A DNA stretch of 64,000 bases from Sacculina carcini. Lineage: Eukaryota; Arthropoda; Thecostraca; Sacculinidae. Numbering within the stretch: the first letter of the stretch is position 1; each line of letters starts with the position of its first letter. Positions 1 to 64,000 of this stretch are shown piece by piece. The notes beneath the pieces were generated by a model. It was not told the origin of the DNA, ran no database searches, and was given only the letters and a program-made list of their open reading frames with translations. Where the stretch lies: NCBI GenBank assembly GCA_916048095.2, contig OU696585.1, forward strand, positions 6,297,460 to 6,361,459. Reading direction: 5' to 3'. Position numbers and translations under genes: made by a program.

Positions 1-589
1 TAACGGGAGCGGGGATCACGCCAGTCGATGCACGCCCTCGTCGACTCTCTACGTTGGTCCGACTGGCGGGGTCAATATTCTACCATCTACTCCTCGTAAA
101 CCAGCAATAGTAGAGCTATACAAATTACACCACTGTGTAGAGAATTTTCTGTACTACAAGATAGGCTATATTTTAAATCGAAAAATTTTCAAAATTCTAA
201 TCTACATTACAAATTTAATTTAAACTCCACGCGTCCGATTTTCTATACTTTTTTCTCTATTTCTCAGCAACTAAATATCACACATCTAAATAAATAATAC
301 CATCATGCTGGCAATTTTGCTTTCTACAACACGGTATATATTTCCATTTTCCAGAGTGTATTAAAAAAGTTACGGCGGTGTGAAGTCAAAATGACAAAGT
401 CAAAAAGGCAAAATTAGCACTGAAAAAAGTTAATATTTTGGTAAATATTTTGGTCAATACTCCTCATAAACCAGAAATGGCACAGCCAAAAGAGAAGACT
501 GAAATGACGTATAATTATAGGTATCGTTGTATTTTTCAATAGTTCATTATAGGTGCCGTTCAGACAGAGGTCTTCATGCAGTAATCAGA

Positions 590-603
590 GCGCCACCTAG
601 TGA
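590..603 (-). promoter_or_regulatory. CTCF-like motif, one per unit
   Basis: The reverse complement of gcgccacctagtga is TCACTAGGTGGCGC, which fits 13 of 14 positions of the CTCF core consensus CCASYAGRKGGCRS (the first base is T instead of C). It sits about 340 bp upstream of U2 and recurs in every unit that includes this part of the spacer, for example 1795-1808 and 3000-3013. It could act as a boundary or loop anchor repeated through the array. This is a motif match only; occupancy is unknown. Confidence 0.45.
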
Positions 604-868
604 CAACTACTGGAAGCAGAACTCGACCGTCGAGACGTGGCGGCATATCGTCGTTTGATGTTAATTTGCGGTGTTCGTTTGATGTTGATTGAAGTCCCTA
701 TTGATTCATTAACTGATTCAATGATTGATATGATTATCAGCTAGACTTATTTTAGATGCGTGTGCGAGTGTGTAAAAAGTGTATATAGTCATGAAATGCA
801 CGAAAGTGGCCATTTGATATACATTTTTCACGTTGAGAAGCACATGAAGTCTCAAATTTATATTACTG

Positions 869-894
869 GGTCAATTGATCAGCTCTAGTTGACC
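869..894 (+). promoter_or_regulatory. Candidate U2 proximal sequence element
   Basis: Position -65 to -40 of U2 is where SNAPc-type proximal elements lie in animal snRNA genes. The sequence here contains a perfect 6-bp inverted repeat, GGTCAA and TTGACC, separated by 14 bp, and it is the same in every unit. No TATA box is seen at -30 to -25, which fits a Pol II snRNA promoter rather than a Pol III one. The assignment is by position and conservation, since PSE sequences differ widely between phyla. In interrupted units this element stays intact upstream of the retrotransposon. Confidence 0.4.
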
Positions 895-933
895 TCATCG
901 TTCAAATAAGTCAGATCCAGATCAAAAATCTGT

Positions 934-1120
934 ATCGCTTCTCGGCCTCAGGCTAAGATCAAAGTGTAGTATCTGTTCTTTTCAGCTTAATATCTGAAAC
1001 GTCCCCTACATGGGGACCAGTATATTAAACTGATTTTTGCAGATTGGCGGGGTCACAGGGCTTGCTCTGTTCCTGCCGCGGGTCGACCCGGTATTGCACC
1101 ACATCCGGGAACGGTCCATT
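934..1120 (+). ncRNA. U2: U2 spliceosomal snRNA gene (reference copy)
   Basis: U2 snRNA base-pairs with the intron branch site and, with U6, forms the spliceosome core. The gene starts atcgcttctcgg. The stem I region gcctcaggc is at about 945-953, followed by gatcaaagtgtagtatctg, which holds the branch-site recognition sequence GTAGTA at 966-971. Stem IIa pairs TTTCAG with CTGAAA, a covarying change from the TATCAG/CTGATA of human U2 as I recall it. Stem IIb is gtcccctacatggggac, the Sm site ATTTTTG is at 1033-1039, and stem-loop IV is gacccggtattgcaccacatccggg in segments. The 3' end is placed by analogy with human U2 and could be off by a few bases. Loop IV reads GCACCAC here. Confidence 0.96.
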
Positions 1121-2138
1121 TTAACTACTATCAAAACAATTCTGGCACTCAATCCAGTTAATCATTCATTTATAATCGTGTATAATCAATATAATCAAAC
1201 CTAGGTAACGGGAGCGGGGATCACGCCAGTCGATGCACGCCCTCGTCGACTCTCTACGTTGGTCCGACTGGCGGGGTCAATATTCTACCATCTACTCCTC
1301 GTAAACCAGCAATAGTAGAGCTATACAAATTACACCACTGTGTAGAGAATTTTCTATACTACAAGATAGGCTATATTTTAAATCGAAAAAATTTCAAAAT
1401 TCCAATCTACATTACAAATTGTATTTAAACTCCACGCGTCCGATTTTCTATACTTTTTTCTCTATTTCTCAGCAACTAAATATCACACATCTAAATAAAT
1501 AATACCATCATGCTGGCAATTTTGCTTTCTACAACACGGTATATATTTCCATTTTCCAGAGTGTATTAAAAAAGTTACGGCGGTGTGAAGTCAAAATGAC
1601 AAAGTCAAAAAGGCAAAATTAGCACTGAAAAAAGTTAATATTTTGGTAAATATTTTGGTCAATACTCCTCATAAACCAGAAATGGCACAGCCAAAAGAGA
1701 AGACTGAAATGACGTATAATTATAGGTATCGTTGTATTTTTCAATAGTTCATTATAGGTGCCGTTCAGACAGAGGTCTTCATGCAGTAATCAGAGCGCCA
1801 CCTAGTGACAACTACTGGAAGCAGAACTCGACCGTCGAGACGTGGCGGCATATCGTCGTTTGATGTTAATTTGCGGTGTTCGTTTGATGTTGATTGAAGT
1901 CCCTATTGATTCATTAACTGATTCAATGATTGATATGATTATCAGCTAGACTTATTTTAGATGCGTGTGCGAGTGTGTAAAAAGTGTATATAGTCATGAA
2001 ATGCACGAAAGTGGCCATTTGATATACATTTTTCACGTTGAGAAGCACATGAAGTCTCAAATTTATATTACTGGGTCAATTGATCAGCTCTAGTTGACCT
2101 CATCGTTCAAATAAGTCAGATCCAGATCAAAAATCTGT
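1121..2138 (+). other. U2 intergenic spacer (representative, units 1-2)
   Basis: This stands for the spacer of every unit, about 1 kb of AT-rich DNA with no convincing ORF. Relative to U2 +1 at 2139 it holds: the post-U2 tail up to 1204; a 72-bp segment resembling the retrotransposon ORF (1205-1276, about -934 to -863); AT-rich sequence; a CTCF-like motif (1795-1808, -344 to -331); a short inverted repeat ctcgaccgtcgag (1827-1839), which is ctctaccgtcgag in many other units; and an inverted repeat GGTCAA...TTGACC (2074-2099, -65 to -40) at the usual place of an snRNA proximal sequence element. I see nothing else definable in it. I could not securely identify an snRNA 3' box in the tail after U2; caaaacaattctgg, starting about 13 bp past the end, is a weak candidate. 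Confidence 0.8.
1205..1276 (+). repeat. Retrotransposon-ORF-like fragment in U2 spacer
   Basis: Read from the gta codon at 1205, 24 codons align without gaps to residues 280-303 of the full-length element ORF (14906-14977). By eye 61 of 72 bases and 20 of 24 residues match (shared core PVDARPRRLST). Of the 11 differences 8 are at third positions, 3 at first positions and none at second. The match stops abruptly on both sides. The segment is present in every unit: 1-71 (first base lies off the window) and starting at unit start minus 1 in each of the others. It looks like a remnant of a related element captured in the spacer before the array was homogenised. It has no start codon (the codon before it is TAG) and is not a gene. 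Confidence 0.85.
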
Positions 2139-2325
2139 ATCGCTTCTCGGCCTCAGGCTAAGATCAAAGTGTAGTATCTGTTCTTTTCAGCTTAATATCT
2201 GAAACGTCCCCTACATGGGGACCAGTATATTAAACTGATTTTTGCAGATTGGCGGGGTCACAGGGCTTGCTCTGTTCCTGCCGCGGGTCGACCCGGTATT
2301 GCACCACATCCGGGAACGGTCCATT
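2139..2325 (+). ncRNA. U2: U2 snRNA gene, unit 2
   Basis: Complete U2 copy with all core elements; loop IV reads GCACCAC, like the copies in units 1 and 3. Confidence 0.96.
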
Positions 2326-3343
2326 TTAACTACTATCAAAACAATTCTGGCACTCAATCCAGTTAATCATTCATTTATAATCGTGTATAATCAATATAAT
2401 CAAACCTAGGTAACGGGAGCGGGGATCACGCCAGTCGATGCACGCCCTCGTCGACTCTCTACGTTGGTCCGACTGGCGGGGTCAATATTCTACCATCTAC
2501 TCCTCGTAAACCAGCAATAGTAGAGCTATACAAATTACACCACTGTGTAGAGAATTTTCTATACTACAAGATAGGCTATATTTTAAATCGAAAAAATTTC
2601 AAAATTCCAATCTACATTACAAATTGTATTTAAACTCCACGCGTCCGATTTTCTATACTTTTTTCTCTATTTCTCAGCAACTAAATATCACACATCTAAA
2701 TAAATAATACCATCATGCTGGCAATTTTGCTTTCTACAACACGGTATATATTTCCATTTTCCAGAGTGTATTAAAAAAGTTACGGCGGTGTGAAGTCAAA
2801 ATGACAAAGTCAAAAAGGCAAAATTAGCACTGAAAAAAGTTAATATTTTGGTAAATATTTTGGTCAATACTCCTCATAAACCAGAAATGGCACAGCCAAA
2901 AGAGAAGACTGAAATGACGTATAATTATAGGTATCGTTGTATTTTTCAATAGTTCATTATAGGTGCCGTTCAGACAGAGGTCTTCATGCAGTAATCAGAG
3001 CGCCACCTAGTGACAACTACTGGAAGCAGAACTCGACCGTCGAGACGTGGCGGCATATCGTCGTTTGATGTTAATTTGCGGTGTTCGTTTGATGTTGATT
3101 GAAGTCCCTATTGATTCATTAACTGATTCAATGATTGATATGATTATCAGCTAGACTTATTTTAGATGCGTGTGCGAGTGTGTAAAAAGTGTATATAGTC
3201 ATGAAATGCACGAAAGTGGCCATTTGATATACATTTTTCACGTTGAGAAGCACATGAAGTCTCAAATTTATATTACTGGGTCAATTGATCAGCTCTAGTT
3301 GACCTCATCGTTCAAATAAGTCAGATCCAGATCAAAAATCTGT

Positions 3344-3530
3344 ATCGCTTCTCGGCCTCAGGCTAAGATCAAAGTGTAGTATCTGTTCTTTTCAGCTTAA
3401 TATCTGAAACGTCCCCTACATGGGGACCAGTATATTAAACTGATTTTTGCAGATTGGCGGGGTCACAGGGCTTGCTCTGTTCCTGCCGCGGGTCGACCCG
3501 GTATTGCACCACATCCGGGAACGGTCCATT
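3344..3530 (+). ncRNA. U2: U2 snRNA gene, unit 3
   Basis: Complete U2 copy; GCACCAC loop IV form. It is the last clean unit before the first insertion. Confidence 0.96.
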
Positions 3531-4582
3531 TTAACTACTATCAAAACAATTCTGGCACTCAATCCAGTTAATCATTCATTTATAATCGTGTATAATCAAT
3601 ATAATCAAACCTAGGTAACGGGAGCGGGGATCACGCCAGTCGATGCACGCCCTCGTCGACTCTCTACGTTGGTCCGACTGGCGGGGTCAATATTCTACCA
3701 TCTACTCCTCGTAAACCAGCAATAGTAGAGCTATACAAATTACACCACTGTGTAGAGAATTTTCTATACTACAAGATAGGCTATATTTTAAATCGAAAAA
3801 ATTTCAAAATTCCAATCTACATTACAAATTTAATTTAACTCCACGCGTCCGATTTTCTATACTTTTTTCTCTATTTCTCAGCAACTAAATATCACACATC
3901 TAAATAAATAATACCATCATGCTGGCAATTTTGCTTTCTACAACACGGTATATATTTCCATTTTCCAGAGTGTATTAAAAAGTTACGGCGGTGTGAAGTC
4001 AAAATGACAAAGTCAAAAAGGCAAAATTAGCACTGAAAAAAGTTAATATTTTGGTAAATATTTTGGTCAATACTCCTCATAAACCAGAAATGGCACAGCC
4101 AAAAGAGAAGACTGAAATGACGTATAATTATAGGTATCGTTGTATTTTTCAATAGTTCATTATAGGTGCCGTTCAGACAGAGGTCTTCATGCAGTAATCA
4201 GAGCGCCACCTAGTGACAACTACTGGAAGCAAAACTCTACCGTCGAGACGTGGCGGCATATCGTCGTTTGATGTTAATTTGCGGTGTTCGTTTGATGTTG
4301 ATTGAAGTCCCTATTGATTCATTAACTGATTCAATGATTGATATGATTATCAGCTAGACTTATTTTAGATGCGTGTGCGAGTGTGTAAAAAGTGTATATA
4401 GTCATGAAATGCACGAAAGTGGCCATTTGATATACATTTTTCACGTTGAGAAGCACATGAAGTCTCAAATTTATATTACTGGGTCAATTGATCAGCTCTA
4501 GTTGACCTCATCGTTCAAATAAGTCAGATCCAGATCAAAAATCTGTATCGCTTCTCGGCCTCAGGCTAAGATCAAAGTGTAG

Positions 4583-6713
4583 ATCAAAGGCTAAGATCAT
4601 CTGTCACAGCGAGTCTCAGCTCTCTCTGGCACTGTCTCAGGTGCACGATATCTGCGCGTGGGCTGGTCTCTCCATCAATGCCAGCAAATGCGCAGTATTG
4701 TCACCTGTCGCGCCTCTCAGCACTCCAGCTGTCCTCAATGGCGTGCCTCTGCCCTCACTCGAGGCGGAGGGGCAGTACAGGTACCTGGGGAGACCGACTG
4801 GCAGGTCTTTCCTGCACGCCGACATGGATCAGCTCATGTCCGATGTTCGCCGTAAATCTAATCTTATTCTGCATTCTGCTCTTGCCCCCTGGCAAAAACT
4901 TGACTCCCTTCGCTCTTTTATCACTCCTATTCTCACTCACCCTCTTCGTCTAGGCCTCCTCACTAAAACAAGCCTTAGCCGACTACAACGAGAAATCGTG
5001 TGGAAGGTGAAGGGCTTGCTCAATCTACCGTCTCGCTCTACTCTTCACTATCTTTTCTCTCCTACTTCTTGTGGCGGCATTGGGCTGAGTGATCTGTGTC
5101 AAGAGGCGGACATCTTGCTTGTTTCGTCATCGCTGCAGCTATTGCACTGCAAAGACGCTCGTGTAGCGACCCTGGCACTCGATCAGTTGCGGCGTGTCGT
5201 TGCCGGCAGGGTGCAGTCGGAGCCCACCACACAGCAGCTGGTGGACTACCTCAACGGGTGCCGAATGCGTCAAGGAGGCGGCTACGCCACGCGCACGTCG
5301 CGCACGCGAGTCGCCTTCAGGACCATTATGGCCAGATCGGCTCTCCGTTGGGGACCTACTGCGGACGGTGTACCCGCACTGTTCCTCAACGGCAAGGAGG
5401 TGTCTCCGCGCAAGTCATCTGCGATCATCCGAGATGAAGTGCGCAAATGGCGGCAGGCGAAGCTGGTTGGGCTGCCGCACCAGGGCAAAGTGATGTCCAG
5501 TGTGGCGGAGCAGCCAGTTAGCTCGCACTACACCTACAACGGTAGTTTCACGCGGTTTGCCGAGTGGCGCTTTGTGCACCGGGCCCGTCTGGGTCTAGTG
5601 CCACTCAATGGCTACTCCCGTGGAGCGCAGGCAGTCAATACCAGCTGTCGCCGTTGTGGGTACGCCAATGAGACCCTCCCGCACGTGCACAGGCGCAGGC
5701 ACAATGCTATTCTGGCACGCCTGGTGCGCGCGCTGCCGGCTGCTGATCGGACAGGTGGAAACACTCGCGTCAACCAACGCGTTCCTGGCAGCACGTCGAC
5801 ACTACGGCCTGACCTCATCGTCACTCGAGGCAACCAGGTCGTAATTGTCGACGTCACAGTGGCGTTTGAGAACGGCTGTCAGGCATTCCAGTCAGCAGCT
5901 GATGAAAAGGTCGCCAAATACGCGGAGTTGGCGGCCGAAATACGGTCCCGGGGCAAGCAGGTGGATCTGCTAGCCTTTGTTGTGGGCTCGCTCGGCACCT
6001 GGTGGAAAGGTAACGAGCGTGTCCTGGGCCGCCTGCACATCAGTCGTCGCTACAGCCGACTCATGCGACGGCTGATGGTGTCGGAGACGCTGCGGTGGTC
6101 ACGTGACGTGTATGTCGAACATGTCACGGGCCATCGGCAGTACGCGGAGCCCGCTCCCAGAGCGGACACATATCTTCTCTAAGCACACTCACACACACTC
6201 ACATCTCTTATCAATATGTATGCCTTAGTCATATTGCGTGTGTTATGTATATGTATGTATGTGTGTATGTATGTATGTGTGTGTGTATGTATGTACCAGG
6301 CGGTGTCCTGCGACATTTATAATTGTTATTGAATTGTCTAATGATATATGTATGTGTATGTATTTGCGAATGTGTGCGTGTGTGTGTGTATGTGTGGATG
6401 TGTGTGTGTGTATGTATGTGCCAGGCGGTGTCCTGCGACATTTATAACTGTTATTGAATTGTCTAATGATATATGTATGTGTATTTATTGCGAATGTATG
6501 TGCGTCTGTGTGTGTGTGTGTGTGTGTGTGTGTATAGGTATGTGTGTGTGTGTGTAGGAGTGTGCGTGTGTATTGTCATGTGACAATTACAAATATTCTT
6601 TTCAATGTAACTTAAATCTTAATGATACCCATCTACCACATGCCATGTGGCATTGTTTGTATACCTGGCAATTGTGTAAATTTGTTTTTTTATCATGTGC
6701 TAATAAAAGAAAA
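4583..6713 (+). mobile_element. 5'-truncated U2-specific non-LTR element, copy T1
   Basis: Element sequence proper begins at about 4597 and matches E1 from about 17019 on, so the 5' UTR, the zinc fingers and most of the reverse transcriptase, including the FADD box, are missing. The 14 nt at 4583-4596 (atcaaaggctaaga) are not element sequence but rearranged pieces of the U2 target just upstream. The 3' end (aataaaagaaaa, then U2 tatctg) is the same as in full-length copies. 5' truncation is the usual outcome of incomplete target-primed reverse transcription. Confidence 0.95.
4597..6182 (+). pseudogene. Truncated retrotransposon ORF, C-terminal part (T1)
   Basis: An open frame equivalent to residues 984-1520 of the full-length protein, ending at the same stop. 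It keeps the end of the RT palm and thumb and the restriction-like endonuclease (RPDLIV, VVIVDVTV, then DEKVAKY). It lacks 10 residues that in full-length copies supply the second half of the CCHC knuckle: CRRCGYANETLPH is followed directly by VHRRRHN, so the final Cys is lost. The first internal Met is not at the fragment start, and the RT catalytic box is absent, so this cannot encode a working transposition protein. Confidence 0.92.
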
Positions 6714-7880
6714 TATCTGTTCTTTTCAGCTTAATATCTGAAACGTCCCCTACATGGGGACCAGTATATTAAACTGATTTTTGCAGATTGGCGGGGTCAC
6801 AGGGCTTGCTCTGTTCCTGCCGCGGGTCGACCCGGTATTGCACTACATCCGGGAACGGTCCATTTTAACTACTATCAAAACAATTCTGGCACTCAATCCA
6901 GTTAATCATTCATTTATAATCGTGTATAATCAATATAATCAAACCTAGGTAACGGGAGCGGGGATCACGCCAGTCGATGCACGCCCTCGTCGACTCTCTA
7001 CGTTGGTCCGACTGGCGGGGTCAATATTCTACCATCTACTCCTCGTAAACCAGCAATAGTAGAGCTATACAAATTACACCACTGTGTAGAGAATTTTCTA
7101 TACTACAAGATAGGCTATATTTTAAATCGAAAAAATTTCAAAATTCCAATCTACATTACAAATTTAATTTAACTCCACGCGTCCGATTTTCTATACTTTT
7201 TTCTCTATTTCTCAGCAACTAAATATCACACATCTAAATAAATAATACCATCATGCTGGCAATTTTGCTTTCTACAACACGGTATATATTTCCATTTTCC
7301 AGAGTGTATTAAAAAGTTACGGCGGTGTGAAGTCAAAATGACAAAGTCAAAAAGGCAAAATTAGCACTGAAAAAAGTTAATATTTTGGTCAATATTTTGG
7401 TCAATACTCCTCATAAACCAGAAATGGCACAGCCAAAAGAGAAGACTGAAATGACGTATAATTATAGGTATCGTTGTATTTTTCAATAGTTCATTATAGG
7501 TGCCGTTCAGACAGAGGTCTTCATGCAGTAATCAGAGCGCCACCTAGTGACAACTACTGGAAGCAAAACTCTACCGTCGAGACGTGGCGGCATATCGTCG
7601 TTTGATGTTAATTTGCGGTGTTCGTTTGATGTTGATTGAAGTCCCTATTGATTCATTAACTGATTCAATGATTGATATGATTATCAGCTAGACTTATTTT
7701 AGATGCGTGTGCGAGTGTGTAAAAAGTGTATATAGTCATGAAATGCACGAAAGTGGCCATTTGATATACATTTTTCACGTTGAGAAGCACATGAAGTCTC
7801 AAATTTATATTACTGGGTCAATTGATCAGCTCTAGTTGACCTCATCGTTCAAATAAGTCAGATCCAGATCAAAAATCTGT

Positions 7881-8067
7881 ATCGCTTCTCGGCCTCAGGC
7901 TAAGATCAAAGTGTAGTATCTGTTCTTTTCAGCTTAATATCTGAAACGTCCCCTACATGGGGACCAGTATATTAAACTGATTTTTGCAGATTGGCGGGGT
8001 CACAGGGCTTGCTCTGTTCCTGCCGCGGGTCGACCCGGTATTGCACTACATCCGGGAACGGTCCATT
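7881..8067 (+). ncRNA. U2: U2 snRNA gene, unit 5
   Basis: Complete U2 copy between the two truncated elements; loop IV reads GCACTAC. Confidence 0.96.
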
Positions 8068-9119
8068 TTAACTACTATCAAAACAATTCTGGCACTCAAT
8101 CCAGTTAATCATTCATTTATAATCGTGTATAATCAATATAATCAAACCTAGGTAACGGGAGCGGGGATCACGCCAGTCGATGCACGCCCTCGTCGACTCT
8201 CTACGTTGGTCCGACTGGCGGGGTCAATATTCTACCATCTACTCCTCGTAAACCAGCAATAGTAGAGCTATACAAATTACACCACTGTGTAGAGAATTTT
8301 CTGTACTACAAGATAGGCTATATTTTAAATCGAAAAATTTTCAAAATTCCAATCTACATTACAAATTTAATTTAACTCCACGCGTCCGATTTTCTATACT
8401 TTTTTCTCTATTTCTCAGCAACTAAATATCACACATCTAAATAAATAATACCATCATGCTGGCAATTTTGCTTTCTACAACACGGTATATATTTCCATTT
8501 TCCAGAGTGTATTAAAAAGTTACGGCGGTGTGAAGTCAAAATGACAAAGTCAAAAAGGCAAAATTAGCACTGAAAAAAGTTAATATTTTGGTAAATATTT
8601 TGGTCAATACTCCTCATAAACCAGAAATGGCACAGCCAAAAGAGAAGACTGAAATGACGTATAATTATAGGTATCGTTGTATTTTTCAATAGTTCATTAT
8701 AGGTGCCGTTCAGACAGAGGTCTTCATGCAGTAATCAGAGCGCCACCTAGTGACAACTACTGGAAGCAAAACTCTACCGTCGAGACGTGGCGGCATATCG
8801 TCGTTTGATGTTAATTTGCGGTGTTCGTTTGATGTTGATTGAAGTCCCTATTGATTCATTAACTGATTCAATGATTGATATGATTATCAGCTAGACTTAT
8901 TTTAGATGCGTGTGCGAGTGTGTAAAAAGTGTATATAGTCATGAAATGCACGAAAGTGGCCATTTGATATACATTTTTCACGTTGAGAAGCACATGAAGT
9001 CTCAAATTTATATTACTGGGTCAATTGATCAGCTCTAGTTGACCTCATCGTTCAAATAAGTCAGATCCAGATCAAAAATCTGTATCGCTTCTCGGCCTCA
9101 GGCTAAGATCAAAGTGTAG

Positions 9120-11250
9120 ATCAAAGGCTAAGATCATCTGTCACAGCGAGTCTCAGCTCTCTCTGGCACTGTCTCAGGTGCACGATATCTGCGCGTGGGC
9201 TGGTCTCTCCATCAATGCCAGCAAATGCGCAGTATTGTCACCTGTCGCGCCTCTCAGCACTCCAGCTGTCCTCAATGGCGTGCCTCTGCCCTCACTCGAG
9301 GCGGAGGGGCAGTACAGGTACCTGGGGAGACCGACTGGCAGGTCTTTCCTGCACGCCGACATGGATCAGCTCATGTCCGATGTTCGCCGTAAATCTAATC
9401 TTATTCTGCATTCTGCTCTTGCCCCCTGGCAAAAACTTGACTCCCTTCGCTCTTTTATCACTCCTATTCTCACTCACCCTCTTCGTCTAGGCCTCCTCAC
9501 TAAAACAAGCCTTAGCCGACTACAACGAGAAATCGTGTGGAAGGTGAAGGGCTTGCTCAATCTACCGTCTCGCTCTACTCTTCACTATCTTTTCTCTCCT
9601 ACTTCTTGTGGCGGCATTGGGCTGAGTGATCTGTGTCAAGAGGCGGACATCTTGCTTGTTTCGTCATCGCTGCAGCTATTGCACTGCAAAGACGCTCGTG
9701 TAGCGACCCTGGCACTCGATCAGTTGCGGCGTGTCGTTGCCGGCAGGGTGCAGTCGGAGCCCACCACACAGCAGCTGGTGGACTACCTCAACGGGTGCCG
9801 AATGCGTCAAGGAGGCGGCTACGCCACGCGCACGTCGCGCACGCGAGTCGCCTTCAGGACCATTATGGCCAGATCGGCTCTCCGTTGGGGACCTACTGCG
9901 GACGGTGTACCCGCACTGTTCCTCAACGGCAAGGAGGTGTCTCCGCGCAAGTCATCTGCGATCATCCGAGATGAAGTGCGCAAATGGCGGCAGGCGAAGC
10001 TGGTTGGGCTGCCGCACCAGGGCAAAGTGATGTCCAGTGTGGCGGAGCAGCCAGTTAGCTCGCACTACACCTACAACGGTAGTTTCACGCGGTTTGCCGA
10101 GTGGCGCTTTGTGCACCGGGCCCGTCTGGGTCTAGTGCCACTCAATGGCTACTCCCGTGGAGCGCAGGCAGTCAATACCAGCTGTCGCCGTTGTGGGTAC
10201 GCCAATGAGACCCTCCCGCACGTGCACAGGCGCAGGCACAATGCTATTCTGGCACGCCTGGTGCGCGCGCTGCCGGCTGCTGATCGGACAGGTGGAAACA
10301 CTCGCGTCAACCAACGCGTTCCTGGCAGCACGTCGACACTACGGCCTGACCTCATCGTCACTCGAGGCAACCAGGTCGTAATTGTCGACGTCACAGTGGC
10401 GTTTGAGAACGGCTGTCAGGCATTCCAGTCAGCAGCTGATGAAAAGGTCGCCAAATACGCGGAGTTGGCGGCCGAAATACGGTCCCGGGGCAAGCAGGTG
10501 GATCTGCTAGCCTTTGTTGTGGGCTCGCTCGGCACCTGGTGGAAAGGTAACGAGCGTGTCCTGGGCCGCCTGCACATCAGTCGTCGCTACAGCCGACTCA
10601 TGCGACGGCTGATGGTGTCGGAGACGCTGCGGTGGTCACGTGACGTGTATGTCGAACATGTCACGGGCCATCGGCAGTACGCGGAGCCCGCTCCCAGAGC
10701 GGACACATATCTTCTCTAAGCACACTCACACACACTCACATCTCTTATCAATATGTATGCCTTAGTCATATTGCGTGTGTTATGTATATGTATGTATGTG
10801 TGTATGTATGTATGTGTGTGTGTATGTATGTACCAGGCGGTGTCCTGCGACATTTATAATTGTTATTGAATTGTCTAATGATATATGTATGTGTATGTAT
10901 TTGCGAATGTGTGCGTGTGTGTGTGTATGTGTGGATGTGTGTGTGTGTATGTATGTGCCAGGCGGTGTCCTGCGACATTTATAACTGTTATTGAATTGTC
11001 TAATGATATATGTATGTGTATTTATTGCGAATGTATGTGCGTCTGTGTGTGTGTGTGTGTGTGTGTGTGTATAGGTATGTGTGTGTGTGTGTAGGAGTGT
11101 GCGTGTGTATTGTCATGTGACAATTACAAATATTCTTTTCAATGTAACTTAAATCTTAATGATACCCATCTACCACATGCCATGTGGCATTGTTTGTATA
11201 CCTGGCAATTGTGTAAATTTGTTTTTTTATCATGTGCTAATAAAAGAAAA
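9120..11250 (+). mobile_element. 5'-truncated U2-specific non-LTR element, copy T2
   Basis: Duplicate of copy T1 with the identical junction filler (9120-9133) and 3' end, created with the 4537-bp block duplication rather than by a second insertion. Confidence 0.95.
9134..10719 (+). pseudogene. Truncated retrotransposon ORF, C-terminal part (T2)
   Basis: Predicted protein identical to that of T1: the C-terminal 527 codons with the endonuclease motifs kept, the CCHC knuckle broken by the same 30-bp loss, and no RT catalytic box. Confidence 0.92.
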
Positions 11251-12417
11251 TATCTGTTCTTTTCAGCTTAATATCTGAAACGTCCCCTACATGGGGACCA
11301 GTATATTAAACTGATTTTTGCAGATTGGCGGGGTCACAGGGCTTGCTCTGTTCCTGCCGCGGGTCGACCCGGTATTGCACTACATCCGGGAACGGTCCAT
11401 TTTAACTACTATCAAAACAATTCTGGCACTCAATCCAGTTAATCATTCATTTATAATCGTGTATAATCAATATAATCAAACCTAGGTAACGGGAGCGGGG
11501 ATCACGCCAGTCGATGCACGCCCTCGTCGACTCTCTACGTTGGTCCGACTGGCGGGGTCAATATTCTACCATCTACTCCTCGTAAACCAGCAATAGTAGA
11601 GCTATACAAATTACACCACTGTGTAGAGAATTTTCTATACTACAAGATAGGCTATATTTTAAATCGAAAAAATTTCAAAATTCCAATCTACATTACAAAT
11701 TTAATTTAACTCCACGCGTCCGATTTTCTATACTTTTTTCTCTATTTCTCAGCAACTAAATATCACACATCTAAATAAATAATACCATCATGCTGGCAAT
11801 TTTGCTTTCTACAACACGGTATATATTTCCATTTTCCAGAGTGTATTAAAAAGTTACGGCGGTGTGAAGTCAAAATGACAAAGTCAAAAAGGCAAAATTA
11901 GCACTGAAAAAAGTTAATATTTTGGTCAATATTTTGGTCAATACTCCTCATAAACCAGAAATGGCACAGCCAAAAGAGAAGACTGAAATGACGTATAATT
12001 ATAGGTATCGTTGTATTTTTCAATAGTTCATTATAGGTGCCGTTCAGACAGAGGTCTTCATGCAGTAATCAGAGCGCCACCTAGTGACAACTACTGGAAG
12101 CAAAACTCTACCGTCGAGACGTGGCGGCATATCGTCGTTTGATGTTAATTTGCGGTGTTCGTTTGATGTTGATTGAAGTCCCTATTGATTCATTAACTGA
12201 TTCAATGATTGATATGATTATCAGCTAGACTTATTTTAGATGCGTGTGCGAGTGTGTAAAAAGTGTATATAGTCATGAAATGCACGAAAGTGGCCATTTG
12301 ATATACATTTTTCACGTTGAGAAGCACATGAAGTCTCAAATTTATATTACTGGGTCAATTGATCAGCTCTAGTTGACCTCATCGTTCAAATAAGTCAGAT
12401 CCAGATCAAAAATCTGT

Positions 12418-12604
12418 ATCGCTTCTCGGCCTCAGGCTAAGATCAAAGTGTAGTATCTGTTCTTTTCAGCTTAATATCTGAAACGTCCCCTACATGGGGA
12501 CCAGTATATTAAACTGATTTTTGCAGATTGGCGGGGTCACAGGGCTTGCTCTGTTCCTGCCGCGGGTCGACCCGGTATTGCACTACATCCGGGAACGGTC
12601 CATT
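12418..12604 (+). ncRNA. U2: U2 snRNA gene, unit 7
   Basis: Complete U2 copy; GCACTAC loop IV. Its spacer has the variant ggtcaatattttggtcaat (near 11926), shared with the units at 6950 and 26617. Confidence 0.96.
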
Positions 12605-13656
12605 TTAACTACTATCAAAACAATTCTGGCACTCAATCCAGTTAATCATTCATTTATAATCGTGTATAATCAATATAATCAAACCTAGGTAACGGGAGCG
12701 GGGATCACGCCAGTCGATGCACGCCCTCGTCGACTCTCTACGTTGGTCCGACTGGCGGGGTCAATATTCTACCATCTACTCCTCGTAAACCAGCAATAGT
12801 AGAGCTATACAAATTACACCACTGTGTAGAGAATTTTCTATACTACAAGATAGGCTATATTTTAAATCGAAAAAATTTCAAAATTCCAATCTACATTACA
12901 AATTTAATTTAACTCCACGCGTCCGATTTTCTATACTTTTTTCTCTATTTCTCAGCAACTAAATATCACACATCTAAATAAATAATACCATCATGCTGGC
13001 AATTTTGCTTTCTACAACACGGTATATATTTCCATTTTCCAGAGTGTATTAAAAAGTTACGGCGGTGTGAAGTCAAAATGACAAAGTCAAAAAGGCAAAA
13101 TTAGCACTGAAAAAAGTTAATATTTTGGTAAATATTTTGGTCAATACTCCTCATAAACCAGAAATGGCACAGCCAAAAGAGAAGACTGAAATGACGTATA
13201 ATTATAGGTATCGTTGTATTTTTCAATAGTTCATTATAGGTGCCGTTCAGACAGAGGTCTTCATGCAGTAATCAGAGCGCCACCTAGTGACAACTACTGG
13301 AAGCAAAACTCTACCGTCGAGACGTGGCGGCATATCGTCGTTTGATGTTAATTTGCGGTGTTCGTTTGATGTTGATTGAAGTCCCTATTGATTCATTAAC
13401 TGATTCAATGATTGATATGATTATCAGCTAGACTTATTTTAGATGCGTGTGCGAGTGTGTAAAAAGTGTATATAGTCATGAAATGCACGAAAGTGGCCAT
13501 TTGATATACATTTTTCACGTTGAGAAGCACATGAAGTCTCAAATTTATATTACTGGGTCAATTGATCAGCTCTAGTTGACCTCATCGTTCAAATAAGTCA
13601 GATCCAGATCAAAAATCTGTATCGCTTCTCGGCCTCAGGCTAAGATCAAAGTGTAG

Positions 13657-13666
13657 TGGTAAGTAC
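13657..13666 (+). promoter_or_regulatory. 5' splice-site-like sequence at element 5' end
   Basis: The element starts tggtaagtac. GGTAAGTA matches 8 of the 9 consensus positions around a U1 binding site (exon G, intron GTAAGTA). It is present in all five full-length copies and absent from uninterrupted U2. It may be an accident of the 5' end or a real donor for removing the 5' leader; no transcript evidence is available. Confidence 0.35.
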
Positions 13667-13717
13667 TGTCTAGGCTCTTGTTTTTTTCTGGGAATAGGTT
13701 CTCGTTTACGCCGCAAG

Positions 13718-13991
13718 GTATTGCATTGAACGGCCCAACCTCTACCTACTCTTCCCCTTTTTCTGTTGTACTCTATTCTCACTTCTTTGCTGTCTACTCT
13801 CACTTCTTTTTTGCTCTCTACTCTCACTTCTTTTTTGCTCTCTACTCTCACTTCTTTTTTGCTCTCTACTCTCACTTCTCTTGTCTCCTGCTACTCTACC
13901 TCTCTCTTCGCTCCTCGCTCCTCTACCTCTCTCTTCGCTCCTCTACTCCTCGCTACTCTTTTACGCTTCCACTACACTGAACCCTGGCCGG
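13718..13991 (+). repeat. AG-free polypyrimidine tract with 24-bp tandem repeats
   Basis: This part of the 5' UTR is almost pure C and T and has no AG dinucleotide for 274 nt, up to ccggag at 13988-13993. It contains three exact 24-bp repeats (13793-13816, 13817-13840, 13841-13864; each tctactctcacttctttttt plus gctc) flanked by degenerate copies. It resembles a long 3' splice-site tract or a translation-enhancing leader. On the reverse strand it gives a repetitive Glu/Lys/Ser/Val ORF that I take to be spurious. Confidence 0.7.
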
Positions 13992-14068
13992 AGGTGGGAG
14001 GCGGTGTTTTGTGGCTGTGATCGGCGTCTGTGTTTGTGTGTTTGGCTGTGATCGGTGTGTGTATCGTG

Positions 14069-17000
14069 ATGTCGGCCAACACGCCACTTGTGGCGCATCA
14101 ATCCACAACCCTGGACGCCGACGGCGATGTTTTGCGCGTCTTCCTGCCGCTGCCGGACGTGACAGCCTGCCCATACGAAGACTGCGGCGCCACGTACGCC
14201 ATCACCCGACGTGGTGGCTACACGCAGGTACGTGCCAGCATCCTGCGCCATCTGGAGGCGGCCCACGCCGATGTGCGCACATCAGTGTACATGTGCAGGC
14301 GGTGCCGACAACCGATGGGCGTGCGACCGTCGACCCACCGGTGTCGCCAGCAAACACCCCCGGCAGAGGCGCACACAGCGGTGCTGGCGCCCAGTTTTAC
14401 CTGCCGGCACTGTCACCAGCGCTTCACAAATTCTCGAGCGCTGGTCAACCACACAAACGTGTGCCGGCGCCAGCAGTCAACAGGAGCAAACCGGCGACAG
14501 CGACCGTCGGATCCACAGCAGCAACAGAGGAGGCGGCCAACACACCAGCGGCAGACCAATGGCGAGAGACACACACCACCCTCACACTCACAATCACCAC
14601 AATCAGAAACACCACCTCCGAGTCCACCAACACCACCACCTCACGTAATGTCCCCACGCCCACCACTCCTTCCCACACCACCACTCCTTCGCACACCACC
14701 GCTTCTTCCCACACCACTGCTTCTTCCCACTCTAGCACTCCCACTATCACCTCTTCGTCCACATCAAATCTCTTTTTCATACACACCATCTCCGCTCACA
14801 CCCCGCATTCCAACCTTCACATCACCTACCACGCCAACACCCACTCACACATACACCGTATCTCCTCCCACATCCCCACCTACCACCTACACTACTCTCG
14901 CCATGGTACCGGGGGCGGGGCTCGCGCCAGTCGACGCGCGACCTCGTCGACTATCAACGTTTGTACGACTGGCGGGGGGTGTGCGGGAGCGGCCAACTGC
15001 AAGCGACACTGCCACGAGACCAGCACCGTCCGTCTCGCCGCCGCGCGGTCGCTGGACAGCAGCCGACCCCGCTGCACCGCCAGCGTCACCGCGGTCATAC
15101 CTGGCGGCACTCATCGGGTCAATCTCCCCCTCGCCCCCGCCGCGCCCGCCGCGACTGCCGTCTTCATCTCCACCATCATCATCACCTTCGTCATCATCGT
15201 CATCCTCTTCGCCATCATCACCACGACCATCATCGTCGCAATCGTCCTCGTCATCGTCGTCATCTTCTTCCTCACCAGCATTACATATACGATCTCAACA
15301 TTCTCCATCAACACCACCAGCACGTACACATCACCACACGTCGCCGGCAAACAATGTCGGCAACGCTCCGCGTGCTTCCGGCGTGCCATCGTCGAGACCG
15401 GCGCGCCGGCAGAAACGACAACCACAACAGGTGAGCACTGCCAGGGGGAGTCAGTCGCAGCAGCGAGCGTCGGTGCCGCCCACACACAGACCACACAACA
15501 ACCACCACACAAGAAACACCACAAACAGACCACACAACAACCACCACACAAGAAGCACCACAAACATGCACACGAACACACTCCCTCGCACGTCCACGCC
15601 CTCATCACACTCAACACTGACACCCAACAACACCCGACAACACACATTCATTACACCCAACAGGTATGCGCTGCTGTCTCAATCTGATGACAACAGTGCA
15701 TCACCATCAGTCTCACAACAAAACCACACAAGCCAAATCACTTCACCAGGGCGGCGCCGGGTTGTTGGAGAGCAGTCAAATGGACCCACACACCAACACC
15801 GAAACAATCACACATCACTACAGAACACGCTCACCCAGTTCCACGAACCACTCACACAAATAAACTGTAACACACCATTCTGCATACTTGACATACTCAT
15901 TAACACACTCACACAGCAAGCACGGGACCTCAGCGGCCTCAACACACGACACCAAAACCACCCAAGACAAAACACGAACACCCACACAAACAATCATACA
16001 CACACGCACACCGCACAATTCAGCCACCACACAGAACACCACGACCACAGACAGATGTGGCGCAGCCCACCATATGATCCGGTAGTTGCAGCGAAAATTC
16101 AACGCGACTACCGGACCGGCAAGGCTGTCGTTTACAGACAGCTGGTGGGTGAGACAACACCACCATGTGACATTGAGCCCTTGGTGGTAGGCAGGCATTT
16201 CTGTGGCGAGACTGCCTCGTCGCCGAGATGGTCTGACCGCCCAACGTCCGTGCCAGACATTACACCTACACCAGCAACCACACTATCACAACCCATCACA
16301 ACCGCTGAGATCCAGCGCAGAATAAACAACACACAAAACACAACACCGGGTCCAGATGGGTTGAGGTATTCAGACTGGAAACGCCTCGATCCTGACTGCT
16401 CAATCCTCACAGCCATGTTCAATGCATGCCGACTGACTGGGAGGACTCCCACCGCGTGGAAGTCTTCTCGAACCATCCTTCTACACAAGGGTGGTGACCC
16501 CCAAGAGCTGAAGAGCTGGCGACCGATCGCTCTTGGCAACACAATCGCCAAGCTCTACGCGGGTATTTGGGCCGATCGCCTCTCACACTGGGCTGAAACA
16601 CACAACATCCTCACACACTCACAAAAAGGTTTCCGTCCCTTCGATGGCGTGCTGGAACACAACTTTGTGGTACAGTCTGCCATCGCCAGGGCTCGGAAAT
16701 CCAACACATCGACACACATCACGTTCATTGACATAAAAAACGCATTCGGCTCTGTATCACACGCACTCCTGTGGGAGACACTCAGCTTGCTGGGTGTCCC
16801 CACAGACACACTTTCAATCATCACAGACATATACACCAACAGCACCACAACATTCACCACACAACGAGGTGTATCGGCTCCCATCCCACAAATTGGAGGT
16901 GTCAGACAGGGATGTCCGCTCAGTGGTATTCTCTTTGCCTTCGCAATGGAGCCACTGCTGCGGAGCTTGACCGAGGCAGGCGTTGAACATCTCGCCTTTG

Positions 17001-18631
17001 CTGATGACGTCGCCCTCATCTGTCACAGCGAGTCTCAGCTCTCTCTGGCACTGTCTCAGGTGCACGATATCTGCGCGTGGGCTGGTCTCTCCATCAATGC
17101 CAGCAAATGCGCAGTATTGTCACCTGTCGCGCCTCTCAGCACTCCAGCTGTCCTCAATGGCGTGCCTCTGCCCTCACTCGAGGCGGAGGGGCAGTACAGG
17201 TACCTGGGGAGACCGACTGGCAGGTCTTTCCTGCACGCCGACATGGATCAGCTCATGTCCGATGTTCGCCGCAAATCTAATCTTATTCTGCATTCTGCTC
17301 TTGCCCCCTGGCAAAAACTTGACTCCCTTCGCTCTTTTATCACTCCTATTCTCACTCACCCTCTTCGTCTAGGCCTCCTCACTAAAACAAGCCTTAGCCG
17401 ACTACAACGAGAAATCGTGTGGAAGGTGAAGGGCTTGCTCAATCTACCGTCTCGCTCTACTCTTCACTATCTTTTCTCTCCTACTTCTTGTGGCGGCATT
17501 GGGCTGAGTGATCTGTGTCAAGAGGCGGACATCTTGCTTGTTTCGTCATCGCTGCAGCTATTGCACTGCAAAGACGCTCGTGTAGCGACCCTGGCACTCG
17601 ATCAGTTGCGGCGTGTCGTTGCCGGCAGGGTGCAGTCGGAGCCCACCACACAGCAGCTGGTGGACTACCTCAACGGGTGCCGAATGCGTCAAGGAGGCGG
17701 CTACGCCACGCGCACGTCGCGCACGCGAGTCGCCTTCAGGACCATTATGGCCAGATCGGCTCTCCGTTGGGGACCTACTGCGGACGGTGTACCCGCACTG
17801 TTCCTCAACGGCAAGGAGGTGTCTCCGCGCAAGTCATCTGCGATCATCCGAGATGAAGTGCGCAAATGGCGGCAGGCGAAGCTGGTTGGGCTGCCGCACC
17901 AGGGCAAAGTGATGTCCAGTGTGGCGGAGCAGCCAGTTAGCTCGCACTACACCTACAACGGTAGTTTCACGCGGTTTGCCGAGTGGCGCTTTGTGCACCG
18001 GGCCCGTCTGGGTCTAGTGCCACTCAATGGCTACTCCCGTGGAGCGCAGGCAGTCAATACCAGCTGCCGCCGTTGTGGGTACGCCAATGAGACCCTCCCG
18101 CACGTGCTCACACACTGTCGTGTGCACAGCGCCGCACAGCAACACAGGCACAATGCTATTCTGGCACGCCTGGTGCGCGCGCTGCCGGCTGCTGATCGGA
18201 CAGGTGGAAACACTCGCGTCAACCAACGCGTTCCTGGCAGCACGTCGACACTACGGCCTGACCTCATCGTCACTCGAGGCAACCAGGTCGTAATTGTCGA
18301 CGTCACAGTGGCGTTTGAGAACGGCTGTCAGGCATTCCAGTCAGCAGCTGATGAAAAGGTCGCCAAATACGCGGAGTTGGCGGCCGAAATACGGTCCCGG
18401 GGCAAGCAGGTGGATCTGCTAGCCTTTGTTGTGGGCTCGCTCGGCACCTGGTGGAAAGGTAACGAGCGTGTCCTGGGCCGCCTGCACATCAGTCGTCGCT
18501 ACAGCCGACTCATGCGACGGCTGATGGTGTCGGAGACGCTGCGGTGGTCACGTGACGTGTATGTCGAACATGTCACGGGCCATCGGCAGTACGCGGAGCC
18601 CGCTCCCAGAGCGGACACATATCTTCTCTAA
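14069..18631 (+). CDS. Retrotransposon polyprotein: zinc fingers, RT, restriction-like endonuclease (E1)
   Basis: A 1520-residue protein expected to bind U2 DNA, nick it and prime reverse transcription there. The ATG at 14069 is the first in frame (open codons upstream to 14030 begin with GTG) and has G at -3. Residues 34-66 form a C-x4-C-x21-H-x4-H finger; C76/C79/H90/C92 is a second possible finger; C112-x2-C115-x12-H128-x3-C132 is a third. Residues about 150-680 are Pro/Ser/Thr/His-rich with a poly-Ser run and a duplicated 13-residue segment. RT motifs: SWRPIALGN (W817), FIDIKNAFGSVSH (D888), GVRQGCPLSG (R946), FADD 977-980, YLG 1045-1047. CCHC knuckle: C1333-x2-C1336-x8-H1345-x4-C1350. 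Endonuclease: P1397-D1398, D1411, K1430. The catalytic box is canonical here, so E1 is a candidate active copy. Confidence 0.95.
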   Translation: MSANTPLVAHQSTTLDADGDVLRVFLPLPDVTACPYEDCGATYAITRRGGYTQVRASILRHLEAAHADVRTSVYMCRRCRQPMGVRPSTHRCRQQTPPAEAHTAVLAPSFTCRHCHQRFTNSRALVNHTNVCRRQQSTGANRRQRPSDPQQQQRRRPTHQRQTNGERHTPPSHSQSPQSETPPPSPPTPPPHVMSPRPPLLPTPPLLRTPPLLPTPLLLPTLALPLSPLRPHQISFSYTPSPLTPRIPTFTSPTTPTPTHTYTVSPPTSPPTTYTTLAMVPGAGLAPVDARPRRLSTFVRLAGGVRERPTASDTATRPAPSVSPPRGRWTAADPAAPPASPRSYLAALIGSISPSPPPRPPRLPSSSPPSSSPSSSSSSSSPSSPRPSSSQSSSSSSSSSSSPALHIRSQHSPSTPPARTHHHTSPANNVGNAPRASGVPSSRPARRQKRQPQQVSTARGSQSQQRASVPPTHRPHNNHHTRNTTNRPHNNHHTRSTTNMHTNTLPRTSTPSSHSTLTPNNTRQHTFITPNRYALLSQSDDNSASPSVSQQNHTSQITSPGRRRVVGEQSNGPTHQHRNNHTSLQNTLTQFHEPLTQINCNTPFCILDILINTLTQQARDLSGLNTRHQNHPRQNTNTHTNNHTHTHTAQFSHHTEHHDHRQMWRSPPYDPVVAAKIQRDYRTGKAVVYRQLVGETTPPCDIEPLVVGRHFCGETASSPRWSDRPTSVPDITPTPATTLSQPITTAEIQRRINNTQNTTPGPDGLRYSDWKRLDPDCSILTAMFNACRLTGRTPTAWKSSRTILLHKGGDPQELKSWRPIALGNTIAKLYAGIWADRLSHWAETHNILTHSQKGFRPFDGVLEHNFVVQSAIARARKSNTSTHITFIDIKNAFGSVSHALLWETLSLLGVPTDTLSIITDIYTNSTTTFTTQRGVSAPIPQIGGVRQGCPLSGILFAFAMEPLLRSLTEAGVEHLAFADDVALICHSESQLSLALSQVHDICAWAGLSINASKCAVLSPVAPLSTPAVLNGVPLPSLEAEGQYRYLGRPTGRSFLHADMDQLMSDVRRKSNLILHSALAPWQKLDSLRSFITPILTHPLRLGLLTKTSLSRLQREIVWKVKGLLNLPSRSTLHYLFSPTSCGGIGLSDLCQEADILLVSSSLQLLHCKDARVATLALDQLRRVVAGRVQSEPTTQQLVDYLNGCRMRQGGGYATRTSRTRVAFRTIMARSALRWGPTADGVPALFLNGKEVSPRKSSAIIRDEVRKWRQAKLVGLPHQGKVMSSVAEQPVSSHYTYNGSFTRFAEWRFVHRARLGLVPLNGYSRGAQAVNTSCRRCGYANETLPHVLTHCRVHSAAQQHRHNAILARLVRALPAADRTGGNTRVNQRVPGSTSTLRPDLIVTRGNQVVIVDVTVAFENGCQAFQSAADEKVAKYAELAAEIRSRGKQVDLLAFVVGSLGTWWKGNERVLGRLHISRRYSRLMRRLMVSETLRWSRDVYVEHVTGHRQYAEPAPRADTYLL

Positions 18632-19146
18632 GCACACTCACACACACTCACATCTCTTATCAATATGTATGCCTTAGTCATATTGCGTGTGTTATGTATA
18701 TGAATGTATGTGTGTATGTATGTGTGTGTGTATGTATGTACCAGGCGGTGTCCTGCGACATTTATAATTGTTATTGAATTGTCTAATGATATATGTATGT
18801 GTATGTATTTGCGAATGTGTGCGTGTGTGTGTGTATGTGTGGATGTGTGTATGTATGTGCCAGGCGGTGTCCTGCGACATTTATAATTGTTATTGAATTG
18901 TCTAATGATATATGTATGTGTATTTATTTGCGAATGTATGTGCGTCTGTGTGTGTGTGTGTGTGTGTATAGGTATGTGTGTGTGTGTGTAGGAGTGTGCG
19001 TGTGTATTGTCATGTGACAATTACAAATATTCTTTTCAATGTAACTTAAATCTTAATGATACCCATCTACCACATGCCATGTGGCATTGTTTGTATACCT
19101 GGCAATTGTGTAAATTTGTTTTTTATCATGTGCTAATAAAAGAAAA
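18632..19146 (+). other. Element 3' UTR (E1): TG-rich repeats and hairpins
   Basis: After the stop comes a TG/TATG-rich stretch with a 119-bp tandem duplication: the segment starting ccaggcggtgtcctgcgaca occurs at 18741 and 18860. Two perfect inverted repeats follow, ATTGTCA-TG-TGACAAT at 19006-19021 and CCACATG-C-CATGTGG at 19070-19084. The end is tgctaataaaagaaaa. In R2-type elements the 3' UTR RNA is recognised by the RT for priming, so these hairpins are candidates for that role. The same layout is present in all copies, including truncated ones. Confidence 0.7.
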
Positions 19147-20315
19147 TATCTGTGCTTTTCAGCTTAATATCTGAAACGTCCCCTACATGGGGACCAGTAT
19201 ATTAAACTGATTTTTGCAGATTGGCGGGGTCACAGGGCTTGCTCTGTTCCTGCCGCGGGTCGACCCGGTATTGCACTACATCCGGGAACGGTCCATTTTA
19301 ACTACTATCAAAACAATTCTGGCACTCAATCCAGTTAATCATTCATTTATAATCGTGTATAATCAATATAATCAAACCTAGGTAACGGGAGCGGGGATCA
19401 CGCCAGTCGATGCACGCCCTCGTCGACTCTCTACGTTGGTCCGACTGGCGGGGTCAATATTCTACCATCTACTCCTCGTAAACCAGCAATAGTAGAGCTA
19501 TACAAATTACACCACTGTGTAGAGAATTTTCTGTACTACAAGATAGGCTATATTTTAAATCGAAAAAATTTCAAAATTCCAATCTACATTACAAATTGTA
19601 TTTAAACTCCACGCGTCCGATTTTCTATACTTTTTTCTCTATTTCTCAGCAACTAAATATCACACATCTAAATAAATAATACCATCATGCTGGCAATTTT
19701 GCTTTCTACAACACGGTATATATTTCCATTTTCCAGAGTGTATTAAAAAAGTTACGGCGGTGTGAAGTCAAAATGACAAAGTCAAAAAGGCAAAATTAGC
19801 ACTGAAAAAAGTTAATATTTTGGTAAATATTTTGGTCAATACTCCTCATAAACCAGAAATGGCACAGCCAAAAGAGAAGACTGAAATGACGTATAATTAT
19901 AGGTATCGTTGTATTTTTCAATAGTTCATTATAGGTGCCGTTCAGACAGAGGTCTTCATGCAGTAATCAGAGCGCCACCTAGTGACAACTACTGGAAGCA
20001 AAACTCTACCGTCGAGACGTGGCGGCATATCGTCGTTTGATGTTAATTTGCGGTGTTCGTTTGATGTTGATTGAAGTCCCTATTGATTCATTAACTGATT
20101 CAATGATTGATATGATTATCAGCTAGACTTATTTTAGATGCGTGTGCGAGTGTGTAAAAAGTGTATATAGTCATGAAATGCACGAAAGTGGCCATTTGAT
20201 ATACATTTTTCACGTTGAGAAGCACATGAAGTCTCAAATTTATATTACTGGGTCAATTGATCAGCTCTAGTTGACCTCATCGTTCAAATAAGTCAGATCC
20301 AGATCAAAAATCTGT

Positions 20316-20502
20316 ATCGCTTCTCGACCTCAGGCTAAGATCAAAGTGTAGTATCTGTTCTTTTCAGCTTAATATCTGAAACGTCCCCTACATGGGGACC
20401 AGTATATTAAACTGATTTTTGCAGATTGGCGGGGTCACAGGGCTTGCTCTGTTCCTGCCGCGGGTCGACCCGGTATTGCACTACATCCGGGAACGGTCCA
20501 TT
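20316..20502 (+). ncRNA. U2: U2 snRNA gene variant, unit 9
   Basis: Complete U2 copy with a G to A change in the 5' stem (ctcgacctcaggc instead of ctcggcctcaggc), which turns a G-C pair of stem I into A-C. Loop IV reads GCACTAC. Confidence 0.93.
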
Positions 20503-21520
20503 TTAACTACTATCAAAACAATTCTGGCACTCAATCCAGTTAATCATTCATTTATAATCGTGTATAATCAATATAATCAAACCTAGGTAACGGGAGCGGG
20601 GATCACGCCAGTCGATGCACGCCCTCGTCGACTCTCTACGTTGGTCCGACTGGCGGGGTCAATATTCTACCATCTACTCCTCGTAAACCAGCAATAGTAG
20701 AGCTATACAAATTACACCACTGTGTAGAGAATTTTCTATACTACAAGATAGGCTATATTTTAAATCGAAAAAATTTCAAAATTCCAATCTACATTACAAA
20801 TTGTATTTAAACTCCACGCGTCCGATTTTCTATACTTTTTTCTCTATTTCTCAGCAACTAAATATCACACATCTAAATAAATAATACCATCATGCTGGCA
20901 ATTTTGCTTTCTACAACACGGTATATATTTCCATTTTCCAGAGTGTATTAAAAAAGTTACGGCGGTGTGAAGTCAAAATGACAAAGTCAAAAAGGCAAAA
21001 TTAGCACTGAAAAAAGTTAATATTTTGGTAAATATTTTGGTCAATACTCCTCATAAACCAGAAATGGCACAGCCAAAAGAGAAGACTGAAATGACGTATA
21101 ATTATAGGTATCGTTGTATTTTTCAATAGTTCATTATAGGTGCCGTTCAGACAGAGGTCTTCATGCAGTAATCAGAGCGCCACCTAGTGACAACTACTGG
21201 AAGCAAAACTCTACCGTCGAGACGTGGCGGCATATCGTCGTTTGATGTTAATTTGCGGTGTTCGTTTGATGTTGATTGAAGTCCCTATTGATTCATTAAC
21301 TGATTCAATGATTGATATGATTATCAGCTAGACTTATTTTAGATGCGTGTGCGAGTGTGTAAAAAGTGTATATAGTCATGAAATGCACGAAAGTGGCCAT
21401 TTGATATACATTTTTCACGTTGAGAAGCACATGAAGTCTCAAATTTATATTACTGGGTCAATTGATCAGCTCTAGTTGACCTCATCGTTCAAATAAGTCA
21501 GATCCAGATCAAAAATCTGT

Positions 21521-21707
21521 ATCGCTTCTCGACCTCAGGCTAAGATCAAAGTGTAGTATCTGTTCTTTTCAGCTTAATATCTGAAACGTCCCCTACATGG
21601 GGACCAGTATATTAAACTGATTTTTGCAGATTGGCGGGGTCACAGGGCTTGCTCTGTTCCTGCCGCGGGTCGACCCGGTATTGCACTACATCCGGGAACG
21701 GTCCATT
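21521..21707 (+). ncRNA. U2: U2 snRNA gene variant, unit 10
   Basis: Complete U2 copy with the same stem I G to A variant as unit 9. Confidence 0.93.
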
Positions 21708-22725
21708 TTAACTACTATCAAAACAATTCTGGCACTCAATCCAGTTAATCATTCATTTATAATCGTGTATAATCAATATAATCAAACCTAGGTAACGGGA
21801 GCGGGGATCACGCCAGTCGATGCACGCCCTCGTCGACTCTCTACGTTGGTCCGACTGGCGGGGTCAATATTCTACCATCTACTCCTCGTAAACCAGCAAT
21901 AGTAGAGCTATACAAATTACACCACTGTGTAGAGAATTTTCTATACTACAAGATAGGCTATATTTTAAATCGAAAAAATTTCAAAATTCCAATCTACATT
22001 ACAAATTGTATTTAAACTCCACGCGTCCGATTTTCTATACTTTTTTCTCTATTTCTCAGCAACTAAATATCACACATCTAAATAAATAATACCATCATGC
22101 TGGCAATTTTGCTTTCTACAACACGGTATATATTTCCATTTTCCAGAGTGTATTAAAAAAGTTACGGCGGTGTGAAGTCAAAATGACAAAGTCAAAAAGG
22201 CAAAATTAGCACTGAAAAAAGTTAATATTTTGGTAAATATTTTGGTCAATACTCCTCATAAACCAGAAATGGCACAGCCAAAAGAGAAGACTGAAATGAC
22301 GTATAATTATAGGTATCGTTGTATTTTTCAATAGTTCATTATAGGTGCCGTTCAGACAGAGGTCTTCATGCAGTAATCAGAGCGCCACCTAGTGACAACT
22401 ACTGGAAGCAAAACTCTACCGTCGAGACGTGGCGGCATATCGTCGTTTGATGTTAATTTGCGGTGTTCGTTTGATGTTGATTGAAGTCCCTATTGATTCA
22501 TTAACTGATTCAATGATTGATATGATTATCAGCTAGACTTATTTTAGATGCGTGTGCGAGTGTGTAAAAAGTGTATATAGTCATGAAATGCACGAAAGTG
22601 GCCATTTGATATACATTTTTCACGTTGAGAAGCACATGAAGTCTCAAATTTATATTACTGGGTCAATTGATCAGCTCTAGTTGACCTCATCGTTCAAATA
22701 AGTCAGATCCAGATCAAAAATCTGT

Positions 22726-22912
22726 ATCGCTTCTCGACCTCAGGCTAAGATCAAAGTGTAGTATCTGTTCTTTTCAGCTTAATATCTGAAACGTCCCCTA
22801 CATGGGGACCAGTATATTAAACTGATTTTTGCAGATTGGCGGGGTCACAGGGCTTGCTCTGTTCCTGCCGCGGGTCGACCCGGTATTGCACTACATCCGG
22901 GAACGGTCCATT
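22726..22912 (+). ncRNA. U2: U2 snRNA gene variant, unit 11
   Basis: Complete U2 copy with the stem I G to A variant. Confidence 0.93.
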
Positions 22913-23930
22913 TTAACTACTATCAAAACAATTCTGGCACTCAATCCAGTTAATCATTCATTTATAATCGTGTATAATCAATATAATCAAACCTAGGTAA
23001 CGGGAGCGGGGATCACGCCAGTCGATGCACGCCCTCGTCGACTCTCTACGTTGGTCCGACTGGCGGGGTCAATATTCTACCATCTACTCCTCGTAAACCA
23101 GCAATAGTAGAGCTATACAAATTACACCACTGTGTAGAGAATTTTCTATACTACAAGATAGGCTATATTTTAAATCGAAAAAATTTCAAAATTCCAATCT
23201 ACATTACAAATTGTATTTAAACTCCACGCGTCCGATTTTCTATACTTTTTTCTCTATTTCTCAGCAACTAAATATCACACATCTAAATAAATAATACCAT
23301 CATGCTGGCAATTTTGCTTTCTACAACACGGTATATATTTCCATTTTCCAGAGTGTATTAAAAAAGTTACGGCGGTGTGAAGTCAAAATGACAAAGTCAA
23401 AAAGGCAAAATTAGCACTGAAAAAAGTTAATATTTTGGTAAATATTTTGGTCAATACTCCTCATAAACCAGAAATGGCACAGCCAAAAGAGAAGACTGAA
23501 ATGACGTATAATTATAGGTATCGTTGTATTTTTCAATAGTTCATTATAGGTGCCGTTCAGACAGAGGTCTTCATGCAGTAATCAGAGCGCCACCTAGTGA
23601 CAACTACTGGAAGCAGAACTCGACCGTCGAGACGTGGCGGCATATCGTCGTTTGATGTTAATTTGCGGTGTTCGTTTGATGTTGATTGAAGTCCCTATTG
23701 ATTCATTAACTGATTCAATGATTGATATGATTATCAGCTAGACTTATTTTAGATGCGTGTGCGAGTGTGTAAAAAGTGTATATAGTCATGAAATGCACGA
23801 AAGTGGCCATTTGATATACATTTTTCACGTTGAGAAGCACATGAAGTCTCAAATTTATATTACTGGGTCAATTGATCAGCTCTAGTTGACCTCATCGTTC
23901 AAATAAGTCAGATCCAGATCAAAAATCTGT

Positions 23931-24117
23931 ATCGCTTCTCGGCCTCAGGCTAAGATCAAAGTGTAGTATCTGTTCTTTTCAGCTTAATATCTGAAACGTC
24001 CCCTACATGGGGACCAGTATATTAAACTGATTTTTGCAGATTGGCGGGGTCACAGGGCTTGCTCTGTTCCTGCCGCGGGTCGACCCGGTATTGCACCACA
24101 TCCGGGAACGGTCCATT
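23931..24117 (+). ncRNA. U2: U2 snRNA gene, unit 12
   Basis: Complete U2 copy with the normal G in stem I and the GCACCAC loop IV form. It interrupts a run of stem I variants and looks like units 1-3. Confidence 0.96.
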
Positions 24118-25135
24118 TTAACTACTATCAAAACAATTCTGGCACTCAATCCAGTTAATCATTCATTTATAATCGTGTATAATCAATATAATCAAACCTA
24201 GGTAACGGGAGCGGGGATCACGCCAGTCGATGCACGCCCTCGTCGACTCTCTACGTTGGTCCGACTGGCGGGGTCAATATTCTACCATCTACTCCTCGTA
24301 AACCAGCAATAGTAGAGCTATACAAATTACACCACTGTGTAGAGAATTTTCTATACTACAAGATAGGCTATATTTTAAATCGAAAAAATTTCAAAATTCC
24401 AATCTACATTACAAATTGTATTTAAACTCCACGCGTCCGATTTTCTATACTTTTTTCTCTATTTCTCAGCAACTAAATATCACACATCTAAATAAATAAT
24501 ACCATCATGCTGGCAATTTTGCTTTCTACAACACGGTATATATTTCCATTTTCCAGAGTGTATTAAAAAAGTTACGGCGGTGTGAAGTCAAAATGACAAA
24601 GTCAAAAAGGCAAAATTAGCACTGAAAAAAGTTAATATTTTGGTAAATATTTTGGTCAATACTCCTCATAAACCAGAAATGGCACAGCCAAAAGAGAAGA
24701 CTGAAATGACGTATAATTATAGGTATCGTTGTATTTTTCAATAGTTCATTATAGGTGCCGTTCAGACAGAGGTCTTCATGCAGTAATCAGAGCGCCACCT
24801 AGTGACAACTACTGGAAGCAAAACTCTACCGTCGAGACGTGGCGGCATATCGTCGTTTGATGTTAATTTGCGGTGTTCGTTTGATGTTGATTGAAGTCCC
24901 TATTGATTCATTAACTGATTCAATGATTGATATGATTATCAGCTAGACTTATTTTAGATGCGTGTGCGAGTGTGTAAAAAGTGTATATAGTCATGAAATG
25001 CACGAAAGTGGCCATTTGATATACATTTTTCACGTTGAGAAGCACATGAAGTCTCAAATTTATATTACTGGGTCAATTGATCAGCTCTAGTTGACCTCAT
25101 CGTTCAAATAAGTCAGATCCAGATCAAAAATCTGT

Positions 25136-25327
25136 ATCGCTTCTCGACCTCAGGCTAAGATCAAAGTGTAGTATCTGTTCTTTTCAGCTTAATATCTGAA
25201 ACGTCCCCTACATGGGGACCAGTATATTAAACTGATTTTTGCAGATTGGCGGGGTCACAGGGCTTGCTCTGTTCCTGCCGCGGGTCGACCCGGTATTGCA
25301 CTGCACTACATCCGGGAACGGTCCATT
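25136..25327 (+). ncRNA. U2: U2 snRNA gene with 5-bp duplication in loop IV, unit 13
   Basis: Carries the stem I G to A variant and also a 5-nt duplication (tattgcactgcactacat near 25295-25312, normally tattgcactacat). This enlarges the loop of stem-loop IV, which in other animals is the binding site of U2B''/U2A'. Promoter, branch-site sequence and Sm site are normal, so it may be transcribed but compromised. Confidence 0.9.
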
Positions 25328-26344
25328 TTAACTACTATCAAAACAATTCTGGCACTCAATCCAGTTAATCATTCATTTATAATCGTGTATAATCAATATA
25401 ATCAAACCTAGGTAACGGGAGCGGGGATCACGCCAGTCGATGCACGCCCTCGTCGACTCTCTACGTTGGTCCGACTGGCGGGGTCAATATTCTACCATCT
25501 ACTCCTCGTAAACCAGCAATAGTAGAGCTATACAAATTACACCACTGTGTAGAGAATTTTCTATACTACAAGATAGGCTATATTTTAAATCGAAAAAATT
25601 TCAAAATTCCAATCTACATTACAAATTGTATTTAAACTCCACGCGTCCGATTTTCTATACTTTTTTCTCTATTTCTCAGCAACTAAATATCACACATCTA
25701 AATAAATAATACCATCATGCTGGCAATTTTGCTTTCTACAACACGGTATATATTTCCATTTTCCAGAGTGTATTAAAAAGTTACGGCGGTGTGAAGTCAA
25801 AATGACAAAGTCAAAAAGGCAAAATTAGCACTGAAAAAAGTTAATATTTTGGTAAATATTTTGGTCAATACTCCTCATAAACCAGAAATGGCACAGCCAA
25901 AAGAGAAGACTGAAATGACGTATAATTATAGGTATCGTTGTATTTTTCAATAGTTCATTATAGGTGCCGTTCAGACAGAGGTCTTCATGCAGTAATCAGA
26001 GCGCCACCTAGTGACAACTACTGGAAGCAAAACTCTACCGTCGAGACGTGGCGGCATATCGTCGTTTGATGTTAATTTGCGGTGTTCGTTTGATGTTGAT
26101 TGAAGTCCCTATTGATTCATTAACTGATTCAATGATTGATATGATTATCAGCTAGACTTATTTTAGATGCGTGTGCGAGTGTGTAAAAAGTGTATATAGT
26201 CATGAAATGCACGAAAGTGGCCATTTGATATACATTTTTCACGTTGAGAAGCACATGAAGTCTCAAATTTATATTACTGGGTCAATTGATCAGCTCTAGT
26301 TGACCTCATCGTTCAAATAAGTCAGATCCAGATCAAAAATCTGT

Positions 26345-26531
26345 ATCGCTTCTCGGCCTCAGGCTAAGATCAAAGTGTAGTATCTGTTCTTTTCAGCTTA
26401 ATATCTGAAACGTCCCCTACATGGGGACCAGTATATTAAACTGATTTTTGCAGATTGGCGGGGTCACAGGGCTTGCTCTGTTCCTGCCGCGGGTCGACCC
26501 GGTATTGCACTACATCCGGGAACGGTCCATT
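26345..26531 (+). ncRNA. U2: U2 snRNA gene, unit 14
   Basis: Complete U2 copy with normal stem I; GCACTAC loop IV. Confidence 0.96.
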
Positions 26532-27547
26532 TTAACTACTATCAAAACAATTCTGGCACTCAATCCAGTTAATCATTCATTTATAATCGTGTATAATCAA
26601 TATAATCAAACCTAGGTAACGGGAGCGGGGATCACGCCAGTCGATGCACGCCCTCGTCGACTCTCTACGTTGGTCCGACTGGCGGGGTCAATATTCTACC
26701 ATCTACTCCTCGTAAACCAGCAATAGTAGAGCTATACAAATTACACCACTGTGTAGAGAATTTTCTATACTACAAGATAGGCTATATTTTAAATCGAAAA
26801 AATTTCAAAATTCCAATCTACATTACAAATTTAATTTAACTCCACGCGTCCGATTTTCTATACTTTTTTCTCTATTTCTCAGCAACTAAATATCACACAT
26901 CTAAATAAATAATACCATCATGCTGGCAATTTTGCTTTCTACAACACGGTATATATTTCCATTTTCCAGAGTGTATTAAAAAGTTACGGCGGTGTGAAGT
27001 CAAAATGACAAAGTCAAAAAGGCAAAATTAGCACTGAAAAAAGTTAATATTTTGGTCAATATTTTGGTCAATACTCCTCATAAACCAGAAATGGCACAGC
27101 CAAAAGAGAAGACTGAAATGACGTATAATTATAGGTATCGTTGTATTTTTCAATAGTTCATTATAGGTGCCGTTCAGACAGAGGTCTTCATGCAGTAATC
27201 AGAGCGCCACCTAGTGACAACTACTGGAAGCAAAACTCTACCGTCGAGACGTGGCGGCATATCGTCGTTTGATGTTAATTTGCGGTGTTCGTTTGATGTT
27301 GATTGAAGTCCCTATTGATTCATTAACTGATTCAATGATTGATATGATTATCAGCTAGACTTATTTTAGATGCGTGTGCGAGTGTGTAAAAAGTGTATAT
27401 AGTCATGAAATGCACGAAAGTGGCCATTTGATATACATTTTTCACGTTGAGAAGCACATGAAGTCTCAAATTTATATTACTGGGTCAATTGATCAGCTCT
27501 AGTTGACCTCATCGTTCAAATAAGTCAGATCCAGATCAAAAATCTGT

Positions 27548-27734
27548 ATCGCTTCTCGGCCTCAGGCTAAGATCAAAGTGTAGTATCTGTTCTTTTCAGC
27601 TTAATATCTGAAACGTCCCCTACATGGGGACCAGTATATTAAACTGATTTTTGCAGATTGGCGGGGTCACAGGGCTTGCTCTGTTCCTGCCGCGGGTCGA
27701 CCCGGTATTGCACTACATCCGGGAACGGTCCATT
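27548..27734 (+). ncRNA. U2: U2 snRNA gene, unit 15
   Basis: Complete U2 copy. Its spacer has the ggtcaatattttggtcaat variant, and it directly precedes the E2 unit just as unit 7 precedes the E1 unit. Confidence 0.96.
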
Positions 27735-29198
27735 TTAACTACTATCAAAACAATTCTGGCACTCAATCCAGTTAATCATTCATTTATAATCGTGTATAAT
27801 CAATATAATCAAACCTAGGTAACGGGAGCGGGGATCACGCCAGTCGATGCACGCCCTCGTCGACTCTCTACGTTTGTCCGACTGGCGGGGTCAATATTCT
27901 ACCATCTACTCCTCGTAAACCAGCAATAGTAGAGCTATACAAATTACACCACTGTGTAGAGAATTTTCTATACTACAAGATAGGCTATATTTTAAATCGA
28001 AAAAATTTCAAAATTCCAATCTACATTACAAATTTAATTTAACTCCACGCGTCCGATTTTCTATACTTTTTTCTCTATTTCTCAGCAACTAAATATCACA
28101 CATCTAAATAAATAATACCATCATGCTGGCAATTTTGCTTTCTACAACACGGTATATATTTCCATTTTCCAGAGTGTATTAAAAAGTTACGGCGGTGTGA
28201 AGTCAAAATGACAAAGTCAAAAAGGCAAAATTAGCACTGAAAAAAGTTAATATTTTGGTAAATATTTTGGTCAATACTCCTCATAAACCAGAAATGGCAC
28301 AGCCAAAAGAGAAGACTGAAATGACGTATAATTATAGGTATCGTTGTATTTTTCAATAGTTCATTATAGGTGCCGTTCAGACAGAGGTCTTCATGCAGTA
28401 ATCAGAGCGCCACCTAGTGACAACTACTGGAAGCAAAACTCTACCGTCGAGACGTGGCGGCATATCGTCGTTTGATGTTAATTTGCGGTGTTCGTTTGAT
28501 GTTGATTGAAGTCCCTATTGATTCATTAACTGATTCAATGATTGATATGATTATCAGCTAGACTTATTTTAGATGCGTGTGCGAGTGTGTAAAAAGTGTA
28601 TATAGTCATGAAATGCACGAAAGTGGCCATTTGATATACATTTTTCACGTTGAGAAGCACATGAAGTCTCAAATTTATATTACTGGGTCAATTGATCAGC
28701 TCTAGTTGACCTCATCGTTCAAATAAGTCAGATCCAGATCAAAAATCTGTATCGCTTCTCGGCCTCAGGCTAAGATCAAAGTGTAGTGGTAAGTACTGTC
28801 TAGGCTCTTGTTTTTTTCTGGGAATAGGTTCTCGTTTACGCCGCAAGGTATTGCATTGAACGGCCCAACCTCTACCTACTCTTCCCCTTTTTCTGTTGTA
28901 CTCTATTCTCACTTCTTTGCTGTCTACTCTCACTTCTTTTTTGCTCTCTACTCTCACTTCTTTTTTGCTCTCTACTCTCACTTCTTTTTTGCTCTCTACT
29001 CTCACTTCTCTTGTCTCCTGCTACTCTACCTCTCTCTTCGCTCCTCGCTCCTCTACCTCTCTCTTCGCTCCTCTACTCCTCGCTACTCTTTTACGCTTCC
29101 ACTACACTGAACCCTGGCCGGAGGTGGGAGGCGGTGTTTTGTGGCTGTGATCGGCGTCTGTGTTTGTGTGTTTGGCTGTGATCGGTGTGTGTATCGTG

Positions 29199-32100
29199 AT
29201 GTCGGCCAACACGCCACTTGTGGCGCATCAATCCACAACCCTGGACGCCGACGGCGATGTTTTGCGCGTCTTCCTGCCGCTGCCGGACGTGACAGCCTGC
29301 CCATACGAAGACTGCGGCGCCACGTACGCCATCACCCGACGTGGTGGCTACACGCAGGTACGTGCCAGCATCCTGCGCCATCTGGAGGCGGCCCACGCCG
29401 ATGTGCGCACATCAGTGTACATGTGCAGGCGGTGCCGACAACCGATGGGCGTGCGACCGTCGACCCACCGGTGTCGCCAGCAAACACCCCCGGCAGAGGC
29501 GCACACAGCGGTGCTGGCGCCCAGTTTTACCTGCCGGCACTGTCACCAGCGCTTCACAAATTCTCGAGCGCTGGTCAACCACACAAACGTGTGCCGGCGC
29601 CAGCAGTCAACAGGAGCAAACCGGCGACAGCGACCGTCGGATCCACAGCAGCAACAGAGGAGGCGGCCAACACACCAGCGGCAGACCAATGGCGAGAGAC
29701 ACACACCACCCTCACACTCACAATCACCACAATCAGAAACACCACCTCCGAGTCCACCAACACCACCACCTCACGTAATGTCCCCACGCCCACCACTCCT
29801 TCCCACACCACCACTCCTTCGCACACCACCGCTTCTTCCCACACCACTGCTTCTTCCCACTCTAGCACTCCCACTATCACCTCTTCGTCCACATCAAATC
29901 TCTTTTTCATACACACCATCTCCGCTCACACCCCGCATTCCAACCTTCACATCACCTACCACGCCAACACCCACTCACACATACACCGTATCTCCTCCCA
30001 CATCCCCACCTACCACCTACACTACTCTCGCCATGGTACCGGGGGCGGGGCTCGCGCCAGTCGACGCGCGACCTCGTCGACTATCAACGTTTGTACGACT
30101 GGCGGGGGGTGTGCGGGAGCGGCCAACTGCAAGCGACACTGCCACGAGACCAGCACCGTCCGTCTCGCCGCCGCGCGGTCGCTGGACAGCAGCCGACCCC
30201 GCTGCACCGCCAGCGTCACCGCGGTCATACCTGGCGGCACTCATCGGGTCAATCTCCCCCTCGCCCCCGCCGCGCCCGCCGCGACTGCCGTCTTCATCTC
30301 CACCATCATCATCACCTTCGTCATCATCGTCATCCTCTTCGCCATCATCACCACGACCATCATCGTCGCAATCGTCCTCGTCATCGTCGTCATCTTCTTC
30401 CTCACCAGCATTACATATACGATCTCAACATTCTCCATCAACACCACCAGCACGTACACATCACCACACGTCGCCGGCAAACAATGTCGGCAACGCTCCG
30501 CGTGCTTCCGGCGTGCCATCGTCGAGACCGGCGCGCCGGCAGAAACGACAACCACAACAGGTGAGCACTGCCAGGGGGAGTCAGTCGCAGCAGCGAGCGT
30601 CGGTGCCGCCCACACACAGACCACACAACAACCACCACACAAGAAACACCACAAACAGACCACACAACAACCACCACACAAGAAGCACCACAAACATGCA
30701 CACGAACACACTCCCTCGCACGTCCACGCCCTCATCACACTCAACACTGACACCCAACAACACCCGACAACACACATTCATTACACCCAACAGGTATGCG
30801 CTGCTGTCTCAATCTGATGACAACAGTGCATCACCATCAGTCTCACAACAAAACCACACAAGCCAAATCACTTCACCAGGGCGGCGCCGGGTTGTTGGAG
30901 AGCAGTCAAATGGACCCACACACCAACACCAAAACAATCACACATCACTACAGAACACGCTCACCCAGTTCCACGAACCACTCACACAAATAAACTGTAA
31001 CACACCATTCTGCATACTTGACATACTCATTAACACACTCACACAGCAAGCACGGGACCTCAGCGGCCTCAACACACGACACCAAAACCACCCAAGACAA
31101 AACACGAACACCCACACAAACAATCATACACACACGCACACCGCACAATTCAGCCACCACACAGAACACCACGACCACAGACAGATGTGGCGCAGCCCAC
31201 CATATGATCCGGTAGTTGCAGCGAAAATTCAACGCGACTACCGGACCGGCAAGGCTGTCGTTTACAGACAGCTGGTGGGTGAGACAACACCACCATGTGA
31301 CATTGAGCCCTTGGTGGTAGGCAGGCATTTCTGTGGCGAGACTGCCTCGTCGCCGAGATGGTCTGACCGCCCAACGTCCGTGCCAGACATTACACCTACA
31401 CCAGCAACCACACTATCACAACCCATCACAACCGCTGAGATCCAGCGCAGAATAAACAACACACAAAACACAACACCGGGTCCAGATGGGTTGAGGTATT
31501 CAGACTGGAAACGCCTCGATCCTGACTGCTCAATCCTCACAGCCATGTTCAATGCATGCCGACTGACTGGGAGGACTCCCACCGCGTGGAAGTCTTCTCG
31601 AACCATCCTTCTACACAAGGGTGGTGACCCCCAAGAGCTGAAGAGCTGGCGACCGATCGCTCTTGGCAACACAATCGCCAAGCTCTACGCGGGTATTTGG
31701 GCCGATCGCCTCTCACACTGGGCTGAAACACACAACATCCTCACACACTCACAAAAAGGTTTCCGTCCCTTCGATGGCGTGCTGGAACACAACTTTGTGG
31801 TACAGTCTGCCATCGCCAGGGCTCGGAAATCCAACACATCGACACACATCACGTTCATTGACATAAAAAACGCATTCGGCTCTGTATCACACGCACTCCT
31901 GTGGGAGACACTCAGCTTGCTGGGTGTCCCCACAGACACACTTTCAATCATCACAGACATATACACCAACAGCACCACAACATTCACCACACAACGAGGT
32001 GTATCGGCTCCCATCCCACAAATTGGAGGTGTCAGACAGGGATGTCCGCTCAGTGGTATTCTCTTTGCCTTCGCAATGGAGCCACTGCTGCGGAGCTTGA

Positions 32101-33761
32101 CCGAGGCAGGCGTTGAACATCTCGCCCTTGCTGATGACGTCGCCCTCATCTGTCACAGCGAGTCTCAGCTCTCTCTGGCACTGTCTCAGGTGCACGATAT
32201 CTGCGCGTGGGCTGGTCTCTCCATCAATGCCAGCAAATGCGCAGTATTGTCACCTGTCGCGCCTCTCAGCACTCCAGCTGTCCTCAATGGCGTGCCTCTG
32301 CCCTCACTCGAGGCGGAGGGGCAGTACAGGTACCTGGGGAGACCGACTGGCAGGTCTTTCCTGCACGCCGACATGGATCAGCTCATGTCCGATGTTCGCC
32401 GCAAATCTAATCTTATTCTGCATTCTGCTCTTGCCCCCTGGCAAAAACTTGACTCCCTTCGCTCTTTTATCACTCCTATTCTCACTCACCCTCTTCGTCT
32501 AGGCCTCCTCACTAAAACAAGCCTTAGCCGACTACAACGAGAAATCGTGTGGAAGGTGAAGGGCTTGCTCAATCTACCGTCTCGCTCTACTCTTCACTAT
32601 CTTTTCTCTCCTACTTCTTGTGGCGGCATTGGGCTGAGTGATCTGTGTCAAGAGGCGGACATCTTGCTTGTTTCGTCATCGCTGCAGCTATTGCACTGCA
32701 AAGACGCTCGTGTAGCGACCCTGGCACTCGATCAGTTGCGGCGTGTCGTTGCCGGCAGGGTGCAGTCGGAGCCCACCACACAGCAGCTGGTGGACTACCT
32801 CAACGGGTGCCGAATGCGTCAAGGAGGCGGCTACGCCACGCGCACGTCGCGCACGCGAGTCGCCTTCAGGACCATTATGGCCAGATCGGCTCTCCGTTGG
32901 GGACCTACTGCGGACGGTGTACCCGCACTGTTCCTCAACGGCAAGGAGGTGTCTCCGCGCAAGTCATCTGCGATCATCCGAGATGAAGTGCGCAAATGGC
33001 GGCAGGCGAAGCTGGTTGGGCTGCCGCACCAGGGCAAAGTGATGTCCAGTGTGGCGGAGCAGCCAGTTAGCTCGCACTACACCTACAACGGTAGTTTCAC
33101 GCGGTTTGCCGAGTGGCGCTTTGTGCACCGGGCCCGTCTGGGTCTAGTGCCACTCAATGGCTACTCCCGTGGAGCGCAGGCAGTCAATACCAGCTGCCGC
33201 CGTTGTGGGTACGCCAATGAGACCCTCCCGCACGTGCTCACACACTGTCGTGTGCACAGCGCCGCACAGCAACACAGGCACAATGCTATTCTGGCACGCC
33301 TGGTGCGCGCGCTGCCGGCTGCTGATCGGACAGGTGGAAACACTCGCGTCAACCAACGCGTTCCTGGCAGCACGTCGACACTACGGCCTGACCTCATCGT
33401 CACTCGAGGCAACCAGGTCGTAATTGTCGACGTCACAGTGGCGTTTGAGAACGGCTGTCAGGCATTCCAGTCAGCAGCTGATGAAAAGGTCGCCAAATAC
33501 GCGGAGTTGGCGGCCGAAATACGGTCCCGGGGCAAGCAGGTGGATCTGCTAGCCTTTGTTGTGGGCTCGCTCGGCACCTGGTGGAAAGGTAACGAGCGTG
33601 TCCTGGGCCGCCTGCACATCAGTCGTCGCTACAGCCGACTCATGCGACGGCTGATGGTGTCGGAGACGCTGCGGTGGTCACGTGACGTGTATGTCGAACA
33701 TGTCACGGGCCATCGGCAGTACGCGGAGCCCGCTCCCAGAGCGGACACATATCTTCTCTAA
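29199..33761 (+). CDS. Retrotransposon polyprotein (E2), RT box LADD
   Basis: Intact 1520-codon frame with the same fingers, RT, knuckle and endonuclease as the E1 protein. Two differences noted: Arg to Gln in the linker (THQHQNNH), and Phe to Leu at the first position of the RT catalytic box (residue 977, codon ctt at 32127-32129), giving LADD. The two metal-binding Asp are kept. RTs normally carry an aromatic residue here, so this copy may be weakened or dead despite the open frame. Confidence 0.94.
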   Translation: MSANTPLVAHQSTTLDADGDVLRVFLPLPDVTACPYEDCGATYAITRRGGYTQVRASILRHLEAAHADVRTSVYMCRRCRQPMGVRPSTHRCRQQTPPAEAHTAVLAPSFTCRHCHQRFTNSRALVNHTNVCRRQQSTGANRRQRPSDPQQQQRRRPTHQRQTNGERHTPPSHSQSPQSETPPPSPPTPPPHVMSPRPPLLPTPPLLRTPPLLPTPLLLPTLALPLSPLRPHQISFSYTPSPLTPRIPTFTSPTTPTPTHTYTVSPPTSPPTTYTTLAMVPGAGLAPVDARPRRLSTFVRLAGGVRERPTASDTATRPAPSVSPPRGRWTAADPAAPPASPRSYLAALIGSISPSPPPRPPRLPSSSPPSSSPSSSSSSSSPSSPRPSSSQSSSSSSSSSSSPALHIRSQHSPSTPPARTHHHTSPANNVGNAPRASGVPSSRPARRQKRQPQQVSTARGSQSQQRASVPPTHRPHNNHHTRNTTNRPHNNHHTRSTTNMHTNTLPRTSTPSSHSTLTPNNTRQHTFITPNRYALLSQSDDNSASPSVSQQNHTSQITSPGRRRVVGEQSNGPTHQHQNNHTSLQNTLTQFHEPLTQINCNTPFCILDILINTLTQQARDLSGLNTRHQNHPRQNTNTHTNNHTHTHTAQFSHHTEHHDHRQMWRSPPYDPVVAAKIQRDYRTGKAVVYRQLVGETTPPCDIEPLVVGRHFCGETASSPRWSDRPTSVPDITPTPATTLSQPITTAEIQRRINNTQNTTPGPDGLRYSDWKRLDPDCSILTAMFNACRLTGRTPTAWKSSRTILLHKGGDPQELKSWRPIALGNTIAKLYAGIWADRLSHWAETHNILTHSQKGFRPFDGVLEHNFVVQSAIARARKSNTSTHITFIDIKNAFGSVSHALLWETLSLLGVPTDTLSIITDIYTNSTTTFTTQRGVSAPIPQIGGVRQGCPLSGILFAFAMEPLLRSLTEAGVEHLALADDVALICHSESQLSLALSQVHDICAWAGLSINASKCAVLSPVAPLSTPAVLNGVPLPSLEAEGQYRYLGRPTGRSFLHADMDQLMSDVRRKSNLILHSALAPWQKLDSLRSFITPILTHPLRLGLLTKTSLSRLQREIVWKVKGLLNLPSRSTLHYLFSPTSCGGIGLSDLCQEADILLVSSSLQLLHCKDARVATLALDQLRRVVAGRVQSEPTTQQLVDYLNGCRMRQGGGYATRTSRTRVAFRTIMARSALRWGPTADGVPALFLNGKEVSPRKSSAIIRDEVRKWRQAKLVGLPHQGKVMSSVAEQPVSSHYTYNGSFTRFAEWRFVHRARLGLVPLNGYSRGAQAVNTSCRRCGYANETLPHVLTHCRVHSAAQQHRHNAILARLVRALPAADRTGGNTRVNQRVPGSTSTLRPDLIVTRGNQVVIVDVTVAFENGCQAFQSAADEKVAKYAELAAEIRSRGKQVDLLAFVVGSLGTWWKGNERVLGRLHISRRYSRLMRRLMVSETLRWSRDVYVEHVTGHRQYAEPAPRADTYLL

Positions 33762-34276
33762 GCACACTCACACACACTCACATCTCTTATCAATATGTAT
33801 GCCTTAGTCATATTGCGTGTGTTATGTATATGTATGTATGTGTGTATGTATGTGTGTGTGTATGTATGTACCAGGCGGTGTCCTGCGACATTTATAATTG
33901 TTATTGAATTGTCTAATGATATATGTATGTGTATGTATTTGCGAATGTGTGCGTGTGTGTGTGTATGTGTGGATGTGTGTATGTATGTGCCAGGCGGTGT
34001 CCTGCGACATTTATAATTGTTATTGAATTGTCTAATGATATATGTATGTGTATTTATTTGCGAATGTATGTGCGTCTGTGTGTGTGTGTGTGTGTGTATA
34101 GGTATGTGTGTGTGTGTGTAGGAGTGTGCGTGTGTATTGTCATGTGACAATTACAAATATTCTTTTCAATGTAACTTAAATCTTAATGATACCCATCTAC
34201 CACATGCCATGTGGCATTGTTTGTATACCTGGCAATTGTGTAAATTTGTTTTTTATCATGTGCTAATAAAAGAAAA
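33762..34276 (+). other. Element 3' UTR (E2)
   Basis: Same arrangement as in E1: TG-rich tract with the 119-bp duplication, hairpin ATTGTCATGTGACAAT at 34136-34151, hairpin CCACATGCCATGTGG at 34200-34214, end in aataaaagaaaa. Confidence 0.7.
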
Positions 34277-35444
34277 TATCTGTTCTTTTCAGCTTAATAT
34301 CTGAAACGTCCCCTACATGGGGACCAGTATATTAAACTGATTTTTGCAGATTGGCGGGGTCACAGGGCTTGCTCTGTTCCTGCCGCGGGTCGACCCGGTA
34401 TTGCACCACATCCGGGAACGGTCCATTTTAACTACTATCAAAACAATTCTGGCACTCAATCCAGTTAATCATTCATTTATAATCGTGTATAATCAATATA
34501 ATCAAACCTAGGTAACGGGAGCGGGGATCACGCCAGTCGATGCACGCCCTCGTCGACTCTCTACGTTGGTCCGACTGGCGGGGTCAATATTCTACCATCT
34601 ACTCCTCGTAAACCAGCAATAGTAGAGCTATACAAATTACACCACTGTGTAGAGAATTTTCTATACTACAAGATAGGCTATATTTTAAATCGAAAAAATT
34701 TCAAAATTCCAATCTACATTACAAATTGTATTTAAACTCCACGCGTCCGATTTTCTATACTTTTTTCTCTATTTCTCAGCAACTAAATATCACACATCTA
34801 AATAAATAATACCATCATGCTGGCAATTTTGCTTTCTACAACACGGTATATATTTCCATTTTCCAGAGTGTATTAAAAAGTTACGGCGGTGTGAAGTCAA
34901 AATGACAAAGTCAAAAAGGCAAAATTAGCACTGAAAAAAGTTAATATTTTGGTAAATATTTTGGTCAATACTCCTCATAAACCAGAAATGGCACAGCCAA
35001 AAGAGAAGACTGAAATGACGTATAATTATAGGTATCGTTGTATTTTTCAATAGTTCATTATAGGTGCCGTTCAGACAGAGGTCTTCATGCAGTAATCAGA
35101 GCGCCACCTAGTGACAACTACTGGAAGCAGAACTCGACCGTCGAGACGTGGCGGCATATCGTCGTTTGATGTTAATTTGCGGTGTTCGTTTGATGTTGAT
35201 TGAAGTCCCTATTGATTCATTAACTGATTCAATGATTGATATGATTATCAGCTAGACTTATTTTAGATGCGTGTGCAAGTGTGTAAAAAGTGTATATAGT
35301 CATGAAATGCACGAAAGTGGCCATTTGATATACATTTTTCACGTTGAGAAGCACATGAAGTCTCAAATTTATATTACTGGGTCAATTGATCAGCTCTAGT
35401 TGACCTCATCGTTCAAATAAGTCAGATCCAGATCAAAAATCTGT

Positions 35445-35631
35445 ATCGCTTCTCGGCCTCAGGCTAAGATCAAAGTGTAGTATCTGTTCTTTTCAGCTTA
35501 ATATCTGAAACGTCCCCTACATGGGGACCAGTATATTAAACTGATTTTTGCAGATTGGCGGGGTCACAGGGCTTGCTCTGTTCCTGCCGCGGGTCGACCC
35601 GGTATTGCACTACATCCGGGAACGGTCCATT
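35445..35631 (+). ncRNA. U2: U2 snRNA gene, unit 17
   Basis: Complete U2 copy; GCACTAC loop IV. Upstream spacer has the gtgtgcaagtgtg variant (near 35270), later seen in most units from 43561 on. Confidence 0.96.
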
Positions 35632-36647
35632 TTAACTACTATCAAAACAATTCTGGCACTCAATCCAGTTAATCATTCATTTATAATCGTGTATAATCAA
35701 TATAATCAAACCTAGGTAACGGGAGCGGGGATCACGCCAGTCGATGCACGCCCTCGTCGACTCTCTACGTTGGTCCGACTGGCGGGGTCAATATTCTACC
35801 ATCTACTCCTCGTAAACCAGCAATAGTAGAGCTATACAAATTACACCACTGTGTAGAGAATTTTCTATACTACAAGATAGGCTATATTTTAAATCGAAAA
35901 AATTTCAAAATTCCAATCTACATTACAAATTTAATTTAACTCCACGCGTCCGATTTTCTATACTTTTTTCTCTATTTCTCAGCAACTAAATATCACACAT
36001 CTAAATAAATAATACCATCATGCTGGCAATTTTGCTTTCTACAACACGGTATATATTTCCATTTTCCAGAGTGTATTAAAAAGTTACGGCGGTGTGAAGT
36101 CAAAATGACAAAGTCAAAAAGGCAAAATTAGCACTGAAAAAAGTTAATATTTTGGTAAATATTTTGGTCAATACTCCTCATAAACCAGAAATGGCACAGC
36201 CAAAAGAGAAGACTGAAATGACGTATAATTATAGGTATCGTTGTATTTTTCAATAGTTCATTATAGGTGCCGTTCAGACAGAGGTCTTCATGCAGTAATC
36301 AGAGCGCCACCTAGTGACAACTACTGGAAGCAGAACTCGACCGTCGAGACGTGGCGGCATATCGTCGTTTGATGTTAATTTGCGGTGTTCGTTTGATGTT
36401 GATTGAAGTCCCTATTGATTCATTAACTGATTCAATGATTGATATGATTATCAGCTAGACTTATTTTAGATGCGTGTGCGAGTGTGTAAAAAGTGTATAT
36501 AGTCATGAAATGCACGAAAGTGGCCATTTGATATACATTTTTCACGTTGAGAAGCACATGAAGTCTCAAATTTATATTACTGGGTCAATTGATCAGCTCT
36601 AGTTGACCTCATCGTTCAAATAAGTCAGATCCAGATCAAAAATCTGT

Positions 36648-36834
36648 ATCGCTTCTCGGCCTCAGGCTAAGATCAAAGTGTAGTATCTGTTCTTTTCAGC
36701 TTAATATCTGAAACGTCCCCTACATGGGGACCAGTATATTAAACTGATTTTTGCAGATTGGCGGGGTCACAGGGCTTGCTCTGTTCCTGCCGCGGGTCGA
36801 CCCGGTATTGCACTACATCCGGGAACGGTCCATT
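36648..36834 (+). ncRNA. U2: U2 snRNA gene, unit 18
   Basis: Complete U2 copy; GCACTAC loop IV; common gtgtgcgagtgtg spacer form. Confidence 0.96.
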
Positions 36835-38239
36835 TTAACTACTATCAAAACAATTCTGGCACTCAATCCAGTTAATCATTCATTTATAATCGTGTATAAT
36901 CAATATAATCAAACCTAGGTAACGGGAGCGGGGATCACGCCAGTCGATGCACGCCCTCGTCGACTCTCTACGTTGGTCCGACTGGCGGGGTCAATATTCT
37001 ACCATCTACTCCTCGTAAACCAGCAATAGTAGAGCTATACAAATTACACCACTGTGTAGAGAATTTTCTATACTACAAGATAGGCTATATTTTAAATCGA
37101 AAAAATTTCAAAATTCCAATCTACATTACAAATTTAATTTAACTCCACGCGTCCGATTTTCTATACTTTTTTCTCTATTTCTCAGCAACTAAATATCACA
37201 CATCTAAATAAATAATACCATCATGCTGGCAATTTTGCTTTCTACAACACGGTATATATTTCCATTTTCCAGAGTGTATTAAAAAGTTACGGCGGTGTGA
37301 AGTCAAAATGACAAAGTCAAAAAGGCAAAATTAGCACTGAAAAAAGTTAATATTTTGGTAAATATTTTGGTCAATACTCCTCATAAACCAGAAATGGCAC
37401 AGCCAAAAGAGAAGACTGAAATGACGTATAATTATAGGTATCGTTGTATTTTTCAATAGTTCATTATAGGTGCCGTTCAGACAGAGGTCTTCATGCAGTA
37501 ATCAGAGCGCCACCTAGTGACAACTACTGGAAGCAGAACTCGACCGTCGAGACGTGGCGGCATATCGTCGTTTGATGTTAATTTGCGGTGTTCGTTTGAT
37601 GTTGATTGAAGTCCCTATTGATTCATTAACTGATTCAATGATTGATATGATTATCAGCTAGACTTATTTTAGATGCGTGTGCGAGTGTGTAAAAAGTGTA
37701 TATAGTCATGAAATGCACGAAAGTGGCCATTTGATATACATTTTTCACGTTGAGAAGCACATGAAGTCTCAAATTTATATTACTGGGTCAATTGATCAGC
37801 TCTAGTTGACCTCATCGTTCAAATAAGTCAGATCCAGATCAAAAATCTGTATCGCTTCTCGGCCTCAGGCTAAGATCAAAGTGTAGTGGTAAGTACTGTC
37901 TAGGCTCTTGTTTTTTTCTGGGAATAGGTTCTCGTTTACGCCGCAAGGTATTGCATTGAACGGCCCAACCTCTACCTACTCTTCCCCTTTTTCTGTTGTA
38001 CTCTATTCTCACTTCTTTGCTGTCTACTCTCACTTCTTTTTCTCTGTCTTTGTTTTTCTTTGTCTACTCTCACTTCTCTTGTCTCCTACTGCTCTACCTC
38101 TCTCTTCGCTCCTCTACTCCTCGCTACTCTTTTACGCTTCCACTACACTGAACCCTGGCCGGAGGTGGGAGGCGGTGTTTTGTGGCTGTGATCGGCGTCT
38201 GTGTTTGTGTGTTTGGCTGTGATCGGTGTGTGTATCGTG

Positions 38240-41200
38240 ATGTCGGCCAACACGCCACTTGTGGCGCATCAATCCACAACCCTGGACGCCGACGGCGATG
38301 TTTTGCGCGTCTTCCTGCCGCTGCCGGACGTGACAGCCTGCCCATACGAAGACTGCGGCGCCACGTACGCCATCACCCGACGTGGTGGCTACACGCAGGT
38401 ACGTGCCAGCATCCTGCGCCATCTGGAGGCGGCCCACGCCGATGTGCGCACATCAGTGTACATGTGCAGGCGGTGCCGACAACCGATGGGCGTGCGACCG
38501 TCGACCCACCGGTGTCGCCAGCAAACACCCCCGGCAGAGGCGCACACAGCGGTGCTGGCGCCCAGTTTTACCTGCCGGCACTGTCACCAGCGCTTCACAA
38601 ATTCTCGAGCGCTGGTCAACCACACAAACGTGTGCCGGCGCCAGCAGTCAACAGGAGCAAACCGGCGACAGCGACCGTCGGATCCACAGCAGCAACAGAG
38701 GAGGCGGCCAACACACCAGCGGCAGACCAATGGCGAGAGACACACACCACCCTCACACTCACAATCACCACAATCAGAAACACCACCTCCGAGTCCACCA
38801 ACACCACCACCTCACGTAATGTCCCCACGCCCACCACTCCTTCCCACACCACCACTCCTTCGCACACCACCGCTTCTTCCCACACCACTGCTTCTTCCCA
38901 CTCTAGCACTCCCACTATCACCTCTTCGTCCACATCAAATCTCTTTTTCATACACACCATCTCCGCTCACACCCCGCATTCCAACCTTCACATCACCTAC
39001 CACGCCAACACCCACTCACACATACACCGTATCTCCTCCCACATCCCCACCTACCACCTACACTACTCTCGCCATGGTACCGGGGGCGGGGCTCACGCCA
39101 GTCGACGCGCGACCTCGTCGACTATCAACGTTTGTACGACTGGCGGGGGGTGTGCGGGAGCGGCCAACTGCAAGCGACACTGCCACGAGACCAGCACCGT
39201 CCGTCTCGCCGCCGCGCGGTCGCTGGACAGCAGCCGACCCCGCTGCACCGCCAGCGTCACCGCGGTCATACCTGGCGGCACTCATCGGGTCAATCTCCCC
39301 CTCGCCCCCGCCGCGCCCGCCGCGACTGCCGTCTTCATCTCCACCATCATCATCACCTTCGTCATCATCGTCATCCTCTTCGCCATCATCACCACGACCA
39401 TCATCGTCGCAATCGTCCTCGTCATCGTCGTCATCTTCTTCCTCACCAGCATTACATATACGATCTCAACATTCTCCATCAACACCACCAGCACGTACAC
39501 ATCACCACACGTCGCCGGCAAACAATGTCGGCAACGCTCCGCGTGCTTCCGGCGTGCCATCGTCGAGACCGGCGCGCCGGCAGAAACGACAACCACAACA
39601 GGTGAGCACTGCCAGGGGGAGTCAGTCGCAGCAGCGAGCGTCGGTGCCGCCCACACACAGACCACACAACAACCACCACACAAGAAACACCACAAACAGA
39701 CCACACAACAACCACCACACAAGAAGCACCACAAACACGCACACGAACACACTCCCTCGCACGTCCACGCCCTCTTCACACTCAACACTGACACCCAACA
39801 ACACCCGACAACACACATTCATTACACCCAACAGGTATGCGCTGCTGTCTCAATCTGATGACAACAGTGCATCACCATCAGCCTCACAACAAAACCACAC
39901 AAGCCAAATCACTTCACCTGGGCGGCGCCGGGTTGTTGGAGAGCAGTCAAATGGACCCACACACCAACACCGAAACAATCACACATCACTACAGAACACG
40001 CTCACCCAGTTCCACGAACCACTCACACAAATAAACTGTAACACACCATTCTGCATACTTGACATACTCATTAACACACTTACACAGCAAGCACGGGACC
40101 TCAGCGGCCTCAACACACGACACCAAAACCACCCAAGACAAAACACGAACACCCACACAAACAATCATACACACACGCACACCGCACAATTCAGCCACCA
40201 CACAGAACACCACGACCACAGACAGATGTGGCGCAGCCCACCATATGATCCGGTAGTTGCAGCGAAAATTCAACGCGACTACCGGACCGGCAAGGCTGTC
40301 GTTTACAGACAGCTGGTGGGTGAGACAACACCACCATGTGACATTGAGCCCTTGGTGGTAGGCAGGCATTTCTGTGGCGAGACTGCCTCGTCGCCGAGAT
40401 GGTCTGACCGCCCAACGTCCGTGCCAGACATTACACCTACACCAGCAACCACACTATCACAACCCATCACAACCGCTGAGATCCAGCGCAGAATAAACAA
40501 CACACAAAACACAACACCGGGTCCGGATGGGTTGAGGTATTCAGACTGGAAACGCCTCGATCCTGACTGCTCAATCCTCACAGCCATGTTCAATGCATGC
40601 CGACTGACTGGGAGGACTCCCACCGCGTGGAAGTCTTCTCGAACCATCCTTCTACACAAGGGTGGTGACCCCCAAGAGCTGAAGAGCTGGCGACCGATCG
40701 CTCTTGGCAACACAATCGCCAAGCTCTACGCGGGTATTTGGGCCGATCGCCTCTCACACTGGGCTGAAACACACAACATTCTCACACACTCACAAAAAGG
40801 TTTCCGTCCCTTCGATGGCGTGCTGGAACACAACTTCGTGGTACAGTCTGCCATCGCCAGGGCTCGGAAATCCAACACATCGACACACATCACGTTTATT
40901 GACATAAAAAACGCATTCGGCTCTGTATCACACGCACTCATGTGGGAGACACTCAGCTTGCTGGGTGTCCCCACAGACACACTCTCAATCATCACAGACA
41001 TATACACGAACAGCACCACAACATTCACCACACAACGAGGTGTATCGGCTCCCATCCCACAAATTGGAGGTGTCAGACAGGGATGCCCGCTCAGTGGTAT
41101 TCTCTTTGCCTTCGCAATGGAGCCACTGCTGCGGAGCTTGACCGAGGCAGGCGTTGAACATCTCGCCTTTGCTGATGACGTCGCCCTCATCTGTCACAGC

Positions 41201-42802
41201 GAGTCTCAGCTCTCTCTGGCACTGTCTCAGGTGCACGATATCTGCGCGTGGGCTGGTCTCTCCATCAATGCCAGCAAATGCGCAGTATTGTCACCTGTCG
41301 CGCCTCTCAGCACTCCAGCTGTCCTCAATGGCGTGCCTCTACCCTCACTCGAGGCGGAGGGGCAGTACAGGTACCTGGGGAGACCGACTGGCAGGTCTTT
41401 CCTGCACGCCGACATGGATCAGCTCATGTCCGATGTTCGCCGTAAATCTAATCTTATTCTGCATTCTGCTCTTGCCCCCTGGCAAAAACTTGACTCCCTT
41501 CGCTCTTTTATCACTCCTATTCTCACTCACCCTCTTCGTCTAGGCCTCCTCACTAAAACAAGCCTTAGCCGACTACAACGAGAAATCGTGTGGAAGGTGA
41601 AGGGCTTGCTCAATCTACCGTCTCGCTCTACTCTTCACTATCTTTTCTCTCCTACTTCTTGTGGCGGCATTGGGCTGAGTGATCTGTGTCAAGAGGCGGA
41701 CATCTTGCTTGTTTCGTCATCGCTGCAGCTATTGCACTGCAAAGACGCTCGTGTAGCGACCCTGGCACTCGATCAGTTGCGGCGTGTCGTTGCCGGCAGG
41801 GTGCAGTCGGAGCCCACCACACAGCAGCTGGTGGACTACCTCAACGGGTGCCGAATGCGTCAAGGAGGCGGCTACGCCACGCGCACGTCGCGCACGCGAG
41901 TCGCCTTCAGGACCATTATGGCCAGATCGGCTCTCCGTTGGGGACCTACTGCGGACGGTGTACCCGCACTGTTCCTCAACGGCAAGGAGGTGTCTCCGCG
42001 CAAGTCATCTGCGATCATCCGAGATGAAGTGCGCAAATGGCGGCAGGCGAAGCTGGTTGGGCTGCCGCACCAGGGCAAAGTGATGTCCAGTGTGGCGGAG
42101 CAGCCAGTTAGCTCGCACTACACCTACAACGGTAGTTTCACGCGGTTTGCTGAGTGGCGCTTTGTGCACCGGGCCCGTCTGGGTCTAGTGCCACTCAATG
42201 GCTACTCCCGTGGAGCGCAGGCAGTCAATACCAGCTGCCGCCGTTGTGGGTACGCCAATGAGACCCTCCCGCACGTGCTCACACACTGTCGTGTGCACAG
42301 CGCCGCACAGCAACACAGGCACAATGCTATTCTGGCACGCCTGGTGCGCGCGCTGCCGGCTGCTGATCGGACAGGTGGAAACACTCGCGTCAACCAACGC
42401 GTTCCTGGCAGCACGTCGACACTGCGGCCTGACCTCATCGTCACTCGAGGCAACCAGGTCGTAATTGTCGACGTCACAGTGGCGTTTGAGAACGGCTGTC
42501 AGGCATTCCAGTCAGCAGCTGATGAAAAGGTCGCCAAATACGCGGAGTTGGCGGCCGAAATACGGTCCCGGGGCAAGCAGGTGGATCTGCTAGCCTTTGT
42601 TGTGGGCTCGCTCGGCACCTGGTGGAAAGGTAACGAGCGTGTCCTGGGCCGCCTGCACATCAGTCGTCGCTACAGCCGACTCATGCGACGGCTGATGGTG
42701 TCGGAGACGCTGCGGTGGTCACGTGACGTGTATGTCGAACATGTCACGGGCCATCGGCAGTACGCGGAGCCCGCTCCCAGAGCGGACACATATCTTCTGT
42801 AA
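38240..42802 (+). CDS. Retrotransposon polyprotein (E3), canonical FADD
   Basis: Intact 1520-codon frame with the canonical FADD box. Differences from the other copies include LMWETL for LLWETL next to RT motif A, SASQQ for SVSQQ, NTHTN for NMHTN, and GLTPVD for GLAPVD (G to A at 39095). The last lies in the segment shared with the U2 spacer, and the change makes it match the spacer. With an independent set of substitutions and intact motifs, E3 is the second candidate active copy. Confidence 0.95.
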   Translation: MSANTPLVAHQSTTLDADGDVLRVFLPLPDVTACPYEDCGATYAITRRGGYTQVRASILRHLEAAHADVRTSVYMCRRCRQPMGVRPSTHRCRQQTPPAEAHTAVLAPSFTCRHCHQRFTNSRALVNHTNVCRRQQSTGANRRQRPSDPQQQQRRRPTHQRQTNGERHTPPSHSQSPQSETPPPSPPTPPPHVMSPRPPLLPTPPLLRTPPLLPTPLLLPTLALPLSPLRPHQISFSYTPSPLTPRIPTFTSPTTPTPTHTYTVSPPTSPPTTYTTLAMVPGAGLTPVDARPRRLSTFVRLAGGVRERPTASDTATRPAPSVSPPRGRWTAADPAAPPASPRSYLAALIGSISPSPPPRPPRLPSSSPPSSSPSSSSSSSSPSSPRPSSSQSSSSSSSSSSSPALHIRSQHSPSTPPARTHHHTSPANNVGNAPRASGVPSSRPARRQKRQPQQVSTARGSQSQQRASVPPTHRPHNNHHTRNTTNRPHNNHHTRSTTNTHTNTLPRTSTPSSHSTLTPNNTRQHTFITPNRYALLSQSDDNSASPSASQQNHTSQITSPGRRRVVGEQSNGPTHQHRNNHTSLQNTLTQFHEPLTQINCNTPFCILDILINTLTQQARDLSGLNTRHQNHPRQNTNTHTNNHTHTHTAQFSHHTEHHDHRQMWRSPPYDPVVAAKIQRDYRTGKAVVYRQLVGETTPPCDIEPLVVGRHFCGETASSPRWSDRPTSVPDITPTPATTLSQPITTAEIQRRINNTQNTTPGPDGLRYSDWKRLDPDCSILTAMFNACRLTGRTPTAWKSSRTILLHKGGDPQELKSWRPIALGNTIAKLYAGIWADRLSHWAETHNILTHSQKGFRPFDGVLEHNFVVQSAIARARKSNTSTHITFIDIKNAFGSVSHALMWETLSLLGVPTDTLSIITDIYTNSTTTFTTQRGVSAPIPQIGGVRQGCPLSGILFAFAMEPLLRSLTEAGVEHLAFADDVALICHSESQLSLALSQVHDICAWAGLSINASKCAVLSPVAPLSTPAVLNGVPLPSLEAEGQYRYLGRPTGRSFLHADMDQLMSDVRRKSNLILHSALAPWQKLDSLRSFITPILTHPLRLGLLTKTSLSRLQREIVWKVKGLLNLPSRSTLHYLFSPTSCGGIGLSDLCQEADILLVSSSLQLLHCKDARVATLALDQLRRVVAGRVQSEPTTQQLVDYLNGCRMRQGGGYATRTSRTRVAFRTIMARSALRWGPTADGVPALFLNGKEVSPRKSSAIIRDEVRKWRQAKLVGLPHQGKVMSSVAEQPVSSHYTYNGSFTRFAEWRFVHRARLGLVPLNGYSRGAQAVNTSCRRCGYANETLPHVLTHCRVHSAAQQHRHNAILARLVRALPAADRTGGNTRVNQRVPGSTSTLRPDLIVTRGNQVVIVDVTVAFENGCQAFQSAADEKVAKYAELAAEIRSRGKQVDLLAFVVGSLGTWWKGNERVLGRLHISRRYSRLMRRLMVSETLRWSRDVYVEHVTGHRQYAEPAPRADTYLL

Positions 42803-43324
42803 GCACACTCACACACGCACACATCTCTTATCAATAGCCTTAGTCATATTGCGTGTGTTATGTATATGTATGTATGTGTGTATGTATGTATGTGTGTGTG
42901 TGTGTGTATGTGCCAGGCGGTGTCCTGCGACATTTATAATTGTTATTGAATGGTCTAATGATATATGTATGTGTATGTATTTGCGAATGTGTGCGTGTGT
43001 GTGTGTGTGTATATGTGTGGATGTGTGTATGTATGTGCCAGGCGGTGTCCTGCGACATTTATAACTGTTATTGAATTGTCTAATGATATATGTATGTGTA
43101 TGGATTTGCGAATGTATGTGCGTCTCTGTGTGTGTGTGTGTGTATGGGTGTGTGTGTGTGTGTGTGTAGGAGTGTGCGTGTGTATTGTCATGTGACAATT
43201 ACAAATATTCTTTTCAATGTAACTTAAATCTTAATGATACCCATCTACCACATGCCATGTGGCATTGTTTGTATACCTGGCAATTGTGTAAATTTGTTTT
43301 TTATCATGTGCTAATAAAAGAAAA
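42803..43324 (+). other. Element 3' UTR (E3)
   Basis: Same parts as E1, with different TG-repeat lengths, the ccaggcggtgtcctgcgac duplication, both hairpins (ATTGTCATGTGACAAT at 43184-43199 and CCACATGCCATGTGG at 43248-43262) and the aataaaagaaaa end. Confidence 0.7.
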
Positions 43325-44492
43325 TATCTGTTCTTTTCAGCTTAATATCTGAAACGTCCCCTACATGGGGACCAGTATATTAAACTGATTTTTGCAGATT
43401 GGCGGGGTCACAGGGCTTGCTCTGTTCCTGCCGCGGGTCGACCCGGTATTGCACCACATCCGGGAACGGTCCATTTTAACTACTATCAAAACAATTCTGG
43501 CACTCAATCCAGTTAATCATTCATTTATAATCGTGTATAATCAATATAATCAAACCTAGGTAACGGGAGCGGGGATCACGCCAGTCGATGCACGCCCTCG
43601 TCGACTCTCTACGTTGGTCCGACTGGCGGGGTCAATATTCTACCATCTACTCCTCGTAAACCAGCAATAGTAGAGCTATACAAATTACACCACTGTGTAG
43701 AGAATTTTCTATACTACAAGATAGGCTATATTTTAAATCGAAAAAATTTCAAAATTCCAATCTACATTACAAATTGTATTTAAACTCCACGCGTCCGATT
43801 TTCTATACTTTTTTCTCTATTTCTCAGCAACTAAATATCACACATCTAAATAAATAATACCATCATGCTGGCAATTTTGCTTTCTACAACACGGTATATA
43901 TTTCCATTTTCCAGAGTGTATTAAAAAGTTACGGCGGTGTGAAGTCAAAATGACAAAGTCAAAAAGGCAAAATTAGCACTGAAAAAAGTTAATATTTTGG
44001 TAAATATTTTGGTCAATACTCCTCATAAACCAGAAATGGCACAGCCAAAAGAGAAGACTGAAATGACGTATAATTATAGGTATCGTTGTATTTTTCAATA
44101 GTTCATTATAGGTGCCGTTCAGACAGAGGTCTTCATGCAGTAATCAGAGCGCCACCTAGTGACAACTACTGGAAGCAGAACTCGACCGTCGAGACGTGGC
44201 GGCATATCGTCGTTTGATGTTAATTTGCGGTGTTCGTTTGATGTTGATTGAAGTCCCTATTGATTCATTAACTGATTCAATGATTGATATGATTATCAGC
44301 TAGACTTATTTTAGATGCGTGTGCAAGTGTGTAAAAAGTGTATATAGTCATGAAATGCACGAAAGTGGCCATTTGATATACATTTTTCACGTTGAGAAGC
44401 ACATGAAGTCTCAAATTTATATTACTGGGTCAATTGATCAGCTCTAGTTGACCTCATCGTTCAAATAAGTCAGATCCAGATCAAAAATCTGT

Positions 44493-44679
44493 ATCGCTTC
44501 TCGGCCTCAGGCTAAGATCAAAGTGTAGTATCTGTTCTTTTCAGCTTAATATCTGAAACGTCCCCTACATGGGGACCAGTATATTAAACTGATTTTTGCA
44601 GATTGGCGGGGTCACAGGGCTTGCTCTGTTCCTGCCGCGGGTCGACCCGGTATTGCACTACATCCGGGAACGGTCCATT
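44493..44679 (+). ncRNA. U2: U2 snRNA gene, unit 20
   Basis: Complete U2 copy; GCACTAC loop IV; the only clean unit between E3 and E4. Confidence 0.96.
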
Positions 44680-46142
44680 TTAACTACTATCAAAACAATT
44701 CTGGCACTCAATCCAGTTAATCATTCATTTATAATCGTGTATAATCAATATAATCAAACCTAGGTAACGGGAGCGGGGATCACGCCAGTCGATGCACGCC
44801 CTCGTCGACTCTCTACGTTGGTCCGACTGGCGGGGTCAATATTCTACCATCTACTCCTCGTAAACCAGCAATAGTAGAGCTATACAAATTACACCACTGT
44901 GTAGAGAATTTTCTATACTACAAGATAGGCTATATTTTAAATCGAAAAAATTTCAAAATTCCAATCTACATTACAAATTTAATTTAACTCCACGCGTCCG
45001 ATTTTCTATACTTTTTTCTCTATTTCTCAGCAACTAAATATCACACATCTAAATAAATAATACCATCATGCTGGCAATTTTGCTTTCTACAACACGGTAT
45101 ATATTTCCATTTTCCAGAGTGTATTAAAAAGTTACGGCGGTGTGAAGTCAAAATGACAAAGTCAAAAAGGCAAAATTAGCACTGAAAAAAGTTAATATTT
45201 TGGTAAATATTTTGGTCAATACTCCTCATAAACCAGAAATGGCACAGCCAAAAGAGAAGACTGAAATGACGTATAATTATAGGTATCGTTGTATTTTTCA
45301 ATAGTTCATTATAGGTGCCGTTCAGACAGAGGTCTTCATGCAGTAATCAGAGCGCCACCTAGTGACAACTACTGGAAGCAGAACTCGACCGTCGAGACGT
45401 GGCGGCATATCGTCGTTTGATGTTAATTTGCGGTGTTCGTTTGATGTTGATTGAAGTCCCTATTGATTCATTAACTGATTCAATGATTGATATGATTATC
45501 AGCTAGACTTATTTTAGATGCGTGTGCAAGTGTGTAAAAAGTGTATATAGTCATGAAATGCACGAAAGTGGCCATTTGATATACATTTTTCACGTTGAGA
45601 AGCACATGAAGTCTCAAATTTATATTACTGGGTCAATTGATCAGCTCTAGTTGACCTCATCGTTCAAATAAGTCAGATCCAGATCAAAAATCTGTATCGC
45701 TTCTCGGCCTCAGGCTAAGATCAAAGTGTAGTGGTAAGTACTGTCTAGGCTCTTGTTTTTTCTGGGAATAGGTTCTCGTTTACGCCGCAAGGTATTGCAT
45801 TGAACGGCCCAACCTCTACCTACTCTTCCCCTTTTTCTGTTGTACTCTATTCTCACTTCTTTGCTGTCTGCTCTCACTTCTTTTTTGCTCTCTACTCTCA
45901 CTTCTTTTTTGCTCTCTACTCTCACTTCTTTTTTGCTCTCTACTCTCACTTCTCTTGTCTCCTGCTACTCTACCTCTCTCTTCGCTCCTCGCTCCTCTAC
46001 CTCTCTCTTCGCTCCTCTACTCCTCGCTACTCTTTTACGCTTCCACTACACTGAACCCTGGCCGGAGGTGGGAGGCGGTGTTTTGTGGCTGTGATCGGCG
46101 TCTGTGTTTGTGTGTTTGGCTGTGATCGGTGTGTGTATCGTG

Positions 46143-49100
46143 ATGTCGGCCAACACGCCACTTGTGGCGCATCAATCCACAACCCTGGACGCCGACGGCG
46201 ATGTTTTGCGCGTCTTCCTGCCGCTGCCGGACGTGACAGCCTGCCCATACGAAGACTGCGGCGCCACGTACGCCATCACCCGACGTGGTGGCTACACGCA
46301 GGTACGTGCCAGCATCCTGCGCCATCTGGAGGCGGCCCACGCCGATGTGCGCACATCAGTGTACATGTGCAGGCGGTGCCGACAACCGATGGGCGTGCGA
46401 CCGTCGACCCACCGGTGTCGCCAGCAAACACCCCCGGCAGAGGCGCACACAGCGGTGCTGGCGCCCAGTTTTACCTGCCGGCACTGTCACCAGCGCTTCA
46501 CAAATTCTCGAGCGCTGGTCAACCACACAAACGTGTGCCGGCGCCAGCAGTCAACAGGAGCAAACCGGCGACAGCGACCGTCGGATCCACAGCAGCAACA
46601 GAGGAGGCGGCCAACACACCAGCGGCAGACCAATGGCGAGAGACACACACCACCCTCACACTCACAATCACCACAATCAGAAACACCACCTCCGAGTCCA
46701 CCAACACCACCACCTCACGTAATGTCCCCACGCCCACCACTCCTTCCCACACCACCACTCCTTCGCACACCACCGCTTCTTCCCACACCACTGCTTCTTC
46801 CCACTCTAGCACTCCCACTATCACCTCTTCGTCCACATCAAATCTCTTTTTCATACACACCATCTCCGCTCACACCCCGCATTCCAACCTTCACATCACC
46901 TACCACGCCAACACCCACTCACACATACACCGTATCTCCTCCCACATCCCCACCTACCACCTACACTACTCTCGCCATGGTACCGGGGGCGGGGCTCGCG
47001 CCAGTCGACGCGCGACCTCGTCGACTATCAACGTTTGTACGACTGGCGGGGGGTGTGCGGGAGCGGCCAACTGCAAGCGACACTGCCACGAGACCAGCAC
47101 TGTCCGTCTCGCCGCCGCGCGGTCGCTGGACAGCAGCCGACCCCGCTGCACCGCCAGCGTCACCGCGGTCATACCTGGCGGCACTCATCGGGTCAATCTC
47201 CCCCTCGCCCCCGCCGCGCCCGCCGCGACTGCCGTCTTCATCTCCACCATCATCATCACCTTCGTCATCATCGTCATCCTCTTCGCCATCATCACCACGA
47301 CCATCATCGTCGCAATCGTCCTCGTCATCGTCGTCATCTTCTTCCTCACCAGCATTACATATACGATCTCAACATTCTCCATCAACACCACCAGCACGTA
47401 CACATCACCACACGTCGCCGGCAAACAATGTCGGCAACGCTCCGCGTGCTTCCGGCGTGCCATCGTCGAGACCGGCGCGCCGGCAGAAACGACAACCACA
47501 ACAGGTGAGCACTGCCAGGGGGAGTCAGTCGCAGCAGCGAGCGTCGGTGCCGCCCACACACAGACCACACAACAACCACCACACAAGAAACACCACAAAC
47601 AGACCACACAACAACCACCACACAAGAAGCACCACAAACATGCACACGAACACACTCCCTCGCACGTCCACGCCCTCATCACACTCAACACTGACACCCA
47701 ACAACACCCGACAACACACATTCATTACACCCAACAGGTATGCGCTGCTGTCTCAATCTGATGACAACAGTGCATCACCATCAGTCTCACAACAAAACCA
47801 CACAAGCCAAATCACTTCACCAGGGCGGCGCCGGGTTGTTGGAGAGCAGTCAAATGGACCCACACACCAACACCGAAACAATCACACATCACTACAGAAC
47901 ACGCTCACCCAGTTCCACGAACCACTCACACAAATAAACTGTAACACACCATTCTGCATACTTGACATACTCATTAACACACTCACACAGCAAGCACGGG
48001 ACCTCAGCGGCCTCAACACACGACACCAAAACCACCCAAGACAAAACACGAACACCCACACAAACAATCATACACACACGCACACCGCACAATTCAGCCA
48101 CCACACAGAACACCACGACCACAGACAGATGTGGCGCAGCCCACCATATGATCCGGTAGTTGCAGCGAAAATTCAACGCGACTACCGGACCGGCAAGGCT
48201 GTCGTTTACAGACAGCTGGTGGGTGAGACAACACCACCATGTGACATTGAGCCCTTGGTGGTAGGCAGGCATTTCTGTGGCGAGACTGCCTCGTCGCCGA
48301 GATGGTCTGACCGCCCAACGTCCGTGCCAGACATTACACCTACACCAGCAACCACACTATCACAACCCATCACAACCGCTGAGATCCAGCGCAGAATAAA
48401 CAACACACAAAACACAACACCGGGTCCAGATGGGTTGAGGTATTCAGACTGGAAACGCCTCGATCCTGACTGCTCAATCCTCACAGCCATGTTCAATGCA
48501 TGCCGACTGACTGGGAGGACTCCCACCGCGTGGAAGTCTTCTCGAACCATCCTTCTACACAAGGGTGGTGACCCCCAAGAGCTGAAGAGCTGGCGACCGA
48601 TCGCTCTTGGCAACACAATCGCCAAGCTCTACGCGGGTATTTGGGCCGATCGCCTCTCACACTGGGCTGAAACACACAACATCCTCACACACTCACAAAA
48701 AGGTTTCCGTCCCTTCGATGGCGTGCTGGAACACAACTTTGTGGTACAGTCTGCCATCGCCAGGGCTCGGAAATCCAACACATCGACACACATCACGTTC
48801 ATTGACATAAAAAACGCATTCGGCTCTGTATCACACGCACTCCTGTGGGAGACACTCAGCTTGCTGGGTGTCCCCACAGACACACTTTCAATCATCACAG
48901 ACATATACACCAACAGCACCACAACATTCACCACACAACGAGGTGTATCGGCTCCCATCCCACAAATTGGAGGTGTCAGACAGGGATGTCCGCTCAGTGG
49001 TATTCTCTTTGCCTTCGCAATGGAGCCACTGCTGCGGAGCTTGACCGAGGCAGGCGTTGAACATCTCGCCCTTGCTGATGACGTCGCCCTCATCTGTCAC

Positions 49101-50705
49101 AGCGAGTCTCAGCTCTCTCTGGCACTGTCTCAGGTGCACGATATCTGCGCGTGGGCTGGTCTCTCCATCAATGCCAGCAAATGCGCAGTATTGTCACCTG
49201 TCGCGCCTCTCAGCACTCCAGCTGTCCTCAATGGCGTGCCTCTGCCCTCACTCGAGGCGGAGGGGCAGTACAGGTACCTGGGGAGACCGACTGGCAGGTC
49301 TTTCCTGCACGCCGACATGGATCAGCTCATGTCCGATGTTCGCCGCAAATCTAATCTTATTCTGCATTCTGCTCTTGCCCCCTGGCAAAAACTTGACTCC
49401 CTTCGCTCTTTTATCACTCCTATTCTCACTCACCCTCTTCGTCTAGGCCTCCTCACTAAAACAAGCCTTAGCCGACTACAACGAGAAATCGTGTGGAAGG
49501 TGAAGGGCTTGCTCAATCTACCGTCTCGCTCTACTCTTCACTATCTTTTCTCTCCTACTTCTTGTGGCGGCATTGGGCTGAGTGATCTGTGTCAAGAGGC
49601 GGACATCTTGCTTGTTTCGTCATCGCTGCAGCTATTGCACTGCAAAGACGCTCGTGTAGCGACCCTGGCACTCGATCAGTTGCGGCGTGTCGTTGCCGGC
49701 AGGGTGCAGTCGGAGCCCACCACACAGCAGCTGGTGGACTACCTCAACGGGTGCCGAATGCGTCAAGGAGGCGGCTACGCCACGCGCACGTCGCGCACGC
49801 GAGTCGCCTTCAGGACCATTATGGCCAGATCGGCTCTCCGTTGGGGACCTACTGCGGACGGTGTACCCGCACTGTTCCTCAACGGCAAGGAGGTGTCTCC
49901 GCGCAAGTCATCTGCGATCATCCGAGATGAAGTGCGCAAATGGCGGCAGGCGAAGCTGGTTGGGCTGCCGCACCAGGGCAAAGTGATGTCCAGTGTGGCG
50001 GAGCAGCCAGTTAGCTCGCACTACACCTACAACGGTAGTTTCACGCGGTTTGCCGAGTGGCGCTTTGTGCACCGGGCCCGTCTGGGTCTAGTGCCACTCA
50101 ATGGCTACTCCCGTGGAGCGCAGGCAGTCAATACCAGCTGCCGCCGTTGTGGGTACGCCAATGAGACCCTCCCGCACGTGCTCACACACTGTCGTGTGCA
50201 CAGCGCCGCACAGCAACACAGGCACAATGCTATTCTGGCACGCCTGGTGCGCGCGCTGCCGGCTGCTGATCGGACAGGTGGAAACACTCGCGTCAACCAA
50301 CGCGTTCCTGGCAGCACGTCGACACTACGGCCTGACCTCATCGTCACTCGAGGCAACCAGGTCGTAATTGTCGACGTCACAGTGGCGTTTGAGAACGGCT
50401 GTCAGGCATTCCAGTCAGCAGCTGATGAAAAGGTCGCCAAATACGCGGAGTTGGCGGCCGAAATACGGTCCCGGGGCAAGCAGGTGGATCTGCTAGCCTT
50501 TGTTGTGGGCTCGCTCGGCACCTGGTGGAAAGGTAACGAGCGTGTCCTGGGCCGCCTGCACATCAGTCGTCGCTACAGCCGACTCATGCGACGGCTGATG
50601 GTGTCGGAGACGCTGCGGTGGTCACGTGACGTGTATGTCGAACATGTCACGGGCCATCGGCAGTACGCGGAGCCCGCTCCCAGAGCGGACACATATCTTC
50701 TCTAA
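46143..50705 (+). CDS. Retrotransposon polyprotein (E4), RT box LADD
   Basis: Intact 1520-codon frame. It carries LADD at the RT catalytic box, like E2 and E5, and a private Pro to Leu change in the linker (RPALSVSPP). Zinc fingers, knuckle and endonuclease residues are unchanged. Confidence 0.94.
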   Translation: MSANTPLVAHQSTTLDADGDVLRVFLPLPDVTACPYEDCGATYAITRRGGYTQVRASILRHLEAAHADVRTSVYMCRRCRQPMGVRPSTHRCRQQTPPAEAHTAVLAPSFTCRHCHQRFTNSRALVNHTNVCRRQQSTGANRRQRPSDPQQQQRRRPTHQRQTNGERHTPPSHSQSPQSETPPPSPPTPPPHVMSPRPPLLPTPPLLRTPPLLPTPLLLPTLALPLSPLRPHQISFSYTPSPLTPRIPTFTSPTTPTPTHTYTVSPPTSPPTTYTTLAMVPGAGLAPVDARPRRLSTFVRLAGGVRERPTASDTATRPALSVSPPRGRWTAADPAAPPASPRSYLAALIGSISPSPPPRPPRLPSSSPPSSSPSSSSSSSSPSSPRPSSSQSSSSSSSSSSSPALHIRSQHSPSTPPARTHHHTSPANNVGNAPRASGVPSSRPARRQKRQPQQVSTARGSQSQQRASVPPTHRPHNNHHTRNTTNRPHNNHHTRSTTNMHTNTLPRTSTPSSHSTLTPNNTRQHTFITPNRYALLSQSDDNSASPSVSQQNHTSQITSPGRRRVVGEQSNGPTHQHRNNHTSLQNTLTQFHEPLTQINCNTPFCILDILINTLTQQARDLSGLNTRHQNHPRQNTNTHTNNHTHTHTAQFSHHTEHHDHRQMWRSPPYDPVVAAKIQRDYRTGKAVVYRQLVGETTPPCDIEPLVVGRHFCGETASSPRWSDRPTSVPDITPTPATTLSQPITTAEIQRRINNTQNTTPGPDGLRYSDWKRLDPDCSILTAMFNACRLTGRTPTAWKSSRTILLHKGGDPQELKSWRPIALGNTIAKLYAGIWADRLSHWAETHNILTHSQKGFRPFDGVLEHNFVVQSAIARARKSNTSTHITFIDIKNAFGSVSHALLWETLSLLGVPTDTLSIITDIYTNSTTTFTTQRGVSAPIPQIGGVRQGCPLSGILFAFAMEPLLRSLTEAGVEHLALADDVALICHSESQLSLALSQVHDICAWAGLSINASKCAVLSPVAPLSTPAVLNGVPLPSLEAEGQYRYLGRPTGRSFLHADMDQLMSDVRRKSNLILHSALAPWQKLDSLRSFITPILTHPLRLGLLTKTSLSRLQREIVWKVKGLLNLPSRSTLHYLFSPTSCGGIGLSDLCQEADILLVSSSLQLLHCKDARVATLALDQLRRVVAGRVQSEPTTQQLVDYLNGCRMRQGGGYATRTSRTRVAFRTIMARSALRWGPTADGVPALFLNGKEVSPRKSSAIIRDEVRKWRQAKLVGLPHQGKVMSSVAEQPVSSHYTYNGSFTRFAEWRFVHRARLGLVPLNGYSRGAQAVNTSCRRCGYANETLPHVLTHCRVHSAAQQHRHNAILARLVRALPAADRTGGNTRVNQRVPGSTSTLRPDLIVTRGNQVVIVDVTVAFENGCQAFQSAADEKVAKYAELAAEIRSRGKQVDLLAFVVGSLGTWWKGNERVLGRLHISRRYSRLMRRLMVSETLRWSRDVYVEHVTGHRQYAEPAPRADTYLL

Positions 50706-51226
50706 GCACACTCACACACACTCACATCTCTTATCAATATGTATGCCTTAGTCATATTGCGTGTGTTATGTATATGTATGTATGTGTGTATGTATTTGTG
50801 TGTGTATGTATGTACCAGGCGGTGTCCTGCGACATTTATAATTGTTATTGAATTGTCTAATGATATATGTATGTGTATGTATTTGCGAATGTGTGCGTGT
50901 GTGTGTGTATGTGTGGATGTGTGTGTGTGTATGTATGTGCCAGGCGGTGTCCTGCGACATTTATAATTGTTATTGAATTGTCTAATGATATATGTATGTG
51001 TATGTATTTGCGAATGTATGTGCGTCTGTGTGTGTGTGTGTGTGTGTATAGGTATGTGTGTGTGTGTGTAGGAGTGTGCGTGTGTATTGTCATGTGACAA
51101 TTACAAATATTCTTTTCAATGTAACTTAAATCTTAATGATACCCATCTACCACATGCCATGTGGCATTGTTTGTATACCTGGCAATTGTGTAAATTTGTT
51201 TTTTATCATGTGCTAATAAAAGAAAA
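50706..51226 (+). other. Element 3' UTR (E4)
   Basis: TG-rich tract with the ccaggcggtgtcctgcgac duplication, both perfect hairpins and the aataaaagaaaa end, in the E4/E5 repeat-length form. Confidence 0.7.
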
Positions 51227-52393
51227 TATCTGTTCTTTTCAGCTTAATATCTGAAACGTCCCCTACATGGGGACCAGTATATTAAACTGATTTTTGCAGA
51301 TTGGCGGGGTCACAGGGCTTGCTCTGTTCCTGCCGCGGGTCGACCCGGTATTGCACTACATCCGGGAACGGTCCATTTTAACTACTATCAAAACAATTCT
51401 GGCACTCAATCCAGTTAATCATTCATTTATAATCGTGTATAATCAATATAATCAAACCTAGGTAACGGGAGCGGGGATCACGCCAGTCGATGCACGCCCT
51501 CGTCGACTCTCTACGTTGGTCCGACTGGCGGGGTCAATATTCTACCATCTACTCCTCGTAAACCAGCAATAGTAGAGCTATACAAATTACACCACTGTGT
51601 AGAGAATTTTCTATACTACAAGATAGGCTATATTTTAAATCGAAAAAATTTCAAAATTCCAATCTACATTACAAATTTAATTTAACTCCACGCGTCCGAT
51701 TTTCTATACTTTTTTCTCTATTTCTCAGCAACTAAATATCACACATCTAAATAAATAATACCATCATGCTGGCAATTTTGCTTTCTACAACACGGTATAT
51801 ATTTCCATTTTCCAGAGTGTATTAAAAAGTTACGGCGGTGTGAAGTCAAAATGACAAAGTCAAAAAGGCAAAATTAGCACTGAAAAAAGTTAATATTTTG
51901 GTAAATATTTTGGTCAATACTCCTCATAAACCAGAAATGGCACAGCCAAAAGAGAAGACTGAAATGACGTATAATTATAGGTATCGTTGTATTTTTCAAT
52001 AGTTCATTATAGGTGCCGTTCAGACAGAGGTCTTCATGCAGTAATCAGAGCGCCACCTAGTGACAACTACTGGAAGCAAAACTCTACCGTCGAGACGTGG
52101 CGGCATATCGTCGTTTGATGTTAATTTGCGGTGTTCGTTTGATGTTGATTGAAGTCCCTATTGATTCATTAACTGATTCAATGATTGATATGATTATCAG
52201 CTAGACTTATTTTAGATGCGTGTGCGAGTGTGTAAAAAGTGTATATAGTCATGAAATGCACGAAAGTGGCCATTTGATATACATTTTTCACGTTGAGAAG
52301 CACATGAAGTCTCAAATTTATATTACTGGGTCAATTGATCAGCTCTAGTTGACCTCATCGTTCAAATAAGTCAGATCCAGATCAAAAATCTGT

Positions 52394-52580
52394 ATCGCTT
52401 CTCGGCCTCAGGCTAAGATCAAAGTGTAGTATCTGTTCTTTTCAGCTTAATATCTGAAACGTCCCCTACATGGGGACCAGTATATTAAACTGATTTTTGC
52501 AGATTGGCGGGGTCACAGGGCTTGCTCTGTTCCTGCCGCGGGTCGACCCGGTATTGCACTACATCCGGGAACGGTCCATT
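52394..52580 (+). ncRNA. U2: U2 snRNA gene, unit 22
   Basis: Complete U2 copy; GCACTAC loop IV; spacer of the caaaactctacc and gcgagtg type. Confidence 0.96.
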
Positions 52581-53596
52581 TTAACTACTATCAAAACAAT
52601 TCTGGCACTCAATCCAGTTAATCATTCATTTATAATCGTGTATAATCAATATAATCAAACCTAGGTAACGGGAGCGGGGATCACGCCAGTCGATGCACGC
52701 CCTCGTCGACTCTCTACGTTGGTCCGACTGGCGGGGTCAATATTCTACCATCTACTCCTCGTAAACCAGCAATAGTAGAGCTATACAAATTACACCACTG
52801 TGTAGAGAATTTTCTATACTACAAGATAGGCTATATTTTAAATCGAAAAAATTTCAAAATTCCAATCTACATTACAAATTTAATTTAACTCCACGCGTCC
52901 GATTTTCTATACTTTTTTCTCTATTTCTCAGCAACTAAATATCACACATCTAAATAAATAATACCATCATGCTGGCAATTTTGCTTTCTACAACACGGTA
53001 TATATTTCCATTTTCCAGAGTGTATTAAAAAGTTACGGCGGTGTGAAGTCAAAATGACAAAGTCAAAAAGGCAAAATTAGCACTGAAAAAAGTTAATATT
53101 TTGGTAAATATTTTGGTCAATACTCCTCATAAACCAGAAATGGCACAGCCAAAAGAGAAGACTGAAATGACGTATAATTATAGGTATCGTTGTATTTTTC
53201 AATAGTTCATTATAGGTGCCGTTCAGACAGAGGTCTTCATGCAGTAATCAGAGCGCCACCTAGTGACAACTACTGGAAGCAGAACTCGACCGTCGAGACG
53301 TGGCGGCATATCGTCGTTTGATGTTAATTTGCGGTGTTCGTTTGATGTTGATTGAAGTCCCTATTGATTCATTAACTGATTCAATGATTGATATGATTAT
53401 CAGCTAGACTTATTTTAGATGCGTGTGCAAGTGTGTAAAAAGTGTATATAGTCATGAAATGCACGAAAGTGGCCATTTGATATACATTTTTCACGTTGAG
53501 AAGCACATGAAGTCTCAAATTTATATTACTGGGTCAATTGATCAGCTCTAGTTGACCTCATCGTTCAAATAAGTCAGATCCAGATCAAAAATCTGT

Positions 53597-53783
53597 ATCG
53601 CTTCTCGGCCTCAGGCTAAGATCAAAGTGTAGTATCTGTTCTTTTCAGCTTAATATCTGAAACGTCCCCTACATGGGGACCAGTATATTAAACTGATTTT
53701 TGCAGATTGGCGGGGTCACAGGGCTTGCTCTGTTCCTGCCGCGGGTCGACCCGGTATTGCACTACATCCGGGAACGGTCCATT
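53597..53783 (+). ncRNA. U2: U2 snRNA gene, unit 23
   Basis: Complete U2 copy; spacer of the cagaactcgacc and gcaagtg type. Confidence 0.96.
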
Positions 53784-54800
53784 TTAACTACTATCAAAAC
53801 AATTCTGGCACTCAATCCAGTTAATCATTCATTTATAATCGTGTATAATCAATATAATCAAACCTAGGTAACGGGAGCGGGGATCACGCCAGTCGATGCA
53901 CGCCCTCGTCGACTCTCTACGTTGGTCCGACTGGCGGGGTCAATATTCTACCATCTACTCCTCGTAAACCAGCAATAGTAGAGCTATACAAATTACACCA
54001 CTGTGTAGAGAATTTTCTATACTACAAGATAGGCTATATTTTAAATCGAAAAAATTTCAAAATTCCAATCTACATTACAAATTGTATTTAAACTCCACGC
54101 GTCCGATTTTCTATACTTTTTTCTCTATTTCTCAGCAACTAAATATCACACATCTAAATAAATAATACCATCATGCTGGCAATTTTGCTTTCTACAACAC
54201 GGTATATATTTCCATTTTCCAGAGTGTATTAAAAAGTTACGGCGGTGTGAAGTCAAAATGACAAAGTCAAAAAGGCAAAATTAGCACTGAAAAAAGTTAA
54301 TATTTTGGTAAATATTTTGGTCAATACTCCTCATAAACCAGAAATGGCACAGCCAAAAGAGAAGACTGAAATGACGTATAATTATAGGTATCGTTGTATT
54401 TTTCAATAGTTCATTATAGGTGCCGTTCAGACAGAGGTCTTCATGCAGTAATCAGAGCGCCACCTAGTGACAACTACTGGAAGCAGAACTCGACCGTCGA
54501 GACGTGGCGGCATATCGTCGTTTGATGTTAATTTGCGGTGTTCGTTTGATGTTGATTGAAGTCCCTATTGATTCATTAACTGATTCAATGATTGATATGA
54601 TTATCAGCTAGACTTATTTTAGATGCGTGTGCAAGTGTGTAAAAAGTGTATATAGTCATGAAATGCACGAAAGTGGCCATTTGATATACATTTTTCACGT
54701 TGAGAAGCACATGAAGTCTCAAATTTATATTACTGGGTCAATTGATCAGCTCTAGTTGACCTCATCGTTCAAATAAGTCAGATCCAGATCAAAAATCTGT

Positions 54801-54987
54801 ATCGCTTCTCGGCCTCAGGCTAAGATCAAAGTGTAGTATCTGTTCTTTTCAGCTTAATATCTGAAACGTCCCCTACATGGGGACCAGTATATTAAACTGA
54901 TTTTTGCAGATTGGCGGGGTCACAGGGCTTGCTCTGTTCCTGCCGCGGGTCGACCCGGTATTGCACTACATCCGGGAACGGTCCATT
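54801..54987 (+). ncRNA. U2: U2 snRNA gene, unit 24
   Basis: Complete U2 copy; spacer of the cagaactcgacc and gcaagtg type, with the attgtatttaaac variant near 54080. Confidence 0.96.
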
Positions 54988-56450
54988 TTAACTACTATCA
55001 AAACAATTCTGGCACTCAATCCAGTTAATCATTCATTTATAATCGTGTATAATCAATATAATCAAACCTAGGTAACGGGAGCGGGGATCACGCCAGTCGA
55101 TGCACGCCCTCGTCGACTCTCTACGTTGGTCCGACTGGCGGGGTCAATATTCTACCATCTACTCCTCGTAAACCAGCAATAGTAGAGCTATACAAATTAC
55201 ACCACTGTGTAGAGAATTTTCTATACTACAAGATAGGCTATATTTTAAATCGAAAAAATTTCAAAATTCCAATCTACATTACAAATTTAATTTAACTCCA
55301 CGCGTCCGATTTTCTATACTTTTTTCTCTATTTCTCAGCAACTAAATATCACACATCTAAATAAATAATACCATCATGCTGGCAATTTTGCTTTCTACAA
55401 CACGGTATATATTTCCATTTTCCAGAGTGTATTAAAAAGTTACGGCGGTGTGAAGTCAAAATGACAAAGTCAAAAAGGCAAAATTAGCACTGAAAAAAGT
55501 TAATATTTTGGTAAATATTTTGGTCAATACTCCTCATAAACCAGAAATGGCACAGCCAAAAGAGAAGACTGAAATGACGTATAATTATAGGTATCGTTGT
55601 ATTTTTCAATAGTTCATTATAGGTGCCGTTCAGACAGAGGTCTTCATGCAGTAATCAGAGCGCCACCTAGTGACAACTACTGGAAGCAGAACTCGACCGT
55701 CGAGACGTGGCGGCATATCGTCGTTTGATGTTAATTTGCGGTGTTCGTTTGATGTTGATTGAAGTCCCTATTGATTCATTAACTGATTCAATGATTGATA
55801 TGATTATCAGCTAGACTTATTTTAGATGCGTGTGCAAGTGTGTAAAAAGTGTATATAGTCATGAAATGCACGAAAGTGGCCATTTGATATACATTTTTCA
55901 CGTTGAGAAGCACATGAAGTCTCAAATTTATATTACTGGGTCAATTGATCAGCTCTAGTTGACCTCATCGTTCAAATAAGTCAGATCCAGATCAAAAATC
56001 TGTATCGCTTCTCGGCCTCAGGCTAAGATCAAAGTGTAGTGGTAAGTACTGTCTAGGCTATTGTTTTTTCTGGGAATAGGTTCTCGTTTACGCCGCAAGG
56101 TATTGCATTGAACGGCCCAACCTCTACCTACTCTTCCCCTTTTTCTGTTGTACTCTATTCTCACTTCTTTGCTGTCTGCTCTCACTTCTTTTTTGCTCTC
56201 TACTCTCACTTCTTTTTTGCTCTCTACTCTCACTTCTTTTTTGCTCTCTACTCTCACTTCTCTTGTCTCCTGCTACTCTACCTCTCTCTTCGCTCCTCGC
56301 TCCTCTACCTCTCTCTTCGCTCCTCTACTCCTCGCTACTCTTTTACGCTTCCACTACACTGAACCCTGGCCGGAGGTGGGAGGCGGTGTTTTGTGGCTGT
56401 GATCGGCGTCTGTGTTTGTGTGTTTGGCTGTGATCGGTGTGTGTATCGTG

Positions 56451-59400
56451 ATGTCGGCCAACACGCCACTTGTGGCGCATCAATCCACAACCCTGGACGC
56501 CGACGGCGATGTTTTGCGCGTCTTCCTGCCGCTGCCGGACGTGACAGCCTGCCCATACGAAGACTGCGGCGCCACGTACGCCATCACCCGACGTGGTGGC
56601 TACACGCAGGTACGTGCCAGCATCCTGCGCCATCTGGAGGCGGCCCACGCCGATGTGCGCACATCAGTGTACATGTGCAGGCGGTGCCGACAACCGATGG
56701 GCGTGCGACCGTCGACCCACCGGTGTCGCCAGCAAACACCCCCGGCAGAGGCGCACACAGCGGTGCTGGCGCCCAGTTTTACCTGCCGGCACTGTCACCA
56801 GCGCTTCACAAATTCTCGAGCGCTGGTCAACCACACAAACGTGTGCCGGCGCCAGCAGTCAACAGGAGCAAACCGGCGACAGCGACCGTCGGATCCACAG
56901 CAGCAACAGAGGAGGCGGCCAACACACCAGCGGCAGACCAATGGCGAGAGACACACACCACCCTCACACTCACAATCACCACAATCAGAAACACCACCTC
57001 CGAGTCCACCAACACCACCACCTCACGTAATGTCCCCACGCCCACCACTCCTTCCCACACCACCACTCCTTCGCACACCACCGCTTCTTCCCACACCACT
57101 GCTTCTTCCCACTCTAGCACTCCCACTATCACCTCTTCGTCCACATCAAATCTCTTTTTCATACACACCATCTCCGCTCACACCCCGCATTCCAACCTTC
57201 ACATCACCTACCACGCCAACACCCACTCACACATACACCGTATCTCCTCCCACATCCCCACCTACCACCTACACTACTCTCGCCATGGTACCGGGGGCGG
57301 GGCTCGCGCCAGTCGACGCGCGACCTCGTCGACTATCAACGTTTGTACGACTGGCGGGGGGTGTGCGGGAGCGGCCAACTGCAAGCGACACTGCCACGAG
57401 ACCAGCACCGTCCGTCTCGCCGCCGCGCGGTCGCTGGACAGCAGCCGACCCCGCTGCACCGCCAGCGTCACCGCGGTCATACCTGGCGGCACTCATCGGG
57501 TCAATCTCCCCCTCGCCCCCGCCGCGCCCGCCGCGACTGCCGTCTTCATCTCCACCATCATCATCACCTTCGTCATCATCGTCATCCTCTTCGCCATCAT
57601 CACCACGACCATCATCGTCGCAATCGTCCTCGTCATCGTCGTCATCTTCTTCCTCACCAGCATTACATATACGATCTCAACATTCTCCATCAACACCACC
57701 AGCACGTACACATCACCACACGTCGCCGGCAAACAATGTCGGCAACGCTCCGCGTGCTTCCGGCGTGCCATCGTCGAGACCGGCGCGCCGGCAGAAACGA
57801 CAACCACAACAGGTGAGCACTGCCAGGGGGAGTCAGTCGCAGCAGCGAGCGTCGGTGCCGCCCACACACAGACCACACAACAACCACCACACAAGAAACA
57901 CCACAAACAGACCACACAACAACCACCACACAAGAAGCACCACAAACATGCACACGAACACACTCCCTCGCACGTCCACGCCCTCATCACACTCAACACT
58001 GACACCCAACAACACCCGACAACACACATTCATTACACCCAACAGGTATGCGCTGCTGTCTCAATCTGATGACAACAGTGCATCACCATCAGTCTCACAA
58101 CAAAACCACACAAGCCAAATCACTTCACCAGGGCGGCGCCGGGTTGTTGGAGAGCAGTCAAATGGACCCACACACCAACACCGAAACAATCACACATCAC
58201 TACAGAACACGCTCACCCAGTTCCACGAACCACTCACACAAATAAACTGTAACACACCATTCTGCATACTTGACATACTCATTAACACACTCACACAGCA
58301 AGCACGGGACCTCAGCGGCCTCAACACACGACACCAAAACCACCCAAGACAAAACACGAACACCCACACAAACAATCATACACACACGCACACCGCACAA
58401 TTCAGCCACCACACAGAACACCACGACCACAGACAGATGTGGCGCAGCCCACCATATGATCCGGTAGTTGCAGCGAAAATTCAACGCGACTACCGGACCG
58501 GCAAGGCTGTCGTTTACAGACAGCTGGTGGGTGAGACAACACCACCATGTGACATTGAGCCCTTGGTGGTAGGCAGGCATTTCTGTGGCGAGACTGCCTC
58601 GTCGCCGAGATGGTCTGACCGCCCAACGTCCGTGCCAGACATTACACCTACACCAGCAACCACACTATCACAACCCATCACAACCGCTGAGATCCAGCGC
58701 AGAATAAACAACACACAAAACACAACACCGGGTCCAGATGGGTTGAGGTATTCAGACTGGAAACGCCTCGATCCTGACTGCTCAATCCTCACAGCCATGT
58801 TCAATGCATGCCGACTGACTGGGAGGACTCCCACCGCGTGGAAGTCTTCTCGAACCATCCTTCTACACAAGGGTGGTGACCCCCAAGAGCTGAAGAGCTG
58901 GCGACCGATCGCTCTTGGCAACACAATCGCCAAGCTCTACGCGGGTATTTGGGCCGATCGCCTCTCACACTGGGCTGAAACACACAACATCCTCACACAC
59001 TCACAAAAAGGTTTCCGTCCCTTCGATGGCGTGCTGGAACACAACTTTGTGGTACAGTCTGCCATCGCCAGGGCTCGGAAATCCAACACATCGACACACA
59101 TCACGTTCATTGACATAAAAAACGCATTCGGCTCTGTATCACACGCACTCCTGTGGGAGACACTCAGCTTGCTGGGTGTCCCCACAGACACACTTTCAAT
59201 CATCACAGACATATACACCAACAGCACCACAACATTCACCACACAACGAGGTGTATCGGCTCCCATCCCACAAATTGGAGGTGTCAGACAGGGATGTCCG
59301 CTCAGTGGTATTCTCTTTGCCTTCGCAATGGAGCCACTGCTGCGGAGCTTGACCGAGGCAGGCGTTGAACATCTCGCCCTTGCTGATGACGTCGCCCTCA

Positions 59401-61013
59401 TCTGTCACAGCGAGTCTCAGCTCTCTCTGGCACTGTCTCAGGTGCACGATATCTGCGCGTGGGCTGGTCTCTCCATCAATGCCAGCAAATGCGCAGTATT
59501 GTCACCTGTCGCGCCTCTCAGCACTCCAGCTGTCCTCAATGGCGTGCCTCTGCCCTCACTCGAGGCGGAGGGGCAGTACAGGTACCTGGGGAGACCGACT
59601 GGCAGGTCTTTCCTGCACGCCGACATGGATCAGCTCATGTCCGATGTTCGCCGCAAATCTAATCTTATTCTGCATTCTGCTCTTGCCCCCTGGCAAAAAC
59701 TTGACTCCCTTCGCTCTTTTATCACTCCTATTCTCACTCACCCTCTTCGTCTAGGCCTCCTCACTAAAACAAGCCTTAGCCGACTACAACGAGAAATCGT
59801 GTGGAAGGTGAAGGGCTTGCTCAATCTACCGTCTCGCTCTACTCTTCACTATCTTTTCTCTCCTACTTCTTGTGGCGGCATTGGGCTGAGTGATCTGTGT
59901 CAAGAGGCGGACATCTTGCTTGTTTCGTCATCGCTGCAGCTATTGCACTGCAAAGACGCTCGTGTAGCGACCCTGGCACTCGATCAGTTGCGGCGTGTCG
60001 TTGCCGGCAGGGTGCAGTCGGAGCCCACCACACAGCAGCTGGTGGACTACCTCAACGGGTGCCGAATGCGTCAAGGAGGCGGCTACGCCACGCGCACGTC
60101 GCGCACGCGAGTCGCCTTCAGGACCATTATGGCCAGATCGGCTCTCCGTTGGGGACCTACTGCGGACGGTGTACCCGCACTGTTCCTCAACGGCAAGGAG
60201 GTGTCTCCGCGCAAGTCATCTGCGATCATCCGAGATGAAGTGCGCAAATGGCGGCAGGCGAAGCTGGTTGGGCTGCCGCACCAGGGCAAAGTGATGTCCA
60301 GTGTGGCGGAGCAGCCAGTTAGCTCGCACTACACCTACAACGGTAGTTTCACGCGGTTTGCCGAGTGGCGCTTTGTGCACCGGGCCCGTCTGGGTCTAGT
60401 GCCACTCAATGGCTACTCCCGTGGAGCGCAGGCAGTCAATACCAGCTGCCGCCGTTGTGGGTACGCCAATGAGACCCTCCCGCACGTGCTCACACACTGT
60501 CGTGTGCACAGCGCCGCACAGCAACACAGGCACAATGCTATTCTGGCACGCCTGGTGCGCGCGCTGCCGGCTGCTGATCGGACAGGTGGAAACACTCGCG
60601 TCAACCAACGCGTTCCTGGCAGCACGTCGACACTACGGCCTGACCTCATCGTCACTCGAGGCAACCAGGTCGTAATTGTCGACGTCACAGTGGCGTTTGA
60701 GAACGGCTGTCAGGCATTCCAGTCAGCAGCTGATGAAAAGGTCGCCAAATACGCGGAGTTGGCGGCCGAAATACGGTCCCGGGGCAAGCAGGTGGATCTG
60801 CTAGCCTTTGTTGTGGGCTCGCTCGGCACCTGGTGGAAAGGTAACGAGCGTGTCCTGGGCCGCCTGCACATCAGTCGTCGCTACAGCCGACTCATGCGAC
60901 GGCTGATGGTGTCGGAGACGCTGCGGTGGTCACGTGACGTGTATGTCGAACATGTCACGGGCCATCGGCAGTACGCGGAGCCCGCTCCCAGAGCGGACAC
61001 ATATCTTCTCTAA
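56451..61013 (+). CDS. Retrotransposon polyprotein (E5), RT box LADD
   Basis: Intact 1520-codon frame. The translation appears the same as that of E1 except for the Phe to Leu change in the RT catalytic box, which makes E1 and E5 a natural pair for judging that substitution. Confidence 0.94.
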   Translation: MSANTPLVAHQSTTLDADGDVLRVFLPLPDVTACPYEDCGATYAITRRGGYTQVRASILRHLEAAHADVRTSVYMCRRCRQPMGVRPSTHRCRQQTPPAEAHTAVLAPSFTCRHCHQRFTNSRALVNHTNVCRRQQSTGANRRQRPSDPQQQQRRRPTHQRQTNGERHTPPSHSQSPQSETPPPSPPTPPPHVMSPRPPLLPTPPLLRTPPLLPTPLLLPTLALPLSPLRPHQISFSYTPSPLTPRIPTFTSPTTPTPTHTYTVSPPTSPPTTYTTLAMVPGAGLAPVDARPRRLSTFVRLAGGVRERPTASDTATRPAPSVSPPRGRWTAADPAAPPASPRSYLAALIGSISPSPPPRPPRLPSSSPPSSSPSSSSSSSSPSSPRPSSSQSSSSSSSSSSSPALHIRSQHSPSTPPARTHHHTSPANNVGNAPRASGVPSSRPARRQKRQPQQVSTARGSQSQQRASVPPTHRPHNNHHTRNTTNRPHNNHHTRSTTNMHTNTLPRTSTPSSHSTLTPNNTRQHTFITPNRYALLSQSDDNSASPSVSQQNHTSQITSPGRRRVVGEQSNGPTHQHRNNHTSLQNTLTQFHEPLTQINCNTPFCILDILINTLTQQARDLSGLNTRHQNHPRQNTNTHTNNHTHTHTAQFSHHTEHHDHRQMWRSPPYDPVVAAKIQRDYRTGKAVVYRQLVGETTPPCDIEPLVVGRHFCGETASSPRWSDRPTSVPDITPTPATTLSQPITTAEIQRRINNTQNTTPGPDGLRYSDWKRLDPDCSILTAMFNACRLTGRTPTAWKSSRTILLHKGGDPQELKSWRPIALGNTIAKLYAGIWADRLSHWAETHNILTHSQKGFRPFDGVLEHNFVVQSAIARARKSNTSTHITFIDIKNAFGSVSHALLWETLSLLGVPTDTLSIITDIYTNSTTTFTTQRGVSAPIPQIGGVRQGCPLSGILFAFAMEPLLRSLTEAGVEHLALADDVALICHSESQLSLALSQVHDICAWAGLSINASKCAVLSPVAPLSTPAVLNGVPLPSLEAEGQYRYLGRPTGRSFLHADMDQLMSDVRRKSNLILHSALAPWQKLDSLRSFITPILTHPLRLGLLTKTSLSRLQREIVWKVKGLLNLPSRSTLHYLFSPTSCGGIGLSDLCQEADILLVSSSLQLLHCKDARVATLALDQLRRVVAGRVQSEPTTQQLVDYLNGCRMRQGGGYATRTSRTRVAFRTIMARSALRWGPTADGVPALFLNGKEVSPRKSSAIIRDEVRKWRQAKLVGLPHQGKVMSSVAEQPVSSHYTYNGSFTRFAEWRFVHRARLGLVPLNGYSRGAQAVNTSCRRCGYANETLPHVLTHCRVHSAAQQHRHNAILARLVRALPAADRTGGNTRVNQRVPGSTSTLRPDLIVTRGNQVVIVDVTVAFENGCQAFQSAADEKVAKYAELAAEIRSRGKQVDLLAFVVGSLGTWWKGNERVLGRLHISRRYSRLMRRLMVSETLRWSRDVYVEHVTGHRQYAEPAPRADTYLL

Positions 61014-61534
61014 GCACACTCACACACACTCACATCTCTTATCAATATGTATGCCTTAGTCATATTGCGTGTGTTATGTATATGTATGTATGTGTGTATG
61101 TATTTGTGTGTGTATGTATGTACCAGGCGGTGTCCTGCGACATTTATAATTGTTATTGAATTGTCTAATGATATATGTATGTGTATGTATTTGCGAATGT
61201 GTGCGTGTGTGTGTGTATGTGTGGATGTGTGTGTGTGTATGTATGTGCCAGGCGGTGTCCTGCGACATTTATAATTGTTATTGAATTGTCTAATGATATA
61301 TGTATGTGTATTTATTTGCGAATGTATGTGCGTCTGTGTGTGTGTGTGTGTGTGTATAGGTATGTGTGTGTGTGTGTAGGAGTGTGCGTGTGTATTGTCA
61401 TGTGACAATTACAAATATTCTTTTCAATGTAACTTAAATCTTAATGATACCCATCTACCACATGCCATGTGGCATTGTTTGTATACCTGGCAATTGTGTA
61501 AATTTGTTTTTTATCATGTGCTAATAAAAGAAAA
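61014..61534 (+). other. Element 3' UTR (E5)
   Basis: As in E4, except that the second duplicated segment reads gtatttatttgcg (as in E1 and E2) instead of gtatgtatttgcg. Confidence 0.7.
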
Positions 61535-62701
61535 TATCTGTTCTTTTCAGCTTAATATCTGAAACGTCCCCTACATGGGGACCAGTATATTAAACTGATT
61601 TTTGCAGATTGGCGGGGTCACAGGGCTTGCTCTGTTCCTGCCGCGGGTCGACCCGGTATTGCACTACATCCGGGAACGGTCCATTTTAACTACTATCAAA
61701 ACAATTCTGGCACTCAATCCAGTTAATCATTCATTTATAATCGTGTATAATCAATATAATCAAACCTAGGTAACGGGAGCGGGGATCACGCCAGTCGATG
61801 CACGCCCTCGTCGACTCTCTACGTTGGTCCGACTGGCGGGGTCAATATTCTACCATCTACTCCTCGTAAACCAGCAATAGTAGAGCTATACAAATTACAC
61901 CACTGTGTAGAGAATTTTCTATACTACAAGATAGGCTATATTTTAAATCGAAAAAATTTCAAAATTCCAATCTACATTACAAATTTAATTTAACTCCACG
62001 CGTCCGATTTTCTATACTTTTTTCTCTATTTCTCAGCAACTAAATATCACACATCTAAATAAATAATACCATCATGCTGGCAATTTTGCTTTCTACAACA
62101 CGGTATATATTTCCATTTTCCAGAGTGTATTAAAAAGTTACGGCGGTGTGAAGTCAAAATGACAAAGTCAAAAAGGCAAAATTAGCACTGAAAAAAGTTA
62201 ATATTTTGGTAAATATTTTGGTCAATACTCCTCATAAACCAGAAATGGCACAGCCAAAAGAGAAGACTGAAATGACGTATAATTATAGGTATCGTTGTAT
62301 TTTTCAATAGTTCATTATAGGTGCCGTTCAGACAGAGGTCTTCATGCAGTAATCAGAGCGCCACCTAGTGACAACTACTGGAAGCAAAACTCTACCGTCG
62401 AGACGTGGCGGCATATCGTCGTTTGATGTTAATTTGCGGTGTTCGTTTGATGTTGATTGAAGTCCCTATTGATTCATTAACTGATTCAATGATTGATATG
62501 ATTATCAGCTAGACTTATTTTAGATGCGTGTGCGAGTGTGTAAAAAGTGTATATAGTCATGAAATGCACGAAAGTGGCCATTTGATATACATTTTTCACG
62601 TTGAGAAGCACATGAAGTCTCAAATTTATATTACTGGGTCAATTGATCAGCTCTAGTTGACCTCATCGTTCAAATAAGTCAGATCCAGATCAAAAATCTG
62701 T

Positions 62702-62888
62702 ATCGCTTCTCGGCCTCAGGCTAAGATCAAAGTGTAGTATCTGTTCTTTTCAGCTTAATATCTGAAACGTCCCCTACATGGGGACCAGTATATTAAACTG
62801 ATTTTTGCAGATTGGCGGGGTCACAGGGCTTGCTCTGTTCCTGCCGCGGGTCGACCCGGTATTGCACTACATCCGGGAACGGTCCATT
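62702..62888 (+). ncRNA. U2: U2 snRNA gene, unit 26
   Basis: Complete U2 copy after E5; GCACTAC loop IV. Confidence 0.96.
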
Positions 62889-63904
62889 TTAACTACTATC
62901 AAAACAATTCTGGCACTCAATCCAGTTAATCATTCATTTATAATCGTGTATAATCAATATAATCAAACCTAGGTAACGGGAGCGGGGATCACGCCAGTCG
63001 ATGCACGCCCTCGTCGACTCTCTACGTTGGTCCGACTGGCGGGGTCAATATTCTACCATCTACTCCTCGTAAACCAGCAATAGTAGAGCTATACAAATTA
63101 CACCACTGTGTAGAGAATTTTCTATACTACAAGATAGGCTATATTTTAAATCGAAAAAATTTCAAAATTCCAATCTACATTACAAATTTAATTTAACTCC
63201 ACGCGTCCGATTTTCTATACTTTTTTCTCTATTTCTCAGCAACTAAATATCACACATCTAAATAAATAATACCATCATGCTGGCAATTTTGCTTTCTACA
63301 ACACGGTATATATTTCCATTTTCCAGAGTGTATTAAAAAGTTACGGCGGTGTGAAGTCAAAATGACAAAGTCAAAAAGGCAAAATTAGCACTGAAAAAAG
63401 TTAATATTTTGGTAAATATTTTGGTCAATACTCCTCATAAACCAGAAATGGCACAGCCAAAAGAGAAGACTGAAATGACGTATAATTATAGGTATCGTTG
63501 TATTTTTCAATAGTTCATTATAGGTGCCGTTCAGACAGAGGTCTTCATGCAGTAATCAGAGCGCCACCTAGTGACAACTACTGGAAGCAGAACTCGACCG
63601 TCGAGACGTGGCGGCATATCGTCGTTTGATGTTAATTTGCGGTGTTCGTTTGATGTTGATTGAAGTCCCTATTGATTCATTAACTGATTCAATGATTGAT
63701 ATGATTATCAGCTAGACTTATTTTAGATGCGTGTGCAAGTGTGTAAAAAGTGTATATAGTCATGAAATGCACGAAAGTGGCCATTTGATATACATTTTTC
63801 ACGTTGAGAAGCACATGAAGTCTCAAATTTATATTACTGGGTCAATTGATCAGCTCTAGTTGACCTCATCGTTCAAATAAGTCAGATCCAGATCAAAAAT
63901 CTGT

Positions 63905-64000
63905 ATCGCTTCTCGGCCTCAGGCTAAGATCAAAGTGTAGTATCTGTTCTTTTCAGCTTAATATCTGAAACGTCCCCTACATGGGGACCAGTATATTAAA
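63905..64000 (+). ncRNA. U2: U2 snRNA gene, unit 27 (cut by window end)
   Basis: The first 96 nt of a U2 copy, uninterrupted through the insertion site and stem IIb; the window ends before the Sm site. Confidence 0.93.

Follow-up and report, generated by a model that had tools for sequence, protein, structure and literature searches.

The U2 snRNA gene array of Sacculina carcini carries, in every repeat unit of the stretch analysed here, a 72-bp relic of a retrotransposon open reading frame (ORF) in the spacer that follows the U2 gene. The stretch, referred to below as the window, is 64,000 nucleotides long and forms part of the array on contig C20 of a 264-Mb assembly of 43 contigs. The relic is homologous to the coding sequence of a Utopia-like element that is resident in the same array, and from the sequence comparisons its identification as a captured fragment of an older relative, later spread through the array, is well supported. 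It is probably a repair scar of that relative, formed by two joins and then homogenised by concerted evolution. The other U2 loci that were read lack the segment, a different relic is found after U2 on contig C11, and young events corresponding to each half of the proposed route are present in the array.

The U2 repeat unit is 1205 bp long, with slight length variation among copies (Table 1). Rfam gives 27 U2 matches in the window, one of them cut by the window end; 19 of the 26 uncut matches are intact, and seven have had their 5′ part replaced by an element. The array reading covered about 229 kb of unique array sequence out of roughly 0.86 Mb, the latter being the span of the matches. Part of each unit is a cassette found also at U2 loci elsewhere in the genome, which encompasses about 360 bp upstream, the U2 gene and at most 18 bp downstream; the match to L076 stops at unit position 1126. 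Near the left edge of this cassette, at 1777-1830 and at the same place in each unit, lies GCGCCACCTAGTG, a candidate that we take to resemble an insect CTCF-type site.

Table 1. Coordinates of the features discussed, given as positions in the window
Feature	Coordinates	Strand	Remarks
Reference U2 repeat unit	1205..2409	+	tandem units
U2 snRNA gene of reference unit (unit 935-1125)	2139..2329	+	Rfam RF00004, 162.9 bits
Cassette common to other U2 loci (unit 573-1143)	1777..2347	+	73-79% identity to L066, L074, L075, L076
Relic, 72 bp of Utopia-type ORF (unit 1-72)	1205..1276	+	61/72 to 14906-14977; 66/72 to L064, L079
Spacer copy with T at position 57 (element-state base)	27819..27890	+	
5′-truncated element joined at U2 target	4583..6713	+	unit 970 to element 3359, 14-nt gap; second copy 9120-11250
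Utopia-like element, full length, lying in U2 between GTGTAGT and TATCTG	13658..19146	+	unit interrupted at 971, left and right
Element ORF, 1533 codons from GTG, first in-frame ATG 14069	14030..18631	+	RVT_1 (PF00078, E 3.3e-35)
Native copy of the 72-bp piece in the element ORF	14906..14977	+	also at 30036, 39077, 46980, 57288

The resident element can be classed as a Utopia-like non-LTR retrotransposon by its target site and layout. It interrupts the unit 37 nt into U2, in agreement with the Utopia site near nt 38/39, and like Utopia it has a single ORF with a reverse transcriptase domain. Five full-length copies in the window split U2 at this same point and carry the ORF piece. Two more copies are 5′-truncated, begin at element position 3359 and lack the 72-bp piece; these are ordinary truncations with no spacer join. 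Pfam models gave no hit, up to an E value of 1, for a C-terminal restriction-like endonuclease or for N- and C-terminal zinc fingers in the ORF. A PD-D/ExK-like stretch, read by eye against the motif, may be a candidate for the former, and C2H2-like spacing is visible in the sequence.

The termini of the element are intron-like. As seen at 13658-13668 and 19110-19165, it starts with GGTAAGT and ends with TGCTAATA, followed by U2 sequence TCTGTTCTTTTCAG, with TCTGTGCTTTTCAG after the first copy; the start is retained in the dispersed copies L063 and L064 and altered in L068. A second, overlapping open frame of 558 codons is found in all five full-length copies (14011-15687, 29141-30817, 38182-39858, 46085-47761 and 56393-58069) and is perhaps a by-product of biased composition.

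The preliminary description of this DNA reported a gap-free match between the start of the unit and the element ORF, and this holds: 61 of 72 bases and 20 of 24 residues agree, with 3, 0 and 8 changes at first, second and third codon positions, respectively. The binomial probability is 0.009 for at least eight of 11 changes at third positions and 0.012 for none of 11 at second positions. The codon numbers given, 280-303, are correct when counted from the ATG at 14069, and become 293-316 from the GTG. The piece is indeed present in every U2 unit of the window, as 26 complete copies and one cut by the window start, and it begins 81 bp past U2 in all 26 matches that are not cut by the window end. 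Four of the ORF copies in the window match it at 61/72 and the one at 39077 at 62/72. Chance similarity is practically impossible and was rejected, as the best of 2000 dinucleotide shuffles reached 40/72 against the element; the best among 132 other 72-mers of the unit (positions 74-934) reached 36/72.

Among the 26 complete spacer copies in the window 25 are identical, a uniformity that is explained by homogenisation. The T at position 57 of the remaining copy recurs outside the window in L005 and in a rearranged copy in L045, and these may be either ancestral variants or products of conversion from elements. Two array rearrangements beyond the window (L029/L030 and L045/L047) contain a cut or altered copy of the segment. 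Four of the five spacer letters just to its left agree with the diverged elements L062 and L063, and the left edge, read generously, may lie about 5 bp earlier, for a total of about 77 bp. The element 3′ end, typical of a target-primed copy, is missing from the segment, and both of its ends are internal to the ORF; it is thus not an ordinary truncated insertion. When the unit was compared with the element and its relatives, the rest of the spacer gave no significant match beyond the 72 bp, the remaining spacer-side matches being U2 or cassette sequence, or short. The spacer body itself found only C20 places among the best 40 of 2906 candidates in the genome.

Diverged elements off the array carry the piece within their own ORF, namely L062 and L079 (C11), L063 and L064 (C22) and L068 (C6), as does the element ORF sequence of a mosaic at the array edge (L078). 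It had been allowed earlier that the segment might prove absent from related elements and so be of host origin, and these copies speak against that. The other reservation, that it might be a widespread unrelated repeat, is addressed in part: there is no non-element copy among the best 40 of 367 candidates of one genome search with the segment, all of which are on C20, or among the best 40 of 360 of a further search, which include six places off C20 (on C6, C11 and C22). The array fills most of these best-40 matches, and other copies may be missed.

In the elements read the 72 bp occur as 11 haplotypes, of which nine were compared with the spacer copy in detail. The spacer copy agrees at 66 of 72 positions with L064 and L079, at 63 with L078, L068, L063 and L046, at 62 with L062 and L049, and at 61 with the window element; the two haplotypes outside this comparison agree at 62 and 61. 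At positions 4, 16, 33 and 57 the spacer has a base that none of the nine shares. The six differences between spacer and L064 comprise three silent and three amino-acid-changing ones (codon positions 2/0/4), which places the constraint mainly on the element side and gives more precision to the earlier proposal that the sequences diverged under protein-coding constraint on at least one side. The codon-position pattern by itself would not give the direction of transfer. Piece and flanks were further compared among five elements. The 72 bp upstream can be aligned among them, with a mean identity of 0.888, and cannot be aligned to the spacer; the piece has a mean pairwise identity of 0.906, and the 72 bp downstream 0.728. 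The idea that the piece is a uniquely conserved linker island was dropped, since the upstream 72 bp are well conserved too. A tree of the 72 bp is weak, with a support of 0.225 for the grouping of spacer and L079. The region of the piece gave no match in the older elements L059-L061, so the rooting failed, and the direction rests on the U2 paralogues and on the ORF context.

Reverse capture, in which an ancestral element would have taken the piece from a U2 spacer, is highly improbable. Nothing specific speaks for it, and the codon-position bias alone would fit it too, but the piece lies within an ORF with common upstream flanks in diverged elements, including elements off the C20 array, and none of the six other U2 loci that were read has it. 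A transfer from element to spacer is well supported by these comparisons. The capture from a related older element with later spread, as originally proposed, is thus borne out by a piece native to diverged ORFs, a spacer copy nearer to L064 and L079 than to the window element, and the U2 loci without it.

Two of the dispersed elements retain parts of their target. In L063 (reverse strand, about 3684, read together with L069) and L064 (at 424) the copy starts with U2 nucleotide 1 or with the base preceding it, and U2 1-37 stands ahead of the element; L063 has about 22 nt of U2 past the element 3′ end, as read in L069. A target-site duplication was sought around L063 and none was found. The arrangement in these two copies suggests an RNA initiated at the U2 start site and reading through.

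The U2 loci outside the array were sought with the C11 U2 region, and the best 40 of 439 candidates contain at least six of them off C20. Two of the six are split by an element and were each seen as two matches, and the 3′ side was read in all six. The relic segment is found downstream of U2 in none of these. Three of them, all on C11 (L065, L066 and L077), harbor instead a different, non-overlapping ORF fragment in sense orientation after U2; it corresponds to element 2171-2748 in L065 and L066, with 2313-2420 missing, and was matched over 2171-2635 in L077. L065 and L077 are the two that are split by an element. No element piece is found in about 1.5 kb downstream of U2 in L074, L075 and L076, nor in the 1.3 kb read downstream of a seventh, element-split U2 remnant (L071). 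Among L066, L074, L075 and L076 pairwise comparison takes the common cassette to between 39 and 72 bp past U2; the flank of L066 in common with L074 and L075 stops 60-61 bp after U2, and its recognisable element match starts 96 bp after U2 by DNA and 77 by protein. On the simplest reading of these flanks, the piece is a gain of the C20 spacer, and a similar event would have taken place at C11.

The off-array loci have peculiarities of their own. In all four for which the 5′ half was read, GTAGTT (GTATTT in L074) replaces GTAGTA in the branch-site-binding stretch (L066:2295-2354, L074:1084-1143, L075:1120-1179, L076:1100-1159), and the altered base adjoins the element insertion point; they could be variant U2 genes, pseudogenes or cases of target-site escape. 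The dispersed U2 cassette starts at the same base, ACTAGCCTCTCACTGCATGCAG, in L075 (773) and L076 (741), with unrelated left flanks, and the same letters occur in L066 (1936) and L074 (725), with homology continuing further left. It is as if the cassette moves as a unit.

Illegitimate joins between unit and element are visible in the array itself, where 58 loci and the window were tiled with both. In the first (J1; L001, L057 and L058), unit position 1149, 24 bp past U2, is joined to element 1391. In the second (J2; L045 and L047), unit position 62, inside the segment, leads through CCGGGAACGGTCCAT, 15 nt identical to the U2 3′ end, to element 1647; the switch points share the letters TCCG and TCCAT. 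One more patch includes the string GCAGATT, which occurs once in the unit, within U2, and is absent from the element. In the third (J3; L029 and L030), element 3815 is joined through a 13-nt filler to unit position 39, again inside the segment. Each is a single event that was duplicated later, with identical flanks, L001 having the coordinates of J1. These joins are younger than the relic, and they provide each half of a two-join route as well as duplication of the product. Otherwise the tiling shows insertions of the ordinary type at the U2 target, full-length or 5′-truncated. Additional 5′ ends lie at or near the target, with the element joined to unit 972 in L080 and to unit 938 in L082; the 5′ end in L081 runs to unit 973 and then has 38 bases without a match. 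At the left array edge, L078:779-6588 is a tandem mosaic with a 2-kb repeat that contains 19 bp of U2 and internal pieces of the element in scrambled order (2562-3548 and 723-1337); its joins lie at the U2 target or within the element, or lead to unidentified sequence.

Four breakpoints fall within a short distance after U2: the left edge of the relic at 80 bp, J1 at 24, J2 at 140-142 and the right side of J3 at 119. The simulated probability of finding four within 126 of 1014 bp is 0.007, and that for five is 0.001, both for a post hoc cluster whose count leaves out the right edge of the relic (152 bp) and the L078 joins and whose simulation ignores the need to keep U2 intact. The clustering between 24 and 142 bp past U2 is a lead.

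From these events a route to the relic can be proposed. An older relative of the resident element would have entered one of the U2 genes in the ancestral array. A first illegitimate join, of the J1 or J2 type, would then have fused the 3′ flank of an intact U2 gene, at a point 80 bp beyond the gene, to the interior of an element ORF, in a manner akin to the upstream target deletions made during target-primed reverse transcription or break repair. A second join, of the J3 type, would have ended the element sequence after 72 bp and led back into the spacer. Since the U2 gene was left intact, the altered unit would have been viable and able to spread, through unequal exchange and conversion. We infer the two steps, and the link of the joins to repair following the element's own cleavage, from the kinds of junction described above.

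The main alternative, considerably less likely, is a one-step origin. A double-strand break in the spacer could have been patched with 72 bp copied from element DNA, cDNA or RNA, and no intermediate leading to the relic was seen among the sequences read; a one-step filler of 72 bp would look identical. The internal position of both relic ends would suit such a filler, as would the short templated patches at the array junctions, and templated insertions at breaks are on record, in the accessible part of one report (PMC11724301). The right edge of the relic, TGGCGGGGTCA, is an 11-base string that occurs also in U2 (unit 1046), as though U2 had been used as a bridge; it is compatible with a two-join scar and a single filler alike. 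Against the single patch, the C11 relic in L065 and L066 has an internal gap and covers about 580 bp in element coordinates, and the array contains separate events for both halves of the two-join route.

A more specific suggestion, which we consider unlikely, concerns the source of the first join. The reverse transcriptase of the element, on leaving its RNA early, might jump to 3′-extended or mature U2 RNA, with the U2 3′ flank, 24-142 bp beyond the gene, as the preferred joining site. If so, the cDNA would rebuild an intact U2 upstream of the insertion and the parasite would heal its target on entry, the spacer relics of C20 and C11 being leftovers of such healing joins.

An exapted function, in which the fragment would be kept as a homology handle, a source of small RNAs or a regulatory site, is very unlikely from what its sequence suggests. 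The segment follows every U2 of the window, and two array rearrangements break inside it, and both observations speak for a function. Its longest perfect runs to elements are nevertheless short: 12-13 bases with the three haplotypes most frequent in the array, 14-16 with the other copies of the array and its edge and with most dispersed ones, and at most 17 (L063). The breaks inside the segment join element 1647 and 3815 and miss its homologue at 1249-1320, which tells against the earlier suggestion of a recombination handle. The idea that it supplies small RNAs against the element fares no better by sequence alone, as the segment is in sense orientation to both U2 and the ORF, and read-through RNA from U2 could therefore not pair with element mRNA. 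The equal numbers of changing and silent differences from L064 are compatible with no constraint on the spacer side.

The preferred reading, a two-join scar spread by concerted evolution, would mean that the marks left on a host gene family by a gene-specific retrotransposon are not limited to its insertions, as illegitimate joins alter the spacer and concerted evolution spreads the change. The two types of U2 locus in this genome differ in their relics, and comparable joins can still be seen as single events, so that one assembly allows the path from insertion to spacer scar to be traced. It also becomes testable whether snRNA templates are used for jumps by elements with snRNA genes as their targets.

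The comparison with known systems starts with Utopia, a group of U2 snRNA gene-specific non-LTR retrotransposons of the NeSL clade (Kojima and Jurka 2015, PMC4640811). According to the accessible part of that paper, Utopia shares with the present element the U2 site, the downstream U2 beginning at nt 39 in its numbering, a single ORF with reverse transcriptase, and the presence of several copies in a U2 array. Disrupted U2 genes are described there; among the features covered in that part, an ORF relic in the spacer of every intact unit is found only here. For R2, large upstream rDNA deletions and template jumps onto U12 snRNA and tRNA are described in the available portion of PMC3414825, and microhomology and extra bases at 5′ junctions in that of PMC2718515. 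The likeness lies in an element 5′ side joined to upstream repeat DNA or small-RNA sequence, the snRNA-derived filler being U2 here and U12 in R2; in contrast to the R2 cases of PMC3414825, as far as that portion extends, one product without either element end has here come to occupy the U2 units that were read. Chimeric retrogenes that combine LINEs with small RNAs, as outlined in the accessible text on tripartite chimeras in Magnaporthe (PMC2104539) and U6 chimeras in mammals (PMC4476161), have similar template switches between element and small RNA, to be compared with the U2-derived filler in L045, whereas in the present case the snRNA gene is also the insertion target. In the open-licence literature, as far as titles and abstract openings of the papers found for this subject show, such a spacer relic is not described. 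Elements of this kind are known, and the relic can be placed as a variant among the repair scars of target-specific elements, a process also known; what sets it apart is that it sits in the very gene repeat targeted by the element, with the half-steps visible.
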